In this document: one piece after another, positions 1 to 38,571 of the stretch
Position numbering within the stretch: the stretch's first letter is position 1
Layout: the number at the start of each line of letters is the position of its first letter
Translations under genes and position numbers: made by a program
The notes under the pieces: generated by a model
The model's database searches: none
Told to the model about the DNA's origin: nothing
What the model saw: the letters and a program-made list of their open reading frames with translations, nothing else
DNA from: Thermoplasmata archaeon
Lineage (GTDB): Archaea; Thermoplasmatota; Thermoplasmata; Lutacidiplasmatales; UBA184
NCBI GenBank assembly: GCA_021826685.1
Contig: JAKAYT010000010.1
Span: 1-38,571, forward strand
Direction of reading: 5' to 3'
DNA: 38,571 bases

Positions 1-1003
1 CAGCGAGCCGGCCGCACTTCGAGCAGGTCTGGGTCGTGCCCTTCGTGGGGACCTCGACGTATCGCCCGGAGCGGCGTGCCTCCTTGTACTGAGACATCTG
101 GCGGAGCATCCCCCACCCGGCATCGGCGGTCGCCTTCGGGAAGCCACCCCCCATGTGCGATCGTATATCCATGTCCTCGAAGGCGATGAGGTCGTGGGCT
201 CTCGCCCACCCGGTCGTGACCTTGTGCGCGAAGTCCCGACGCTGGTCCCGCACCTTGGCATGGCATCGCGCCAGCCGCGTCCGTGCCTTCTCGCGCCGAT
301 GCGATCCCCTCTTCCGACGGGAGACGACCCGCTGGGCCCTTCGCAGCTGGGACTCCGCACGGCGCAGGAGCTTCGGTGGCTCGATGACCAGCCCGTCGGA
401 GAGCGTGGCGATGTGGGAGAGCCCGAGGTCCACCCCGACCGGGCTCGCAGGCGGCGGCGTCGGCGTAGGCGCCGGGTCGGCCACCTCGTAGGTGAGGACG
501 GCAAACCAGCGGTCGCCTTCCCGTTCCACGGTGCAGGTCTTGTTCCGGCCCACAGGAGGAGCACGATGTACCTCGATGGGCAGATCGCCGACCATCGACA
601 GATGGAGCCGCCAAGTTCCGTTCCGCCCCGAGACGACGGCTCCCGACCCGTTCGAGTCCGGGTAGGTGAGGGAAGTGATCTCTCGCTTGAAGCGGGGGAA
701 CCCGGGACGGCCGCCCTCTTTCACCCTCAGGAAGAAGTGCTTGAAGGCGTCGTCGAGCCGAGCGAGCGTCTTTTGGGCCACATGTCCATAGACTCGACCG
801 ATACCTTCTTTGTCGTAGCCGCGCCATCGAGCGAGGTCTCGGCACTGGTCCACGTAGGACCGGGACTTCTTCGTCTTCCGCCACGCATCGATGCGCTGTT
901 CGAGGGCGTGATTCCACAGGAACCGCAGTTCCTCGAACTGCCGAAGGAGTTCTCTCTCTTGACTCGGAAATGGATAGAGGCGGTACTTGAACGCTTGATG
1001 CAT
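1..1003 (-). CDS. tnpB: TnpB, RNA-guided nuclease of an IS200/IS605-type element (partial, cut by left edge)
   Basis: Translating the minus strand from the ATG at 1003-1001 gives a TnpB start (MHQAFKYRLYPFPSQ) and about 334 residues before the window ends. The RuvC-like first motif VGVDLGLSHIATL, with its catalytic Asp, and the second motif AFEDMDI, with its Glu, are visible. Near the edge is the start of the zinc finger, TCSKCGR; the rest of the finger and the last catalytic Asp lie outside. TnpB proteins are RNA-guided DNA endonucleases of IS200/IS605 transposons. No TnpA transposase is seen upstream, so this may be a tnpB-only element, although TnpA could lie to the left. The guide RNA would be expected beyond the left edge. 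No internal stop is seen. Confidence 0.93.
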   Translation of the reverse strand, partial: MHQAFKYRLYPFPSQERELLRQFEELRFLWNHALEQRIDAWRKTKKSRSYVDQCRDLARWRGYDKEGIGRVYGHVAQKTLARLDDAFKHFFLRVKEGGRPGFPRFKREITSLTYPDSNGSGAVVSGRNGTWRLHLSMVGDLPIEVHRAPPVGRNKTCTVEREGDRWFAVLTYEVADPAPTPTPPPASPVGVDLGLSHIATLSDGLVIEPPKLLRRAESQLRRAQRVVSRRKRGSHRREKARTRLARCHAKVRDQRRDFAHKVTTGWARAHDLIAFEDMDIRSHMGGGFPKATADAGWGMLRQMSQYKEARRSGRYVEVPTKGTTQTCSKCGRLA

Positions 1004-1056
1004 CTTCGGAGGTAGCACCGCCCCCACGCCTCCGGAGGGTATACGAGGCTCGCTAA

Positions 1057-1076
1057 CCCCCCATTGAAATGGGGGG
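1057..1076. repeat. 20-bp perfect palindrome, candidate hairpin at the end of the TnpB element
   Basis: Six C, ATT, GA, AAT, six G form a perfect inverted repeat: a 9-bp stem, or more realistically an 8-bp stem with a TGAA tetraloop. It lies 53 bp upstream of the tnpB start, where IS200/IS605 elements carry the subterminal hairpin recognised as single-stranded DNA. Assigning it to the element end is an inference, because the other end is outside the window. Confidence 0.55.
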
Positions 1077-1441
1077 CTTGCGCTCGCCGACACCGTCACG
1101 GCCGGCGGAACCTCGAGACGGGTGCGCTTTGGTCGGCGCGCACCGAGCGGTGGATGCATCGACCTAATTCGAGGCTCCCTTCAGCTTCCGGCCGATCGGG
1201 AGGGAACCAAGGTCCCGAACGTGATCCCGAGAGCGACGCCATGCGCGGGGTGTGTACGCGGACGGCCCGCAGCGCTCCGGGACGGGGGCCCCGATAGGCG
1301 TGGGAGGACGCCGCCTCGGCGCCCCGCACCGCTCCGACTCGTCGCGGGTCGGTGACCGCGAGGGAGAGAGGAGGGGGGCCTCCGCTTCCCCTTCTGGGGG
1401 CCGGTCGAAACTCCCAATAGGCCCCTCGTCTCAAAGCTGAC
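1077..1441. other. Intergenic stretch between the TnpB element and fixC, no gene seen
   Basis: Open frames exist on both strands here, but their translations are Arg/Pro/Gly-rich and match no family I know, as expected by chance at this GC content. I found no tRNA cloverleaf. The last 30 bases contain an AATAGG stretch at about 1415-1420, roughly 25 nt before the fixC start. That would suit a weak archaeal TATA box for a leaderless transcript, but the support is thin. Confidence 0.5.
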
Positions 1442-2731
1442 GTGGAGAAGGTCGACGTGGTCGTCGTCGGCGGTGGGCTCGCCGGCGCCTCGGCCGCCTA
1501 CGCCGCGGCGAAGTCCGGTGCGCAGGTCGTTCTTGCCGAGCGCGGCGCTCGGGCCGGCTCGAAGAGCGTTTCGGGGGGGCTATTGTATACGCACGCGCTC
1601 GCGAAGCTATTCCCGGGCTTCTGGGAGGAGCGACCCAGTCCCGTCGAGCGGGCGATCACCCGCAACGTGCTCACTTTCCTGACGCCGACCCAAGCGACCT
1701 CGGTCGATTTCTTCGATGGCGCCTTTGCACGACCTCCGTTCAACTCGTTCAGCGTCCTGAGAGCCACCTTTGACCCGTGGCTCGTGGCGCACGCCGAGCG
1801 GGCGGGGGCGACGGCGGTCTACGGGGCCCGGGTCGACGGACTCGTCCGGGAGGGGCACCGAGTCGTCGGGGTCCGGCTCGGCTCGGAGGAGCTGCGCGCG
1901 ACCGTGGTCGTCCTCGCGGAAGGGTTCAACTCGCTCGCGGCCCGCGACGCCGCACTCGAGCCGGACGTGTCGCCCGATACGGTGGGGATCGGCGTGAAGC
2001 AGGTCATCGGACTCCCGAGCGGCGAGATCGAGCGACGCTTCCAGCTGCGCGGAATCGAAGGTTTCCAGATGACCGCGACGGGCCTGCCTTCGGGAGTCGA
2101 AGGAGGCGGATTCCTCTACACTAATCGGGAGTCGCTCTCGATTGGCATGATCCTCAACCTGCGGTCGGCGGTCGACCACGGGGTTGCGATGTACGAGGTC
2201 CTGGAGGAGTTCAAGCAGCACCCCCTCCTTGCCCGATACCTCGAGGGAGGTACCCTGCTCGAGTACAGCGGCTGCATCGTGAACGAGGGGGGATTTGACG
2301 CCGTTCCGCCGCTTCTCGGCGACGGTTTCCTGCTCACGGGCTCGGCGGCCCAGATGTTCCTGAATGCGGGACTGACGTTGCGCGGCATGGACTTCGCAAT
2401 CGAGTCGGGCCGAATCGCGGGCGAAGTGGCGGGCTCCGCCGCCAAGGCGCAGGACGGATCAGCGTCATTCCTGCAGCGTTACCACACCGCTCTTCGGTCG
2501 TCGTTCGTTCTAAAGGACCTGAGACGGCATCGGGGCTACCCGAAACTCTTCGCGACCCCTCGACTCTACGGGATCTACCCCGAGATGATCGGGGCCCTGC
2601 TCCATCGCGCGTACTTCGTCGACGGGTCCGACCGGGAGCACCTGAGCGCCTCGCTGCGGTCCGTTCGGAACGGTCGCGTGTCCAACCTCACCCTCGCCCG
2701 GGACCTGTGGAAGGCCATGCGGACGTTGTAG
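1442..2731 (+). CDS. fixC: FixC-type electron transfer flavoprotein:quinone oxidoreductase, flavoprotein part
   Basis: FixC proteins take electrons from reduced ETF through FAD and pass them to membrane quinone, working with the ferredoxin-like FixX. The 429-residue length is typical. An N-terminal FAD-binding GGGLAG lies at residues 10-15, followed by the family's conserved SVSGGLLY segment near residue 43. The C-terminal third has the GSAAQMFLNAGLTLRGMDFAIESG region, which contacts FAD in this family. The start is GTG at 1442, directly before the Rossmann strand. The gene converges on etfA (69 bp between stops), and its FixX partner lies about 5.4 kb away at 8129-8422. Together with etfBA this gives a complete ETF-to-quinone route. 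The start codon is the least certain point. Confidence 0.88.
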   Translation: MEKVDVVVVGGGLAGASAAYAAAKSGAQVVLAERGARAGSKSVSGGLLYTHALAKLFPGFWEERPSPVERAITRNVLTFLTPTQATSVDFFDGAFARPPFNSFSVLRATFDPWLVAHAERAGATAVYGARVDGLVREGHRVVGVRLGSEELRATVVVLAEGFNSLAARDAALEPDVSPDTVGIGVKQVIGLPSGEIERRFQLRGIEGFQMTATGLPSGVEGGGFLYTNRESLSIGMILNLRSAVDHGVAMYEVLEEFKQHPLLARYLEGGTLLEYSGCIVNEGGFDAVPPLLGDGFLLTGSAAQMFLNAGLTLRGMDFAIESGRIAGEVAGSAAKAQDGSASFLQRYHTALRSSFVLKDLRRHRGYPKLFATPRLYGIYPEMIGALLHRAYFVDGSDREHLSASLRSVRNGRVSNLTLARDLWKAMRTL

Positions 2732-2800
2732 GCAGGCCCATACCGGTGACCCGACAGCTCGCCGTGCTCTTCTCCTCGGAGAACGCGTCGGTTTCTCCTC

Positions 2801-3751
2801 TCAGCCGCCGAGCGCCTTGGTGAGAGCTGGGACCACCTGGTAAAGGTCGCCGGTCACCCGGTAATCCGCTTGGGCGAAGATGGGCGCGTTCGGATCCTTG
2901 TTGATTGCGACCACCACCCGAGAGGAACGCATACCGACGAGGTGCTGGACCGCACCCGAAACACCGATCGCAACATAGAGCTTCGGATGCACGCGGTGGC
3001 CGGTGAGGCCGATCCAGTGGTCGTCGGTCAGCCAGCCGGCTTCGGCGGCGAGCGGCCGGGTGCATCCGACCTCCGCCCGGAGCGCCTTGGCGAGGGCTTC
3101 GACGATCGAGAGGTCCTCCTTCTTCTGAAGGCCTCGCCCGATCGTGACGATCCGCTCGGCCTTCTCGATCTCCAGTTGGCCCCCTGCTTTCGGGCGACCC
3201 TCCATCCGATCCGTCAACGGGACCGTCGCCGGCATCGGATGCGAGGATCGTTCGGTCGAGGCCGAGGGAGCAGCCGGCGGAGCGGCTACCCCCGACATCA
3301 CGGCAACGATCGCCGGGCGACGGACGATGCGTTCGACGGCGACGGCGTTGCCGCTCAGCGCCTCCCGGTCGACCCGGATCCCATCGGCTTCAAGCCGGAG
3401 GCCCGTCACGCCGGTGGTCGCGGGAAGGTCGAGCGTTCCGGCCAGTCGTCCCGCGATCTCCCGACCGCGCTTGGTCGAGCCCATGAGGATGAGGGTCGGA
3501 GCGAGATCGGACACTAGGGCGCTCAACGCTTCGGCCACGACGTGCGGGTCGGAGCTCGCCGCACCCTCGAGCACGTGGATCCCATCGGCTCCCCCTGCCG
3601 CGAGCCGCTCGGTCACCTCCGACGGGCTCCCCGGCAGGACCACCGCAAGTACGCTCCCCGCTCCCTCGCCGACAATCGAGCGCGCGAGGTGCACGAGGGC
3701 GACGGCGAGATCGGGCTCTTCCGAGACGCACAGGACCCGCTCGCCGTTCAT
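2801..3751 (-). CDS. etfA: Electron transfer flavoprotein alpha subunit
   Basis: This 316-residue protein is the FAD-carrying subunit of the EtfAB heterodimer, which relays electrons from flavin dehydrogenases to FixC. The C-terminal FAD domain is clear: IGRGLQKKEDLSIVEALA, then WIGLTGHRVHPKLYVAIG and SGAVQHLVGM, close to the family pattern. The N-terminal half is the Rossmann-like domain shared with EtfB. The start ATG overlaps the etfB stop (ATGA), so the two are translationally coupled in the usual B-A order. An ATG further upstream in the same frame runs through etfB in another frame and is not used. The gene is last in the minus-strand run containing fixX and aprBA, which makes a role in sulfur-derived electron flow plausible. 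Confidence 0.95.
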   Translation of the reverse strand: MNGERVLCVSEEPDLAVALVHLARSIVGEGAGSVLAVVLPGSPSEVTERLAAGGADGIHVLEGAASSDPHVVAEALSALVSDLAPTLILMGSTKRGREIAGRLAGTLDLPATTGVTGLRLEADGIRVDREALSGNAVAVERIVRRPAIVAVMSGVAAPPAAPSASTERSSHPMPATVPLTDRMEGRPKAGGQLEIEKAERIVTIGRGLQKKEDLSIVEALAKALRAEVGCTRPLAAEAGWLTDDHWIGLTGHRVHPKLYVAIGVSGAVQHLVGMRSSRVVVAINKDPNAPIFAQADYRVTGDLYQVVPALTKALGG

Positions 3752-4539
3752 GGGAGCACCCCCTCTTCTTTCAGGGCGTCCCGCAAATGCGCCGCGAGCT
3801 CGTCCGGATTCGCCCCCGTAATCGCCTGCTGCTTTCGCGGGATCTCGGGAACGGCGACCCGCTCGATCACGACGACGGGCGCGAGACTGTCGGCCGGGAC
3901 GTCCAGGTCGGAAGGGCCGGTGACCCGTACTTCCTTCTTGGAGGCTTTCAGGTTCGCCATAAACGTCGGAAGCCGCGGCGTGTTGATCTCCTGCCCCACC
4001 GAGACAACGACGGGGTATCGAGCGTGCACGACCTCGACCTCTTTCTCCAGGTCCCTCTCGACCACGACCCCATCGGGGACGATCGTGAGGCGGCGCGCGT
4101 AGGCGATGTCGCCGCATTTCAGCTCGCCGGCAATGCGGGGACCCACGAGACCGGCGAAATGGTCCGTGCTGCCTTCCCCCAGTAGGAAGAGGTCGAACCC
4201 CCCAAGCTTCCGGGTCGCGGCCGCGAGGAGCCGGGCCACGGCGCGGGTGTCCCATTCCGCCCAGTGTTCGCCCGTGACCAGGATCGCCTCGTCCGCCCCG
4301 ATCGCTACTGCCTCCCGAAGCGCCTCGCGCGCCGCAGGACCGCCGACCGAAACCGCGGTCACGACGCCCCCGTGGTGCTCCCGGACCCTCACGGCTTCTT
4401 CGATGGCGTTCTTGTCGAAGTCGCTCGTTTTGCGTGGCGCCGAGTCGACACGGACAAGGCCGGTTGCCCGATCGGCGCGCGCGAGGCCGACGTCGATTCC
4501 ATGTTTCACCGCGACCCAAATCCTCAGTTTCTCTGCCAT
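3748..4539 (-). CDS. etfB: Electron transfer flavoprotein beta subunit
   Basis: This is a 263-residue EtfB. It starts MAEKLRIWVAVKH and contains FDKNAIEEAVRVRE and EALREAVAIGADEAILV, the adenine-nucleotide-binding segments of the family. The residue before FDKNA is Ser rather than part of the NPDD motif I associate with many bifurcating EtfB proteins, and a quinone-linked partner (fixC) is nearby, so simple electron relay is more likely than bifurcation. That distinction is inference. The start is chosen at ATG 4539 because a GGAGGTTGAGG ribosome-binding site precedes it; the longer open frame upstream overlaps the phosphatase gene. The 73-bp gap upstream could hold a promoter, but none is obvious. 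Confidence 0.94.
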   Translation of the reverse strand: MAEKLRIWVAVKHGIDVGLARADRATGLVRVDSAPRKTSDFDKNAIEEAVRVREHHGGVVTAVSVGGPAAREALREAVAIGADEAILVTGEHWAEWDTRAVARLLAAATRKLGGFDLFLLGEGSTDHFAGLVGPRIAGELKCGDIAYARRLTIVPDGVVVERDLEKEVEVVHARYPVVVSVGQEINTPRLPTFMANLKASKKEVRVTGPSDLDVPADSLAPVVVIERVAVPEIPRKQQAITGANPDELAAHLRDALKEEGVLP

Positions 4540-4612
4540 GACCTCAACCTCCGGTTTCCTATCCCGAGAATTCTTTCCCTCGAACGGGCCGCTCGCTCGT
4601 GACCGGCACCGG

Positions 4613-5629
4613 TCAGGGGCCTCCTGCGACCGTCGGTGGCGAAGGGAGGACCACCGGCGACGGCGGGCCCATGGGCCCCTCGCCCGAGGGAAGAAGCGTG
4701 ATCGCCCTCGGCCGCCAAGTGGACCCATCCCAGGCCCGAAGCGTAATCTCGCGGGCGCTTTCGACCCGAGAGCGGTTCGGGACCTCCGCGAGCAGGATCC
4801 CTCCGTCTCCGAGCCGGTGGAACAGGTCGCTCGTATGAATGGTGAGGACCGATCCGTTCCAGAGGGCGCGGCCCGAGTGGATTGGCCCATGCCCCCGGAT
4901 GATCACCCGACACCCGATCGCGTCTAGGAACTCGTGGGCCTCGCGAGGTCCGTAGGCGAAGCCGATCGCGCGGTCCTCGTATCCGACGTCGGGATCGCTC
5001 CAAAGGAGGCCCTCGAGCAACGCTAGATCGGTCGCCTTCCACTGCGCGGGATCGTAGCGGTCGGGCGGGGGCAGACCCCCGTGGACAAGGAAGACGCCGT
5101 TCACCGTGCGGCCCGCCAGCGGAAGCCGTTCGAACAGATCCATGAACCGACCCCAGAGCCTCAGGGCCTCTTCCCGAGGGTAGATCCGTCGGAGCTCCCG
5201 CAACAGCGTCGGTCCCGGCACGGGCAACTGTCGGCTCGCTTCGTGGTTGCCGCGAAGGAGGATGACACGGTCGGGGTCGTACGCGGCCCACGCCAGCAAG
5301 TACGCCGCGTTCCACACCGAACCGCCCGGGAGCGCGGCCGGATCCGGCTCGGCGCGAGTCGCCCGATGGATGTAGTCGCCGAGTCCGACGAATCGCTGAG
5401 GAGGCGCGGCGCGTCGCGCGAACGCCATTGCCGCCGCGACCGACGGCCAGTCGCCGTGGCTGTCCCCGATGACCTGGAGCGGGACGTCGGAGGGGATTTC
5501 CGCGAGAGTCGGCCAGGGTCGTCGATCGAACGCTTCGGCAACCTCTTCGAGAAGGCCGCGGATCGACGAGGCCGGTGCGCCGATGAGCGCTTTCGGGTCG
5601 GACCGGACTTGGTCGGCCCATTCGCTCAT
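4613..5629 (-). CDS. PPP-family serine/threonine protein phosphatase (metallophosphoesterase)
   Basis: The classical PPP signatures appear in order: GDSHGDW (residues 55-61), GDYIHR (84-89, in place of the usual GDYVDR), RGNHE (126-130) and a later FLVHGGL. These supply the ligands for two metal ions, so a catalytically competent phosphatase that removes phosphate from protein Ser/Thr is likely. At 338 residues it is about PP1/PP2A-like length; the proline-rich C-terminal tail (SPVVLPSPPTVAGG) may be disordered. It lies between aprA (34 bp upstream) and etfB in one run, an unusual place for a signalling enzyme. The substrate is unknown. Diadenosine tetraphosphatases share the fold, but the overall layout fits PPP phosphatases. 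Confidence 0.85.
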   Translation of the reverse strand: MSEWADQVRSDPKALIGAPASSIRGLLEEVAEAFDRRPWPTLAEIPSDVPLQVIGDSHGDWPSVAAAMAFARRAAPPQRFVGLGDYIHRATRAEPDPAALPGGSVWNAAYLLAWAAYDPDRVILLRGNHEASRQLPVPGPTLLRELRRIYPREEALRLWGRFMDLFERLPLAGRTVNGVFLVHGGLPPPDRYDPAQWKATDLALLEGLLWSDPDVGYEDRAIGFAYGPREAHEFLDAIGCRVIIRGHGPIHSGRALWNGSVLTIHTSDLFHRLGDGGILLAEVPNRSRVESAREITLRAWDGSTWRPRAITLLPSGEGPMGPPSPVVLPSPPTVAGGP

Positions 5630-5663
5630 CGGACCTTCGCGCGTGCCGCCCGAAGCTTGCGCC

Positions 5664-7502
5664 CTAAAAGAGCGGCTGGTAAGGCCGGGTGAAGAGGCGC
5701 CAGTTGCCCGTCGCCGGGTCGTAGACCGAGTTGACGAAACACTTCCAGCGCTCGTCGTCGACGTGCGGGAAGTCGGCGCGATAGTAGTAACCGGGCCAGC
5801 GGGTCTCCTCGCGGAACAGCGTATGTCGGAGCACGGCTTCGGCGGTCCAGACGCGGTGCTGGAGCTCCCAGGCTCGTTGCAACTGGTGGAGGTCTCGCGC
5901 GATCAGGTGCGGGAGGTCCTCCTTGAGGGCGGCGAGGTGATGGAGACCTCGCTCGAGGAGCGCCCGGTTGGTCGTGTAGTTCGCGCTGACCCCTCCTCCG
6001 TACTCGTCCATGATCTTCTCGAGCCGGTTCAGAGCATGGTCGGGCTGGAGGACCTGAGGGTTCACCGTGCCGGCCGTTACCACCGAACGTTGCGAGCCCA
6101 CCTCGAGCGGAGCGTAAACGGTCGTGCGAATCGACTGGACCTGAGCGTCCGTCACGGTCGGAAGGTCGGGATGATCCCGGACAAAGGCGACCGCGGCTTT
6201 GCCCGCGAGGCGGCCCTCGGAGTACGAGCCGCTCGAGAACTTATGCGCCGACCCTCCGATGGTGTCGCCGGCACCGAACAAACCCGCGATGGTCGTCATA
6301 CGATTGTAGCCCCACTGGTATTCCGACGGGGCGACGTCCCCCGGTCCGCTCGCCCACGCTCCCGCGCAGACCGCATGGGACCCCATCACGTACGGTTCGG
6401 ACAGGATGAGCTCGGAAGGTTCGTTCTTGGGTTCGATTCCCTGCGATGCCCATGTGACGGCCTGACCGATCGTCATGTTGAGGAAGTCCTCCCAGCCGAT
6501 GGCTTCCTTTTCGGGGGTGTTGAGAACGCGTTCGGTGTGGAGGAGGATCGGCCCGCGTCCCGCCAGAATCTCCTGGAGCATGAGGTGATTGCGCAGGCAG
6601 GTGGGCATGGGCTTCGCGTCGGCGTACGCCCCGACACGCTCCCTCAGCTCCGGGAGGCGAGAGGTCTCGTAGCTCTCCCCGGCAGAGTTGGAAGCGACCG
6701 CCTTCAAGAGTAGGAACCACGCGCCGACGGGGCCGTACCCGTCTTTGAACCGGGTCACGACCAGACGATTCTCCATCTGGGTCATCTCGGCGCCCATCTG
6801 GATCAGCAGTGCGTAGGCCGATCCGGTCGCCCAGGGGGGATACCACGTGCGCCCCGAGCCTTCGCCCGCCGAACGGGGTCGGTAGATATGCGAGGCTCCG
6901 GCGGCGCAGACAATCACGGCCTTGGCCCGAAACACGTAGAACGACCCGTCTCGAACGTTCACTCCGACCGCGCCGGCGACACGTTTCGGGTCGCTCGCGT
7001 CCGGTAGGAGGTGCGTTACCATGATCCGTTCGTACACCTCCGAGGCGGCCTTGCGGGTCGCCTCGGCGATGATCGGCTTGTAGGACTCGCCGTGGATCAT
7101 CACTTGCCAGCGACCCTCGCGGACGTAGCGGCCGGTCTGCGGGTCGGTAAAGATGGGCAGCCCCCACTCCTCGAACATGTGGACGGTCGAGTCGACGTGC
7201 CGGGCGATATCGTAGACCAAGTCTTCTCTCGAGAGGCCCATGAGGTCGTTGCGAACGTACCGCACGAAGTCCTCAGGCTGGTTCTCGTTCCAGCGCATTC
7301 CCATGTAGCAGTTGATCGCGCTCAGGCCCTGCGCCACCGCGCCGCTGCGCTCGATTGCCGCCTTCTCCGCGACGACGATTTTCAGATCGCGTCCCCAGTA
7401 GCGTGCCTCGAACGCAGCGCCGCAACCTGCGAAGCCGCCTCCGACGATCAGGATGTCGGAGTCGACCGTGTGGACCGGAACGGTGGTCGGACTTTCTCCC
7501 AT
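5664..7502 (-). CDS. aprA: Adenylylsulfate (APS) reductase alpha subunit
   Basis: AprA is the FAD subunit interconverting APS and sulfite + AMP in the cytoplasm. The 612 residues carry the FAD-binding GGGFAG at 21-26, AAIERSGAVAQGLSAINCY, and the FGAGDTIGGSAHKFSSGS region characteristic of AprA. The C-terminal ETRWPGYYYRADFP matches the conserved substrate-end motif. A strong ribosome-binding site (GGGAGGGAAAATG) fixes the start. aprB lies 15 bp upstream in the usual B-A order. The neighbouring sHdr genes and sat, and the absence of dsrAB or qmo genes in the window, favour the oxidative direction (sulfite to APS). Electron acceptor partners are discussed under findings. Confidence 0.96.
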   Translation of the reverse strand: MGESPTTVPVHTVDSDILIVGGGFAGCGAAFEARYWGRDLKIVVAEKAAIERSGAVAQGLSAINCYMGMRWNENQPEDFVRYVRNDLMGLSREDLVYDIARHVDSTVHMFEEWGLPIFTDPQTGRYVREGRWQVMIHGESYKPIIAEATRKAASEVYERIMVTHLLPDASDPKRVAGAVGVNVRDGSFYVFRAKAVIVCAAGASHIYRPRSAGEGSGRTWYPPWATGSAYALLIQMGAEMTQMENRLVVTRFKDGYGPVGAWFLLLKAVASNSAGESYETSRLPELRERVGAYADAKPMPTCLRNHLMLQEILAGRGPILLHTERVLNTPEKEAIGWEDFLNMTIGQAVTWASQGIEPKNEPSELILSEPYVMGSHAVCAGAWASGPGDVAPSEYQWGYNRMTTIAGLFGAGDTIGGSAHKFSSGSYSEGRLAGKAAVAFVRDHPDLPTVTDAQVQSIRTTVYAPLEVGSQRSVVTAGTVNPQVLQPDHALNRLEKIMDEYGGGVSANYTTNRALLERGLHHLAALKEDLPHLIARDLHQLQRAWELQHRVWTAEAVLRHTLFREETRWPGYYYRADFPHVDDERWKCFVNSVYDPATGNWRLFTRPYQPLF

Positions 7503-7517
7503 TTTCCCTCCCGGTCG

Positions 7518-7964
7518 TCAGCCCCCAGCCGCCTTCTTGGGCAGGGTCGGAAGGGCTTCCACCGCCAGGTAGTCCGGTTCATACGCGAGCAGCTCGCTCG
7601 AGACCGTTTCCGCCGTGGGCTCGGGGGAATCCTGCGGAGCTCGGATCGAACCCCACGGGGTCGTTCGGATCGGGAACGTGAACTCCTTGACCTCCCCGCT
7701 GCGCATGCGGATCTTCCAGTCGATGCGATCGGTGGTTCGGGTCGGCATCACCAAGTGACCGAGCGGAGCGAAATCGGCGTACCCCCGGACCTCGATCGCG
7801 GCCTCGGGGCATGCCTTGACGCACGCGTAGCACTCCCAGCACATCGACGGCTCGATGTTGTACGCGCGACCCTGACCGGTATCGATGTGCATGATGTCGC
7901 TCGGGCAGATCTTCACGCACTCCATGCATCCTTTGCACTTGTCGGTCAGAACGTAGGTCGGCAT
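7518..7964 (-). CDS. aprB: APS reductase beta subunit, two-cluster ferredoxin
   Basis: AprB carries electrons between AprA and an external partner through two [4Fe-4S] clusters. The 148-residue protein has KCKGCMECVKICPSD and MCWECYACVKACPEAA, then VRGYADFAPLGH and IRTTPWGSI, both conserved in archaeal AprB. The C-terminal tail wraps AprA in known structures. The first cluster motif is the compact CxxCxxCxxxC form; the AprB sequences I remember, such as the Archaeoglobus one, have a longer loop there. The start is at ATG 7964, preceded by AAGGAG; the open frame extends further upstream, but that part is not AprB-like. A TTGGACAA box lies about 108 nt upstream. Confidence 0.95.
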   Translation of the reverse strand: MPTYVLTDKCKGCMECVKICPSDIMHIDTGQGRAYNIEPSMCWECYACVKACPEAAIEVRGYADFAPLGHLVMPTRTTDRIDWKIRMRSGEVKEFTFPIRTTPWGSIRAPQDSPEPTAETVSSELLAYEPDYLAVEALPTLPKKAAGG

Positions 7965-8071
7965 CGAACTCCTTGTCGCGGGCGGAGCATCCGACGGCCT
8001 GCGGATGAACGGCCGAACGCCCGTGACATGCCTCGAACGGTAGGTGTGGCCTATGAAAACGCTTTCGACAA

Positions 8072-8079
8072 TTGTCCAA
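8072..8079 (-). promoter_or_regulatory. TTGGACAA box upstream of aprBA
   Basis: Read toward aprB, the minus strand has an AT-rich AATTTGGACAATTGT about 108 nt before the aprB start, in the 164-bp gap between fixX and aprB. The core TTGGACAA also occurs upstream of shdrC1 and in front of the TusA domain, in the same orientation to the gene. It could be an operator or a promoter element. It is the weakest of the three matches. Confidence 0.3.
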
Positions 8080-8128
8080 ATTAGGATCGCGGACGCCGCG
8101 TGCTCGATCGACGGGCTCGGCCCTTTGG

Positions 8129-8422
8129 TCACCCCAGTCGATATTGGACGCCCTTCCCACCGGCCGGGTACGCCCAGATGAGCGCGCGATTCCCCATCGA
8201 CTGGCAGGCCACGCGGCATGCCCCCGTCTCGATACAGCTCTCATAGCTGATCCTTAGCCGCTCGCTTTCCCAGTGGTAGACCTCGGCCGGGCAAACCTGG
8301 ATACAGGGCTTCTTCTCGCACGTCCGGCAGAGCGCGGGGTCCGAGAGGGTCAAGTGCGACGCCGAGTCGGTGTCGAACGCATCCGACCCGAGACGTTCGG
8401 CGGTGCTCGCTCGTCCGGCCAC
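8129..8422 (-). CDS. fixX: FixX-like ferredoxin partner of ETF:quinone oxidoreductase
   Basis: The C-terminal WAYPAGGKGVQYRLG is the hallmark FixX ending, and the CPAEVYHWE and SYESCIETGACR segments match the family. FixX carries the Fe-S cluster that works with FixC to pass ETF electrons to quinone. Of 97 residues, Cys32, 35, 40 and 44 come first, then Cys63, 69 and 73. The position normally held by the middle Cys of CxxCxxC is Thr66 (codon ACG), so one expected ligand is missing. The GTG start at 8422 follows GGGAGGGCGGAA. An AATATAG box about 20 nt upstream, at the end of the DUF1059 gene, could be a TATA element. The gene is separated from fixC by the aprBA and etfBA genes. Confidence 0.88.
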   Translation of the reverse strand: MAGRASTAERLGSDAFDTDSASHLTLSDPALCRTCEKKPCIQVCPAEVYHWESERLRISYESCIETGACRVACQSMGNRALIWAYPAGGKGVQYRLG

Positions 8423-8438
8423 TTCCGCCCTCCCGCGT

Positions 8439-8618
8439 CTATATTGGGTGGATCGCAGCCTCGACCTTGCGGAGGGTCTCCGCCGATAGCTCGGGCGTGT
8501 TGTGGGCGCAGCGGAGATGGTCTGTCACGCGTTCGACGACCTCGCGCGGGGTGTTCGCACGTAGGGCCCATTCGCACGAAAATCCCAGAGACTTACACTC
8601 GAATGCCACAGCCGACAT
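8439..8618 (-). CDS. DUF1059 family small protein
   Basis: This 59-residue protein has the DUF1059 pattern: ECKSLGFSCEWALRANTPREVV, then a helix with H-x-x-x-x-H spacing (DHLRCAHN) and an acidic C-terminal helix. The family is annotated as predicted small metal-binding proteins and has no firm function. The start is ATG 8618, preceded by GAAGAGGACG; a longer open frame upstream adds a non-conserved Arg-rich leader and was rejected. It is the first gene of the minus-strand run leading to fixX, aprBA and etfBA, 16 bp before fixX. A role in metal or redox homeostasis for the operon is a guess. Confidence 0.78.
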   Translation of the reverse strand: MSAVAFECKSLGFSCEWALRANTPREVVERVTDHLRCAHNTPELSAETLRKVEAAIHPI

Positions 8619-8744
8619 CGTCCTCTTCGAGGGGCGCGCCCACGAGCGTCGACCCGACGTAGGCGGCAAATCGCTCTGCGAGATAACCTCTGCTCCGACG
8701 CCGGCGCGCCAGGCTTACCTAGCGTGCCGCCCTGGGCCAACGGT
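8619..8744. promoter_or_regulatory. Divergent promoter region between the apr/etf and sulfur-carrier operons
   Basis: Two long operons leave this 126-bp gap in opposite directions. Toward the plus strand, a TTACCTA box at about 8715-8721 lies 25-30 nt before the ATG at 8745, the spacing of an archaeal TATA box on a leaderless transcript. Toward the minus strand, GGTTATC around 8681-8687 lies about 65 nt before the DUF1059 start, which has its own ribosome-binding site. The elements are weak, and the assignment rests on position. Confidence 0.4.
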
Positions 8745-9659
8745 ATGGCACGCCCACCCGACGAGGACACGCCGATGGCTCTTCCGATGGTCGGCGGCAC
8801 GAGACCCCGACCCTTGCGAGACGATGGAGGGTTCTCGATCGGTAAGCTCGACCGTTCGCGGATCCGTTCGGTCCTCGCCGTCCTTTCGGGAAAGGGTGGT
8901 GTCGGCAAGACGTTCGTAGCGGCCCTGCTCGCCTCGGAGTTCCACCGGGGCGGGGCATCGGTGGGCGTGCTCGACGCGGACATCACGGGTCCGTCGATGG
9001 CCCGGGTCTTCGGGGTCGCCAGCGTCCCCCATCTGACTCCCGACGAAAAGAAGATCGAGCCGATGCGCTCGGCCGGTGGCGTCTACGTGATGTCGATGGC
9101 TTCGGTCACGGCATCGACTCAGATCCCCTTGATCTGGCGCGGGCCGATGATCAACGGTGCGATTCGCGGGCTCTTCAAGGACACCGCATGGCCGGACCTC
9201 GACTACCTCGTGGTCGATCTCCCGCCGGGAACGAGCGATGCTCCGATGACCGTCTTCCAATCCTTCGAACCGGACGGGGTCGTCATCGTAACCGCGCCCA
9301 CCGAGCTTTCCGCAGAGGTCGTCGGTAAGGCGTCGGCGATGGCCAAAACGTTCTCCGCGCCGATACTGGGGCTCGTCGAGAACATGGCGTATCTCACCTG
9401 CCCGCACGGGGACCGGATCGATTTGTTCGGACCGTCGCGCGGCCCGGAGTTCGCCACACGCATGGGAATCCCCTTCCTTGGGAGCATCCCGATCCTACCG
9501 GGGCTCCCGGCGCTCGCGGACTCCGGTCGAGTCGAAGAGGTGCGCTCCTCCGAAGCCTCTCTGATCGCGAGCCGCATCCGAATGCTGCTGGATCGCGTGC
9601 GGGCCGCACGAGACCGAGCCGGCGACTCTGGGCACGCGACTCCCTGGTCGGAGGCGTGA
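8745..9659 (+). CDS. mrp: Mrp/NBP35-family P-loop ATPase (Fe-S carrier-like)
   Basis: Mrp/ApbC/NBP35 ATPases deliver Fe-S clusters to apoproteins. The deviant Walker A GKGGVGKT is at residues 49-56, DADITGPSM follows, and VVDLPPGTSDAP is the Walker B/switch II region. The family normally has a CPxC pair near residue 220 that holds a cluster at the dimer interface; here it reads TCPHGDRIDLFG, so only Cys219 remains, and it is the only Cys in the protein. The start is ATG 8745; a GTG at 8724 is possible. It heads the plus-strand sulfur-carrier operon and could serve Fe-S assembly for the cluster-rich sHdr and Apr enzymes. The missing Cys makes the carrier role uncertain. Confidence 0.87.
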   Translation: MARPPDEDTPMALPMVGGTRPRPLRDDGGFSIGKLDRSRIRSVLAVLSGKGGVGKTFVAALLASEFHRGGASVGVLDADITGPSMARVFGVASVPHLTPDEKKIEPMRSAGGVYVMSMASVTASTQIPLIWRGPMINGAIRGLFKDTAWPDLDYLVVDLPPGTSDAPMTVFQSFEPDGVVIVTAPTELSAEVVGKASAMAKTFSAPILGLVENMAYLTCPHGDRIDLFGPSRGPEFATRMGIPFLGSIPILPGLPALADSGRVEEVRSSEASLIASRIRMLLDRVRAARDRAGDSGHATPWSEA

Positions 9660-9663
9660 GCGG

Positions 9664-9903
9664 GTGGGCGCTCCCGGTTCTCTGACCCCGAGCGTCACCG
9701 TCCTCCGGCGCGACGGGGACCCCTTCGAAGCCGAGCGGTTCGAGGACGGTGGGACCGTGGATGATCCGCGGCACGTCGCGATCCTCCACAAGCTGTTCTA
9801 CGATAGTACCGTCGACCTGGGGAGCCTCGTGCGCATCGACGGGCGGGTCTACATCTGCACCCGTGCAGGGTGGAGGGCCGTCACGGACGCCTCGGAGCGC
9901 TGA
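9664..9903 (+). CDS. Small protein of unknown function in the sulfur-carrier operon
   Basis: This 79-residue protein starts at GTG 9664, four bases after the mrp stop, and its TGA overlaps the following ATG (TGATG). I do not recognise the family. The second half, HVAILHKLFYDSTVDLG then VRIDGRVYICTRAGWRAV, looks like a compact alpha/beta unit with one Cys and is too regular to be chance coding. Tight coupling to the DsrE-like gene suggests it works with the DsrEFH-like trio. It is not a TusA or DsrE-family protein by inspection. Confidence 0.65.
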   Translation: MGAPGSLTPSVTVLRRDGDPFEAERFEDGGTVDDPRHVAILHKLFYDSTVDLGSLVRIDGRVYICTRAGWRAVTDASER

Positions 9904-10259
9904 TGGGTCACCTTGGGATCCTTCTCTTCGCGTCGCCCGTCCAGCATCGGATGCCCGAGATCGCGCTGAATCTCGCGGAAGCCGCCGGACGCCAAGGCCA
10001 TCGGGTAACCGTGTTCTTTCTCGGGGATGCGGTCTACTGCACGGGCCGGGCGCTAGCGCTCACGGATCCCGAGGGGGTCGCTCATCGGTTCTCGCAACTC
10101 TCCTCGTCGGCCTCGTTGGTCAACTGCAGTACGTGCGCTCGATTCCGCGGCTTGGGAGACGACGCGCTGATTGGAAATGCGCGAAACGGGACCCTCGAAG
10201 ACTTGGTCGAGCTGTTCGCCGGGGCGGACCGCTTCCTCGCGCTCACGGAGGAAACGTGA
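9903..10259 (+). CDS. dsrE: DsrE/TusD-like sulfur transfer protein
   Basis: This 118-residue DsrE-fold protein starts MGHLGILLFASPVQHRM, followed by a helix and VTVFFLGDAVYC. The segment VNCSTCARFRGLG sits where the active-site Cys of DsrE and TusD lies, so it can plausibly carry a persulfide. It is followed, with GTGA and GTGA overlaps, by a DsrF-like and a DsrH-like gene, mirroring dsrEFH/tusDCB operons whose products form a hexameric sulfur relay in sulfur bacteria. No dsrAB is present, so the relay here more likely feeds TusA and sHdr. That link is inference from context. Confidence 0.83.
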   Translation: MGHLGILLFASPVQHRMPEIALNLAEAAGRQGHRVTVFFLGDAVYCTGRALALTDPEGVAHRFSQLSSSASLVNCSTCARFRGLGDDALIGNARNGTLEDLVELFAGADRFLALTEET

Positions 10260-10618
10260 CCCTCGCCCCGATACTTCTCTGGATACGGCGGCCTCCGTAC
10301 ACGACGGCCCACTTCGCCGAGGCGGTGCGCATCGCGGGTATGGCCGCCGCGCTCGACCAGCCCGTACGATTTCTCTTCATCGCCGAGGGAGTGCGCGTGC
10401 TCGCGCGCGGTCAGGCGGGCTACCGACTTGGCCCCCCCGTGCAGCGGATGCTGCAGGAAGTCGTGTCCGAGGACCGGCCGGCCCTTGTGCACGCCCCCTC
10501 GCTCCACCACCGGGGAATCGCCCGCGACGACCTCGTGGAGGGCGTTGCGGTACGTCTGATCGAAGACGACGAGGCCGCGCGGTCGCTCGTTGAGGCGGGA
10601 AGGACGGTGACGATGTGA
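10256..10618 (+). CDS. dsrF: DsrF/TusC-like protein without cysteine
   Basis: The GTG at 10256 overlaps the previous stop (GTGA). The 120-residue product has the DsrF/TusC signature: a PPYTTAHFAEAVRIAG helix, then AALDQPVRFLFIAEGV, matching the family's strand after the first helix. It contains no Cys, so it cannot carry sulfur itself and would be a structural subunit of a DsrEFH-like complex. A longer open frame starting inside the DsrE-like gene was rejected as out of family. The stop overlaps the next GTG. Identity as DsrF rather than another DsrE-fold protein is likely but not certain. Confidence 0.78.
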   Translation: MTLAPILLWIRRPPYTTAHFAEAVRIAGMAAALDQPVRFLFIAEGVRVLARGQAGYRLGPPVQRMLQEVVSEDRPALVHAPSLHHRGIARDDLVEGVAVRLIEDDEAARSLVEAGRTVTM

Positions 10619-10941
10619 CCGGACCCCGGGGAGAACCGCGTTCTTGGGTCCTCGTGCGCCAGGGTCCGCTCGCGTCGGAAGAGCGAGCGGTTCTCGCCTC
10701 CCTACGACTCGCCGCCGAGGCAGACCACCACGACCTCGTCACGGTCCTGCTCGGCACGGCGAGCTACGATGCAGAATCGTCCGACCCCGCGGTCGCTCGG
10801 AGCGGTGAGGAATGGGTCCTCGAAGACGACGCGAACGGGCGAGGGATCCGCCGCTCGACCGGCCGCCCGGGCCGCACGGTCTCGTACGATGAGCTCGTAG
10901 AAGCGATCATGACCGCGGAGCGGGTGATTCAGCTACCATGA
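10615..10941 (+). CDS. DsrH/TusB-like or DsrE-fold protein, third member of the trio
   Basis: This 108-residue protein starts at GTG 10615, overlapping the previous stop. WVLVRQGPLASEERAVLASL is followed by an acidic middle and a C-terminal TVSYDELVEAIMTAERVIQL, which resembles the YDELVE end of small archaeal DsrE-fold proteins. Its place after DsrE- and DsrF-like genes suggests the DsrH/TusB slot. It contains no Cys, whereas Allochromatium DsrH has a conserved one. The stop overlaps the start of the next gene (ATGA). The assignment rests mainly on order and the C-terminal segment. Confidence 0.6.
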   Translation: MTGPRGEPRSWVLVRQGPLASEERAVLASLRLAAEADHHDLVTVLLGTASYDAESSDPAVARSGEEWVLEDDANGRGIRRSTGRPGRTVSYDELVEAIMTAERVIQLP

Positions 10942-11639
10942 ACGGGGACCGTCCGGGAGTCTTCCTGCCGCTTCCCATGCACTCTGGCGATCCTGCTGCC
11001 CCGGGAGACCGGGCTCCGACCCGCTCTCCCGTGAAGATCCGCGTTGTCTACGTGCTCTACCGGGATCCAAACCCGCTCGAGTTCCCCGACCGACCCGAAA
11101 AGCTGGCCGGACCGCTCTTCCACGCGGCCGGGGTCCTCCTGCGCGAGGACGATGAGTTCCTCGCCCTCGGCGAGATCGCGTTCGCGGAGGAGAACCGTCC
11201 CCTCGCCCAGCGCTACGGAGCGGACCTCTTCCCGGCGTATCGCAACGTCCTAACGATACCGAAAGCGGCCATCATCGTACGATGGGACTTCTCGGAGCCG
11301 TCCGAGGACCGGGGGCCGCCTTCGCCCGACCGGGACTTGATATTGGACAAACGTAAAGCCGAAATAGCCCAGCCGCCTCTCCCCATGCGGGAGAGTCGCA
11401 CGGTGACCGAACAGAACGAACATACCCTCCTCGATGCGCGGGGCCTTTTCTGTCCGATGCCGATCCTCAAGGCGAGCGCGATGATCGAGACGCTGCAACC
11501 CGGGGAGCGACTCGAAGTCCTTGCCGATGACCCTGCGGCTCCTTCGGACTTCGAGGCGTTCTCGAAGCGCACCGGCCATCCGCTGCGAGAGCACAGCGAG
11601 GACTCCGGAACGTATCGATTCGTGCTGGAACACAAGTAG
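10938..11639 (+). CDS. tusA: Unknown N-terminal domain fused to a TusA sulfur carrier domain
   Basis: The 233-residue frame has two parts. Residues 32-120 form an unrecognised, Cys-free domain (KIRVVYVLYRDPNPLEFPD, LLREDDEFLALGEIAFAEEN, LFPAYRNVLTIPKAAII). Residues 162-233 are a TusA domain, with LLDARGLFCPMPILKAS carrying the sulfane-accepting Cys172, then LADDPAAPSDFEAF. Between them is a 40-residue Pro/Asp/Glu-rich linker. TusA hands persulfide sulfur to sHdr or DsrE proteins. The linker DNA contains an AT-rich ATTGGACAAACGT box, and an internal ATG (11385) or GTG (11403) could start a free TusA, so this may be two genes that lost a stop codon between them. The ATGA overlap with the preceding gene supports the start. 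Confidence 0.82.
   Translation: MNGDRPGVFLPLPMHSGDPAAPGDRAPTRSPVKIRVVYVLYRDPNPLEFPDRPEKLAGPLFHAAGVLLREDDEFLALGEIAFAEENRPLAQRYGADLFPAYRNVLTIPKAAIIVRWDFSEPSEDRGPPSPDRDLILDKRKAEIAQPPLPMRESRTVTEQNEHTLLDARGLFCPMPILKASAMIETLQPGERLEVLADDPAAPSDFEAFSKRTGHPLREHSEDSGTYRFVLEHK
11342..11354 (+). promoter_or_regulatory. ATTGGACAAACGT box before the TusA domain
   Basis: This 13-base sequence is identical, and in the same orientation to the gene, to one upstream of shdrC1 (23716-23728). It sits in an AT-rich island (TTGATATTGG) inside an otherwise GC-rich reading frame, 30 nt before the internal ATG at 11385. It could be an internal promoter or an operator for tusA and the downstream genes. It also encodes linker residues, so selection on protein cannot be separated from selection on DNA here. 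Confidence 0.4.
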
Positions 11640-11662
11640 AGTAGGAGGAACAAAACAGAACC

Positions 11663-12118
11663 ATGACGGCGGGAGCAGTGGCGGGACGAGCGACAGAAAC
11701 AGTAGAACGGGCGAAGCAGGAGGGGAAGAAGTCCCTGATCCTCGTGGTGTCGAAGGGAGGGGCGGACATGGCCTATCCGTCCTTGATCCTCGCGACCACC
11801 GCGCGGGCCCTCGGGATGGATGCCCACATGTACTTCACGTTCTGGGGAATGCAACTCCTGACCCCTGAGGGTCGGAAGAAGTCGATGGACGTCTTCCCTC
11901 CGGAGATGCAGAAGGCGATCGCGGCAAAGTTCCCGACCGTCGAGCAATTCATGCAGCAAGCGAAGCAGGCGGGCGTCCACATCCACGCTTGCTCTCCGAC
12001 CATGGACATGTTCGGAATGACGAAGCAGAGCCTCGTGAACGAGGTCGACGACGTCATCGGTGCCAGCACGTATCTCGAGCTCGCGTCGAGGCCCGACGCG
12101 GTCACGCTCTTCATCTAG
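11663..12118 (+). CDS. dsrE3A: DsrE3-type sulfur transfer protein
   Basis: This 151-residue DsrE-family protein has SLILVVSKGGADMAYPSLIL, FTFWGMQLL, and a single Cys110 in HIHACSPTMDMFGMTKQSL, the position of the active Cys in DsrE3A proteins linked to sHdr clusters. In known systems DsrE3A exchanges sulfane sulfur with TusA before delivery to sHdr. A TAGGAGGAAC ribosome-binding site precedes the ATG. It follows the TusA-domain gene by 23 bp. An N-terminal 20-residue helix precedes the core. Assignment to the 3A subgroup rests on context and the ACSPTMDMFG motif. Confidence 0.88.
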   Translation: MTAGAVAGRATETVERAKQEGKKSLILVVSKGGADMAYPSLILATTARALGMDAHMYFTFWGMQLLTPEGRKKSMDVFPPEMQKAIAAKFPTVEQFMQQAKQAGVHIHACSPTMDMFGMTKQSLVNEVDDVIGASTYLELASRPDAVTLFI

Positions 12119-12141
12119 AGCGCGAGCCGGGGAAGGGGTCG

Positions 12142-12573
12142 ATGTCTTCCCCCTCGACTTCTTCCCCCGAACAGATGGCCATTGTCCTCACGGAGAGCGC
12201 TACCGACAAGCTCCTTCCCTTCGCGACGCTCGTGAGCGGGGCGATAGCGATGGGGTTCCGCGTGGACGTCTTCGCGAGCTACTGGGGGTTGAGCGCCTTT
12301 CGTAAGGGGCCGTCCGCCCCGGTAGTGAGCCCAGGGCATGGCGAGCTCGGCGCGCGCCTGGAGCGGTCGTTGACCACGCCGAAGGCCCCCTCTTGGAGAG
12401 GGATCCTGGAGATGGCGAAGTCGCTCGGCGAGCTTCACATTTATGCGTGCTCTCAGTCGATGGAGATTCTCGGATTCCAGAAGGAGGAGCTCGATCCTCT
12501 GGTCGAAAGCGTCACCGGGGTGGCAACGTTCATCGACACCACCCGGTCCGCACAAATTACCTACTTCATATGA
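12142..12573 (+). CDS. Second DsrE3-like sulfur transfer protein
   Basis: This 143-residue paralogue of the preceding protein keeps the FASYWGLSAFRKG strand-helix and YACSQSMEILGF around a single Cys103, aligned with Cys110 of its neighbour, and ends TYFI as the neighbour ends TLFI. Duplication followed by divergence is the simplest reading. The ATG at 12142 is preceded by GGGGAAGGGG. The stop overlaps the start of the next tusA (ATATGA). It may form mixed oligomers with the first copy or serve a different TusA partner. The inserted Pro/Gly-rich loop (residues 56-70) differs between copies. Confidence 0.83.
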   Translation: MSSPSTSSPEQMAIVLTESATDKLLPFATLVSGAIAMGFRVDVFASYWGLSAFRKGPSAPVVSPGHGELGARLERSLTTPKAPSWRGILEMAKSLGELHIYACSQSMEILGFQKEELDPLVESVTGVATFIDTTRSAQITYFI

Positions 12574-12842
12574 CCGGATCCGATGGGCCCCCAACGACGC
12601 CGACCGCCCCGCCTACCCGGATGGTGGTCGATGCCCGAGGGAGCTGGTGTCCGGGCCCTCTGATGGAACTCGTCCGAGTGATCAAAGAGGAGCCCGTCGG
12701 TACTGAATTCGAACTCCTGTCGAGCGACGAGGGGTCCCGAAAAGACATTCCGATCTGGCTCAACAAAGCCGGCCACCAGTTGGTCGAGCTCCGGCCGGAT
12801 TCTGGGTTCGACCGGTTCATTGTCCGCAAAACGCATGAGTGA
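12570..12842 (+). CDS. tusA: TusA-family sulfur carrier protein (second copy)
   Basis: This 90-residue TusA-fold protein has MVVDARGSWCPGPLMELVR, in which the Cys of the CPxP motif accepts sulfur, then LLSSDEGSRKDIPIWLNKAGHQLVEL, the usual second half. A proline/threonine-rich leader of about 16 residues precedes the domain. It starts with an ATG overlapping the stop of the preceding DsrE-like gene, so the two are probably made in step as a carrier pair. The CPGP tetrapeptide and the SDEGSRKDI loop differ from the first TusA (CPMP, DDPAAPSD), suggesting the two carriers have different partners. The stop lies 17 bp before the quinone oxidoreductase start. Confidence 0.88.
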   Translation: MTGSDGPPTTPTAPPTRMVVDARGSWCPGPLMELVRVIKEEPVGTEFELLSSDEGSRKDIPIWLNKAGHQLVELRPDSGFDRFIVRKTHE

Positions 12843-12859
12843 GGAGCGGGAGGAAAACG

Positions 12860-14008
12860 ATGGCAAAACGAGTGGTGATCTTGGGAGGAGGAATCGGCGG
12901 AACTACGGTGGCGAACCGAATTCGCAAGGCGCTCGAGGGCGAGGTCGCAACGGGCCAAGTCCAGCTCGCGCTGATCGACCGGGAGGGGATCCATGCGTAT
13001 CAGCCGGGATACCTCATGGTCGTTTTCGACAAGATGCGGCCGGAAGAAGTCCGACGCGAGGAGGCACGTCTCCTCCACCGATCTATTCAGCTGATCAAGG
13101 GTGAGGTCGAGAAGATCGACTCCCCCGCGAACAAGATCCTGCTCAAGGGCGGTACGGAGGTCGCGTACGACATCCTCGTGGTCGCGAGCGGTTCGGTCAT
13201 CCATCCCGAGCTCATCCCGGGTTTCATCGAGGGAGCGCACAGCTTCTACGATCTCGAGAATGCTCAGAAGCTGCGCACGGCGCTTCACGGCTTCACGGGA
13301 GGGAAGATCGTCGTCTCGGTTGCGGGCATGCCCTACAAGTGCCCGGTCGCTCCGCTGGAGGTCACGTTCCTGCTCGACGACTACCTTCGAACGCAGGGAA
13401 TTCGGGACAAGACCGAGATTCACTATACCTACCCCATCCCGAAGGTCTTTGGGATCGACACGGTCGCGCAGCCGATGCAGCGCCTCATGAGCGAGCGCGG
13501 CATCCAGATCCACGTCCCGTTCAACGTCGACAAGATTGACCCTGCGGGGAAGACGATCAAGGGCGTCGAGGGGGACGTGCTGCCCTACGATCTGCTCATT
13601 GCCATACCCCCGCACCGCGGGGCCGACTTCGTCGGGGCGTCGGGGCTCGGCGATAAGGGCAACTGGATCCCGACCGACCGCTACCTGCTGCGGGCCGAAG
13701 GCAAGCAGAACATCTTCGTCCTCGGGGATGCGACCAACATCCCGATCTCCAAGGCCGGCTCGACGGCGGACTACGAGGCCGAGACCGTGACGCAGAACGT
13801 TGCGGCCCTGGCCCGCGGCGAAGCCCCGACGTCCCGCTACGAGGGGCGGGTCTATTGCTGGATCCTGACCGGGCTCGCACAGGCGACGTACATCAAATTC
13901 GACTATCTCCACCCCCCGCACCCTCCGACCCCCTCGTTCGCGCACTACTGGAACAAAGTGATCTACAACCGTACGTACTGGGACCTCACCGCCCGGGCGC
14001 TGTTCTAG
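12860..14008 (+). CDS. sqr: Sulfide:quinone oxidoreductase-like FAD flavoprotein
   Basis: This 382-residue two-dinucleotide-binding flavoprotein has VVILGGGIGGTTVANRI at the N-terminus, a second ATG-like region near VVASGS (residues 107-112) and FVLGDATNIPISKAGS for FAD. Only two cysteines occur, Cys161 in PYKCPVAP and Cys333 in VYCWILTG. They align with the pair that bridges the polysulfide in sulfide:quinone oxidoreductases; the third Cys of some types is absent. The C-terminal aromatic segment (HYWNKVIYNRTYWDLTARALF region) suits membrane docking. GGGAGGAAAACG precedes ATG 12860, so the slightly longer open frame is not used. It would inject sulfide electrons into quinone and make polysulfide. 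An NADH dehydrogenase-like function is the main alternative. Confidence 0.85.
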   Translation: MAKRVVILGGGIGGTTVANRIRKALEGEVATGQVQLALIDREGIHAYQPGYLMVVFDKMRPEEVRREEARLLHRSIQLIKGEVEKIDSPANKILLKGGTEVAYDILVVASGSVIHPELIPGFIEGAHSFYDLENAQKLRTALHGFTGGKIVVSVAGMPYKCPVAPLEVTFLLDDYLRTQGIRDKTEIHYTYPIPKVFGIDTVAQPMQRLMSERGIQIHVPFNVDKIDPAGKTIKGVEGDVLPYDLLIAIPPHRGADFVGASGLGDKGNWIPTDRYLLRAEGKQNIFVLGDATNIPISKAGSTADYEAETVTQNVAALARGEAPTSRYEGRVYCWILTGLAQATYIKFDYLHPPHPPTPSFAHYWNKVIYNRTYWDLTARALF

Positions 14009-14018
14009 GAGGAACATC

Positions 14019-14717
14019 ATGCCGGCGTCCCCCCCCTCCGCGCCGCCTTCGGCGGCCTCGCCCCCGACGCCCTCCACCGCCGACTCGCTCGCCGCGCTCC
14101 AGACTCTCGGAGAGCGCCTCGCGCGCTGGCAATCCGACGGAACGCTTGAGAGGCTCTTTTCGCTCGCCGAAGGCGCGGTCGGGATTTCGGACGCGGTCAC
14201 GGACCGTATGCTTGAGTCCGCGGGCACGACCCTCGTCGGAGCCCTGTCTCTACTCGACTGGATCTCCCAGGACGAGCGGCGGCGGGACGCGGTGCTGTTC
14301 CTCATAGACCGGCTCGCCGAGTGGAAGGAGACGGGAGCTCTGGACACCATCGTCACGCTCGCCGAAGGCGCGGTCGGCGTCGCCCAGGCGACCACCGATC
14401 AGATGGTCGCCCACGCCGGCGCTTCCGCGGTCGGCTGGATACAGTTCGTCGAGTCGCTGCCTCCCAAGGAGGAGATCGAGCCCTTGGTCCGCGCCGCCGT
14501 GCGCGCCGGCCCGGTCCTCGGAACCCTGGCCGAGTCCACTTCGGGACTCGGCGACCCGGCCGCGCGGGAGAAGGCGCTCGCCGAGGTCCCGAACATCTCG
14601 GGGGTATTCGCCCTCGGTCGTGCCCTGCGGGACCCGGAGACGCAGCGCGGGCTTCAGGCGATCCTGCTCCTCCTGAAGCAGCTGGGCCGGTCGTGGGGCG
14701 CCGCTCCACCGCGCTAG
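14019..14717 (+). CDS. DUF1641 domain protein with an internal duplication
   Basis: This 232-residue helical protein ends DPETQRGLQAILLLLKQLGR, the DUF1641 signature. The family sits beside sulfide:quinone oxidoreductase-like or formate dehydrogenase genes and probably tethers or stabilises the flavoprotein; no enzymatic role is known. Two copies of one unit are visible, beginning LARWQSDGTLERL at residue 34 and LAEWKETGALDTI at residue 99, each followed by AEGAVG, a 65-residue period. The first 22 residues are Pro/Ser/Ala-rich and probably disordered. AGGAGGAACATC precedes the ATG, 10 bp after the flavoprotein stop, so co-translation is likely. Confidence 0.83.
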   Translation: MPASPPSAPPSAASPPTPSTADSLAALQTLGERLARWQSDGTLERLFSLAEGAVGISDAVTDRMLESAGTTLVGALSLLDWISQDERRRDAVLFLIDRLAEWKETGALDTIVTLAEGAVGVAQATTDQMVAHAGASAVGWIQFVESLPPKEEIEPLVRAAVRAGPVLGTLAESTSGLGDPAAREKALAEVPNISGVFALGRALRDPETQRGLQAILLLLKQLGRSWGAAPPR

Positions 14718-14721
14718 GGCG

Positions 14722-15108
14722 ATGGCCCCAGTTTCATTTCCTCCATCGGGCGATCGGCCTCCCGCGTGCCGCATCGGCCCGGACCTTTGGTACCGGCGCG
14801 AACCGGATGGAACGTACGTCATCGGGCTCACCGAGGAGGCCCAACGGCGGGCGGGGCGCCTCGCGCAGTACCGGGGACCCGAGCCGGGCCGTACGTACCT
14901 GCGCGACGAGACCGTGGCCTCGATGGAGTCGGAGAAGTGGGTCGGTCACTTGGCGCTCCCCGTAGATGGAACGGTCGTGGAGACCAACCCGGTGGTGGAA
15001 ACCGACCCGGGGACCATCAACCGCGACCCCTACGGCACGGGCTGGCTCTACCGAGTGCGACCGCGCACCCCGGGACTGCTCGAAGCGGGGACCGAGGGCA
15101 CCGGGTGA
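14722..15108 (+). CDS. lbpA1: Lipoate-binding protein LbpA1 (GcvH-like)
   Basis: LbpA proteins are GcvH-like carriers whose lipoyl arm serves sHdr-type sulfur oxidation. In these 128 residues VASMESEKWVGHLALPVDG holds the lipoylated Lys72, and VVETDPGTINRDPYGTGWLYRV is the conserved C-terminal hairpin (DPY-G-GW). The N-terminal NGCxFPED motif of typical LbpA is missing and is replaced by a Pro-rich leader with one Cys16. It begins 4 bp after the DUF1641 stop, and its stop overlaps the ligase start (GTGA). A second, more canonical LbpA lies at 17699-18148. The glycine cleavage system is an alternative, but no gcvT or gcvP is present. Confidence 0.88.
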   Translation: MAPVSFPPSGDRPPACRIGPDLWYRREPDGTYVIGLTEEAQRRAGRLAQYRGPEPGRTYLRDETVASMESEKWVGHLALPVDGTVVETNPVVETDPGTINRDPYGTGWLYRVRPRTPGLLEAGTEGTG

Positions 15109-16142
15109 GCGGGCCGGTCCCGGACGGATCGTCGCCCTTCCGTCCCGAACTTCCCGTCTGGCGCAGGATCGACCTCGGTCGTTGCTCGCCGCTGAGAGCC
15201 CAGACGTTCGTCGAAAGCGTCGCTCAGTTCGTCGGGGCCGGCGAGGTGCCCAACACCCTGTTGTTCGCCCGGCCGGATTCCCCGTACGTCTCCTTGGGAT
15301 TCCATCAGTCCTTCGCCGAGGAGGTCGACCCGCAGTTCGTTGCCCGTCGCCGGATCCCGGTGATCCGACGGGTCGAGGGAGGGGGAACGACCTGGCTCGA
15401 CTCGGACCAGTGGTTCTACCAGCTCGTGTACCGCGACGAAGGGGCCGGAGGGCCCGGGGACCTCGCTCGCTTCTTGCGTCCCGTCGCCGAGGCGGCGAGG
15501 GGGCTAGGGCTGACTCTTACGGTGCGTCCACCGAGCGATCTGGTCGTAGGAGAGCGGAAGATTTCGGGCAACGCGGGCGGCGACTGGGACGGTGCCCACA
15601 TCCTCGTTGGAGGGATCCTGGGTCGGGCGGACCGGCAGAACATGGCGGACCTATTACGACTCCCGCATCCCGGAATCCGTCCGATCGTGCGTGCCGAACT
15701 CGCGCGATGGGTCACCTCCTGGGTCGACGAGACCGGACATCTCCCCGAATGGACGGCGTTCGCCGACGCGGTCACGACGGCGTTCGGCGCGGCGGGCCTC
15801 TTTGGCACGCGCTCCGCCGATCCGTCCGAGGCCGAGGAGGCGCACTTCCGCCGGGAAACGGTGGCCCGCCACCAAGCGACGACATGGCGCGAGCTCCCCC
15901 CACTACCGCGAACGGCGAGCTCCGTGGAGCGGCGACTGCGGGTGGCCGGCCCGCACGGGATCCTCGTTCTTGCAGGACCGGGGTCGGAGGAGCGCCGTAT
16001 CGCGATCGTGGACGGCGCCGTGGTACGCGCCGGTTACGCGCTCGGCCCGTCACTCGAAGCGGTCGCTCGGCCCCTTCCCCGGGAGTCTTCCGAGCTCGCG
16101 GAGCTGGCGACGGCCGTGCGCTCGATCACGGGGTTCGACTAG
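15105..16142 (+). CDS. lplA: Lipoate-protein ligase (LplA/LipM family), copy 1
   Basis: The LPL/BPL catalytic domain shows FARPDSPYVSLGFHQSFAEE, then VIRRVEGGGTTWLDSD (the RRxxGGG lipoyl-AMP loop) and VGERKISGNAG with the catalytic Lys. The C-terminal region from about residue 275 (RLRVAGPHGILVLAGPG) looks like an LplB-type accessory domain in the same chain, giving 345 residues. It would activate lipoate or octanoate and attach it to LbpA1, whose gene overlaps it by four bases. The stop lies inside the end of the convergent second ligase (17-bp overlap). No lipoyl synthase gene is in the window, so the cofactor must come from enzymes encoded elsewhere or from uptake. Confidence 0.88.
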   Translation: MSGPVPDGSSPFRPELPVWRRIDLGRCSPLRAQTFVESVAQFVGAGEVPNTLLFARPDSPYVSLGFHQSFAEEVDPQFVARRRIPVIRRVEGGGTTWLDSDQWFYQLVYRDEGAGGPGDLARFLRPVAEAARGLGLTLTVRPPSDLVVGERKISGNAGGDWDGAHILVGGILGRADRQNMADLLRLPHPGIRPIVRAELARWVTSWVDETGHLPEWTAFADAVTTAFGAAGLFGTRSADPSEAEEAHFRRETVARHQATTWRELPPLPRTASSVERRLRVAGPHGILVLAGPGSEERRIAIVDGAVVRAGYALGPSLEAVARPLPRESSELAELATAVRSITGFD

Positions 16143-17262
16143 CGGTCGTAGGCGCGAGCTCTGCGGCGGCCAGGATCGAAGCTGCGAGGTCGGCGGCCGT
16201 CGCACCGACCAGCTCGACGCGGTTCTGGCTGAGCCAGCCCGCGACGGACTCCCGGAGCGAATGCTCATCGAGGATCTGGTCCGCGAGGCTTCGTTCGAGG
16301 TCCGCGAGCGGCGCGTCAAACGGCATCGTGAAGAAGTCGCCCGAGATCTCGACCTCCTTCACCCGGCCGCCGCCGTGCAAGAGCGTGATGCGAACAAGCT
16401 TTGCGGCCTTGCGATCGTACCGGGCGAGGAAGGTGTCGTGCGCGATCTTGAGTGCCCGTCCCTCGTACGGGGCGCCCGACAGGCCCGGGTGGGAGCGATC
16501 CTTCCGGTACGTCCAGTCGTCCCGGGTTCGTGAGATTTTGAGCTCGGCCAGGGACTCCGCCTCCTCCGCGGTCAGCGCGCCGGGTACCCACGAGACCCCC
16601 AGCGATCGCGCGAACTCCTCTCGCAGGGTTTGAGCGACGAACCCCCGCTCGGGAAGGCGACCGGTCTCGGCGCGGATCGATGTGAGCCACTGGGACATCC
16701 CGCTCGCGAGCTTCCCGCGGAATTTCTCGTCCGGGACCCGTAAGACCCGGCTCATCGCGGGGACGTCGAGGTCGAGCAAGAGGTCCCCCACCAGTATCCA
16801 CGACCCGTGCAGTTGCATGGCCCCGTTCGCGCTCAGCTTCCGGCCGCGGGAGGTGAGGTCGTTGATGCCGGCTCGCTCCGCGGCGACACCGAGCCTACGT
16901 AGCGCGGCCGCGACGGGCGCGAGGTGCCGCTCGTAGAAGGCGGCAACCCCCCCGTCGGTGCCCGGAGCGCCGGGCGGGAGCACGAGCATGTAGTCGAGCT
17001 CCCACGGGCCGTCGAGAATCGCCCCCCCGCCGACGGCCCGACGGACGACCGGGATCCCTTGGGCGCGGCAGTAGGCGAGGTCGAGCTCCCGCTCGGCCTC
17101 CTGATGGTAGCCGACGTTCGCGAACGGACGTTCCGGGTAGAGGACGAGAGCCGTCGGGGGCGAACGGCCGGCGGCAACGGGCCGAGCGAGGGCGACGAAC
17201 ACGTTGACCATCGTGGCGCCGTCGACCGCTCCGAGGTCGAGCCAGCGCCACGCCGCGCTCAC
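16126..17262 (-). CDS. lplA: Lipoate-protein ligase (LplA-LplB type), copy 2
   Basis: This 378-residue ligase has RPFANVGYHQEAERELD, VVRRAVGGGAILDG (RRxxGGG loop) and GRKLSANGAM with the catalytic Lys. The segment from about residue 270 (ALKIAHDTFLARYDRKA, EVEISGDFFTMPFDAPLADL) is a clear LplB accessory domain. Fused LplA-LplB ligases, called sLpl(AB), lipoylate LbpA in sHdr organisms. It is the last gene of the minus-strand sHdr run, after LbpA2 and a DsrE-family gene. The start is GTG 17262; the gap to the DsrE stop is 21 bp. It differs substantially from copy 1, so this is not a recent duplication. Confidence 0.88.
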   Translation of the reverse strand: MSAAWRWLDLGAVDGATMVNVFVALARPVAAGRSPPTALVLYPERPFANVGYHQEAERELDLAYCRAQGIPVVRRAVGGGAILDGPWELDYMLVLPPGAPGTDGGVAAFYERHLAPVAAALRRLGVAAERAGINDLTSRGRKLSANGAMQLHGSWILVGDLLLDLDVPAMSRVLRVPDEKFRGKLASGMSQWLTSIRAETGRLPERGFVAQTLREEFARSLGVSWVPGALTAEEAESLAELKISRTRDDWTYRKDRSHPGLSGAPYEGRALKIAHDTFLARYDRKAAKLVRITLLHGGGRVKEVEISGDFFTMPFDAPLADLERSLADQILDEHSLRESVAGWLSQNRVELVGATAADLAASILAAAELAPTTASRTP

Positions 17263-17283
17263 CGTCCCCTCGGTTTCGAATCG

Positions 17284-17676
17284 CTAGAAGGAGATGACCG
17301 AGTCCGCGTCGAGCGCGAGGTCGGCGAGCGTCGCCGAACCGACGAGCTTGACGCCGTCAATGAGGTCGGTCGGCGGAATGTCGCAGAGGTCGCGGCAGCT
17401 CTCCGCGCACGCCAGGAACTTGACGCCGTTCTCGCGCGCCATGTCGATGAACATCTTCAGGTTTCCCCCCTTCTTGAGAGGGACGGATTCGGCCCCTCCC
17501 TTGCGAAGGAGCTCGGGCGCGTGCATCAAGAAGTACATCGTCGTGTCGATCTCCATGGCGGCCATGAGCGCCGCGGTGTAGAACGGGGCGTACGTCTTGT
17601 CGGGGTCCTCCGGCCCGGTCGTCATTATCATCAGAATCTTCTTCCCGGCGGGGTCCGCCGGCGTGCTCGCGCTCAT
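17284..17676 (-). CDS. DsrE-family protein of the sHdr operon (DsrE3B-like)
   Basis: This 130-residue DsrE-fold protein starts KKILMIMTTGPEDPDKTYAP and ends ATLADLALDADSVISF. Three cysteines cluster in FLACAESCRDLCDI (90, 94, 98); the first is in the position of the active Cys of DsrE-family persulfide carriers. The Tyr/Pro-rich first loop (DKTYAPFYTAALMAAMEID) is typical of the subgroup found beside sHdr genes. ATG 17676 is the likely start; the open frame extends upstream into lbpA2 in another frame. The gap to lbpA2 is 22 bp. It probably shuttles sulfur to or from the sHdr complex with LbpA2. Confidence 0.85.
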   Translation of the reverse strand: MSASTPADPAGKKILMIMTTGPEDPDKTYAPFYTAALMAAMEIDTTMYFLMHAPELLRKGGAESVPLKKGGNLKMFIDMARENGVKFLACAESCRDLCDIPPTDLIDGVKLVGSATLADLALDADSVISF

Positions 17677-17698
17677 CGTTCGCTGCCTCCGAAACGCC

Positions 17699-18148
17699 TC
17701 AGGTTTGGCACCGCATACAACGGATGTTGTCCTTCTCCAGGATCTCTTTGAAACGCGCGAGCGCCGCTTCGCCCCGGAGCAGCGACCCAATTTCGCTCGG
17801 ATCGGACGCGGTCATCGCCACTATCCACCCTCGGCCGTAGGGGTCGGTATTGAGGAGCCCGGGGTCCTGCTCGACCTCCGCGTTCGCCGCGATCACGGTG
17901 CCCGTCACCGGTGCCATCACCGGGCCCGCCCACTTGCCGCTCTCGACCGTCGCGATCGGTTTCCCGCGTTCCCGCGGAGTGCCCGCCGCCTTAATCCGAA
18001 CGTGGAGGATTTTGCCCGCCCGGGTCTGCGCCGGATCGGTAAGGCCGACCCACAGGCGATCTCCCTCGACTTTGACCCAGGTCATCTGGGTACGCTCAAT
18101 GAAGTAGGCACGGTCGTCCGGGAATTCGCAGCCGTTCAGAATCGCCAT
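17699..18148 (-). CDS. lbpA2: Lipoate-binding protein LbpA2, canonical sHdr type
   Basis: The N-terminal NGCEFPDDRAYFIERTQMTW is the LbpA hallmark that separates it from GcvH. Lys72 in ATVESGKWAGPV is the lipoylation site, and LLNTDPYGRGWIVAMT completes the fold. The 149-residue protein has a C-terminal extension ending RCMRCQT, a CxxC pair (144, 147). ATG 18148 is preceded by TAGGAGGATAACG, one of the best ribosome-binding sites here; an upstream start (MPRRIT) is not needed. It directly follows shdrB2 by 10 bp, the classical order. The lipoyl arm is thought to carry the sulfur substrate or intermediate that sHdr oxidises. Confidence 0.93.
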   Translation of the reverse strand: MAILNGCEFPDDRAYFIERTQMTWVKVEGDRLWVGLTDPAQTRAGKILHVRIKAAGTPRERGKPIATVESGKWAGPVMAPVTGTVIAANAEVEQDPGLLNTDPYGRGWIVAMTASDPSEIGSLLRGEAALARFKEILEKDNIRCMRCQT

Positions 18149-18158
18149 CGTTATCCTC

Positions 18159-19094
18159 CTAGGCAAAACCTCGCGAGCGCAAGAAGAGGTCGGGTCGCGA
18201 GAAATTGTCCCGGAGTCGAGCCTCGGCCACGCTAGCGCCGAACGCGAGGCTCATGAGCTGGGTGAAGTACACCACCGGACGCAGTACTTCCTCGCCGTAC
18301 GCGGCACGGATCCGATCCAGGTGGTTCTCGATGTTGATTTGGCCCAGCGGGCAGATGGTGGCGACCAGATCGGCACCCGCGCGACGAGCCTCGTTGAGGA
18401 TCGACGCGCTAAACGCGACCGCAACATCGAGGTCGCTCAGCGCGTGACCACCGCCACAGCAGATCGTCTTCGCCGAGAAGTCGGTGAGGACCTTCGCTCC
18501 GCACGCCTCGAGCAGTTCGTCCAGAAAATGCGGATGCTCCGGGTCATCGGCCCCCGGCGTTCTGCCGGCCCCGGTGTAACGCTTCGGCCGAGTGTAGAGA
18601 CAGCCGTAGTACGGAGCCACCGTGAGGCCGGTCAATGGTCGTCGCACGGCCGCCCGTACCCGTTCGGGCCCGGCCCGGGTGTGGATGAACTCGAGCACGT
18701 GTTGGACCGATGCTTCGCCGTCGTACGTTGGCGCTCCTCCTTCCTCCAGGGTCGCGTTGATGCGGCCGCGGGTCGCCGGCTCGCGGACCGCGTCGTTGGC
18801 CCGCGCGAGCGAATAGACGCAACCGTTGCAGGCCGCCACGACCTGGTGGCGCCCCATCGACCGGGCGAGCGCGAGGTTGCGGGCGGGGAGAGCGACCGAG
18901 ACGTCCTGGCTCAGGTTCTTGACCTCCGTCGCGCCGCAACAGTTGTAGTCAACGATCCGATCGAGCGAAAGGCCGAGTCGACGGAGCACCTGCTGGGCGG
19001 TGACCTCGTAGGCCTTCCCGAGCCCATCGAGCGAACAACCCGGATAGTACGCCGGAACGCTATCCGTCGGCCCGCGCGAGACGCCGGCGCTCAC
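18159..19094 (-). CDS. shdrB2: sHdrB2, heterodisulfide reductase-like subunit B
   Basis: This 311-residue subunit has two CCG domains: Cys20 (YYPGCSLDG), Cys52-53 (YNCCGATE), and Cys89 and Cys92 (CNGCVYSL), then YYGCLYTRP, TICCGGGHAL and ICPLGQINIE. In HdrB such cysteines bind noncubane [4Fe-4S] clusters, where disulfide chemistry occurs. GTG 19094 overlaps the shdrC2 stop (GTGA), which fixes the start; the longer frame lies over the end of shdrC2. It belongs to the C1-B1-A-hyp-C2-B2 order of bacterial and archaeal sulfur-oxidising Hdr-like operons. Sequence and context make the methanogen-type role unlikely. Confidence 0.93.
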   Translation of the reverse strand: MSAGVSRGPTDSVPAYYPGCSLDGLGKAYEVTAQQVLRRLGLSLDRIVDYNCCGATEVKNLSQDVSVALPARNLALARSMGRHQVVAACNGCVYSLARANDAVREPATRGRINATLEEGGAPTYDGEASVQHVLEFIHTRAGPERVRAAVRRPLTGLTVAPYYGCLYTRPKRYTGAGRTPGADDPEHPHFLDELLEACGAKVLTDFSAKTICCGGGHALSDLDVAVAFSASILNEARRAGADLVATICPLGQINIENHLDRIRAAYGEEVLRPVVYFTQLMSLAFGASVAEARLRDNFSRPDLFLRSRGFA

Positions 19095-19768
19095 GGGGAG
19101 TGCCCTCCCCTTCCTCCCGCAGCGCTCAGCGATGCGCGCCGGCGGCGTTCGTCCTCCTTCAGCTTCTCGCGCAGCACGTTCCCGAACTGTCGCCATCCGC
19201 GAGTCCGGTGGGCGAGAGGCCCGGTTCGGAGCCGGCCGCTCCGCAGCAGCTGGAAGCCCATCTTGAGCATCTCGCCCGCCGGCATCGTCCTCCCTTCCAA
19301 GCGTTCGTACGTCCGGAACAGGCTCGCTTCGTCGAGGACCCCCCGGCGAAGCAGGTTCTCCGTGTAGGCCCGGTCGAACCGGTCGGCCGGGCTCTCAGGG
19401 GCGCCGCCGGTGAATTCGAGATAGCTTCCGATCGTGTGGATGACCTCTTCGACTTTGACGCCCTTCGGACAGCGCTCGACGCACTTGTTGCACGAGACGC
19501 AGCGCCAGATCGTAGTAGCGTACTTCCGCAGTTCCTCCTCGTAACCGACCTGGGCGAGGTAGATGAAGTAACGCGGATTGAACTCGTTTAACCCATAATC
19601 GGTGTGAAGGCAACAGCCGGCCGTGCACGTCCCGCACTGCCAGCAGCGCGAGATCGTGTCGCCCTGAGGCTGGCTGCGGACCCAGTCGAGGATCCGCACG
19701 TCGAGGTCCGTCTGGACGCGCGAGCGCAGGAACGTGTTCCAGTCACCGGAGACGTCGATCCCCTCCAT
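19091..19768 (-). CDS. shdrC2: sHdrC2, heterodisulfide reductase-like iron-sulfur subunit
   Basis: Two cubane [4Fe-4S] motifs are present: RCWQCGTCTAGC (Cys42, 45, 48, 52) and RCVSCNKCVERC (90, 93, 96, 100). HdrC subunits wire electrons between HdrA and HdrB. The 225-residue reading starts at ATG 19768 (MEGIDVSGDW). A TTG at 19822, 10 nt after a GGAGG and overlapping the end of hyp, would add 18 residues and may be the true start. The basic C-terminal third (about residue 150 on) is helical and variable. The stop overlaps shdrB2. The open frame continues far upstream over hyp, but that part is antisense-like Arg/Ser-rich sequence. Confidence 0.9.
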   Translation of the reverse strand: MEGIDVSGDWNTFLRSRVQTDLDVRILDWVRSQPQGDTISRCWQCGTCTAGCCLHTDYGLNEFNPRYFIYLAQVGYEEELRKYATTIWRCVSCNKCVERCPKGVKVEEVIHTIGSYLEFTGGAPESPADRFDRAYTENLLRRGVLDEASLFRTYERLEGRTMPAGEMLKMGFQLLRSGRLRTGPLAHRTRGWRQFGNVLREKLKEDERRRRASLSAAGGRGGHSP

Positions 19769-19808
19769 CTCGAGCCGGTCGGAGCGATCGACGGTGACGA
19801 GTGACTTC

Positions 19809-20546
19809 TCAACGATCGGCAAGGGTAGGGCGCCTCCGGACGCCGAGTAGCATCGTCGCGAGAGGGAACGGACCCGGAAGGAGACGCTCGATGCCGCCTC
19901 CCTGGAAACTTCGGTCGGTCGCCTCCCCCAGGCGGCCCGCGTAACTGAGGGCGAGGAGCACGTCGACCCCGGCGAACGTTTGCGAGGGGAAACCGAGCGC
20001 ACCGAGCTGGAGCCGAATCTCGCCGAGCCGTGCCTGGGTCGCCGCGTAGCTTTCGGGGTCGGACCCCCCGAACGCCGCGAGGATCCCGGTCCGCCGTGCC
20101 GGGTTCCATACCCAACGCGCGAGGAGAGCGATCCGGTCGGGGGCGGCGGCGTGGAGGAGCTCGCTCGCGAGGTCGATCCCCACGTCGGCCGGTGCGCCGT
20201 CGAACCTCCGGGCTACCGCCGGAAGGTCCGACGGGCCCAACCGACCCCCGTGCGCATCCCGCAGGATGGCGCGCACGGCCGCAGGGTCGGTCCGTGCGAC
20301 GAGGTCTGCGCGCCACGGGCGGGTCGAAACGACCCCGCCGAGAACCGACCGGAACGCCGCGGGGAATCGGTCCGCCGGGAGGCGTTCGAGCTCGCGCACG
20401 GCGGCTAGTTTCGCCTCGACCGATGCCTCGAGGCGGTTGACTTCGCCCACCCCGCACGGCAGCACGCGCTCCCGGAATTCTTGCGCGACGCGGCTAGGGT
20501 CCGCTCCGGTAGAGCGAATCGTCCGTGAGGTTTCAGTTGCGAGCAT
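19809..20546 (-). CDS. Conserved hypothetical protein of the sHdr operon (hyp)
   Basis: This 245-residue protein has no named domain. Its position, between shdrA and shdrC2, is that of the conserved hyp gene in shdrC1B1A-hyp-C2B2 operons, so it is probably a subunit or assembly factor of the complex. The N-terminal VLPCGVGEVNRLEASVEAKL, with its only Cys, looks conserved, followed by a mostly helical body rich in Ala, Leu and Arg. The last part reads like a domain with hydrophobic GPFPLATMLLG. It starts with an ATG inside the end of shdrA (14-nt overlap) and ends within the region where shdrC2 begins. It has no signal peptide. Confidence 0.82.
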   Translation of the reverse strand: MLATETSRTIRSTGADPSRVAQEFRERVLPCGVGEVNRLEASVEAKLAAVRELERLPADRFPAAFRSVLGGVVSTRPWRADLVARTDPAAVRAILRDAHGGRLGPSDLPAVARRFDGAPADVGIDLASELLHAAAPDRIALLARWVWNPARRTGILAAFGGSDPESYAATQARLGEIRLQLGALGFPSQTFAGVDVLLALSYAGRLGEATDRSFQGGGIERLLPGPFPLATMLLGVRRRPTLADR

Positions 20547-21570
20547 ATTGGTATGCGCGGAGGGCCGCGCCCATCCCCTCGGTCACGGAGTCAGGGATCG
20601 CCTTCGGCCCGGTCGCCGCGCCCGCGAGGAACACGCCGGGCAGCCCGGAGTCGACGGGGTTCATGTCCGAGAGATTCGGGGTGAGGAACCCCTCGGGGCC
20701 GACGGGGACGCCGAAGAGGGCGGCCGCCTCTTGGGTCCCGGTGCCGGGCTCCATGCCGCTCGCGAGGACGATCATATCGAACGGAACCTCCGTCGGGCGG
20801 CGGAGGATCGTATCCTCTCCGGTCGCGAGCAGTTGGGAGCCTCCCTCGGCGATCGTCACCTGACCAATGCGTCCCCGGATGAACTTGACCCCGTACTCTT
20901 GCATCGACTTCCAGTAGAGGTCCTCCCACAGGCCGTAGGTCCGAATGTCCATGTAGTAGACGTATGCGTCGATCTCGGGATGCTTCTGCCGGATCTCGAC
21001 CGCCTGCTTGATGCTCACCGCGCATCCCATTCGGCAGCACCAAGGGTTCCCGACTTGGAGATCCCGGGACCCCACGCAAAGGATCCAGGCAATTCGTCGG
21101 GGCGGTTTACCGTCGGACGGACGGAGCACCCGGTCGTCATGGATCATCCCTTCGAGTTCCTTGAAGTCAAGAACGTCCGGGTAGCGGCCGTATCCGTACT
21201 CGAACTTGCGCCGAGAATCGAAATGGTCGAAGCCGGTCGCCAGGACCACGGCACTGACCTCCTGGGTCTCGAGCGCATCGCCGGTCTTCAGCGTGACGCG
21301 GAACCCTTTCGGAAGGCGCTCCGCTTTCGTAACGGTCGTCGATCGATGGAGCTCGACCCTCGGATTTCCCTCGACCTTGGCGATCAACGGCCCGAGAATC
21401 TCGTCCGACGGGCGCAGGTCCGGAGCCAGGAGCGAGTAGTGCCAGCGCTTCGGGTTGCCTCCGAGGTAGGCCTCCCGCTCGACCAAGATCGTCGGCGCAC
21501 CGAGCTCCGCGATCTCCGCCGCCGCGCTCAAGCCGGCCGGACCGGCTCCGAGCACGAGGATCGGATTCAC
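20533..21570 (-). CDS. shdrA: sHdrA, flavin subunit of the Hdr-like sulfur-oxidising complex
   Basis: This 345-residue sHdrA binds FAD through NPILVLGAGPAGLSAAAEI and a second GAATGPKAIPDSVTEGMG region. A [4Fe-4S] site is formed by Cys165, 178, 179 and 183 (ILCVGS, NPWCCRMGCAVS). It lacks the extra ferredoxin domains of methanogen HdrA, as expected for the sulfur-oxidising form. GTG 21570 overlaps the shdrB1 stop (GTGA), so the 511-residue open frame is far too long. In the known system the complex oxidises sulfur bound to LbpA or a carrier and releases sulfite; the physiological electron acceptor of sHdrA is still debated. Confidence 0.94.
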   Translation of the reverse strand: MNPILVLGAGPAGLSAAAEIAELGAPTILVEREAYLGGNPKRWHYSLLAPDLRPSDEILGPLIAKVEGNPRVELHRSTTVTKAERLPKGFRVTLKTGDALETQEVSAVVLATGFDHFDSRRKFEYGYGRYPDVLDFKELEGMIHDDRVLRPSDGKPPRRIAWILCVGSRDLQVGNPWCCRMGCAVSIKQAVEIRQKHPEIDAYVYYMDIRTYGLWEDLYWKSMQEYGVKFIRGRIGQVTIAEGGSQLLATGEDTILRRPTEVPFDMIVLASGMEPGTGTQEAAALFGVPVGPEGFLTPNLSDMNPVDSGLPGVFLAGAATGPKAIPDSVTEGMGAALRAYQYARN

Positions 21571-22853
21571 CGAGAACGCCCCCCCGCGCCGGCGGGGGCA
21601 GCCGGAGCCTCGTCCGGAAGGACTTGGCCCTTGTTGATCGCGAAGTACGTCTCGATTTCCCCGTGGGCAGGGTGGAGCAGTTCGGGCGCCTGACCGTTCT
21701 TGAGCGCCTGAAGATACTCCCGGAACTCGGCCTTCGCCGCCTTCCAATCGATACCCATCTTCGTCATCAACGCCTCCGCCGAGGCCGCATGCCAGTGGAC
21801 CTGGGCGATCTTGTACGGATGCGCTCCCATCGCGAGTGCCGCGAACTGTACATCGGAGAGTACGGGGAGCATGTACGGGAGCCCGTGGGCCTTCCCGATC
21901 CATTGGCTCTTGTCGAGCGTGGTCACGCAACCCGTGTCGCTCGTGATGGCGACATCCGCGTGCGCCTCTTCGACCATCGGGCGGATCTTCCGTAGGTTCG
22001 CGAACGACCGGCTGAACTCGCGCTCGCTCAGGATGTGACGGAAACCAAACCCGCAGCAGTCGTACCACGTTGAGTAATCGGCGACCTTGGCCCCGAGCGC
22101 CATAAGTATCCCCGAGGGGACGGCCGGCCGCTGCCCGGCATAGATGGCCTCATCGTAGACGGCGTCCTCGGGCACCATCTTGTAGTAGTGGCAGGGTTCG
22201 TGCACGGTCGCGACGATTCCCTCGACCGTGTGCTTTTGGCGGGCCAAGATCTCGGGCGCCATGACGTGGACCCACTCGGAGTAGTGGACGATCTCTTCCG
22301 GCAGCACCAGCTCGCGGCCCATCTTCCCCAAGACGTCGCGGACCTTCGCGCGAACCGTCGCGTTCTCGACGAGGAGTTTGCGCATCTCCTTGTAGTCCCC
22401 GTAGCTGGTTCCGCAGTGGATGAGGGGAAAGTGACCCGTTTCGTAGGCGCGGTGGAAGTTTCGGGCGGCTACGGCGGCCAGAGCGACCGGGTTCGAAGTG
22501 GCCGTCCCGTGGTAATTCCATGCTGTACAGGAAGTCTGGTGCGGCTCGTTGAGGTACGTGCGGCCGGTCTCGTTCATCAGCCAAAGCAGAGAGGAGGGGT
22601 AGCCGGGGATGTTGCCGCACTGTCCGCATGACTTGTGATGCCAGAGTCGGTCGGTAGGGATCCGCTTTTTCCATCCGAAGAGTGTGGAAACCTCGACGGG
22701 CCGATTCTCCGGACGGATCCGATGGATGACGATCTCGCCGGCGGCCTCCAAGCGTTCCATCTCCTCGCGGACGTCGACCACCTTCTTCCCGGTGCCCTTC
22801 TGATGCTGGTTCCTCTCTTGGACGACCTTGCGGATTTCGTTTGCGCTCAACAT
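21567..22853 (-). CDS. shdrB1: sHdrB1, heterodisulfide reductase-like subunit B (long form)
   Basis: The 428-residue length and the leader through FGWKKRIPTDRLWHHKSCGQCG identify the long sHdrB1 type. CCG-domain cysteines appear in TSCTAWNYHGT, HCGTSYGDY, HEPCHYYKM, WYDCCGFGFRH and SDTGCVTTLDKSQW, which should hold noncubane clusters. The C-terminal tail (PAAPAGAGGRS) is Ala/Gly/Pro-rich. It starts at ATG 22853, 10 bp after shdrC1, and overlaps shdrA at its end. It and sHdrB2 differ in length and sequence, as in other sHdr operons, implying two distinct active sites or one catalytic and one electron-transfer role. Confidence 0.94.
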   Translation of the reverse strand: MLSANEIRKVVQERNQHQKGTGKKVVDVREEMERLEAAGEIVIHRIRPENRPVEVSTLFGWKKRIPTDRLWHHKSCGQCGNIPGYPSSLLWLMNETGRTYLNEPHQTSCTAWNYHGTATSNPVALAAVAARNFHRAYETGHFPLIHCGTSYGDYKEMRKLLVENATVRAKVRDVLGKMGRELVLPEEIVHYSEWVHVMAPEILARQKHTVEGIVATVHEPCHYYKMVPEDAVYDEAIYAGQRPAVPSGILMALGAKVADYSTWYDCCGFGFRHILSEREFSRSFANLRKIRPMVEEAHADVAITSDTGCVTTLDKSQWIGKAHGLPYMLPVLSDVQFAALAMGAHPYKIAQVHWHAASAEALMTKMGIDWKAAKAEFREYLQALKNGQAPELLHPAHGEIETYFAINKGQVLPDEAPAAPAGAGGRSR

Positions 22854-22863
22854 GGACAGTCCC

Positions 22864-23700
22864 CTATCCCCGGAACGTGGCCACCGGGCCGCGCATACCT
22901 TCGAGCTCTGTCCGGAACCGTTCTCGGGCCTCTTCGAACTCCTCGCGTCGCTCCTCGATGATATCGATCAGCATTTCCGTAAGGTCGGGATCGAGGCCCC
23001 GAAGCATGTCGAGGACGCCGGTCTCCTCGTAGATTCGGAACAGCTCGAGGGATGTCTGTACCGAGACCTCCCATGACGATCGGGTCGTCTGCAGGACGTC
23101 CGAGGGGATCGCCCGGCGCATGATGTCGGCCCCGACGCCCCACGCCCGGTCGGAGCCCGTTGCGAACGGCCCCCAGTCCCGGAAGAAATCCGGCTGGATC
23201 ATATCGGACGAGACCTGCGTCCCGACCGTCATCAACAGCGTGAGCGATCGCCCAAAGGGCGCGAGGGTCTTGCGGGTCGAGGCAACCCCGTGGGAGACCG
23301 AGAGCTCGCGCATGACGCTGATGATCCCGGCGATGTCGTTGCCAAAGCGGCAGCGCATGTTGCAGGTGTAACACTGGCAGCATGCCCAGATCTTCTCCTG
23401 GAGGGCGTCCCAGAGGGTCGTCGCGTCGCCGGTCTCTGCGATCTGAAGCATCTCGCGAGGGGAGAAGTCGTAGAATCGGGCCGCCGGACATCCGGTCGTA
23501 CATTCCCCGCAGTTGAGGCAGCCAAGGACGAACTCGTGGTAGCGCGGATCGGCGTGAAACTCCCTGAAGATCGTCTCCGAGAGCGCGCGCTCCTCGGGTG
23601 AGGCACGACGGCGGCCGGTCAGCTCCATCGCGGGCGGCGCCGCCGACTCTTCCTCAGTGAGGGTGAGCGCACGTTGCGGAAGATGGGCGACGATGGTCAT
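22864..23700 (-). CDS. shdrC1: sHdrC1, first gene of the sHdr operon
   Basis: Two cubane cluster motifs are seen: GCLNCGECTTGC (Cys61, 64, 67, 71) and ACCQCYTCNMRC (Cys107, 110, 113, 117, with an extra Cys108). The 278 residues exceed most HdrC proteins because of an N-terminal leader of about 50 residues and a long acidic C-terminal helix (IIEERREEFEEARERF). The start is ATG 23700; an internal ATG at residue 25 is an alternative. The ATTGGACAAACGT box ends 15 nt before the start, about where a TATA box would sit for a leaderless transcript. It opens the C1-B1-A-hyp-C2-B2-lbpA run. Confidence 0.93.
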   Translation of the reverse strand: MTIVAHLPQRALTLTEEESAAPPAMELTGRRRASPEERALSETIFREFHADPRYHEFVLGCLNCGECTTGCPAARFYDFSPREMLQIAETGDATTLWDALQEKIWACCQCYTCNMRCRFGNDIAGIISVMRELSVSHGVASTRKTLAPFGRSLTLLMTVGTQVSSDMIQPDFFRDWGPFATGSDRAWGVGADIMRRAIPSDVLQTTRSSWEVSVQTSLELFRIYEETGVLDMLRGLDPDLTEMLIDIIEERREEFEEARERFRTELEGMRGPVATFRG

Positions 23701-23715
23701 GCGGCCCTAACCTGG

Positions 23716-23728
23716 ACGTTTGTCCAAT
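23716..23728 (-). promoter_or_regulatory. ATTGGACAAACGT box before the sHdr operon
   Basis: This 13-base sequence on the minus strand lies 15 nt before the shdrC1 ATG, in the 70-bp gap after the Lrp gene. The same 13 bases precede the TusA domain at 11342-11354, and a shorter core precedes aprB. Its place just before the first sHdr gene fits an operator, possibly for the neighbouring Lrp-type regulator, or part of the promoter. It is only moderately AT-rich, so it is not a classical TATA box. Confidence 0.45.
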
Positions 23729-23770
23729 GGGAAGACCGTGATAAGGATTTGCACGGCGTCGGCGGGGCGG

Positions 23771-24412
23771 TCAGTGCCGGTAGCGTCGGCCCTGGGCAGG
23801 GGACCTACGAGCCGTACGCGGCGGTTCGGCCGCCATCCCCACCGGGTGGCCGGGCCGTTCCTTGTGCACCCGCGCGATCGACATGGGAACGACGCGATCC
23901 ACTTTGGGGATTGCGGTGACCGCGCGAACGAGCCGGTCCGTTGCCGCTGCCGAGACGGTCGAGGCGAGCGCCAAGAGCTCGTGCGAGCCCGCTAACTGGA
24001 ACAGATAACACACGCTTGGCTCCCGGGCGATGGAGTGGGCCAGTTCTTCGCGCCCGTTCTCGGAGAGGCGACGGGGAACGATGCGGAGGGCCACGCAATC
24101 GGGAGAACGGCCCAACGCCGCCAGGCCCTGGACGCTGACGAGGGGGACAAATCCTTGGAGAACCCCCGAGCGCTGGAGCGCCCGTACCCGAGTGCTGACC
24201 GTCGTCACGCTTGCTCCGACGGACTTCGCCACTCGACGTAAGGACGCTCGGCCATCGGCCTGAAGCGCCGAGAGGATCGCGACATCCAGCCGGTCGATCG
24301 GTTCGACCGGTAAGCGATGGCGGCCCCGCCGTACGAGCGGTGGGCGTGTAGCGCGTTCCGCTCCGCGCGGATAGAGTCCGGTCCGGAAAGCGTGGGAAGC
24401 GCGAGCCGTCAC
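23771..24412 (-). CDS. Lrp/AsnC-family transcriptional regulator
   Basis: The winged-helix start, EPIDRLDVAILSALQADGRA, then LRRVAKSVGASVTTVSTRVR with the recognition helix, is typical Lrp/AsnC. A RAM-like ligand domain follows (YLFQLAGSHELLALAS, AVTAIPKVDRVVPMSI). The GTG at 24412 overlaps the zinc-ribbon stop (GTGA) and gives 213 residues, with about 50 extra N-terminal residues before the helix-turn-helix and an Arg-rich tail. It sits 70 bp upstream of shdrC1 on the same strand and is the only transcription regulator of a known DNA-binding family seen in the window, so it is the best candidate to control the sulfur genes. Two Cys (in SPDCVAL and SVCYLF) could allow redox sensing, which is speculation. 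Confidence 0.85.
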   Translation of the reverse strand: MTARASHAFRTGLYPRGAERATRPPLVRRGRHRLPVEPIDRLDVAILSALQADGRASLRRVAKSVGASVTTVSTRVRALQRSGVLQGFVPLVSVQGLAALGRSPDCVALRIVPRRLSENGREELAHSIAREPSVCYLFQLAGSHELLALASTVSAAATDRLVRAVTAIPKVDRVVPMSIARVHKERPGHPVGMAAEPPRTARRSPAQGRRYRH

Positions 24413-24723
24413 GCGGGGTCGACTCCGTCCGATGGCGGCGCCTCGTCCTCGACCGTTGCTCGGAATCCCCGGCCCTCGCGGTACTCCCGGAACGGCGGCT
24501 CGATGTCCGTGCGTTCTTCGTGGAGCTCTTCGCGTTGGAAGCCGCAGCGTCGGCAGGCGTAGAGGGCGACCATCTCGGAGTCTGCGACCCGGCGGTATCC
24601 GATCTCGCCACATCTTGGACACCGCTCGTCGCCGCGCGAGCCGAACTTGAGCACTTTTTCGTTCATCTGACGATCGAACGTCGCGGGGTCAATGGGGGAA
24701 GGGTCCGCAGGGCGGTCCGCCAT
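24409..24723 (-). CDS. Zinc-ribbon protein coupled to the Lrp regulator
   Basis: This 104-residue protein has one zinc ribbon, RCPRCGEIGYRR and ACRRCGFQREE, whose four Cys should hold a zinc ion. The spacing resembles TFIIS/RPB9-type ribbons, but the acidic DE tip of TFS is not present, so it is not confidently a transcript-cleavage factor. The N-terminus (ADPSPIDPATFDRQ) and the acidic C-terminus may be disordered. The stop overlaps the Lrp start, so the two are translated together and may act together. The ATG at 24723 is the chosen start; MNEKVLKFG further in is possible. Confidence 0.75.
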   Translation of the reverse strand: MADRPADPSPIDPATFDRQMNEKVLKFGSRGDERCPRCGEIGYRRVADSEMVALYACRRCGFQREELHEERTDIEPPFREYREGRGFRATVEDEAPPSDGVDPA

Positions 24724-24876
24724 CGCTCTGGCTCGCGTATGCGCCCTTGCCCATATTACCTGCGCTCCGGGAGGGCTCGCAGATCATCGAGCAAAGGTCC
24801 CCCGATCGGAGCGCGCGGTGGGGTTGCTTGGTATCCGTCCGAACCAGCGGCCGCCGGCTCAAGAACCATCGCCACG

Positions 24877-26043
24877 TTATTCGGTGATGAGTACGTCGCC
24901 TCGAGCGAGGACTCGATAGACCTCCGGCCGCAGGAGTTCCTTGGGAAGCGCCTCGCCCTTCGCGATCGCCGTACGGATTCGGGTCTGGCTCGTGTCGAGG
25001 CGGGATGACACCGGGTGCGTGCACGTCCGGGCCGTCGCCATCCAACCGCAATCCTTGCAAAAGAACGTCTCTTCGTATCGTACCGGTACGACGTCGATCG
25101 GATACTCGTCGAAGATCCGCTGGCAGGCGAAAGGTTCGTAGTACTTTCCGATGCCGGCTTGGTCCCGTCCCACGATATAGTGGCTGCAGCCGAAGTTCTT
25201 ACGGATGATCGCGAGGAAGAGGGCTGCTTTGGGACCCCCATACCGCATCGTGATGCTCAAAGCGGCGAGCAGGACCCGATGGGCGGGATAGTAGTTCTGA
25301 ATGAGCGCCTGGTAGGCTTCGGCGATGACCGCCGGCCGGTAGTCGCCCTTCTTGAGACGCCCGAGGACCGGATGCACGAACAGCCCATCGATCTCTTCCC
25401 GCTCGAGCGTGCACCGCTGAAGGTACTCATGAGCGGTATGCGGCACGTTGCGGGTCTGGTAGGCCGCGACGTTGGACCAACCTCGTCGCGCGAACTCATC
25501 CCGGACCTCCGCGGGAGTCTTTTCCAGCGGGCCCGTGGGGAGCTCCAGCCGTCGCAGGAGTACCAAGGGACCCGCGAGGGCAACTTCACCCTGGGCCTGA
25601 AGGTCCGCGACATTCGGATGTTGCGGATCCGTCGTTCCGTACACCTGCTCGGCGACTCGGTGCCGGTCGTAGCGGAACTTCTCCTCGACTCGGACGATGG
25701 CGAACAGGCGCCCCGACGGGTCCGTGAGGCCCACTTCGTCCCCCGCCCGCACCGACTCCACGACGCGGAGGTTCTCCTTCCCCGTAGGTGCGAGCAGGAT
25801 TGGGATCGTCCACGGGAGACCGTCCGGTAGGCGACCCCGCTCCACCACCGCCTCGACGGCTTCCTTTCCCTGGAAACCGTCCAGCGGACTGTAGGCGCCG
25901 ATCCCGATCTTCTCCGCATCGTAGATCGCATCGATGAACGGGGAGAGCGTTAGGAGGTCGCGGGACTCCGACTCGCGTCGTTGTCGCTCGGACGGCGTGC
26001 TCTCACGGTTGATGAGCCGCCCGCCGTGAGGTAGAGGAATCAC
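24877..26043 (-). CDS. sat: ATP sulfurylase (sulfate adenylyltransferase)
   Basis: Sat here probably converts APS + pyrophosphate to ATP + sulfate, the last oxidation step after AprBA. The 388 residues contain [17 protein letters not shown] (196-207 active-site QTRN and H-x-x-H) and [12 protein letters not shown] (GRDxAG at 292-297, with Gln where His is usual). A C-terminal FFCKDCG and TARTCTH form a probable zinc site (Cys329, 332, 341, His343), as in some prokaryotic Sat proteins. The GTG at 26043 is chosen over the longer frame because the upstream residues are unlike Sat and a TTAAT box lies about 26 nt before it. No APS kinase domain is fused. Confidence 0.95.
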
Positions 26044-26067
26044 GGCCCGTGGGAGCCAAGTCGGCGA

Positions 26068-26073
26068 CTTAAT
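26068..26073 (-). promoter_or_regulatory. TATA-like box of sat
   Basis: ATTAAG on the minus strand is centred about 27 nt before the GTG start of sat, in an otherwise GC-rich 181-bp divergent gap. That spacing is what a leaderless archaeal transcript needs. No ribosome-binding site lies just before the GTG, which agrees with leaderless translation. The inference comes from position only. Confidence 0.4.
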
Positions 26074-26224
26074 CCTTCGCCCGTTCCGTGCACGGGCACT
26101 CCGTCGAAGACCGGTGCAGACCCGGGTGGCCCCGCCGAGGATGGCGCGAAGAACAACGGTCGCAGGGGCTACGTCGGTCGGATCCGAACCCGCCACCCTT
26201 TTCCCCGGTCGGTGCTACAGCACG

Positions 26225-28258
26225 ATGATGGCCACGACGGAGCTCGACCGTACCTGTGTCAACACGCTGCGATTCCTTGCGATCGACTCGGTCGAAAGGG
26301 CCAAGTCCGGTCATCCCGGCCTACCGTTGGGCGCGGCGCCGATGGCCTACGTCCTCTGGGACCGGTTCCTCCGCCACAATCCGGCCGATCCGCACTGGCC
26401 GAACCGGGACCGCTTCATCCTGTCGGCGGGCCACGGCTCGGCATTGCTCTATGCCCTCCTCCATGCTACCGGATACGATCTCCCGCTCGGAGAGCTCGAG
26501 CGGTTCCGCCAATGGGGGAGCCGGACTCCCGGGCATCCTGAGTATGGAGTGGTCCCGGGGGTTGAAGCAACGACGGGGCCGCTAGGACAGGGCTTCGCGA
26601 TGGGAGTCGGGATGGCGATCGCAGAGCGACACCTCGCGTCGACGCTCAACCGCAAAGGATGGCCGCTGGTCGACCACTATACCTACGGCATCGTGTCCGA
26701 TGGAGACCTGATGGAAGGGATCGCCTCGGAGGCGGCTTCGTTAGCGGGCCACCTGGGTCTTGGCAAGCTCATCTATCTCTACGACGACAACCACATCTCC
26801 CTCGAGGGTCCGACGAGCTGGGCGTTCACCGAGGATGTTCCGCGTCGTTTCGAAGCGTACGATTGGCAGGTGCTTCGGGTGGAGGACGGTAACGACCTCG
26901 ACGCGATCGACGCCGCACTGCGCGGGGCTCGGGCCGACTTGCGGCACCCCTCGCTCATCTGCGTGCGGACCCACATCGGCTACGGCAGTCCCGTACAGGA
27001 CACGCGAGAGGCGCACGGAGAGCCCCTGGGGCCGGCCAACCTCAAAGCAACCAAGGAGAAGTTGGGATGGCCTTTGGAGCCTACGTTCTGGTTCCCGTCC
27101 GAGGCCCGCGAGCACTTCCGTCGGGCGCTCGAACGGGGGAGCTTGTGGCAAAGTGAGTGGGAGTCCCTTCGAGCGGGGTTCCGGACACAGGACCCGGTGG
27201 CCGCTAGGGCCTTCGATGCCCAGATTTCCGGCGACCTTCCCCCCGGTTGGGACTCGGGGCTTCCCATCTTCCAACCGGCCGGTGGACCGATCGCCACCCG
27301 CGATGCGTCGCAAAAGGTACTTGCCGCGCTCTCCCCTCGGCTGACGGCGCTGGTCGGCGGGGCGGCGGATCTGTCCCCATCCACGAAGACCGTACTGCCC
27401 GGCACTCCCGATTACGCGGCGGAGGACGGGAGCGGCCGCAACTTCCATTTCGGCGTGCGAGAGCACGCGATGGTCGCCGTTCTTAACGGAATGGCCCTCC
27501 ATGGGGGGCTGCTTCCCTACGGAGGCACGTTCCTCGTCTTCTCCGACTACGCGCGCGGGGCGTTGCGGCTCGCGGCCCTCCAAAGGACGCACGTGATCTT
27601 TGTCTTCACGCACGACAGCATCGCGATGGGCGAGGACGGTCCCACGCATCAGCCCGTAGAGCACCTCCTGAGCCTTCGCGCGATCCCCGGTTTCACGGTC
27701 TATCGCCCGGCGGATGCCAACGAGACGGCGGCCGCGTGGCGTCTCGCGGTGACGCGACGGGAACCGGCGGCGCTCGTGCTGACCCGCCAAAAGGTTCCGG
27801 TCCTCGATCCCGCGACCTATCCGATCGCGAGCGGCGTAGCCCGAGGTGGCTATGTTCTGTCGGATCCCCCCAGCGGTGATCCCCAGGCGATCCTCATCGC
27901 CACCGGGTCCGAGGTCTCCATCGCGCTGGAAGCACAGCGCCAGCTTGCGGAGGCGGGAACCCGCTCGCGCGTCGTGTCGCTCCCCAGCTGGCGGGTCTTT
28001 GACGAACAGCCCTTGTCCTACCGGGAATCCGTGCTTCGTCCCGGGATCCCAAAGATCTCCGTGGAAGCAGGGGTTACCCTGGGGTGGTCCCGTTACGTCG
28101 GGTCGAGCGGCCAGTCGGTCGGTGTGGACCGGTTCGGCGCATCGGCACCCGGACCGGTCGTCCAGCGTGAGTTAGGGATCACCGCGGAGCACGTGGTCGA
28201 ATGCGCGCGGAAGGCCCTCGCCGAGGAGGAATCGCGTTACCATGGCGCGCCTCAGTGA
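26225..28258 (+). CDS. tkt: Transketolase (full-length, single chain)
   Basis: Transketolase moves two-carbon ketol units between sugar phosphates using thiamine diphosphate. The 677-residue chain shows [36 protein letters not shown], the ThDP motif [19 protein letters not shown] running into LYDDN, and the pyrimidine-domain [20 protein letters not shown] and [19 protein letters not shown]. Many archaea split this enzyme into two genes; here it is bacterial-type and fused. The start is one of the adjacent ATGs 26225 and 26228; the open frame begins earlier at a GTG, without support. The stop overlaps the next start by 17 nt. It opens a six-gene plus-strand island. Confidence 0.95.
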
Positions 28259-30998
28259 ACTCGTAGCGCACGGCCAGTCGCCTTGGCTGGATTACATCCG
28301 ACGCAGTCTGCTAACGAGCGGCGACCTGAAGCGGATGATCGAGCAGGACGGGATCACCGGCGTGACCGTCAACCCCACGATATTCGATAAGGCGATATCC
28401 GGGAGCCACGACTACGACCGGGCGCTGACGCAGCTATTGAGCCATGATCCCCAGCTTTCCCCCGCCGAGCTATACGAGCGATTGGCGATCGAGGACGTCG
28501 CGCTGGCCGCGGAGATCCTCCGCCCGGTCTACGACCGCACGGGGGGAAGGGACGGATTCGTCAGCCTCGAGGTCGCTCCGGGACTCGCGCACGACACCGC
28601 GGGAACGATCGCGGAGGCCCGCCGGCTCTGGGCGGAGGTCCATCGGCCCAACCTTCTGATCAAGGTCCCCGCAACGAAAGAGGGGATCCCGGCCATCGAG
28701 CAACTCATCTCGGAGGGGATCAACGTGAATGTGACGTTGATGTTCTCGATCGAGCATTACGAGGCCGTAGCCCAGGCGTATCTGCGGGGCGTCGACCGGG
28801 CGTCGGACCCGTCGCGCGTCGCCTCGGTGGCATCGATCTTCGTCAGTCGCATCGACACCGCCGTTGACCGCGAGCTGGACGCGCGGAAGACCGCGGACGC
28901 CGCGGCGCTCCGGGGGACGGTGGCGCTCGCGAGCTGCCGCATCATCTACGCTCGGTTCCAGGAGCTCTTCCGCGGCGACGCTTTCGCTCGGCTGCGATCG
29001 AGAGGGGCCGCCCCGCAGCGGGTCCTCTGGGCGAGCACCAGCACGAAGGACCCTCGGTACCGCGACACCCTCTACGTCGAGGCCCTCGTGGGACCCGATA
29101 CGATCGACACGATCCCGCCCGCGACGCTCGCCGCCTTCGAGAACCACGGGGTCGTTAGGGGAGATAGCTTGGCCGCCGAGGTTCCTGCGGCACGCGAGGT
29201 GCTGGCTCGGGCCGCGAAGGCCGGGATCGACCTCCGGGCCATCACGGAAGGGCTTCAGGTCGAGGGCGTCGCGGCGTTCGCAGAGTCCTACGCCCACCTC
29301 TTGAACTCCCTTGCGACGAAGAAGGCTGCGCTCCTCGCGGGCGCGGTAGATCCGACGGCGTGGAGTCTCGGCCCGGACATGGACCGGGTCTTGTCGCGGT
29401 GCGACGCTTGGCAGAGCGCTCGCGTGGGCGAACGGTTCTGGCGGCAGGATCCGACGCTATGGCCGGCCGCTCCCCCGAGCGATGTGGCCGAACGGATGGG
29501 ATGGCTGCACCTCCCCGAAACGATGCAGGAGGCGATCGCGCCGCTCCTCGAGTTCTCCGAGGAGATACGGTCGGAGGGGGTCCGGGATGTGGTCGTGCTC
29601 GGCATGGGCGGTTCTAGCCTCGCACCCGACGTGCTCGGGAAGATCTTTGGTGAGCGGCCCGGTTACCCCCGGCTCTCCGTGCTGGACAGCACGCATCCGG
29701 ACGCGATTTCCGCGCTCGCCGGCCGTCTCGATCTGACCCGTACGCTGTTTCTGGTCTCCAGCAAGTCCGGAACGACGCAGGAACCGCTCTCCTTCCACCG
29801 GTACTTCCGCGAGGCAGTTCGTACTGCCGGAGGAGATGCGGCTCGGTCCTTCGTCGCGGTAACCGACCCCGGGACTCCGCTCGAGAAGCTCGCGGATCAA
29901 GAGAACTTCCGTCGGGTGTTCCGCGCCCTGCCCACGGTCGGTGGGAGGTACTCCGCGCTCACGATGTTCGGTCTCGTCCCCGCCGCGTTGATCGGGATCG
30001 ACGTGCGGGCCTTGCTCGATCGAGCGTGGACGATGGCCGAAGCATGCGCACCGTCGATCCCGGTCCAGGACAACCCCGGCCTTTCGTTGGGGGCCGTGCT
30101 CGGCGAACTGGCCCTGCGCGGGCACGACAAACTCACCTTCTACGCGTCGCCGGGATTCGCCGCATTCCCTGTATGGCTCGAACAACTGGTCGCCGAGAGC
30201 ACCGGCAAGATCGGAAAGGGGATCGTGCCCGTGGTCGACGAGCCGTTCGCTTCCCCCGATCGATACGGAGCGGATCGCCTCTTCGTCGAGATCCAAGAGG
30301 GACCCCATCCCGATGCCGCCCTGGCCGCACATACGGCCCGACTCGAGAGTTCTGGGTTTCCTATCGTGCGCCTGCGGGTTCCGAGCCGGGAGGAGATCTC
30401 GGAGGAGTTCTTCCGGTGGGAGATGGCGGTCGCCAGCGCCGGAATGATCCTCGGGATCGACCCGTACGACCAACCGGATGTCGAGCTCGCGAAAGAGCTC
30501 GCGCGCCAGGCGATGGCCGGGCCCGCCACCACCGGGACCGCCGACGGGACGATCACGGTATCCGCCCTCGACGCGACCGCGCTCGGGCCCGCGGTCGACG
30601 CCTGGACGCGCTCCGGCCGCCCCGGCGATTACATTGCGATACACGCCTACCTCGCCCCCCGCCCGGATACGTCGGTCGCGCTCGCACAGCTTCGCAAGGG
30701 CCTTCTGGACCGGGTCCACTTGGCGACAACCGTGGGATATGGACCGCGCTTCCTCCACTCGACCGGTCAGCTCCACAAGGGCGGGCCGAACCTCGGCCTG
30801 TTCCTGCAGTTGATCGACTCTCCGGCCCACGACCTGCGCGTTCCCGGGACCGACTACTCCTTCGGACAGCTCATCCGGGCCCAAGCGCTCGGGGACTACC
30901 GCGCGCTTCGTCAGAAAGGAAGGCGCGTGCTGCGGGTCGACCTCGGTCCGGATGCTCGCATGGGCCTAGGACTCGTCCAGGAAGCCCTGCATGTCTAG
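28242..30998 (+). CDS. tal-pgi: Bifunctional transaldolase / glucose-6-phosphate isomerase
   Basis: Residues 1 to about 350 are transaldolase: [15 protein letters not shown], then [11 protein letters not shown] with the Schiff-base Lys141, and [12 protein letters not shown]. Residues from about 370 to 918 are phosphoglucose isomerase: [62 protein letters not shown] and [12 protein letters not shown]. Fusions of this type occur in various bacteria and link the pentose phosphate pathway to glucose 6-phosphate. The ATG at 28242 lies inside the end of tkt, so the two are coupled. Both active sites look complete. The stop overlaps the HAD gene by eight bases. Confidence 0.95.
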
Positions 30999-31605
30999 GA
31001 TTTCCCTGCTCCTCTGGGACGTCGGAGGAGTGCTGCTCTCCAACGCATGGGATCGGGACGCCCGCGCCGCGGCCGCGGGGCGCTTCGGTCTCGACCGCAC
31101 GGAGTTCGAGCGCCGACACGCTCTCGTCGAAGAGGATTTCGAGACCGGCCGGATGGATTGGGAGGGCTACCTGGACGCGACGGTCTTCTACGTCCCGCGG
31201 CGCTTCTCGCGGGAGGAGTTCCGGCAATTCATGCGCGCGCAATCGACCGCGAACCCGGACGCCATCGCTCTCGCGCGATCCCTGAGGGAGCAACGGTCGT
31301 ACGTGATGGCGACGCTCAACAACGAGTCGCGTGAGCTCAACGACTACCGGATCCACGCCTTTGGCCTCCGGGACCTCTTCGATGGTTTCTTCAGCTCCGG
31401 CTACACCGGCCGACGTAAGCCGGCGCCGGAGGCCTACCGACTCGCGCTCGACGTCACCCAGAGGACTCCCGAGGAGAGCCTCTTGTTGGACGACCGCCGC
31501 GAGAACATCGAAGCGGCGGCGCGTCTCGGCCTTCACACCTTGATGGTCCAAGATACGGGACGGCTGCGAGAGGAACTCGCCCGCATGGGCGTCCGGTCTG
31601 GATAA
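30991..31605 (+). CDS. HAD-superfamily hydrolase (probable sugar phosphatase)
   Basis: This 204-residue HAD protein has all four motifs: LLWDVGGVLL (nucleophile Asp10), MATLNNES, RRKPAPEAYRLAL with the motif III Lys, and LLLDDRRENIEAA. The DVGGV form of motif I and the NNES form of motif II are common in a subgroup that includes epoxide hydrolase-like N-terminal phosphatases. It would dephosphorylate a small substrate; its place between tal-pgi and gnd suggests a sugar phosphate or a damaged metabolite. It overlaps tal-pgi by eight bases at its ATG. The specificity cannot be read from the sequence. Confidence 0.87.
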   Translation: MSRISLLLWDVGGVLLSNAWDRDARAAAAGRFGLDRTEFERRHALVEEDFETGRMDWEGYLDATVFYVPRRFSREEFRQFMRAQSTANPDAIALARSLREQRSYVMATLNNESRELNDYRIHAFGLRDLFDGFFSSGYTGRRKPAPEAYRLALDVTQRTPEESLLLDDRRENIEAAARLGLHTLMVQDTGRLREELARMGVRSG

Positions 31606-31616
31606 GGAGGAAAACG

Positions 31617-32525
31617 ATGGAAATCGGAATGGTAGGTCTCGGGAAGATGGGCGGAAACATGACCGTACGGCTCGTGCGGGGCGGCCACACGGTCGTGGGA
31701 TTCGCGCGGAAGAAGGAGGTCGTCGATGCGGTCGTTCGGCAGGGCGCCAAGGGCGCGGATTCCCTCGCGAACCTGGTCGCCCAACTCAAGCCCCCCCGCG
31801 TCGTGTGGCTGATGATCCCCTCCGGTGACCCGGTCGATCAAACGATCACCCAGCTCCACGCTCTTCTCGCGCCGGGTGACTTGATCGTGGATGGAGGAAA
31901 CTCATACTATCGGGACACGCTCCGTCGGTCGACGTTGGTGACGAGCTGGGGCCTGCGCTACGTCGATGTCGGCACGAGCGGCGGGATCTGGGGCCTTACG
32001 GAAGGGTATTCCATGATGGTGGGCGGAGCGGACGCCGACGTCGAGCGGATCCGCCCGGTCTTGGAGACGCTGGCGCCGGGACCCCAGCGGGGCTGGGGTC
32101 ACATGGGACCCGTGGGGTCGGGGCACTTCGTGAAGATGGTCCACAACGGGATCGAGTACGGCATGATGCAGGCTTACGCCGAAGGATTCGCCGTGTTGCA
32201 AGGGAAGACCGAGTTCGCTCTCGACCTCCATCTGATTTCCGAGGTCTGGCGCTACGGGAGCGTCATCCGCTCCTGGCTTCTGGAGCTCACCGAAGAGGCG
32301 CTCGCGGAGAACCCGACGCTGAAGGGAATCGAGCCGTGGGTTGCGGACTCCGGGGAGGGGCGCTGGACCGTGGTCGAGGCGCTCGACCTCAACATCCCCG
32401 CGCCGGTGATCACGCTCGCGCTCCAGCAACGGCTGCGCTCCCGGGAAGGGGACCCGTTCTCCGAGCGTCTCCTCGCGATGATGCGCAACAAGTTCGGTGG
32501 TCACGAAGTCAAGCGGGAGACGTAG
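31617..32525 (+). CDS. gnd: 6-phosphogluconate dehydrogenase, short decarboxylating type
   Basis: This enzyme oxidises 6-phosphogluconate to ribulose 5-phosphate and CO2. MVGLGKMGGNMTVRLVRGG is the Rossmann GxGxMG start; LIVDGGNSYYRDT, DVGTSGGIWGLTEGY and FVKMVHNGIEYGMMQAYAEG contain the substrate-binding and catalytic Lys/His/Asn residues. At 302 residues it is the short class (GndA-like), often NAD-preferring; the sequence after the second strand (GFARKKEV) has basic residues that could allow NADP. It ends RNKFGGHEVKRET, typical of the class. The start has an ideal AAGGAGGAAAACG site. The stop is one base before zwf. Confidence 0.94.
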   Translation: MEIGMVGLGKMGGNMTVRLVRGGHTVVGFARKKEVVDAVVRQGAKGADSLANLVAQLKPPRVVWLMIPSGDPVDQTITQLHALLAPGDLIVDGGNSYYRDTLRRSTLVTSWGLRYVDVGTSGGIWGLTEGYSMMVGGADADVERIRPVLETLAPGPQRGWGHMGPVGSGHFVKMVHNGIEYGMMQAYAEGFAVLQGKTEFALDLHLISEVWRYGSVIRSWLLELTEEALAENPTLKGIEPWVADSGEGRWTVVEALDLNIPAPVITLALQQRLRSREGDPFSERLLAMMRNKFGGHEVKRET

Positions 32526-32526
32526 G

Positions 32527-33987
32527 ATGCCCTCGGGAGATCCCGATCCCCACCTCTTCGTGGTGTTCGGCGGCACCGGCGACCTCATGCAGCGCAAGCT
32601 CCTGCCGGTGCTCTATCGGCTGCGCGCGAGCGGAAGGCTCCCGGCCGGGAGCCTCGTGCTCGGCGTCGCGCGTCGCCCGATGAACGACGCCGCATTCCGA
32701 GCGCTCGCCGAACAAGCGCTCGCGGAAGCGAAGGCTGGATCGCCGGAGGACATCGCGTCGTTCTGCAACTCGACGCTGTTCTACCAGTCGACGCCCGACG
32801 CTTCGCCCTCGAGCTTCGCGGCGCTCCAACAACGGATCGAGAATGTGGAACGCGACCACGGGCTCCCGGGAAACCGGATCTTCTATCTCGCGCTTCCGCT
32901 GGGGGCGTTCGCCCCGACGATCTCGGGCCTGGGTGCGTCCGGTCTCCATCAAGCTCCCGGATGGGTCCGTCTCGTGATCGAGAAACCCTTCGGACGGGAC
33001 CTCGCCTCCGCCCAGCAGCTCAACCGCCTCCTCCACCGCTATTTCGAGGAGAAGCAGGTCTTCCGAATCGACCACTACCTGGGCAAGGAGACCGTCCAGA
33101 ACCTGCTGATCTTTCGGTTCGCGAACATGTTCATCGAGTCCCTGTGGAACCGCGAGCACATCGACCACGTCACCATCACGGTGGCCGAATCCCTCGGCGT
33201 CGAAGGTCGGGGCCAGTACTACGAGTCCTCCGGTGCGCTGCGGGATATGATCCAAAACCACGTGACCCAACTGTTGACGTTGATCGCGATGGAACCCCCG
33301 GCCACCCGCGACGAGGACTCGATACGGAACGAGAAGGTGAAGGTGCTCCAGAGCATCGTTCGGCTCTCCGAGGGCGACGTCGTACGCGGTCAGTACGTGG
33401 CGGGTACGAGCGACGGCGCGCCCGTCGTGGGCTACCGCGAGGAGCCCGGGATCGATCCGCGATCGAACACGGAAACGTTCGTCGCGCTCCGGCTGAAGAT
33501 CGCGAACTGGAGGTGGCAGGACGTGCCGTTCTTCCTGCGCACAGGCAAGCGTCTTCCGGCGAAGATGACCCGGGTGATCCTGACGTTCAAGGCCCCGCCG
33601 GTCTCGTTCTTCCAGACGGCCTCGGAGTACCACTCCAACCCGGACCGGATCTCGATCCTCATCCAGCCGGACGAAGGGTTCGAGCTCGCGTTCGAAGTCA
33701 AGGTGCCGGGTCGCGAGATGCGCGTGCAGACCCATCGCATGCGGTTCCAGTACGCGGACGCGTTCGGGGAGCTACCGGACGGTTACGAAACCCTGCTCGT
33801 CGACGTCATGCTCGGAGACCCCACCCTCTTCGTGCGCGCCGACGAGGTCGAGGAGTCCTGGCGCCTGTACGACCCGCTGCTCCAATCGCCCCCGCCCTTG
33901 GCCCTCTATCCCGCAGGGACCTGGGGACCGGAAGTGGCACAGAAGCTCGCACTCGACTGGGGGCAACGTTGGTACTACTCGGCGTAG
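32527..33987 (+). CDS. zwf: Glucose-6-phosphate 1-dehydrogenase
   Basis: This is a bacterial-type G6PDH of 486 residues. VVFGGTGDLMQRKLLPVLYRL holds the nucleotide-binding GxxGDL, VIEKPFGRDLASAQ the conserved EKPFG, and FRIDHYLGKETVQNL (residues 179-190) the catalytic His-Tyr-Leu-Gly-Lys-Glu. RNEKVKVLQSI and YVAGTSDG also match. It makes 6-phosphogluconolactone and NAD(P)H. Most archaea lack this family, so its presence argues for a bacterial host or for transfer into an archaeon. ATG 32527 is one base after the gnd stop; the slightly longer frame starts inside gnd. Its last 19 bases overlap the lactonase start. Confidence 0.95.
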   Translation: MPSGDPDPHLFVVFGGTGDLMQRKLLPVLYRLRASGRLPAGSLVLGVARRPMNDAAFRALAEQALAEAKAGSPEDIASFCNSTLFYQSTPDASPSSFAALQQRIENVERDHGLPGNRIFYLALPLGAFAPTISGLGASGLHQAPGWVRLVIEKPFGRDLASAQQLNRLLHRYFEEKQVFRIDHYLGKETVQNLLIFRFANMFIESLWNREHIDHVTITVAESLGVEGRGQYYESSGALRDMIQNHVTQLLTLIAMEPPATRDEDSIRNEKVKVLQSIVRLSEGDVVRGQYVAGTSDGAPVVGYREEPGIDPRSNTETFVALRLKIANWRWQDVPFFLRTGKRLPAKMTRVILTFKAPPVSFFQTASEYHSNPDRISILIQPDEGFELAFEVKVPGREMRVQTHRMRFQYADAFGELPDGYETLLVDVMLGDPTLFVRADEVEESWRLYDPLLQSPPPLALYPAGTWGPEVAQKLALDWGQRWYYSA

Positions 33988-34793
33988 CGCGCGAGCCCCG
34001 CGTCTATCCGGACCTATCGCGCGCCAGCAATGCCCTTGCGCGCGCGCTCGCTTCGTTCGCGGCCCGGGCCGTCCAGGAGCGGGGCCGCTTTGCCTGGGTC
34101 ATCTCGGGCGGTCGTACCCCCACGGAGCTCTTCACCCTGCTGCGCGGGCCGTTCCGCCGACGGCTCCCGTGGAAGGAGACCGAGGTCTTCTTCGCGGACG
34201 AACGATGCGTCCCCCCCGACCGGCCCGAGAGCAATTTCGGAATGGCCTGGACATCGTTCCTGTCGAAGACGCCGATCCCGCGCTACCGCGTCCACCGGAT
34301 GTTGGGCGAGTTTCGGCCGCCGTCGGAGGCCGCCCGCCGCTACGGCCGGCAGATCGGTCCTCTGCCCCGGCGCGGGACCGACCCACTCCCCCGGTTCGAT
34401 CTGGTCCTCCTCGGGATCGGGCCGGACGGCCACACCGCCTCGCTCTTTCCCGGCCAGCCCGCGGTGCGAGAGGAGCGACGCGCGGTCGTGGCCGTCCGAC
34501 GAAGCGGCCAGCCCCCCTTCGTGCCTCGGCTCACGCTGACGCCCCCCGCCCTCTCCTCGGCGCGAGAGATCTGGTTCCTCGTCGCCGGGGAGGACAAAGC
34601 CCGGATCGTGGCCCGGATCTTCCGAAGCGGGCCCCACGGGGACCCTCGGCTCCCGGCGAGCTGCGTCGAACCGTACGGCCGCCAGCTCTGGTTTATGGAT
34701 CGGCTAGCGGCCGCCGAGCTTCCCGCGGTTCGGTCGCGCCGGGGTCCGGGACATCGGGACCGGGGCCGTCGGAGGGCTAGGGCTAGCCCATAG
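33969..34793 (+). CDS. pgl: 6-phosphogluconolactonase
   Basis: Pgl hydrolyses the lactone made by G6PDH. The motifs FAWVISGGRTPTELF, VFFADERCVPPD and LLLGIGPDGHTASLFPG are all present, plus SAREIWFLVAGEDKA. The gene lacks an ATG near its beginning; TTG 33969, 9 nt after a GGGGG stretch and inside the end of zwf, gives 274 residues and is the likeliest start. The last 30 residues (VRSRRGPGHRDRGRRRARASP region) are Arg-rich and lie opposite the end of the convergent glucokinase gene, so this tail is probably a non-functional extension. The order gnd-zwf-pgl completes the oxidative pentose phosphate branch. Confidence 0.92.
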   Translation: MVLLGVAREPRVYPDLSRASNALARALASFAARAVQERGRFAWVISGGRTPTELFTLLRGPFRRRLPWKETEVFFADERCVPPDRPESNFGMAWTSFLSKTPIPRYRVHRMLGEFRPPSEAARRYGRQIGPLPRRGTDPLPRFDLVLLGIGPDGHTASLFPGQPAVREERRAVVAVRRSGQPPFVPRLTLTPPALSSAREIWFLVAGEDKARIVARIFRSGPHGDPRLPASCVEPYGRQLWFMDRLAAAELPAVRSRRGPGHRDRGRRRARASP

Positions 34794-35456
34794 GCGCGTT
34801 CCCCCCGCGATCGCGCTACGATTGTCTCCGCGCTCGGCGTGCGGAGGGAGTTCCTTGAGGTGTCGCTGGTTCCCGCCACCGATCACGATGTAGTCGGGCT
34901 CGAGCGCCGCGTAGAGGGTTTCCGCCACTGCGAAGACTTCCTTTCGCCACTTTCGTCGACCCATTCGCTTGAGGGCCGCGTCGCCCACAAAGTCCTCGTA
35001 CGTCTTCCCCTTCTTGTAGGGGAGGTGCGCGAGCTCCATGGGAGCGATCGTACCGTCGAGGATCATTGCCGTTCCGAGACCGGTGCCGAGACCGAGGAAG
35101 AGCATGCGGCCTCCCCGGTAGCTTCCGAGGGCCTGCATCGCGGCGTCGTTGATGATGCGGGTGGGTCGATGGAGCGCGGATTCGAAGTCAAAGCCCAGCC
35201 ATCCGGGCCCGAGGTTGTGAGGCTCCCCTACGATGCGGCCATGACGGACCGGTCCCGGATACCCGATCGCTACCGCGTCGTAGCTCCGACCGAGGAGACG
35301 CCCCGCAAGCTTTCGGATCATCTCGTGCGGTGTCATCGTCGGACCTGAGACGATCTTGATCTCGCTCGCCCGACCGGAAAACGCCGCCTTGACATGGGTC
35401 CCTCCTACGTCGAGAACCAGCACGCGCCGGGGTCGGATCGATCGCTTCGCTCGCAC
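34704..35456 (-). CDS. ppgK: ROK-family glucokinase, polyphosphate glucokinase-like
   Basis: This 250-residue sugar kinase has LVLDVGGTHVKAAFSG (phosphate 1), AIGYPGPVRHGRI, HNLGPGWLGFD, RIINDAAMQALGSY with the catalytic Asp, and LFLGLGTGLGTAMILDG. MELAHLPYKKGKTYEDFVG replaces the zinc-binding region of other ROK kinases, as in polyphosphate/ATP glucokinases. It would phosphorylate glucose to feed zwf, which it faces. The start is GTG 35456. The C-terminus beyond IVIGGGNQRHLKEL is low-complexity and overlaps pgl antisense by 90 bp. ATP-only use is possible; polyphosphate use is inferred from similarity to PPGK sequences. Confidence 0.83.
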   Translation of the reverse strand: MRAKRSIRPRRVLVLDVGGTHVKAAFSGRASEIKIVSGPTMTPHEMIRKLAGRLLGRSYDAVAIGYPGPVRHGRIVGEPHNLGPGWLGFDFESALHRPTRIINDAAMQALGSYRGGRMLFLGLGTGLGTAMILDGTIAPMELAHLPYKKGKTYEDFVGDAALKRMGRRKWRKEVFAVAETLYAALEPDYIVIGGGNQRHLKELPPHAERGDNRSAIAGGTRLWASPSPPTAPVPMSRTPARPNRGKLGGR

Positions 35457-35635
35457 GAGGGAACGTCATTCCGCGGCTCGGAAGTAGTTTCCGGGCCGCC
35501 CCGCGGTCTTCCGTTACCCGAATTCGAAACGCGCCGCGCTCCGGCCCCGTCTCGGAGGGTACCGCTTTGCGGTCCCACCCCGGGTCGTCCGATCCGCGTC
35601 CAAAGAGACCGGCACGCGCGGGCCGCGAACCGGCG

Positions 35636-36709
35636 CTACGATCGGCGAGAAGTCCCTTGCGGGTACGCCTCGACCCGGTGATGCCGATGCAGGATCTCCA
35701 TCGTTCGATCGATCGGCAACGCCTCGATCGTCCGATCCCGACTGTGCACCGTGGTCGCGCAGAAGAGCGAGTTGTACACCGCCTCTTCCGTGGCCTCGAT
35801 CGCCGCCCAGAAGAGCGGGTCGAGGTCGGCGTTCGGAAGGAGGGACCGCCGATCCCCGGTGGTGGAGAACCCGATGGCGTAGTCTCCGCTTCCGTTTGAG
35901 CCGGCGGCGCCCGTACGCCCGATCCCGAGCATGGTCCGCGCCGCCACCCGGCGCAGATTGCGCGCGTCCAGCGGGGCATCCGTCGCCACGACGACCACGA
36001 CCGAGCCGCGCGACGGAGGACCCCGGGGTCGGGGAAATTCTTGGCCCAGTTCTCTTCCGACCGGGGCTCCCGCGATCGTGAGCAAGCCGCCGTAGTTTGT
36101 CTGGACGAGGACACCGATCGTGTGTCCGCCCATCGATTGCGGGAGGCGTCGGGACGACGTGCCGATGCCTCCTTTGAACCCGAGCGCGACCGTGCCAGTA
36201 CCTCCGCCTACCGTTCCTTCGTCCGGAGGCGTATCGACTGCACGTTGGAGCGCGGAGAACACGTCGTCCCGGCCCACCGCCCGAGCGCGGGCGTCGTTCA
36301 GCCACCGATCGTTCGTTTCGGCGACGAGCGGGTTGACCGACTCGACAGATTCGTTGCCGGGCTGGTCTAGGATGTAGTCGATCAGCGCGTCGGCGACCCG
36401 CGGAACGTTCAGCGTGGACGTCAGCAGAATCGGAGTCTCGATCTCGCCGAGCTCCTCGACCTGGGTGAACCCGAACGGCTTGCCGAATCCGTTGAAGCAA
36501 TGAACGGCCCCCGGGACCGGGTCTCGGGTCACATTGCCCGGGCGCGGGACGATGGCGGTCACGCCCGTACGGATCGAATCTCCCCGGAGGACCGTGGCGT
36601 GGCCGACCTGGACCCCCTCGACGTCCGTGATCGCGTTCCACGGCCCAGGATCGAGGGTGCCGAGCGAAACTCCGAGCTCCCGGGGTCGGGCGCGCCCTAG
36701 GTCCGTCAT
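35636..36709 (-). CDS. P1 (S58) family peptidase, DmpA-like self-cleaving aminopeptidase
   Basis: DmpA-type enzymes are Ntn-hydrolase-like aminopeptidases or D-amino-acid esterases/amidases made as precursors that cut themselves to expose an N-terminal Ser. The start NAITDVEGVQVGHATV, then FNGFGKPFGFTQVEELG, GGGTGTVALGFKGGIGTSSR and SVVVVVATDAPLDARNL match well. The expected self-cleavage lies between Gly235 and Ser236 (SRG/SVVVVV), giving about 235- and 122-residue chains. The 357-residue length is normal. The start ATG 36709 is preceded by GGGAT. Its neighbours give no hint of substrate; it may recycle peptides. Confidence 0.92.
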   Translation of the reverse strand: MTDLGRARPRELGVSLGTLDPGPWNAITDVEGVQVGHATVLRGDSIRTGVTAIVPRPGNVTRDPVPGAVHCFNGFGKPFGFTQVEELGEIETPILLTSTLNVPRVADALIDYILDQPGNESVESVNPLVAETNDRWLNDARARAVGRDDVFSALQRAVDTPPDEGTVGGGTGTVALGFKGGIGTSSRRLPQSMGGHTIGVLVQTNYGGLLTIAGAPVGRELGQEFPRPRGPPSRGSVVVVVATDAPLDARNLRRVAARTMLGIGRTGAAGSNGSGDYAIGFSTTGDRRSLLPNADLDPLFWAAIEATEEAVYNSLFCATTVHSRDRTIEALPIDRTMEILHRHHRVEAYPQGTSRRS

Positions 36710-36751
36710 CCCTCACGGGAACGGGCATTGCCGAGATGAACCTGGCGCCCG

Positions 36752-37340
36752 CTAGTTGAAGATCCGGTCGACGTTCCCCGACCAGCCCGACCCCGGGATC
36801 GCGAGCGCGAAGGAGACCTCTCCGATCCCATCCTCCGGATCGTTCGAGGCGAACGGCGCGGGGCTCGCCGGGACCGATGTCGGGTTCCACGTGGCATCAG
36901 ATAGGCTGAACCCGGTCGTGTTGGTCGGGATGCTCGTCGGCGTGCACGGTCCGGCCGTGTTGGCATTCCGGAATTCGAACTCCCCGTCGATGGTGGCCCC
37001 GGGGGTGTTGTTGAAGGCGTCCCCGACCTCGGTGGAATTCTGCCGCCTGCAGGTATTGCTCGGGGAGGAACTGAGGAAGACCTCGACATCGACGTTCCGA
37101 CTATTCTCATAGTAGAAGATAGGCGCCAGCACCCGCGACCAGGACGATCGCAACCACCCGGATAGCGCGTCGCGGGTGGCGGGAGGGCGCGGTCCCCGAC
37201 GGCAGCGTACGTTGCGCCGGCATTGCCGATGTAGGGCCAGGAATTTCGCCCGAGCCGGCGACCGCGGGGACCCGCACGCCACAGCACGCACCGAACCCAC
37301 TCCCCGGTTTCAGCGGATTACCACAACCCGGGGCACGCAT
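36752..37340 (-). pseudogene. Zinc-ribbon, single-TM membrane protein broken by a frameshift
   Basis: From ATG 37340 one frame encodes a degenerate zinc ribbon (RAPGCGNPLKPGSGFGACCG), a Pro/Ser/Thr linker and a hydrophobic helix (VVAIVLVAGAGAYLLL) that ends at a stop at 37107. Shifted by one base, a second frame continues VLAPIFYYENSRNVDVEVFL and about 110 polar residues rich in Asn, Thr, Ser and Pro, ending WSGNVDRIFN at 36752. Joined at about 37125-37135, they would make a protein of about 195 residues: inside zinc ribbon, one membrane span, outside domain. The ribbon also lacks the first Cys of each expected pair. This is either real decay or a sequencing slip. Function is unknown. Confidence 0.6.
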
Positions 37341-37408
37341 CGACGATCCCGGGCCTCTGGGCCACGCGCGGTGTTTCACCGTGATCTTTGGCGTACGGGT
37401 TCCGAGGA

Positions 37409-38571
37409 CTAGCGTTGGAAACTGGAGCCGCTCTGGAACTGCGTGATCCTCTCTCGGGTCAGGACCCCGTTGAGCGTTCGAGGTTTGCCGGAAGTGAAGA
37501 CCAGCACGGCGTCGGTCTCTTCCTGGTCCATGACTCCGAGAGCCGCCAATACGTTCGTGTCGGGATGCACCGGCGGAGGATTCTCGCGGAGAATCTCGCG
37601 GACCGATACCAGATTCTGTTCCGAGGGGGGGATCTCTAGAACGTCGACCATCCGGACTTCGCCGAGCAGGTCGATCCCTCGCATCACCGCGAGGATGGGG
37701 ACCGGAGCATCTCGGAGCATCGCGGCCGCGGACGCGACGTTGGTCTCCGGACTGACCGTGCCCACGTCCTTGGCTACGACGCTCGCGACCGGGACGTGCC
37801 TCAGGTACTCCGAGAAGTACTCGGTCGTATGGCTGGGCGAGTCGAGGCGGTTGGGAACTTGCTCGTGGTACAGGTGATAGCGGCCGGTGAGGAAGTACGC
37901 GACGAAGATGGCGACCATCGCGGGAACGAGAAGCGCCTCGGACCCGGTCATCTCCACCACCATCAGGATCACGGCGATCGGCGCCTTGGAAACACTTCCG
38001 AAGAACGCCATCATTCCGATCACGGCGAAGGCGGCGAAGTCCGCACCGGTCACGAGGCCGGGTAATGCGACGGTCATGAGGCCGGCCACGGCGAAGCCGA
38101 TGAGGGCGCCGGTGACCACCCCCGCCCCGAATAAGCCGGCGCTTCCCCCGGAGCCCACCGTGAGCGAGGTGGCGCCGATCTTGAGTATAATCAACGCGAC
38201 GATGATCGCGAGCAGTATCGGCGTGAAACTGTTCTGAAAGACCAGCCACTGAACGAACCCGTAGCCGATGCCGATCGAACCGATCGCGAGGAGGTGGTTC
38301 TCCTGCGGGAAAAGGTAGTAGGCGGCCGCGAAGATCACACCGACGATGGCGACGCCGAATGCCGGTCGAGCGTAGCGTGGGATCCGGGATCGCGCGAACC
38401 ATCTACGCGATCCATAGAACCAGACGACGTACAGGACTCCGAAGCCGGCGCATATCCCCCCGAGAAGGGCATAGACGGGAAGCTGCTCCGGGGTGAAACC
38501 GAGACCGGCGGGGGTCACGAACTCCGAGCCGAAGCCGTCATAGATCCCGAAGATGGAGTAGGAGATGACCG
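37409..38571 (-). CDS. ClC-family chloride channel/transporter with CBS domains (partial, cut by right edge)
   Basis: The C-terminal part of a ClC membrane protein is present (about 387 residues). The frame stays open to the window edge, with VISYSIFGIYDGFGSEF before the first in-window start codon, so the N-terminal helices lie outside. LTVGSGGSAGLFGAGVVTGAL is the selectivity-filter helix region, and FAVIGMMAFFGSVSKAPIAVILMVVEMTG is the later conserved segment. After about six further hydrophobic spans come two CBS domains (VASVVAKDVGTVSPETNVASAA and LREN-PPPVHPDTNVLAALGV), which may bind adenine nucleotides. ClC proteins exchange chloride for protons or conduct chloride; in acid habitats this can help pH balance. 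Confidence 0.9.
   Translation of the reverse strand, partial: VISYSIFGIYDGFGSEFVTPAGLGFTPEQLPVYALLGGICAGFGVLYVVWFYGSRRWFARSRIPRYARPAFGVAIVGVIFAAAYYLFPQENHLLAIGSIGIGYGFVQWLVFQNSFTPILLAIIVALIILKIGATSLTVGSGGSAGLFGAGVVTGALIGFAVAGLMTVALPGLVTGADFAAFAVIGMMAFFGSVSKAPIAVILMVVEMTGSEALLVPAMVAIFVAYFLTGRYHLYHEQVPNRLDSPSHTTEYFSEYLRHVPVASVVAKDVGTVSPETNVASAAAMLRDAPVPILAVMRGIDLLGEVRMVDVLEIPPSEQNLVSVREILRENPPPVHPDTNVLAALGVMDQEETDAVLVFTSGKPRTLNGVLTRERITQFQSGSSFQR

Follow-up and report, generated by a model that had tools for sequence, protein, structure and literature searches.

A second lipoyl carrier–ligase pair in the sHdr sulfur-oxidation locus of an uncultured Thermoplasmata archaeon

The stretch of DNA analysed here (the window; 38,571 nucleotides) holds the sulfur-oxidation locus of an uncultured Thermoplasmata archaeon from an acid mine, with genes for AprAB, Sat, DsrE/TusA, SQR and sHdr. 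Two GcvH-like lipoyl carriers and two ligases lie in facing units, LbpA1-lig1 on the forward strand and lig2-DsrE-LbpA2 on the reverse strand, so that the ligase genes meet tail to tail. We interpret the locus as an sHdr-LbpA system to which this branch of the Thermoplasmata has added a second carrier module complete in itself (LbpA1 plus lig1), and assign this reading, including the roles proposed below, a probability of roughly 0.55. Judged by sequence, the lipoyl-lysine is kept in both LbpAs and the catalytic residues in both ligases, LbpA1-lig1 is a translationally coupled unit tied to sHdr, and GcvH, LipB and LipA are encoded separately. The features are as follows.

5664–7964, reverse strand: AprA and AprB (sulfite to APS); aprA scores 929 bits against TIGR02061 (cut-off 642), AprB assigned by sequence
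10938–14717, forward strand: TusA-domain protein, DsrE proteins, TusA, SQR-like flavoprotein and DUF1641 protein, sulfur-delivery genes ending in LbpA1-lig1
14722–15108, forward strand: LbpA1, GcvH-like lipoyl carrier without C-terminal cysteine tail; 128 aa, Lys72 in ESEKW
15105–16142, forward strand: lig1, LplA-type lipoate-protein ligase, GTGA-coupled to LbpA1 (Pfam, motifs, structure model)
16126–17262, reverse strand: lig2, Lpl(AB)-type lipoate-protein ligase with recognisable LplB domain (Pfam, LplB profile)
17284–17676, reverse strand: DsrE-family sulfurtransferase between lig2 and LbpA2 (PF02635, E 8.1e-15; position kept in relatives)
17699–18148, reverse strand: LbpA2, CxxC-tail LbpA; 149 aa, NGCEFP, Lys72 in ESGKW, tail RCMRCQT
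18159–19196, reverse strand: sHdrB1-like subunit (TIGR03288, E 5e-46, under the model cut-off)
19091–19768, reverse strand: sHdrC1-like subunit
20533–21570, reverse strand: sHdrA-like subunit (HdrA2 model, E 3e-70, partial length)
21567–22853, reverse strand: sHdrB2-like subunit, which served as the sHdr marker across the family
22864–23700, reverse strand: sHdrC2-like subunit (sequence and conserved synteny)
24877–26043, reverse strand: Sat, ATP sulfurylase (sequence; near AprAB in relatives)

A preliminary description of this DNA had reported two different LbpAs and two different ligases in facing operons, with the lipoyl-lysine at residue 72 of both carriers and a 17-bp overlap of the ligase genes. 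Coordinates, strands and Pfam matches (GCV_H, two in the window, E 1.5e-26 and 2.9e-34; LplA-B_cat, two in the window, E 2.9e-24 and 3.5e-31) agree with all of this, as they do with the placement of LbpA2 and lig2 in the sHdr run, from which only the intervening DsrE gene had been omitted. The arrangement is more than chance, because the facing layout recurs in more than 12 genomes of four genera; the operon context is likewise kept across genera in the family genomes compared. The ligase overlap is exactly 17 bp (16126–16142). Among relatives, the spacing ranges from this 17-bp overlap to a 486-bp gap, a 4-bp overlap being the commonest, and the overlap was therefore rejected as a functional feature. 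At its other end, lig1 begins with a GTG that shares bases with the stop codon of LbpA1 (GTGA), and this GTGA/TTGA coupling is kept in 14 of 17 distinct loci.

The published LbpA criterion is a pair of conserved cysteines, one near each end, that are absent from GcvH; its authors allow some archaeal exceptions. LbpA2 has a GcvH-like fold with the lipoyl-lysine and a cysteine near each end, and is encoded with sHdr genes. K72 is invariant among 8 Thermoplasmata homologues, and C7 and the tail C144 are both invariant in the aligned Thermoplasmata homologues. Known LbpA types are set apart by the cysteine tail, and LbpA2 of the window is of the CxxC type; in position and type of tail it corresponds to LbpA1 of bacteria, and our labels thus differ from the published ones. 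Every intact sHdr locus read has LbpA2, which does not hold for LbpA1. LbpA1 keeps the lipoyl-lysine in 16/16 distinct homologues read and is linked to sHdr, but it does not have the two conserved cysteines: the N-terminal one is found in most homologues (missing in three), and the C-terminal one is absent from every homologue read. By its lack of a tail cysteine, the predicted LbpA1 protein is a third kind of LbpA.

The phylogeny proposed in the preliminary description placed the LbpAs in separate clades (support 100/100 and 100/94), with GcvH as a third clade (100/100). The same description had named the grouping of one LbpA with true GcvH, with a gcvTP system elsewhere, as one case that would speak against it. 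On such a reading, LbpA1 would be an H-protein of the GcvH type, serving glycine cleavage or a lipoyl relay and merely lodged in a sulfur locus. The nearest solved structure to the LbpA1 model (pLDDT 85.8) is GcvH 1onl (TM 0.80), and a sister relation of LbpA1 to GcvH survived an AU test (p 0.4), although such tests did not distinguish between placement with GcvH, LbpA2 or the LbpA-TusA fusion. The fusion is itself conserved and has Arg at the lipoyl-lysine position. The genome holds four GcvH-like and four ligase-family genes. Against an H-protein stands the true GcvH on contig C18, which scores 146.4 bits and passes both NCBIfam GcvH cut-offs, with gcvT elsewhere in the genome, whereas LbpA1 and LbpA2 reach 66.7 and 83.8 bits and miss the curated equivalog cut-off of 115.85; in addition, lig1 tracks sHdr. 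LbpA1 as the genome's GcvH was rejected on account of the separate GcvH and gcvT, and we regard the H-protein reading as very improbable. The genome also encodes both LipB (contig C10) and LipA. LipS1/LipS2, for which the preliminary description had suggested a search, were not found in this 90% complete genome, and LipA was found instead; BioB-like radical-SAM proteins were not found in genome G000.

Both lig1 and lig2 show the hallmarks of LplA-type ligases, namely the LplA-B catalytic domain, RR-x-x-GGG and a catalytic-lysine motif, and RR-x-x-GGG and RK-x-SGN are kept in all 15 aligned lig1 sequences. Phylogenetic analysis separated the ligases into two clades, each with support of 100/100; recent tandem duplication was rejected, since these clades are deep and fully supported. 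LipB, LipM and LipL have a conserved cysteine after the catalytic lysine. No such cysteine is conserved in lig1, and the real LipB lies on C10, so that lig1 was rejected as a Cys-type octanoyltransferase or amidotransferase. The LplB domain of lig2 gave E 7.5e-9, significant but under the NCBIfam cut-off, and lig2 matched T. acidophilum LplB (3r07_C) by profile at E 5.3e-12; for lig1, LplB models gave no profile match. The lig1 model (pLDDT 90.8) is nearest to T. acidophilum LplA (3r07_A; TM 0.84 by target) and shows a confident small beta/alpha C-terminal domain.

A C terminus that LplB models recognise in lig2 but not in lig1 would suit a lig1 acting as a transferase or assistant without LplB, which would move the acyl group from lipoyl-AMP or LbpA2 to LbpA1 while lig2 carries out the ATP activation. 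Ligases without LplB have repeatedly turned into transferases (PMC10332631), and lig1 and lig2 co-vary. We nevertheless consider this unlikely: lig1 does have the modelled C-terminal domain, it does not share the cysteine of LipB, LipM and LipL, and one congener (G032), in which neither lig2 nor an LplB match was found, still has lig1 and both LbpAs. Moreover, the small domain had been considered missing from the Thioalkalivibrio ligase as well, yet this enzyme adenylates (PMC6067878).

The distribution of the genes was surveyed in 103 family genomes and, for lig1, in 300 class genomes; the assemblies are MAGs and incomplete. Full-length lig1 is confined, among the 300 class genomes, to the family of the window genome. 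In the family, lig1 occurs in 18 of the 21 genomes bearing HdrB2, compared with 2 of 82 without HdrB2 (Fisher p 4e-15, kinship uncorrected), and in both of these two, contigs end inside the locus. G004 was rejected as a bearer of LbpA1-lig1 without sHdr; it is merely fragmented, with HdrB2 on another contig. LbpA1 and lig1 co-occur in all loci that have either and are jointly absent from a second congener, G033, and from the Sysuiplasma family. G033 keeps lig2 and LbpA2. In G032, lig2 is missing within the contig and is nowhere else in the assembly; G091 and G027 were excluded from ligase-loss counts as too fragmented. Because G033 lacks the pair and G032 lacks only lig2, LbpA1 and lig1 form a module, and the ligases are not strictly dedicated. 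With both LbpAs and only lig1 in G032, lig1 probably modifies LbpA2 there, or something else does. After correction for species distance, LbpA1 co-varied with lig1 (partial r 0.47, p 0.008), compared with a partial r of 0.19 for LbpA1 and lig2. The two ligases co-varied more strongly with one another (partial r 0.60) than either ligase with its own carrier, which could reflect joint work or merely a shared local rate. The coupling of LbpA1 to lig1 claimed at the outset thus gains from the GTGA overlap, the joint presence and absence and the co-variation, while the claim of one dedicated ligase per LbpA is weakened and does not hold strictly, given G032 and the Thioalkalivibrio ligase, which modifies both LbpAs in vitro (PMC6067878).

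The same bacterial ligase, and the dosage role proposed for LbpA duplication in bacteria (PMC6067878), favour simple redundancy: the two LbpAs would be interchangeable in function, each ligase would accept either of them, and the extra pair would add nothing but more lipoylated carrier. Genomes with lig1 as the only ligase (G032) or with only lig2 and LbpA2 (G033 and the Sysuiplasma family) would fit as well. However, LbpA1 forms its own clade and lacks the C-terminal cysteine and tail family-wide, and its partner is lig1, not lig2; redundancy is therefore a possible but doubtful account. Very improbable, in our view, is a decaying LbpA1-lig1 remnant of little function. LbpA1 diverges fast (mean distance 1.56 versus 0.39 for LbpA2), which is also compatible with relaxed constraint, and the loss in G033 and the N-terminal cysteine missing in three homologues point the same way. 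Against this, the frames are open in four genera, with the lipoyl-lysine in all homologues read and the ligase motifs in all aligned lig1.

Bacterial sHdr-LbpA systems (Thioalkalivibrio sp. K90mix, Hyphomicrobium denitrificans, Aquificae) resemble the window in having sHdr, DsrE and LbpA side by side, a lipoyl-lysine, an LplA-type ligase in or near the cluster and two LbpAs (PMC6067878, PMC10332631). In those systems, however, the ligase that was assayed in vitro accepts both LbpAs, both of which have tail cysteines, and LipS1/LipS2 accompany most; the window has two ligases in facing operons and one LbpA without a tail cysteine, and its genome encodes LipA, whereas the search for LipS1/LipS2 was negative. 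EtfAB-type genes near sHdr and two LbpAs, one with a CxxC tail and one of the single-cysteine type, are also seen in the Group III clusters of Actinobacteria and Firmicutes (PMC6067878), but there the LbpAs are in tandem, whereas those of the window lie in opposite operons and differ in tail chemistry. In the sister Thermoplasmata family, that of Candidatus Sysuiplasma and relatives (L048, L049, L111–L117), orthologous sHdr, LbpA2, DsrE and lig2 follow the same order, without LbpA1 and lig1. LplA and LplB of Thermoplasma acidophilum (3r07, 2ars), of the same ligase superfamily and nearest to lig1 in fold, are separate polypeptides whose structure was determined together with an E2 lipoyl domain; lig2 is a single fused chain, and no LplB is recognisable in lig1. 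Pairs of LbpAs and ligases specific to LbpA are already published. What appears to be new is the presence of two LbpA-ligase pairs, of an LbpA without a tail, and of both in Thermoplasmata; nothing specific on sHdr in Thermoplasmata or on a GcvH-TusA fusion was found in the open-licence literature, which is weak evidence of novelty.

In the proposed two-module system, LbpA2 would receive octanoate or lipoate through lig2, with its LplB, and LbpA1 through lig1, with overlap. Given the negative search for LipS1/LipS2, the cofactor would be completed by LipA. Less surely, the CxxC tail of LbpA2 and the place of its gene beside HdrB1 suggest that it may be the central carrier of the Hdr complex. 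LbpA1 has neither tail nor tail cysteine, and its gene closes the DsrE/TusA/SQR operon; it may play an auxiliary part, picking up sulfane sulfur from the DsrE/TusA relay with nothing but its lipoyl arm and passing it to the next partner. The split between substrate loading and sulfur release suggested in the preliminary description is plausible and fits the genomic context. More tentatively, three chemically different GcvH-like carriers might be at work: a lipoyl-only LbpA1 for uptake from DsrE/TusA, a lipoyl-plus-CxxC LbpA2 serving the Hdr complex, and a TusA-fused LbpA, lysine-less and cysteine-only, working free of lipoate and sHdr. If true, this division would demonstrate that the lipoate chemistry of LbpA can be uncoupled from its cysteine chemistry.

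With this locus, a complete route from sulfide to sulfate can be inferred for Thermoplasmata living at acidic mine sites. The founding paper left the two LbpAs of many sHdr oxidizers unexplained and saw no difference in conserved cysteines that would set the two apart (PMC6067878). Here, the cysteine tail is precisely what distinguishes the carriers, both are encoded together with a ligase, and either the carrier–ligase pair or one ligase has been lost in relatives; the two-LbpA question is therefore testable with small soluble proteins, namely which carrier DsrE/TusA load with sulfur, which one is the reaction partner of sHdr and which carriers each ligase modifies. Since a known two-carrier sulfur oxidizer loads both carriers with one enzyme, this lineage offers a natural test of what a second carrier is for.

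The window (GC content 66.5%) derives from a 1.39 Mb genome, 90% complete, whose nearest named relatives are uncultured Thermoplasmata metagenome-assembled genomes (MAGs), with Candidatus Sysuiplasma belonging to a sister family. It encodes Etf/FixCX-like proteins, AprAB, DsrE and TusA proteins, an SQR-like flavoprotein, a DUF1641 protein, subunits of the sulfur-oxidation Hdr complex (sHdr) and Sat, a gene content suggestive of a route from sulfide to sulfate. At its centre, LbpA1–lig1 on the forward strand and lig2–DsrE–LbpA2 on the reverse strand converge tail to tail. Re-reading of the sequence confirmed the coordinates, motifs and 17-bp ligase overlap of the preliminary description. The features discussed here are as follows:

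10938-11639 (+), TusA domain in frame with an N-terminal stretch of ~150 aa that has no Pfam match
14722-15108 (+), LbpA1, ESEKW motif with Lys72
15105-16142 (+), lig1, LplA-type lipoate-protein ligase
16126-17262 (-), lig2, Lpl(AB)-type ligase
17699-18148 (-), LbpA2, ESGKW motif with Lys72, tail RCMRC
19809-20546 (-), protein of unknown function encoded between HdrA and HdrC1, conserved in the sHdr loci of the class and fast evolving (29-76% identity)

For the first of these proteins, the two parts match as separate stretches in many relatives (loci L041, L043, L044).

That the locus holds two different LbpAs and two different ligases, as first proposed, was borne out by phylogeny, in which each formed its own clade: LbpA1 (100/100) and Thermoplasmata LbpA2 (100/94) separated from each other and from GcvH (100/100), and lig1 and lig2 were each supported at 100/100. 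AU tests rejected none of the groupings of LbpA1 with GcvH (0.40), LbpA2 (0.42) or an LbpA–TusA fusion (0.16). The predicted lig1 structure (pLDDT 90.8) adopts the fold of Thermoplasma acidophilum LplA (3r07_A, TM 0.84 by target) and carries in addition, at the C-terminus, a small beta/alpha domain not recognised by LplB profiles, and the lig2 profile matched T. acidophilum LplB (3r07_C, E 5.3e-12). The LbpA1 model (pLDDT 85.8) superposed on GcvH (1onl, TM 0.80), placing Lys72 in the hairpin that joins strands 64-70 and 74-78.

The facing arrangement was also read in genomes G001 and G007 and in MAG contigs L097, L098 and L100-L107; the two halves lie ~17 kb apart in G022. Among 103 family genomes, lig1 occurred in 18 of the 21 bearing the sHdr marker HdrB2, compared with 2 of the 82 lacking it (Fisher p 4e-15, kinship ignored). 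The contigs of these two end in HdrA (G071) or in lig1 itself (G027, 78% complete). Among 300 genomes of the class, full-length lig1 was confined to this family. In two other genera (L216, L217), where the SQR genes are missing, LbpA1–lig1 directly follows DsrE; the module thus accompanies the genes for DsrE/TusA delivery.

Two congeners showed different losses. G033 retains LbpA2 and lig2 and lacks both LbpA1 and lig1, with the DUF1641 gene abutting lig2 within a 96-kb contig; the Sysuiplasma family has the same pattern. G032 carries LbpA1, lig1 and LbpA2, with lig1 abutting DsrE within the contig; a search of its assembly revealed no lig2 at the locus and no other lig2 or LplB elsewhere. In G032, the LbpA2 tail keeps only the first of its two cysteines (CxxC to CTRG). 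By these patterns LbpA1 and lig1 behave as a unit, and LbpA2 has no strict need of lig2. The proposal that each LbpA has a dedicated ligase was weakened by G032. Two rival readings are that the carrier–ligase pairs are redundant and that lig1 acts as a transferase; G032 favours an overlap in ligase function and speaks against the transferase reading. The G032 sulfur locus (L047) is reduced: next to LbpA1 it lacks the SQR and DUF1641 genes as well as the neighbouring genes for DsrE. G033 encodes, besides the usual AprAB, a second diverged AprA/AprB pair between HdrC2 and an Lrp-like gene (L044 15908-18150; 65% and 48% identical to AprA and AprB of the window).

Co-variation across 14 genomes, corrected for HdrA/HdrB1 distances, was 0.47 for LbpA1–lig1 (p 0.008), 0.19 and not clear for LbpA1–lig2, 0.24 for LbpA2–lig2 (p 0.08) and 0.60 for lig1–lig2. 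These correlations are only suggestive, as the genomes are few and neighbouring genes share rates.

In the bacterial loci fetched, the two members of an LbpA pair usually differ: the tail is CxxC-like in one (CMRCT, CFRCE) and has a single cysteine in the other (KCG, SCxE). In Aquificae, the CxxC-tail LbpA sits after HdrB1 and before DsrE, the same place and tail type as the window LbpA2, which by gene order is the counterpart of the published LbpA1. The window LbpA1 fits neither class: it stops after the barrel, and the tail cysteine is absent in 16 of 16 distinct homologues. The study that described the published LbpA1 and LbpA2 reported that no conserved cysteine distinguishes them, and considered the presence of two to be unexplained (PMC6067878). 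Bacterial relatives of SZUA-79 and Acididesulfobacter from acid sites (L118-L128, L135, L138, L140, L146, L153, L164) carry a lone CxxC-tail LbpA, and no sHdr gene was recognised in the flanks read (up to 8 kb).

A GcvH search of the source genome returned, besides LbpA1 and LbpA2, a true GcvH on contig C18, above both GcvH cut-offs, and a GcvH–TusA fusion on C37, four loci in total; GcvT lies on C44. The ligase family has four members, namely lig1, lig2, LipB on C10, adjoining 2-oxoacid dehydrogenase E1, E2 and E3 genes, and a distant LplA-family protein on C60 (L052 9804-10676, -). The latter has no NCBIfam match, appears altered in its catalytic-lysine motif (VHGRVVGG) and occurs in congeners with and without sHdr. 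LipA is encoded (347 bits, cut-off 310). LipS1/LipS2 were not found, with no BioB-like protein among the 13 of 15 radical-SAM matches read; since LipS1/S2 are present in 88.6% of the sHdr archaea surveyed (PMC10332631), this lipoate set-up is of a minority type.

The fusion (C37 10325-11290, -; L006; relatives L177-L192) joins an LbpA-type (GcvH-like) domain and a TusA-like domain in one protein. Arg occupies the lipoyl-lysine position in 12 of 12 aligned sequences, in which the N-terminal, tail and TusA cysteines are invariant. A rhodanese gene lies tail to tail with it in nearly all cases read. It spans three Thermoplasmata families, in genomes with or without sHdr, and its LbpA domain clusters with the single-cysteine type of bacterial LbpA (96/97).

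Both paired LbpAs and ligases specific for LbpA have been published (PMC6067878, PMC10332631). As far as the literature searched extends, the facing operons with two carrier–ligase pairs, the tail-less LbpA clade and LipA in place of LipS1/S2, in Thermoplasmata, appear to be new variant features. Gene content, coupling, conservation and co-occurrence of the LbpA and ligase genes are established here at the sequence level. Both lig1 and lig2 would be active ligases and K72 would be lipoylated, with LipA completing the cofactor. More tentatively, LbpA1 may serve as the carrier from the DsrE/TusA relay to the Hdr complex, and LbpA2 as the core carrier at Hdr.
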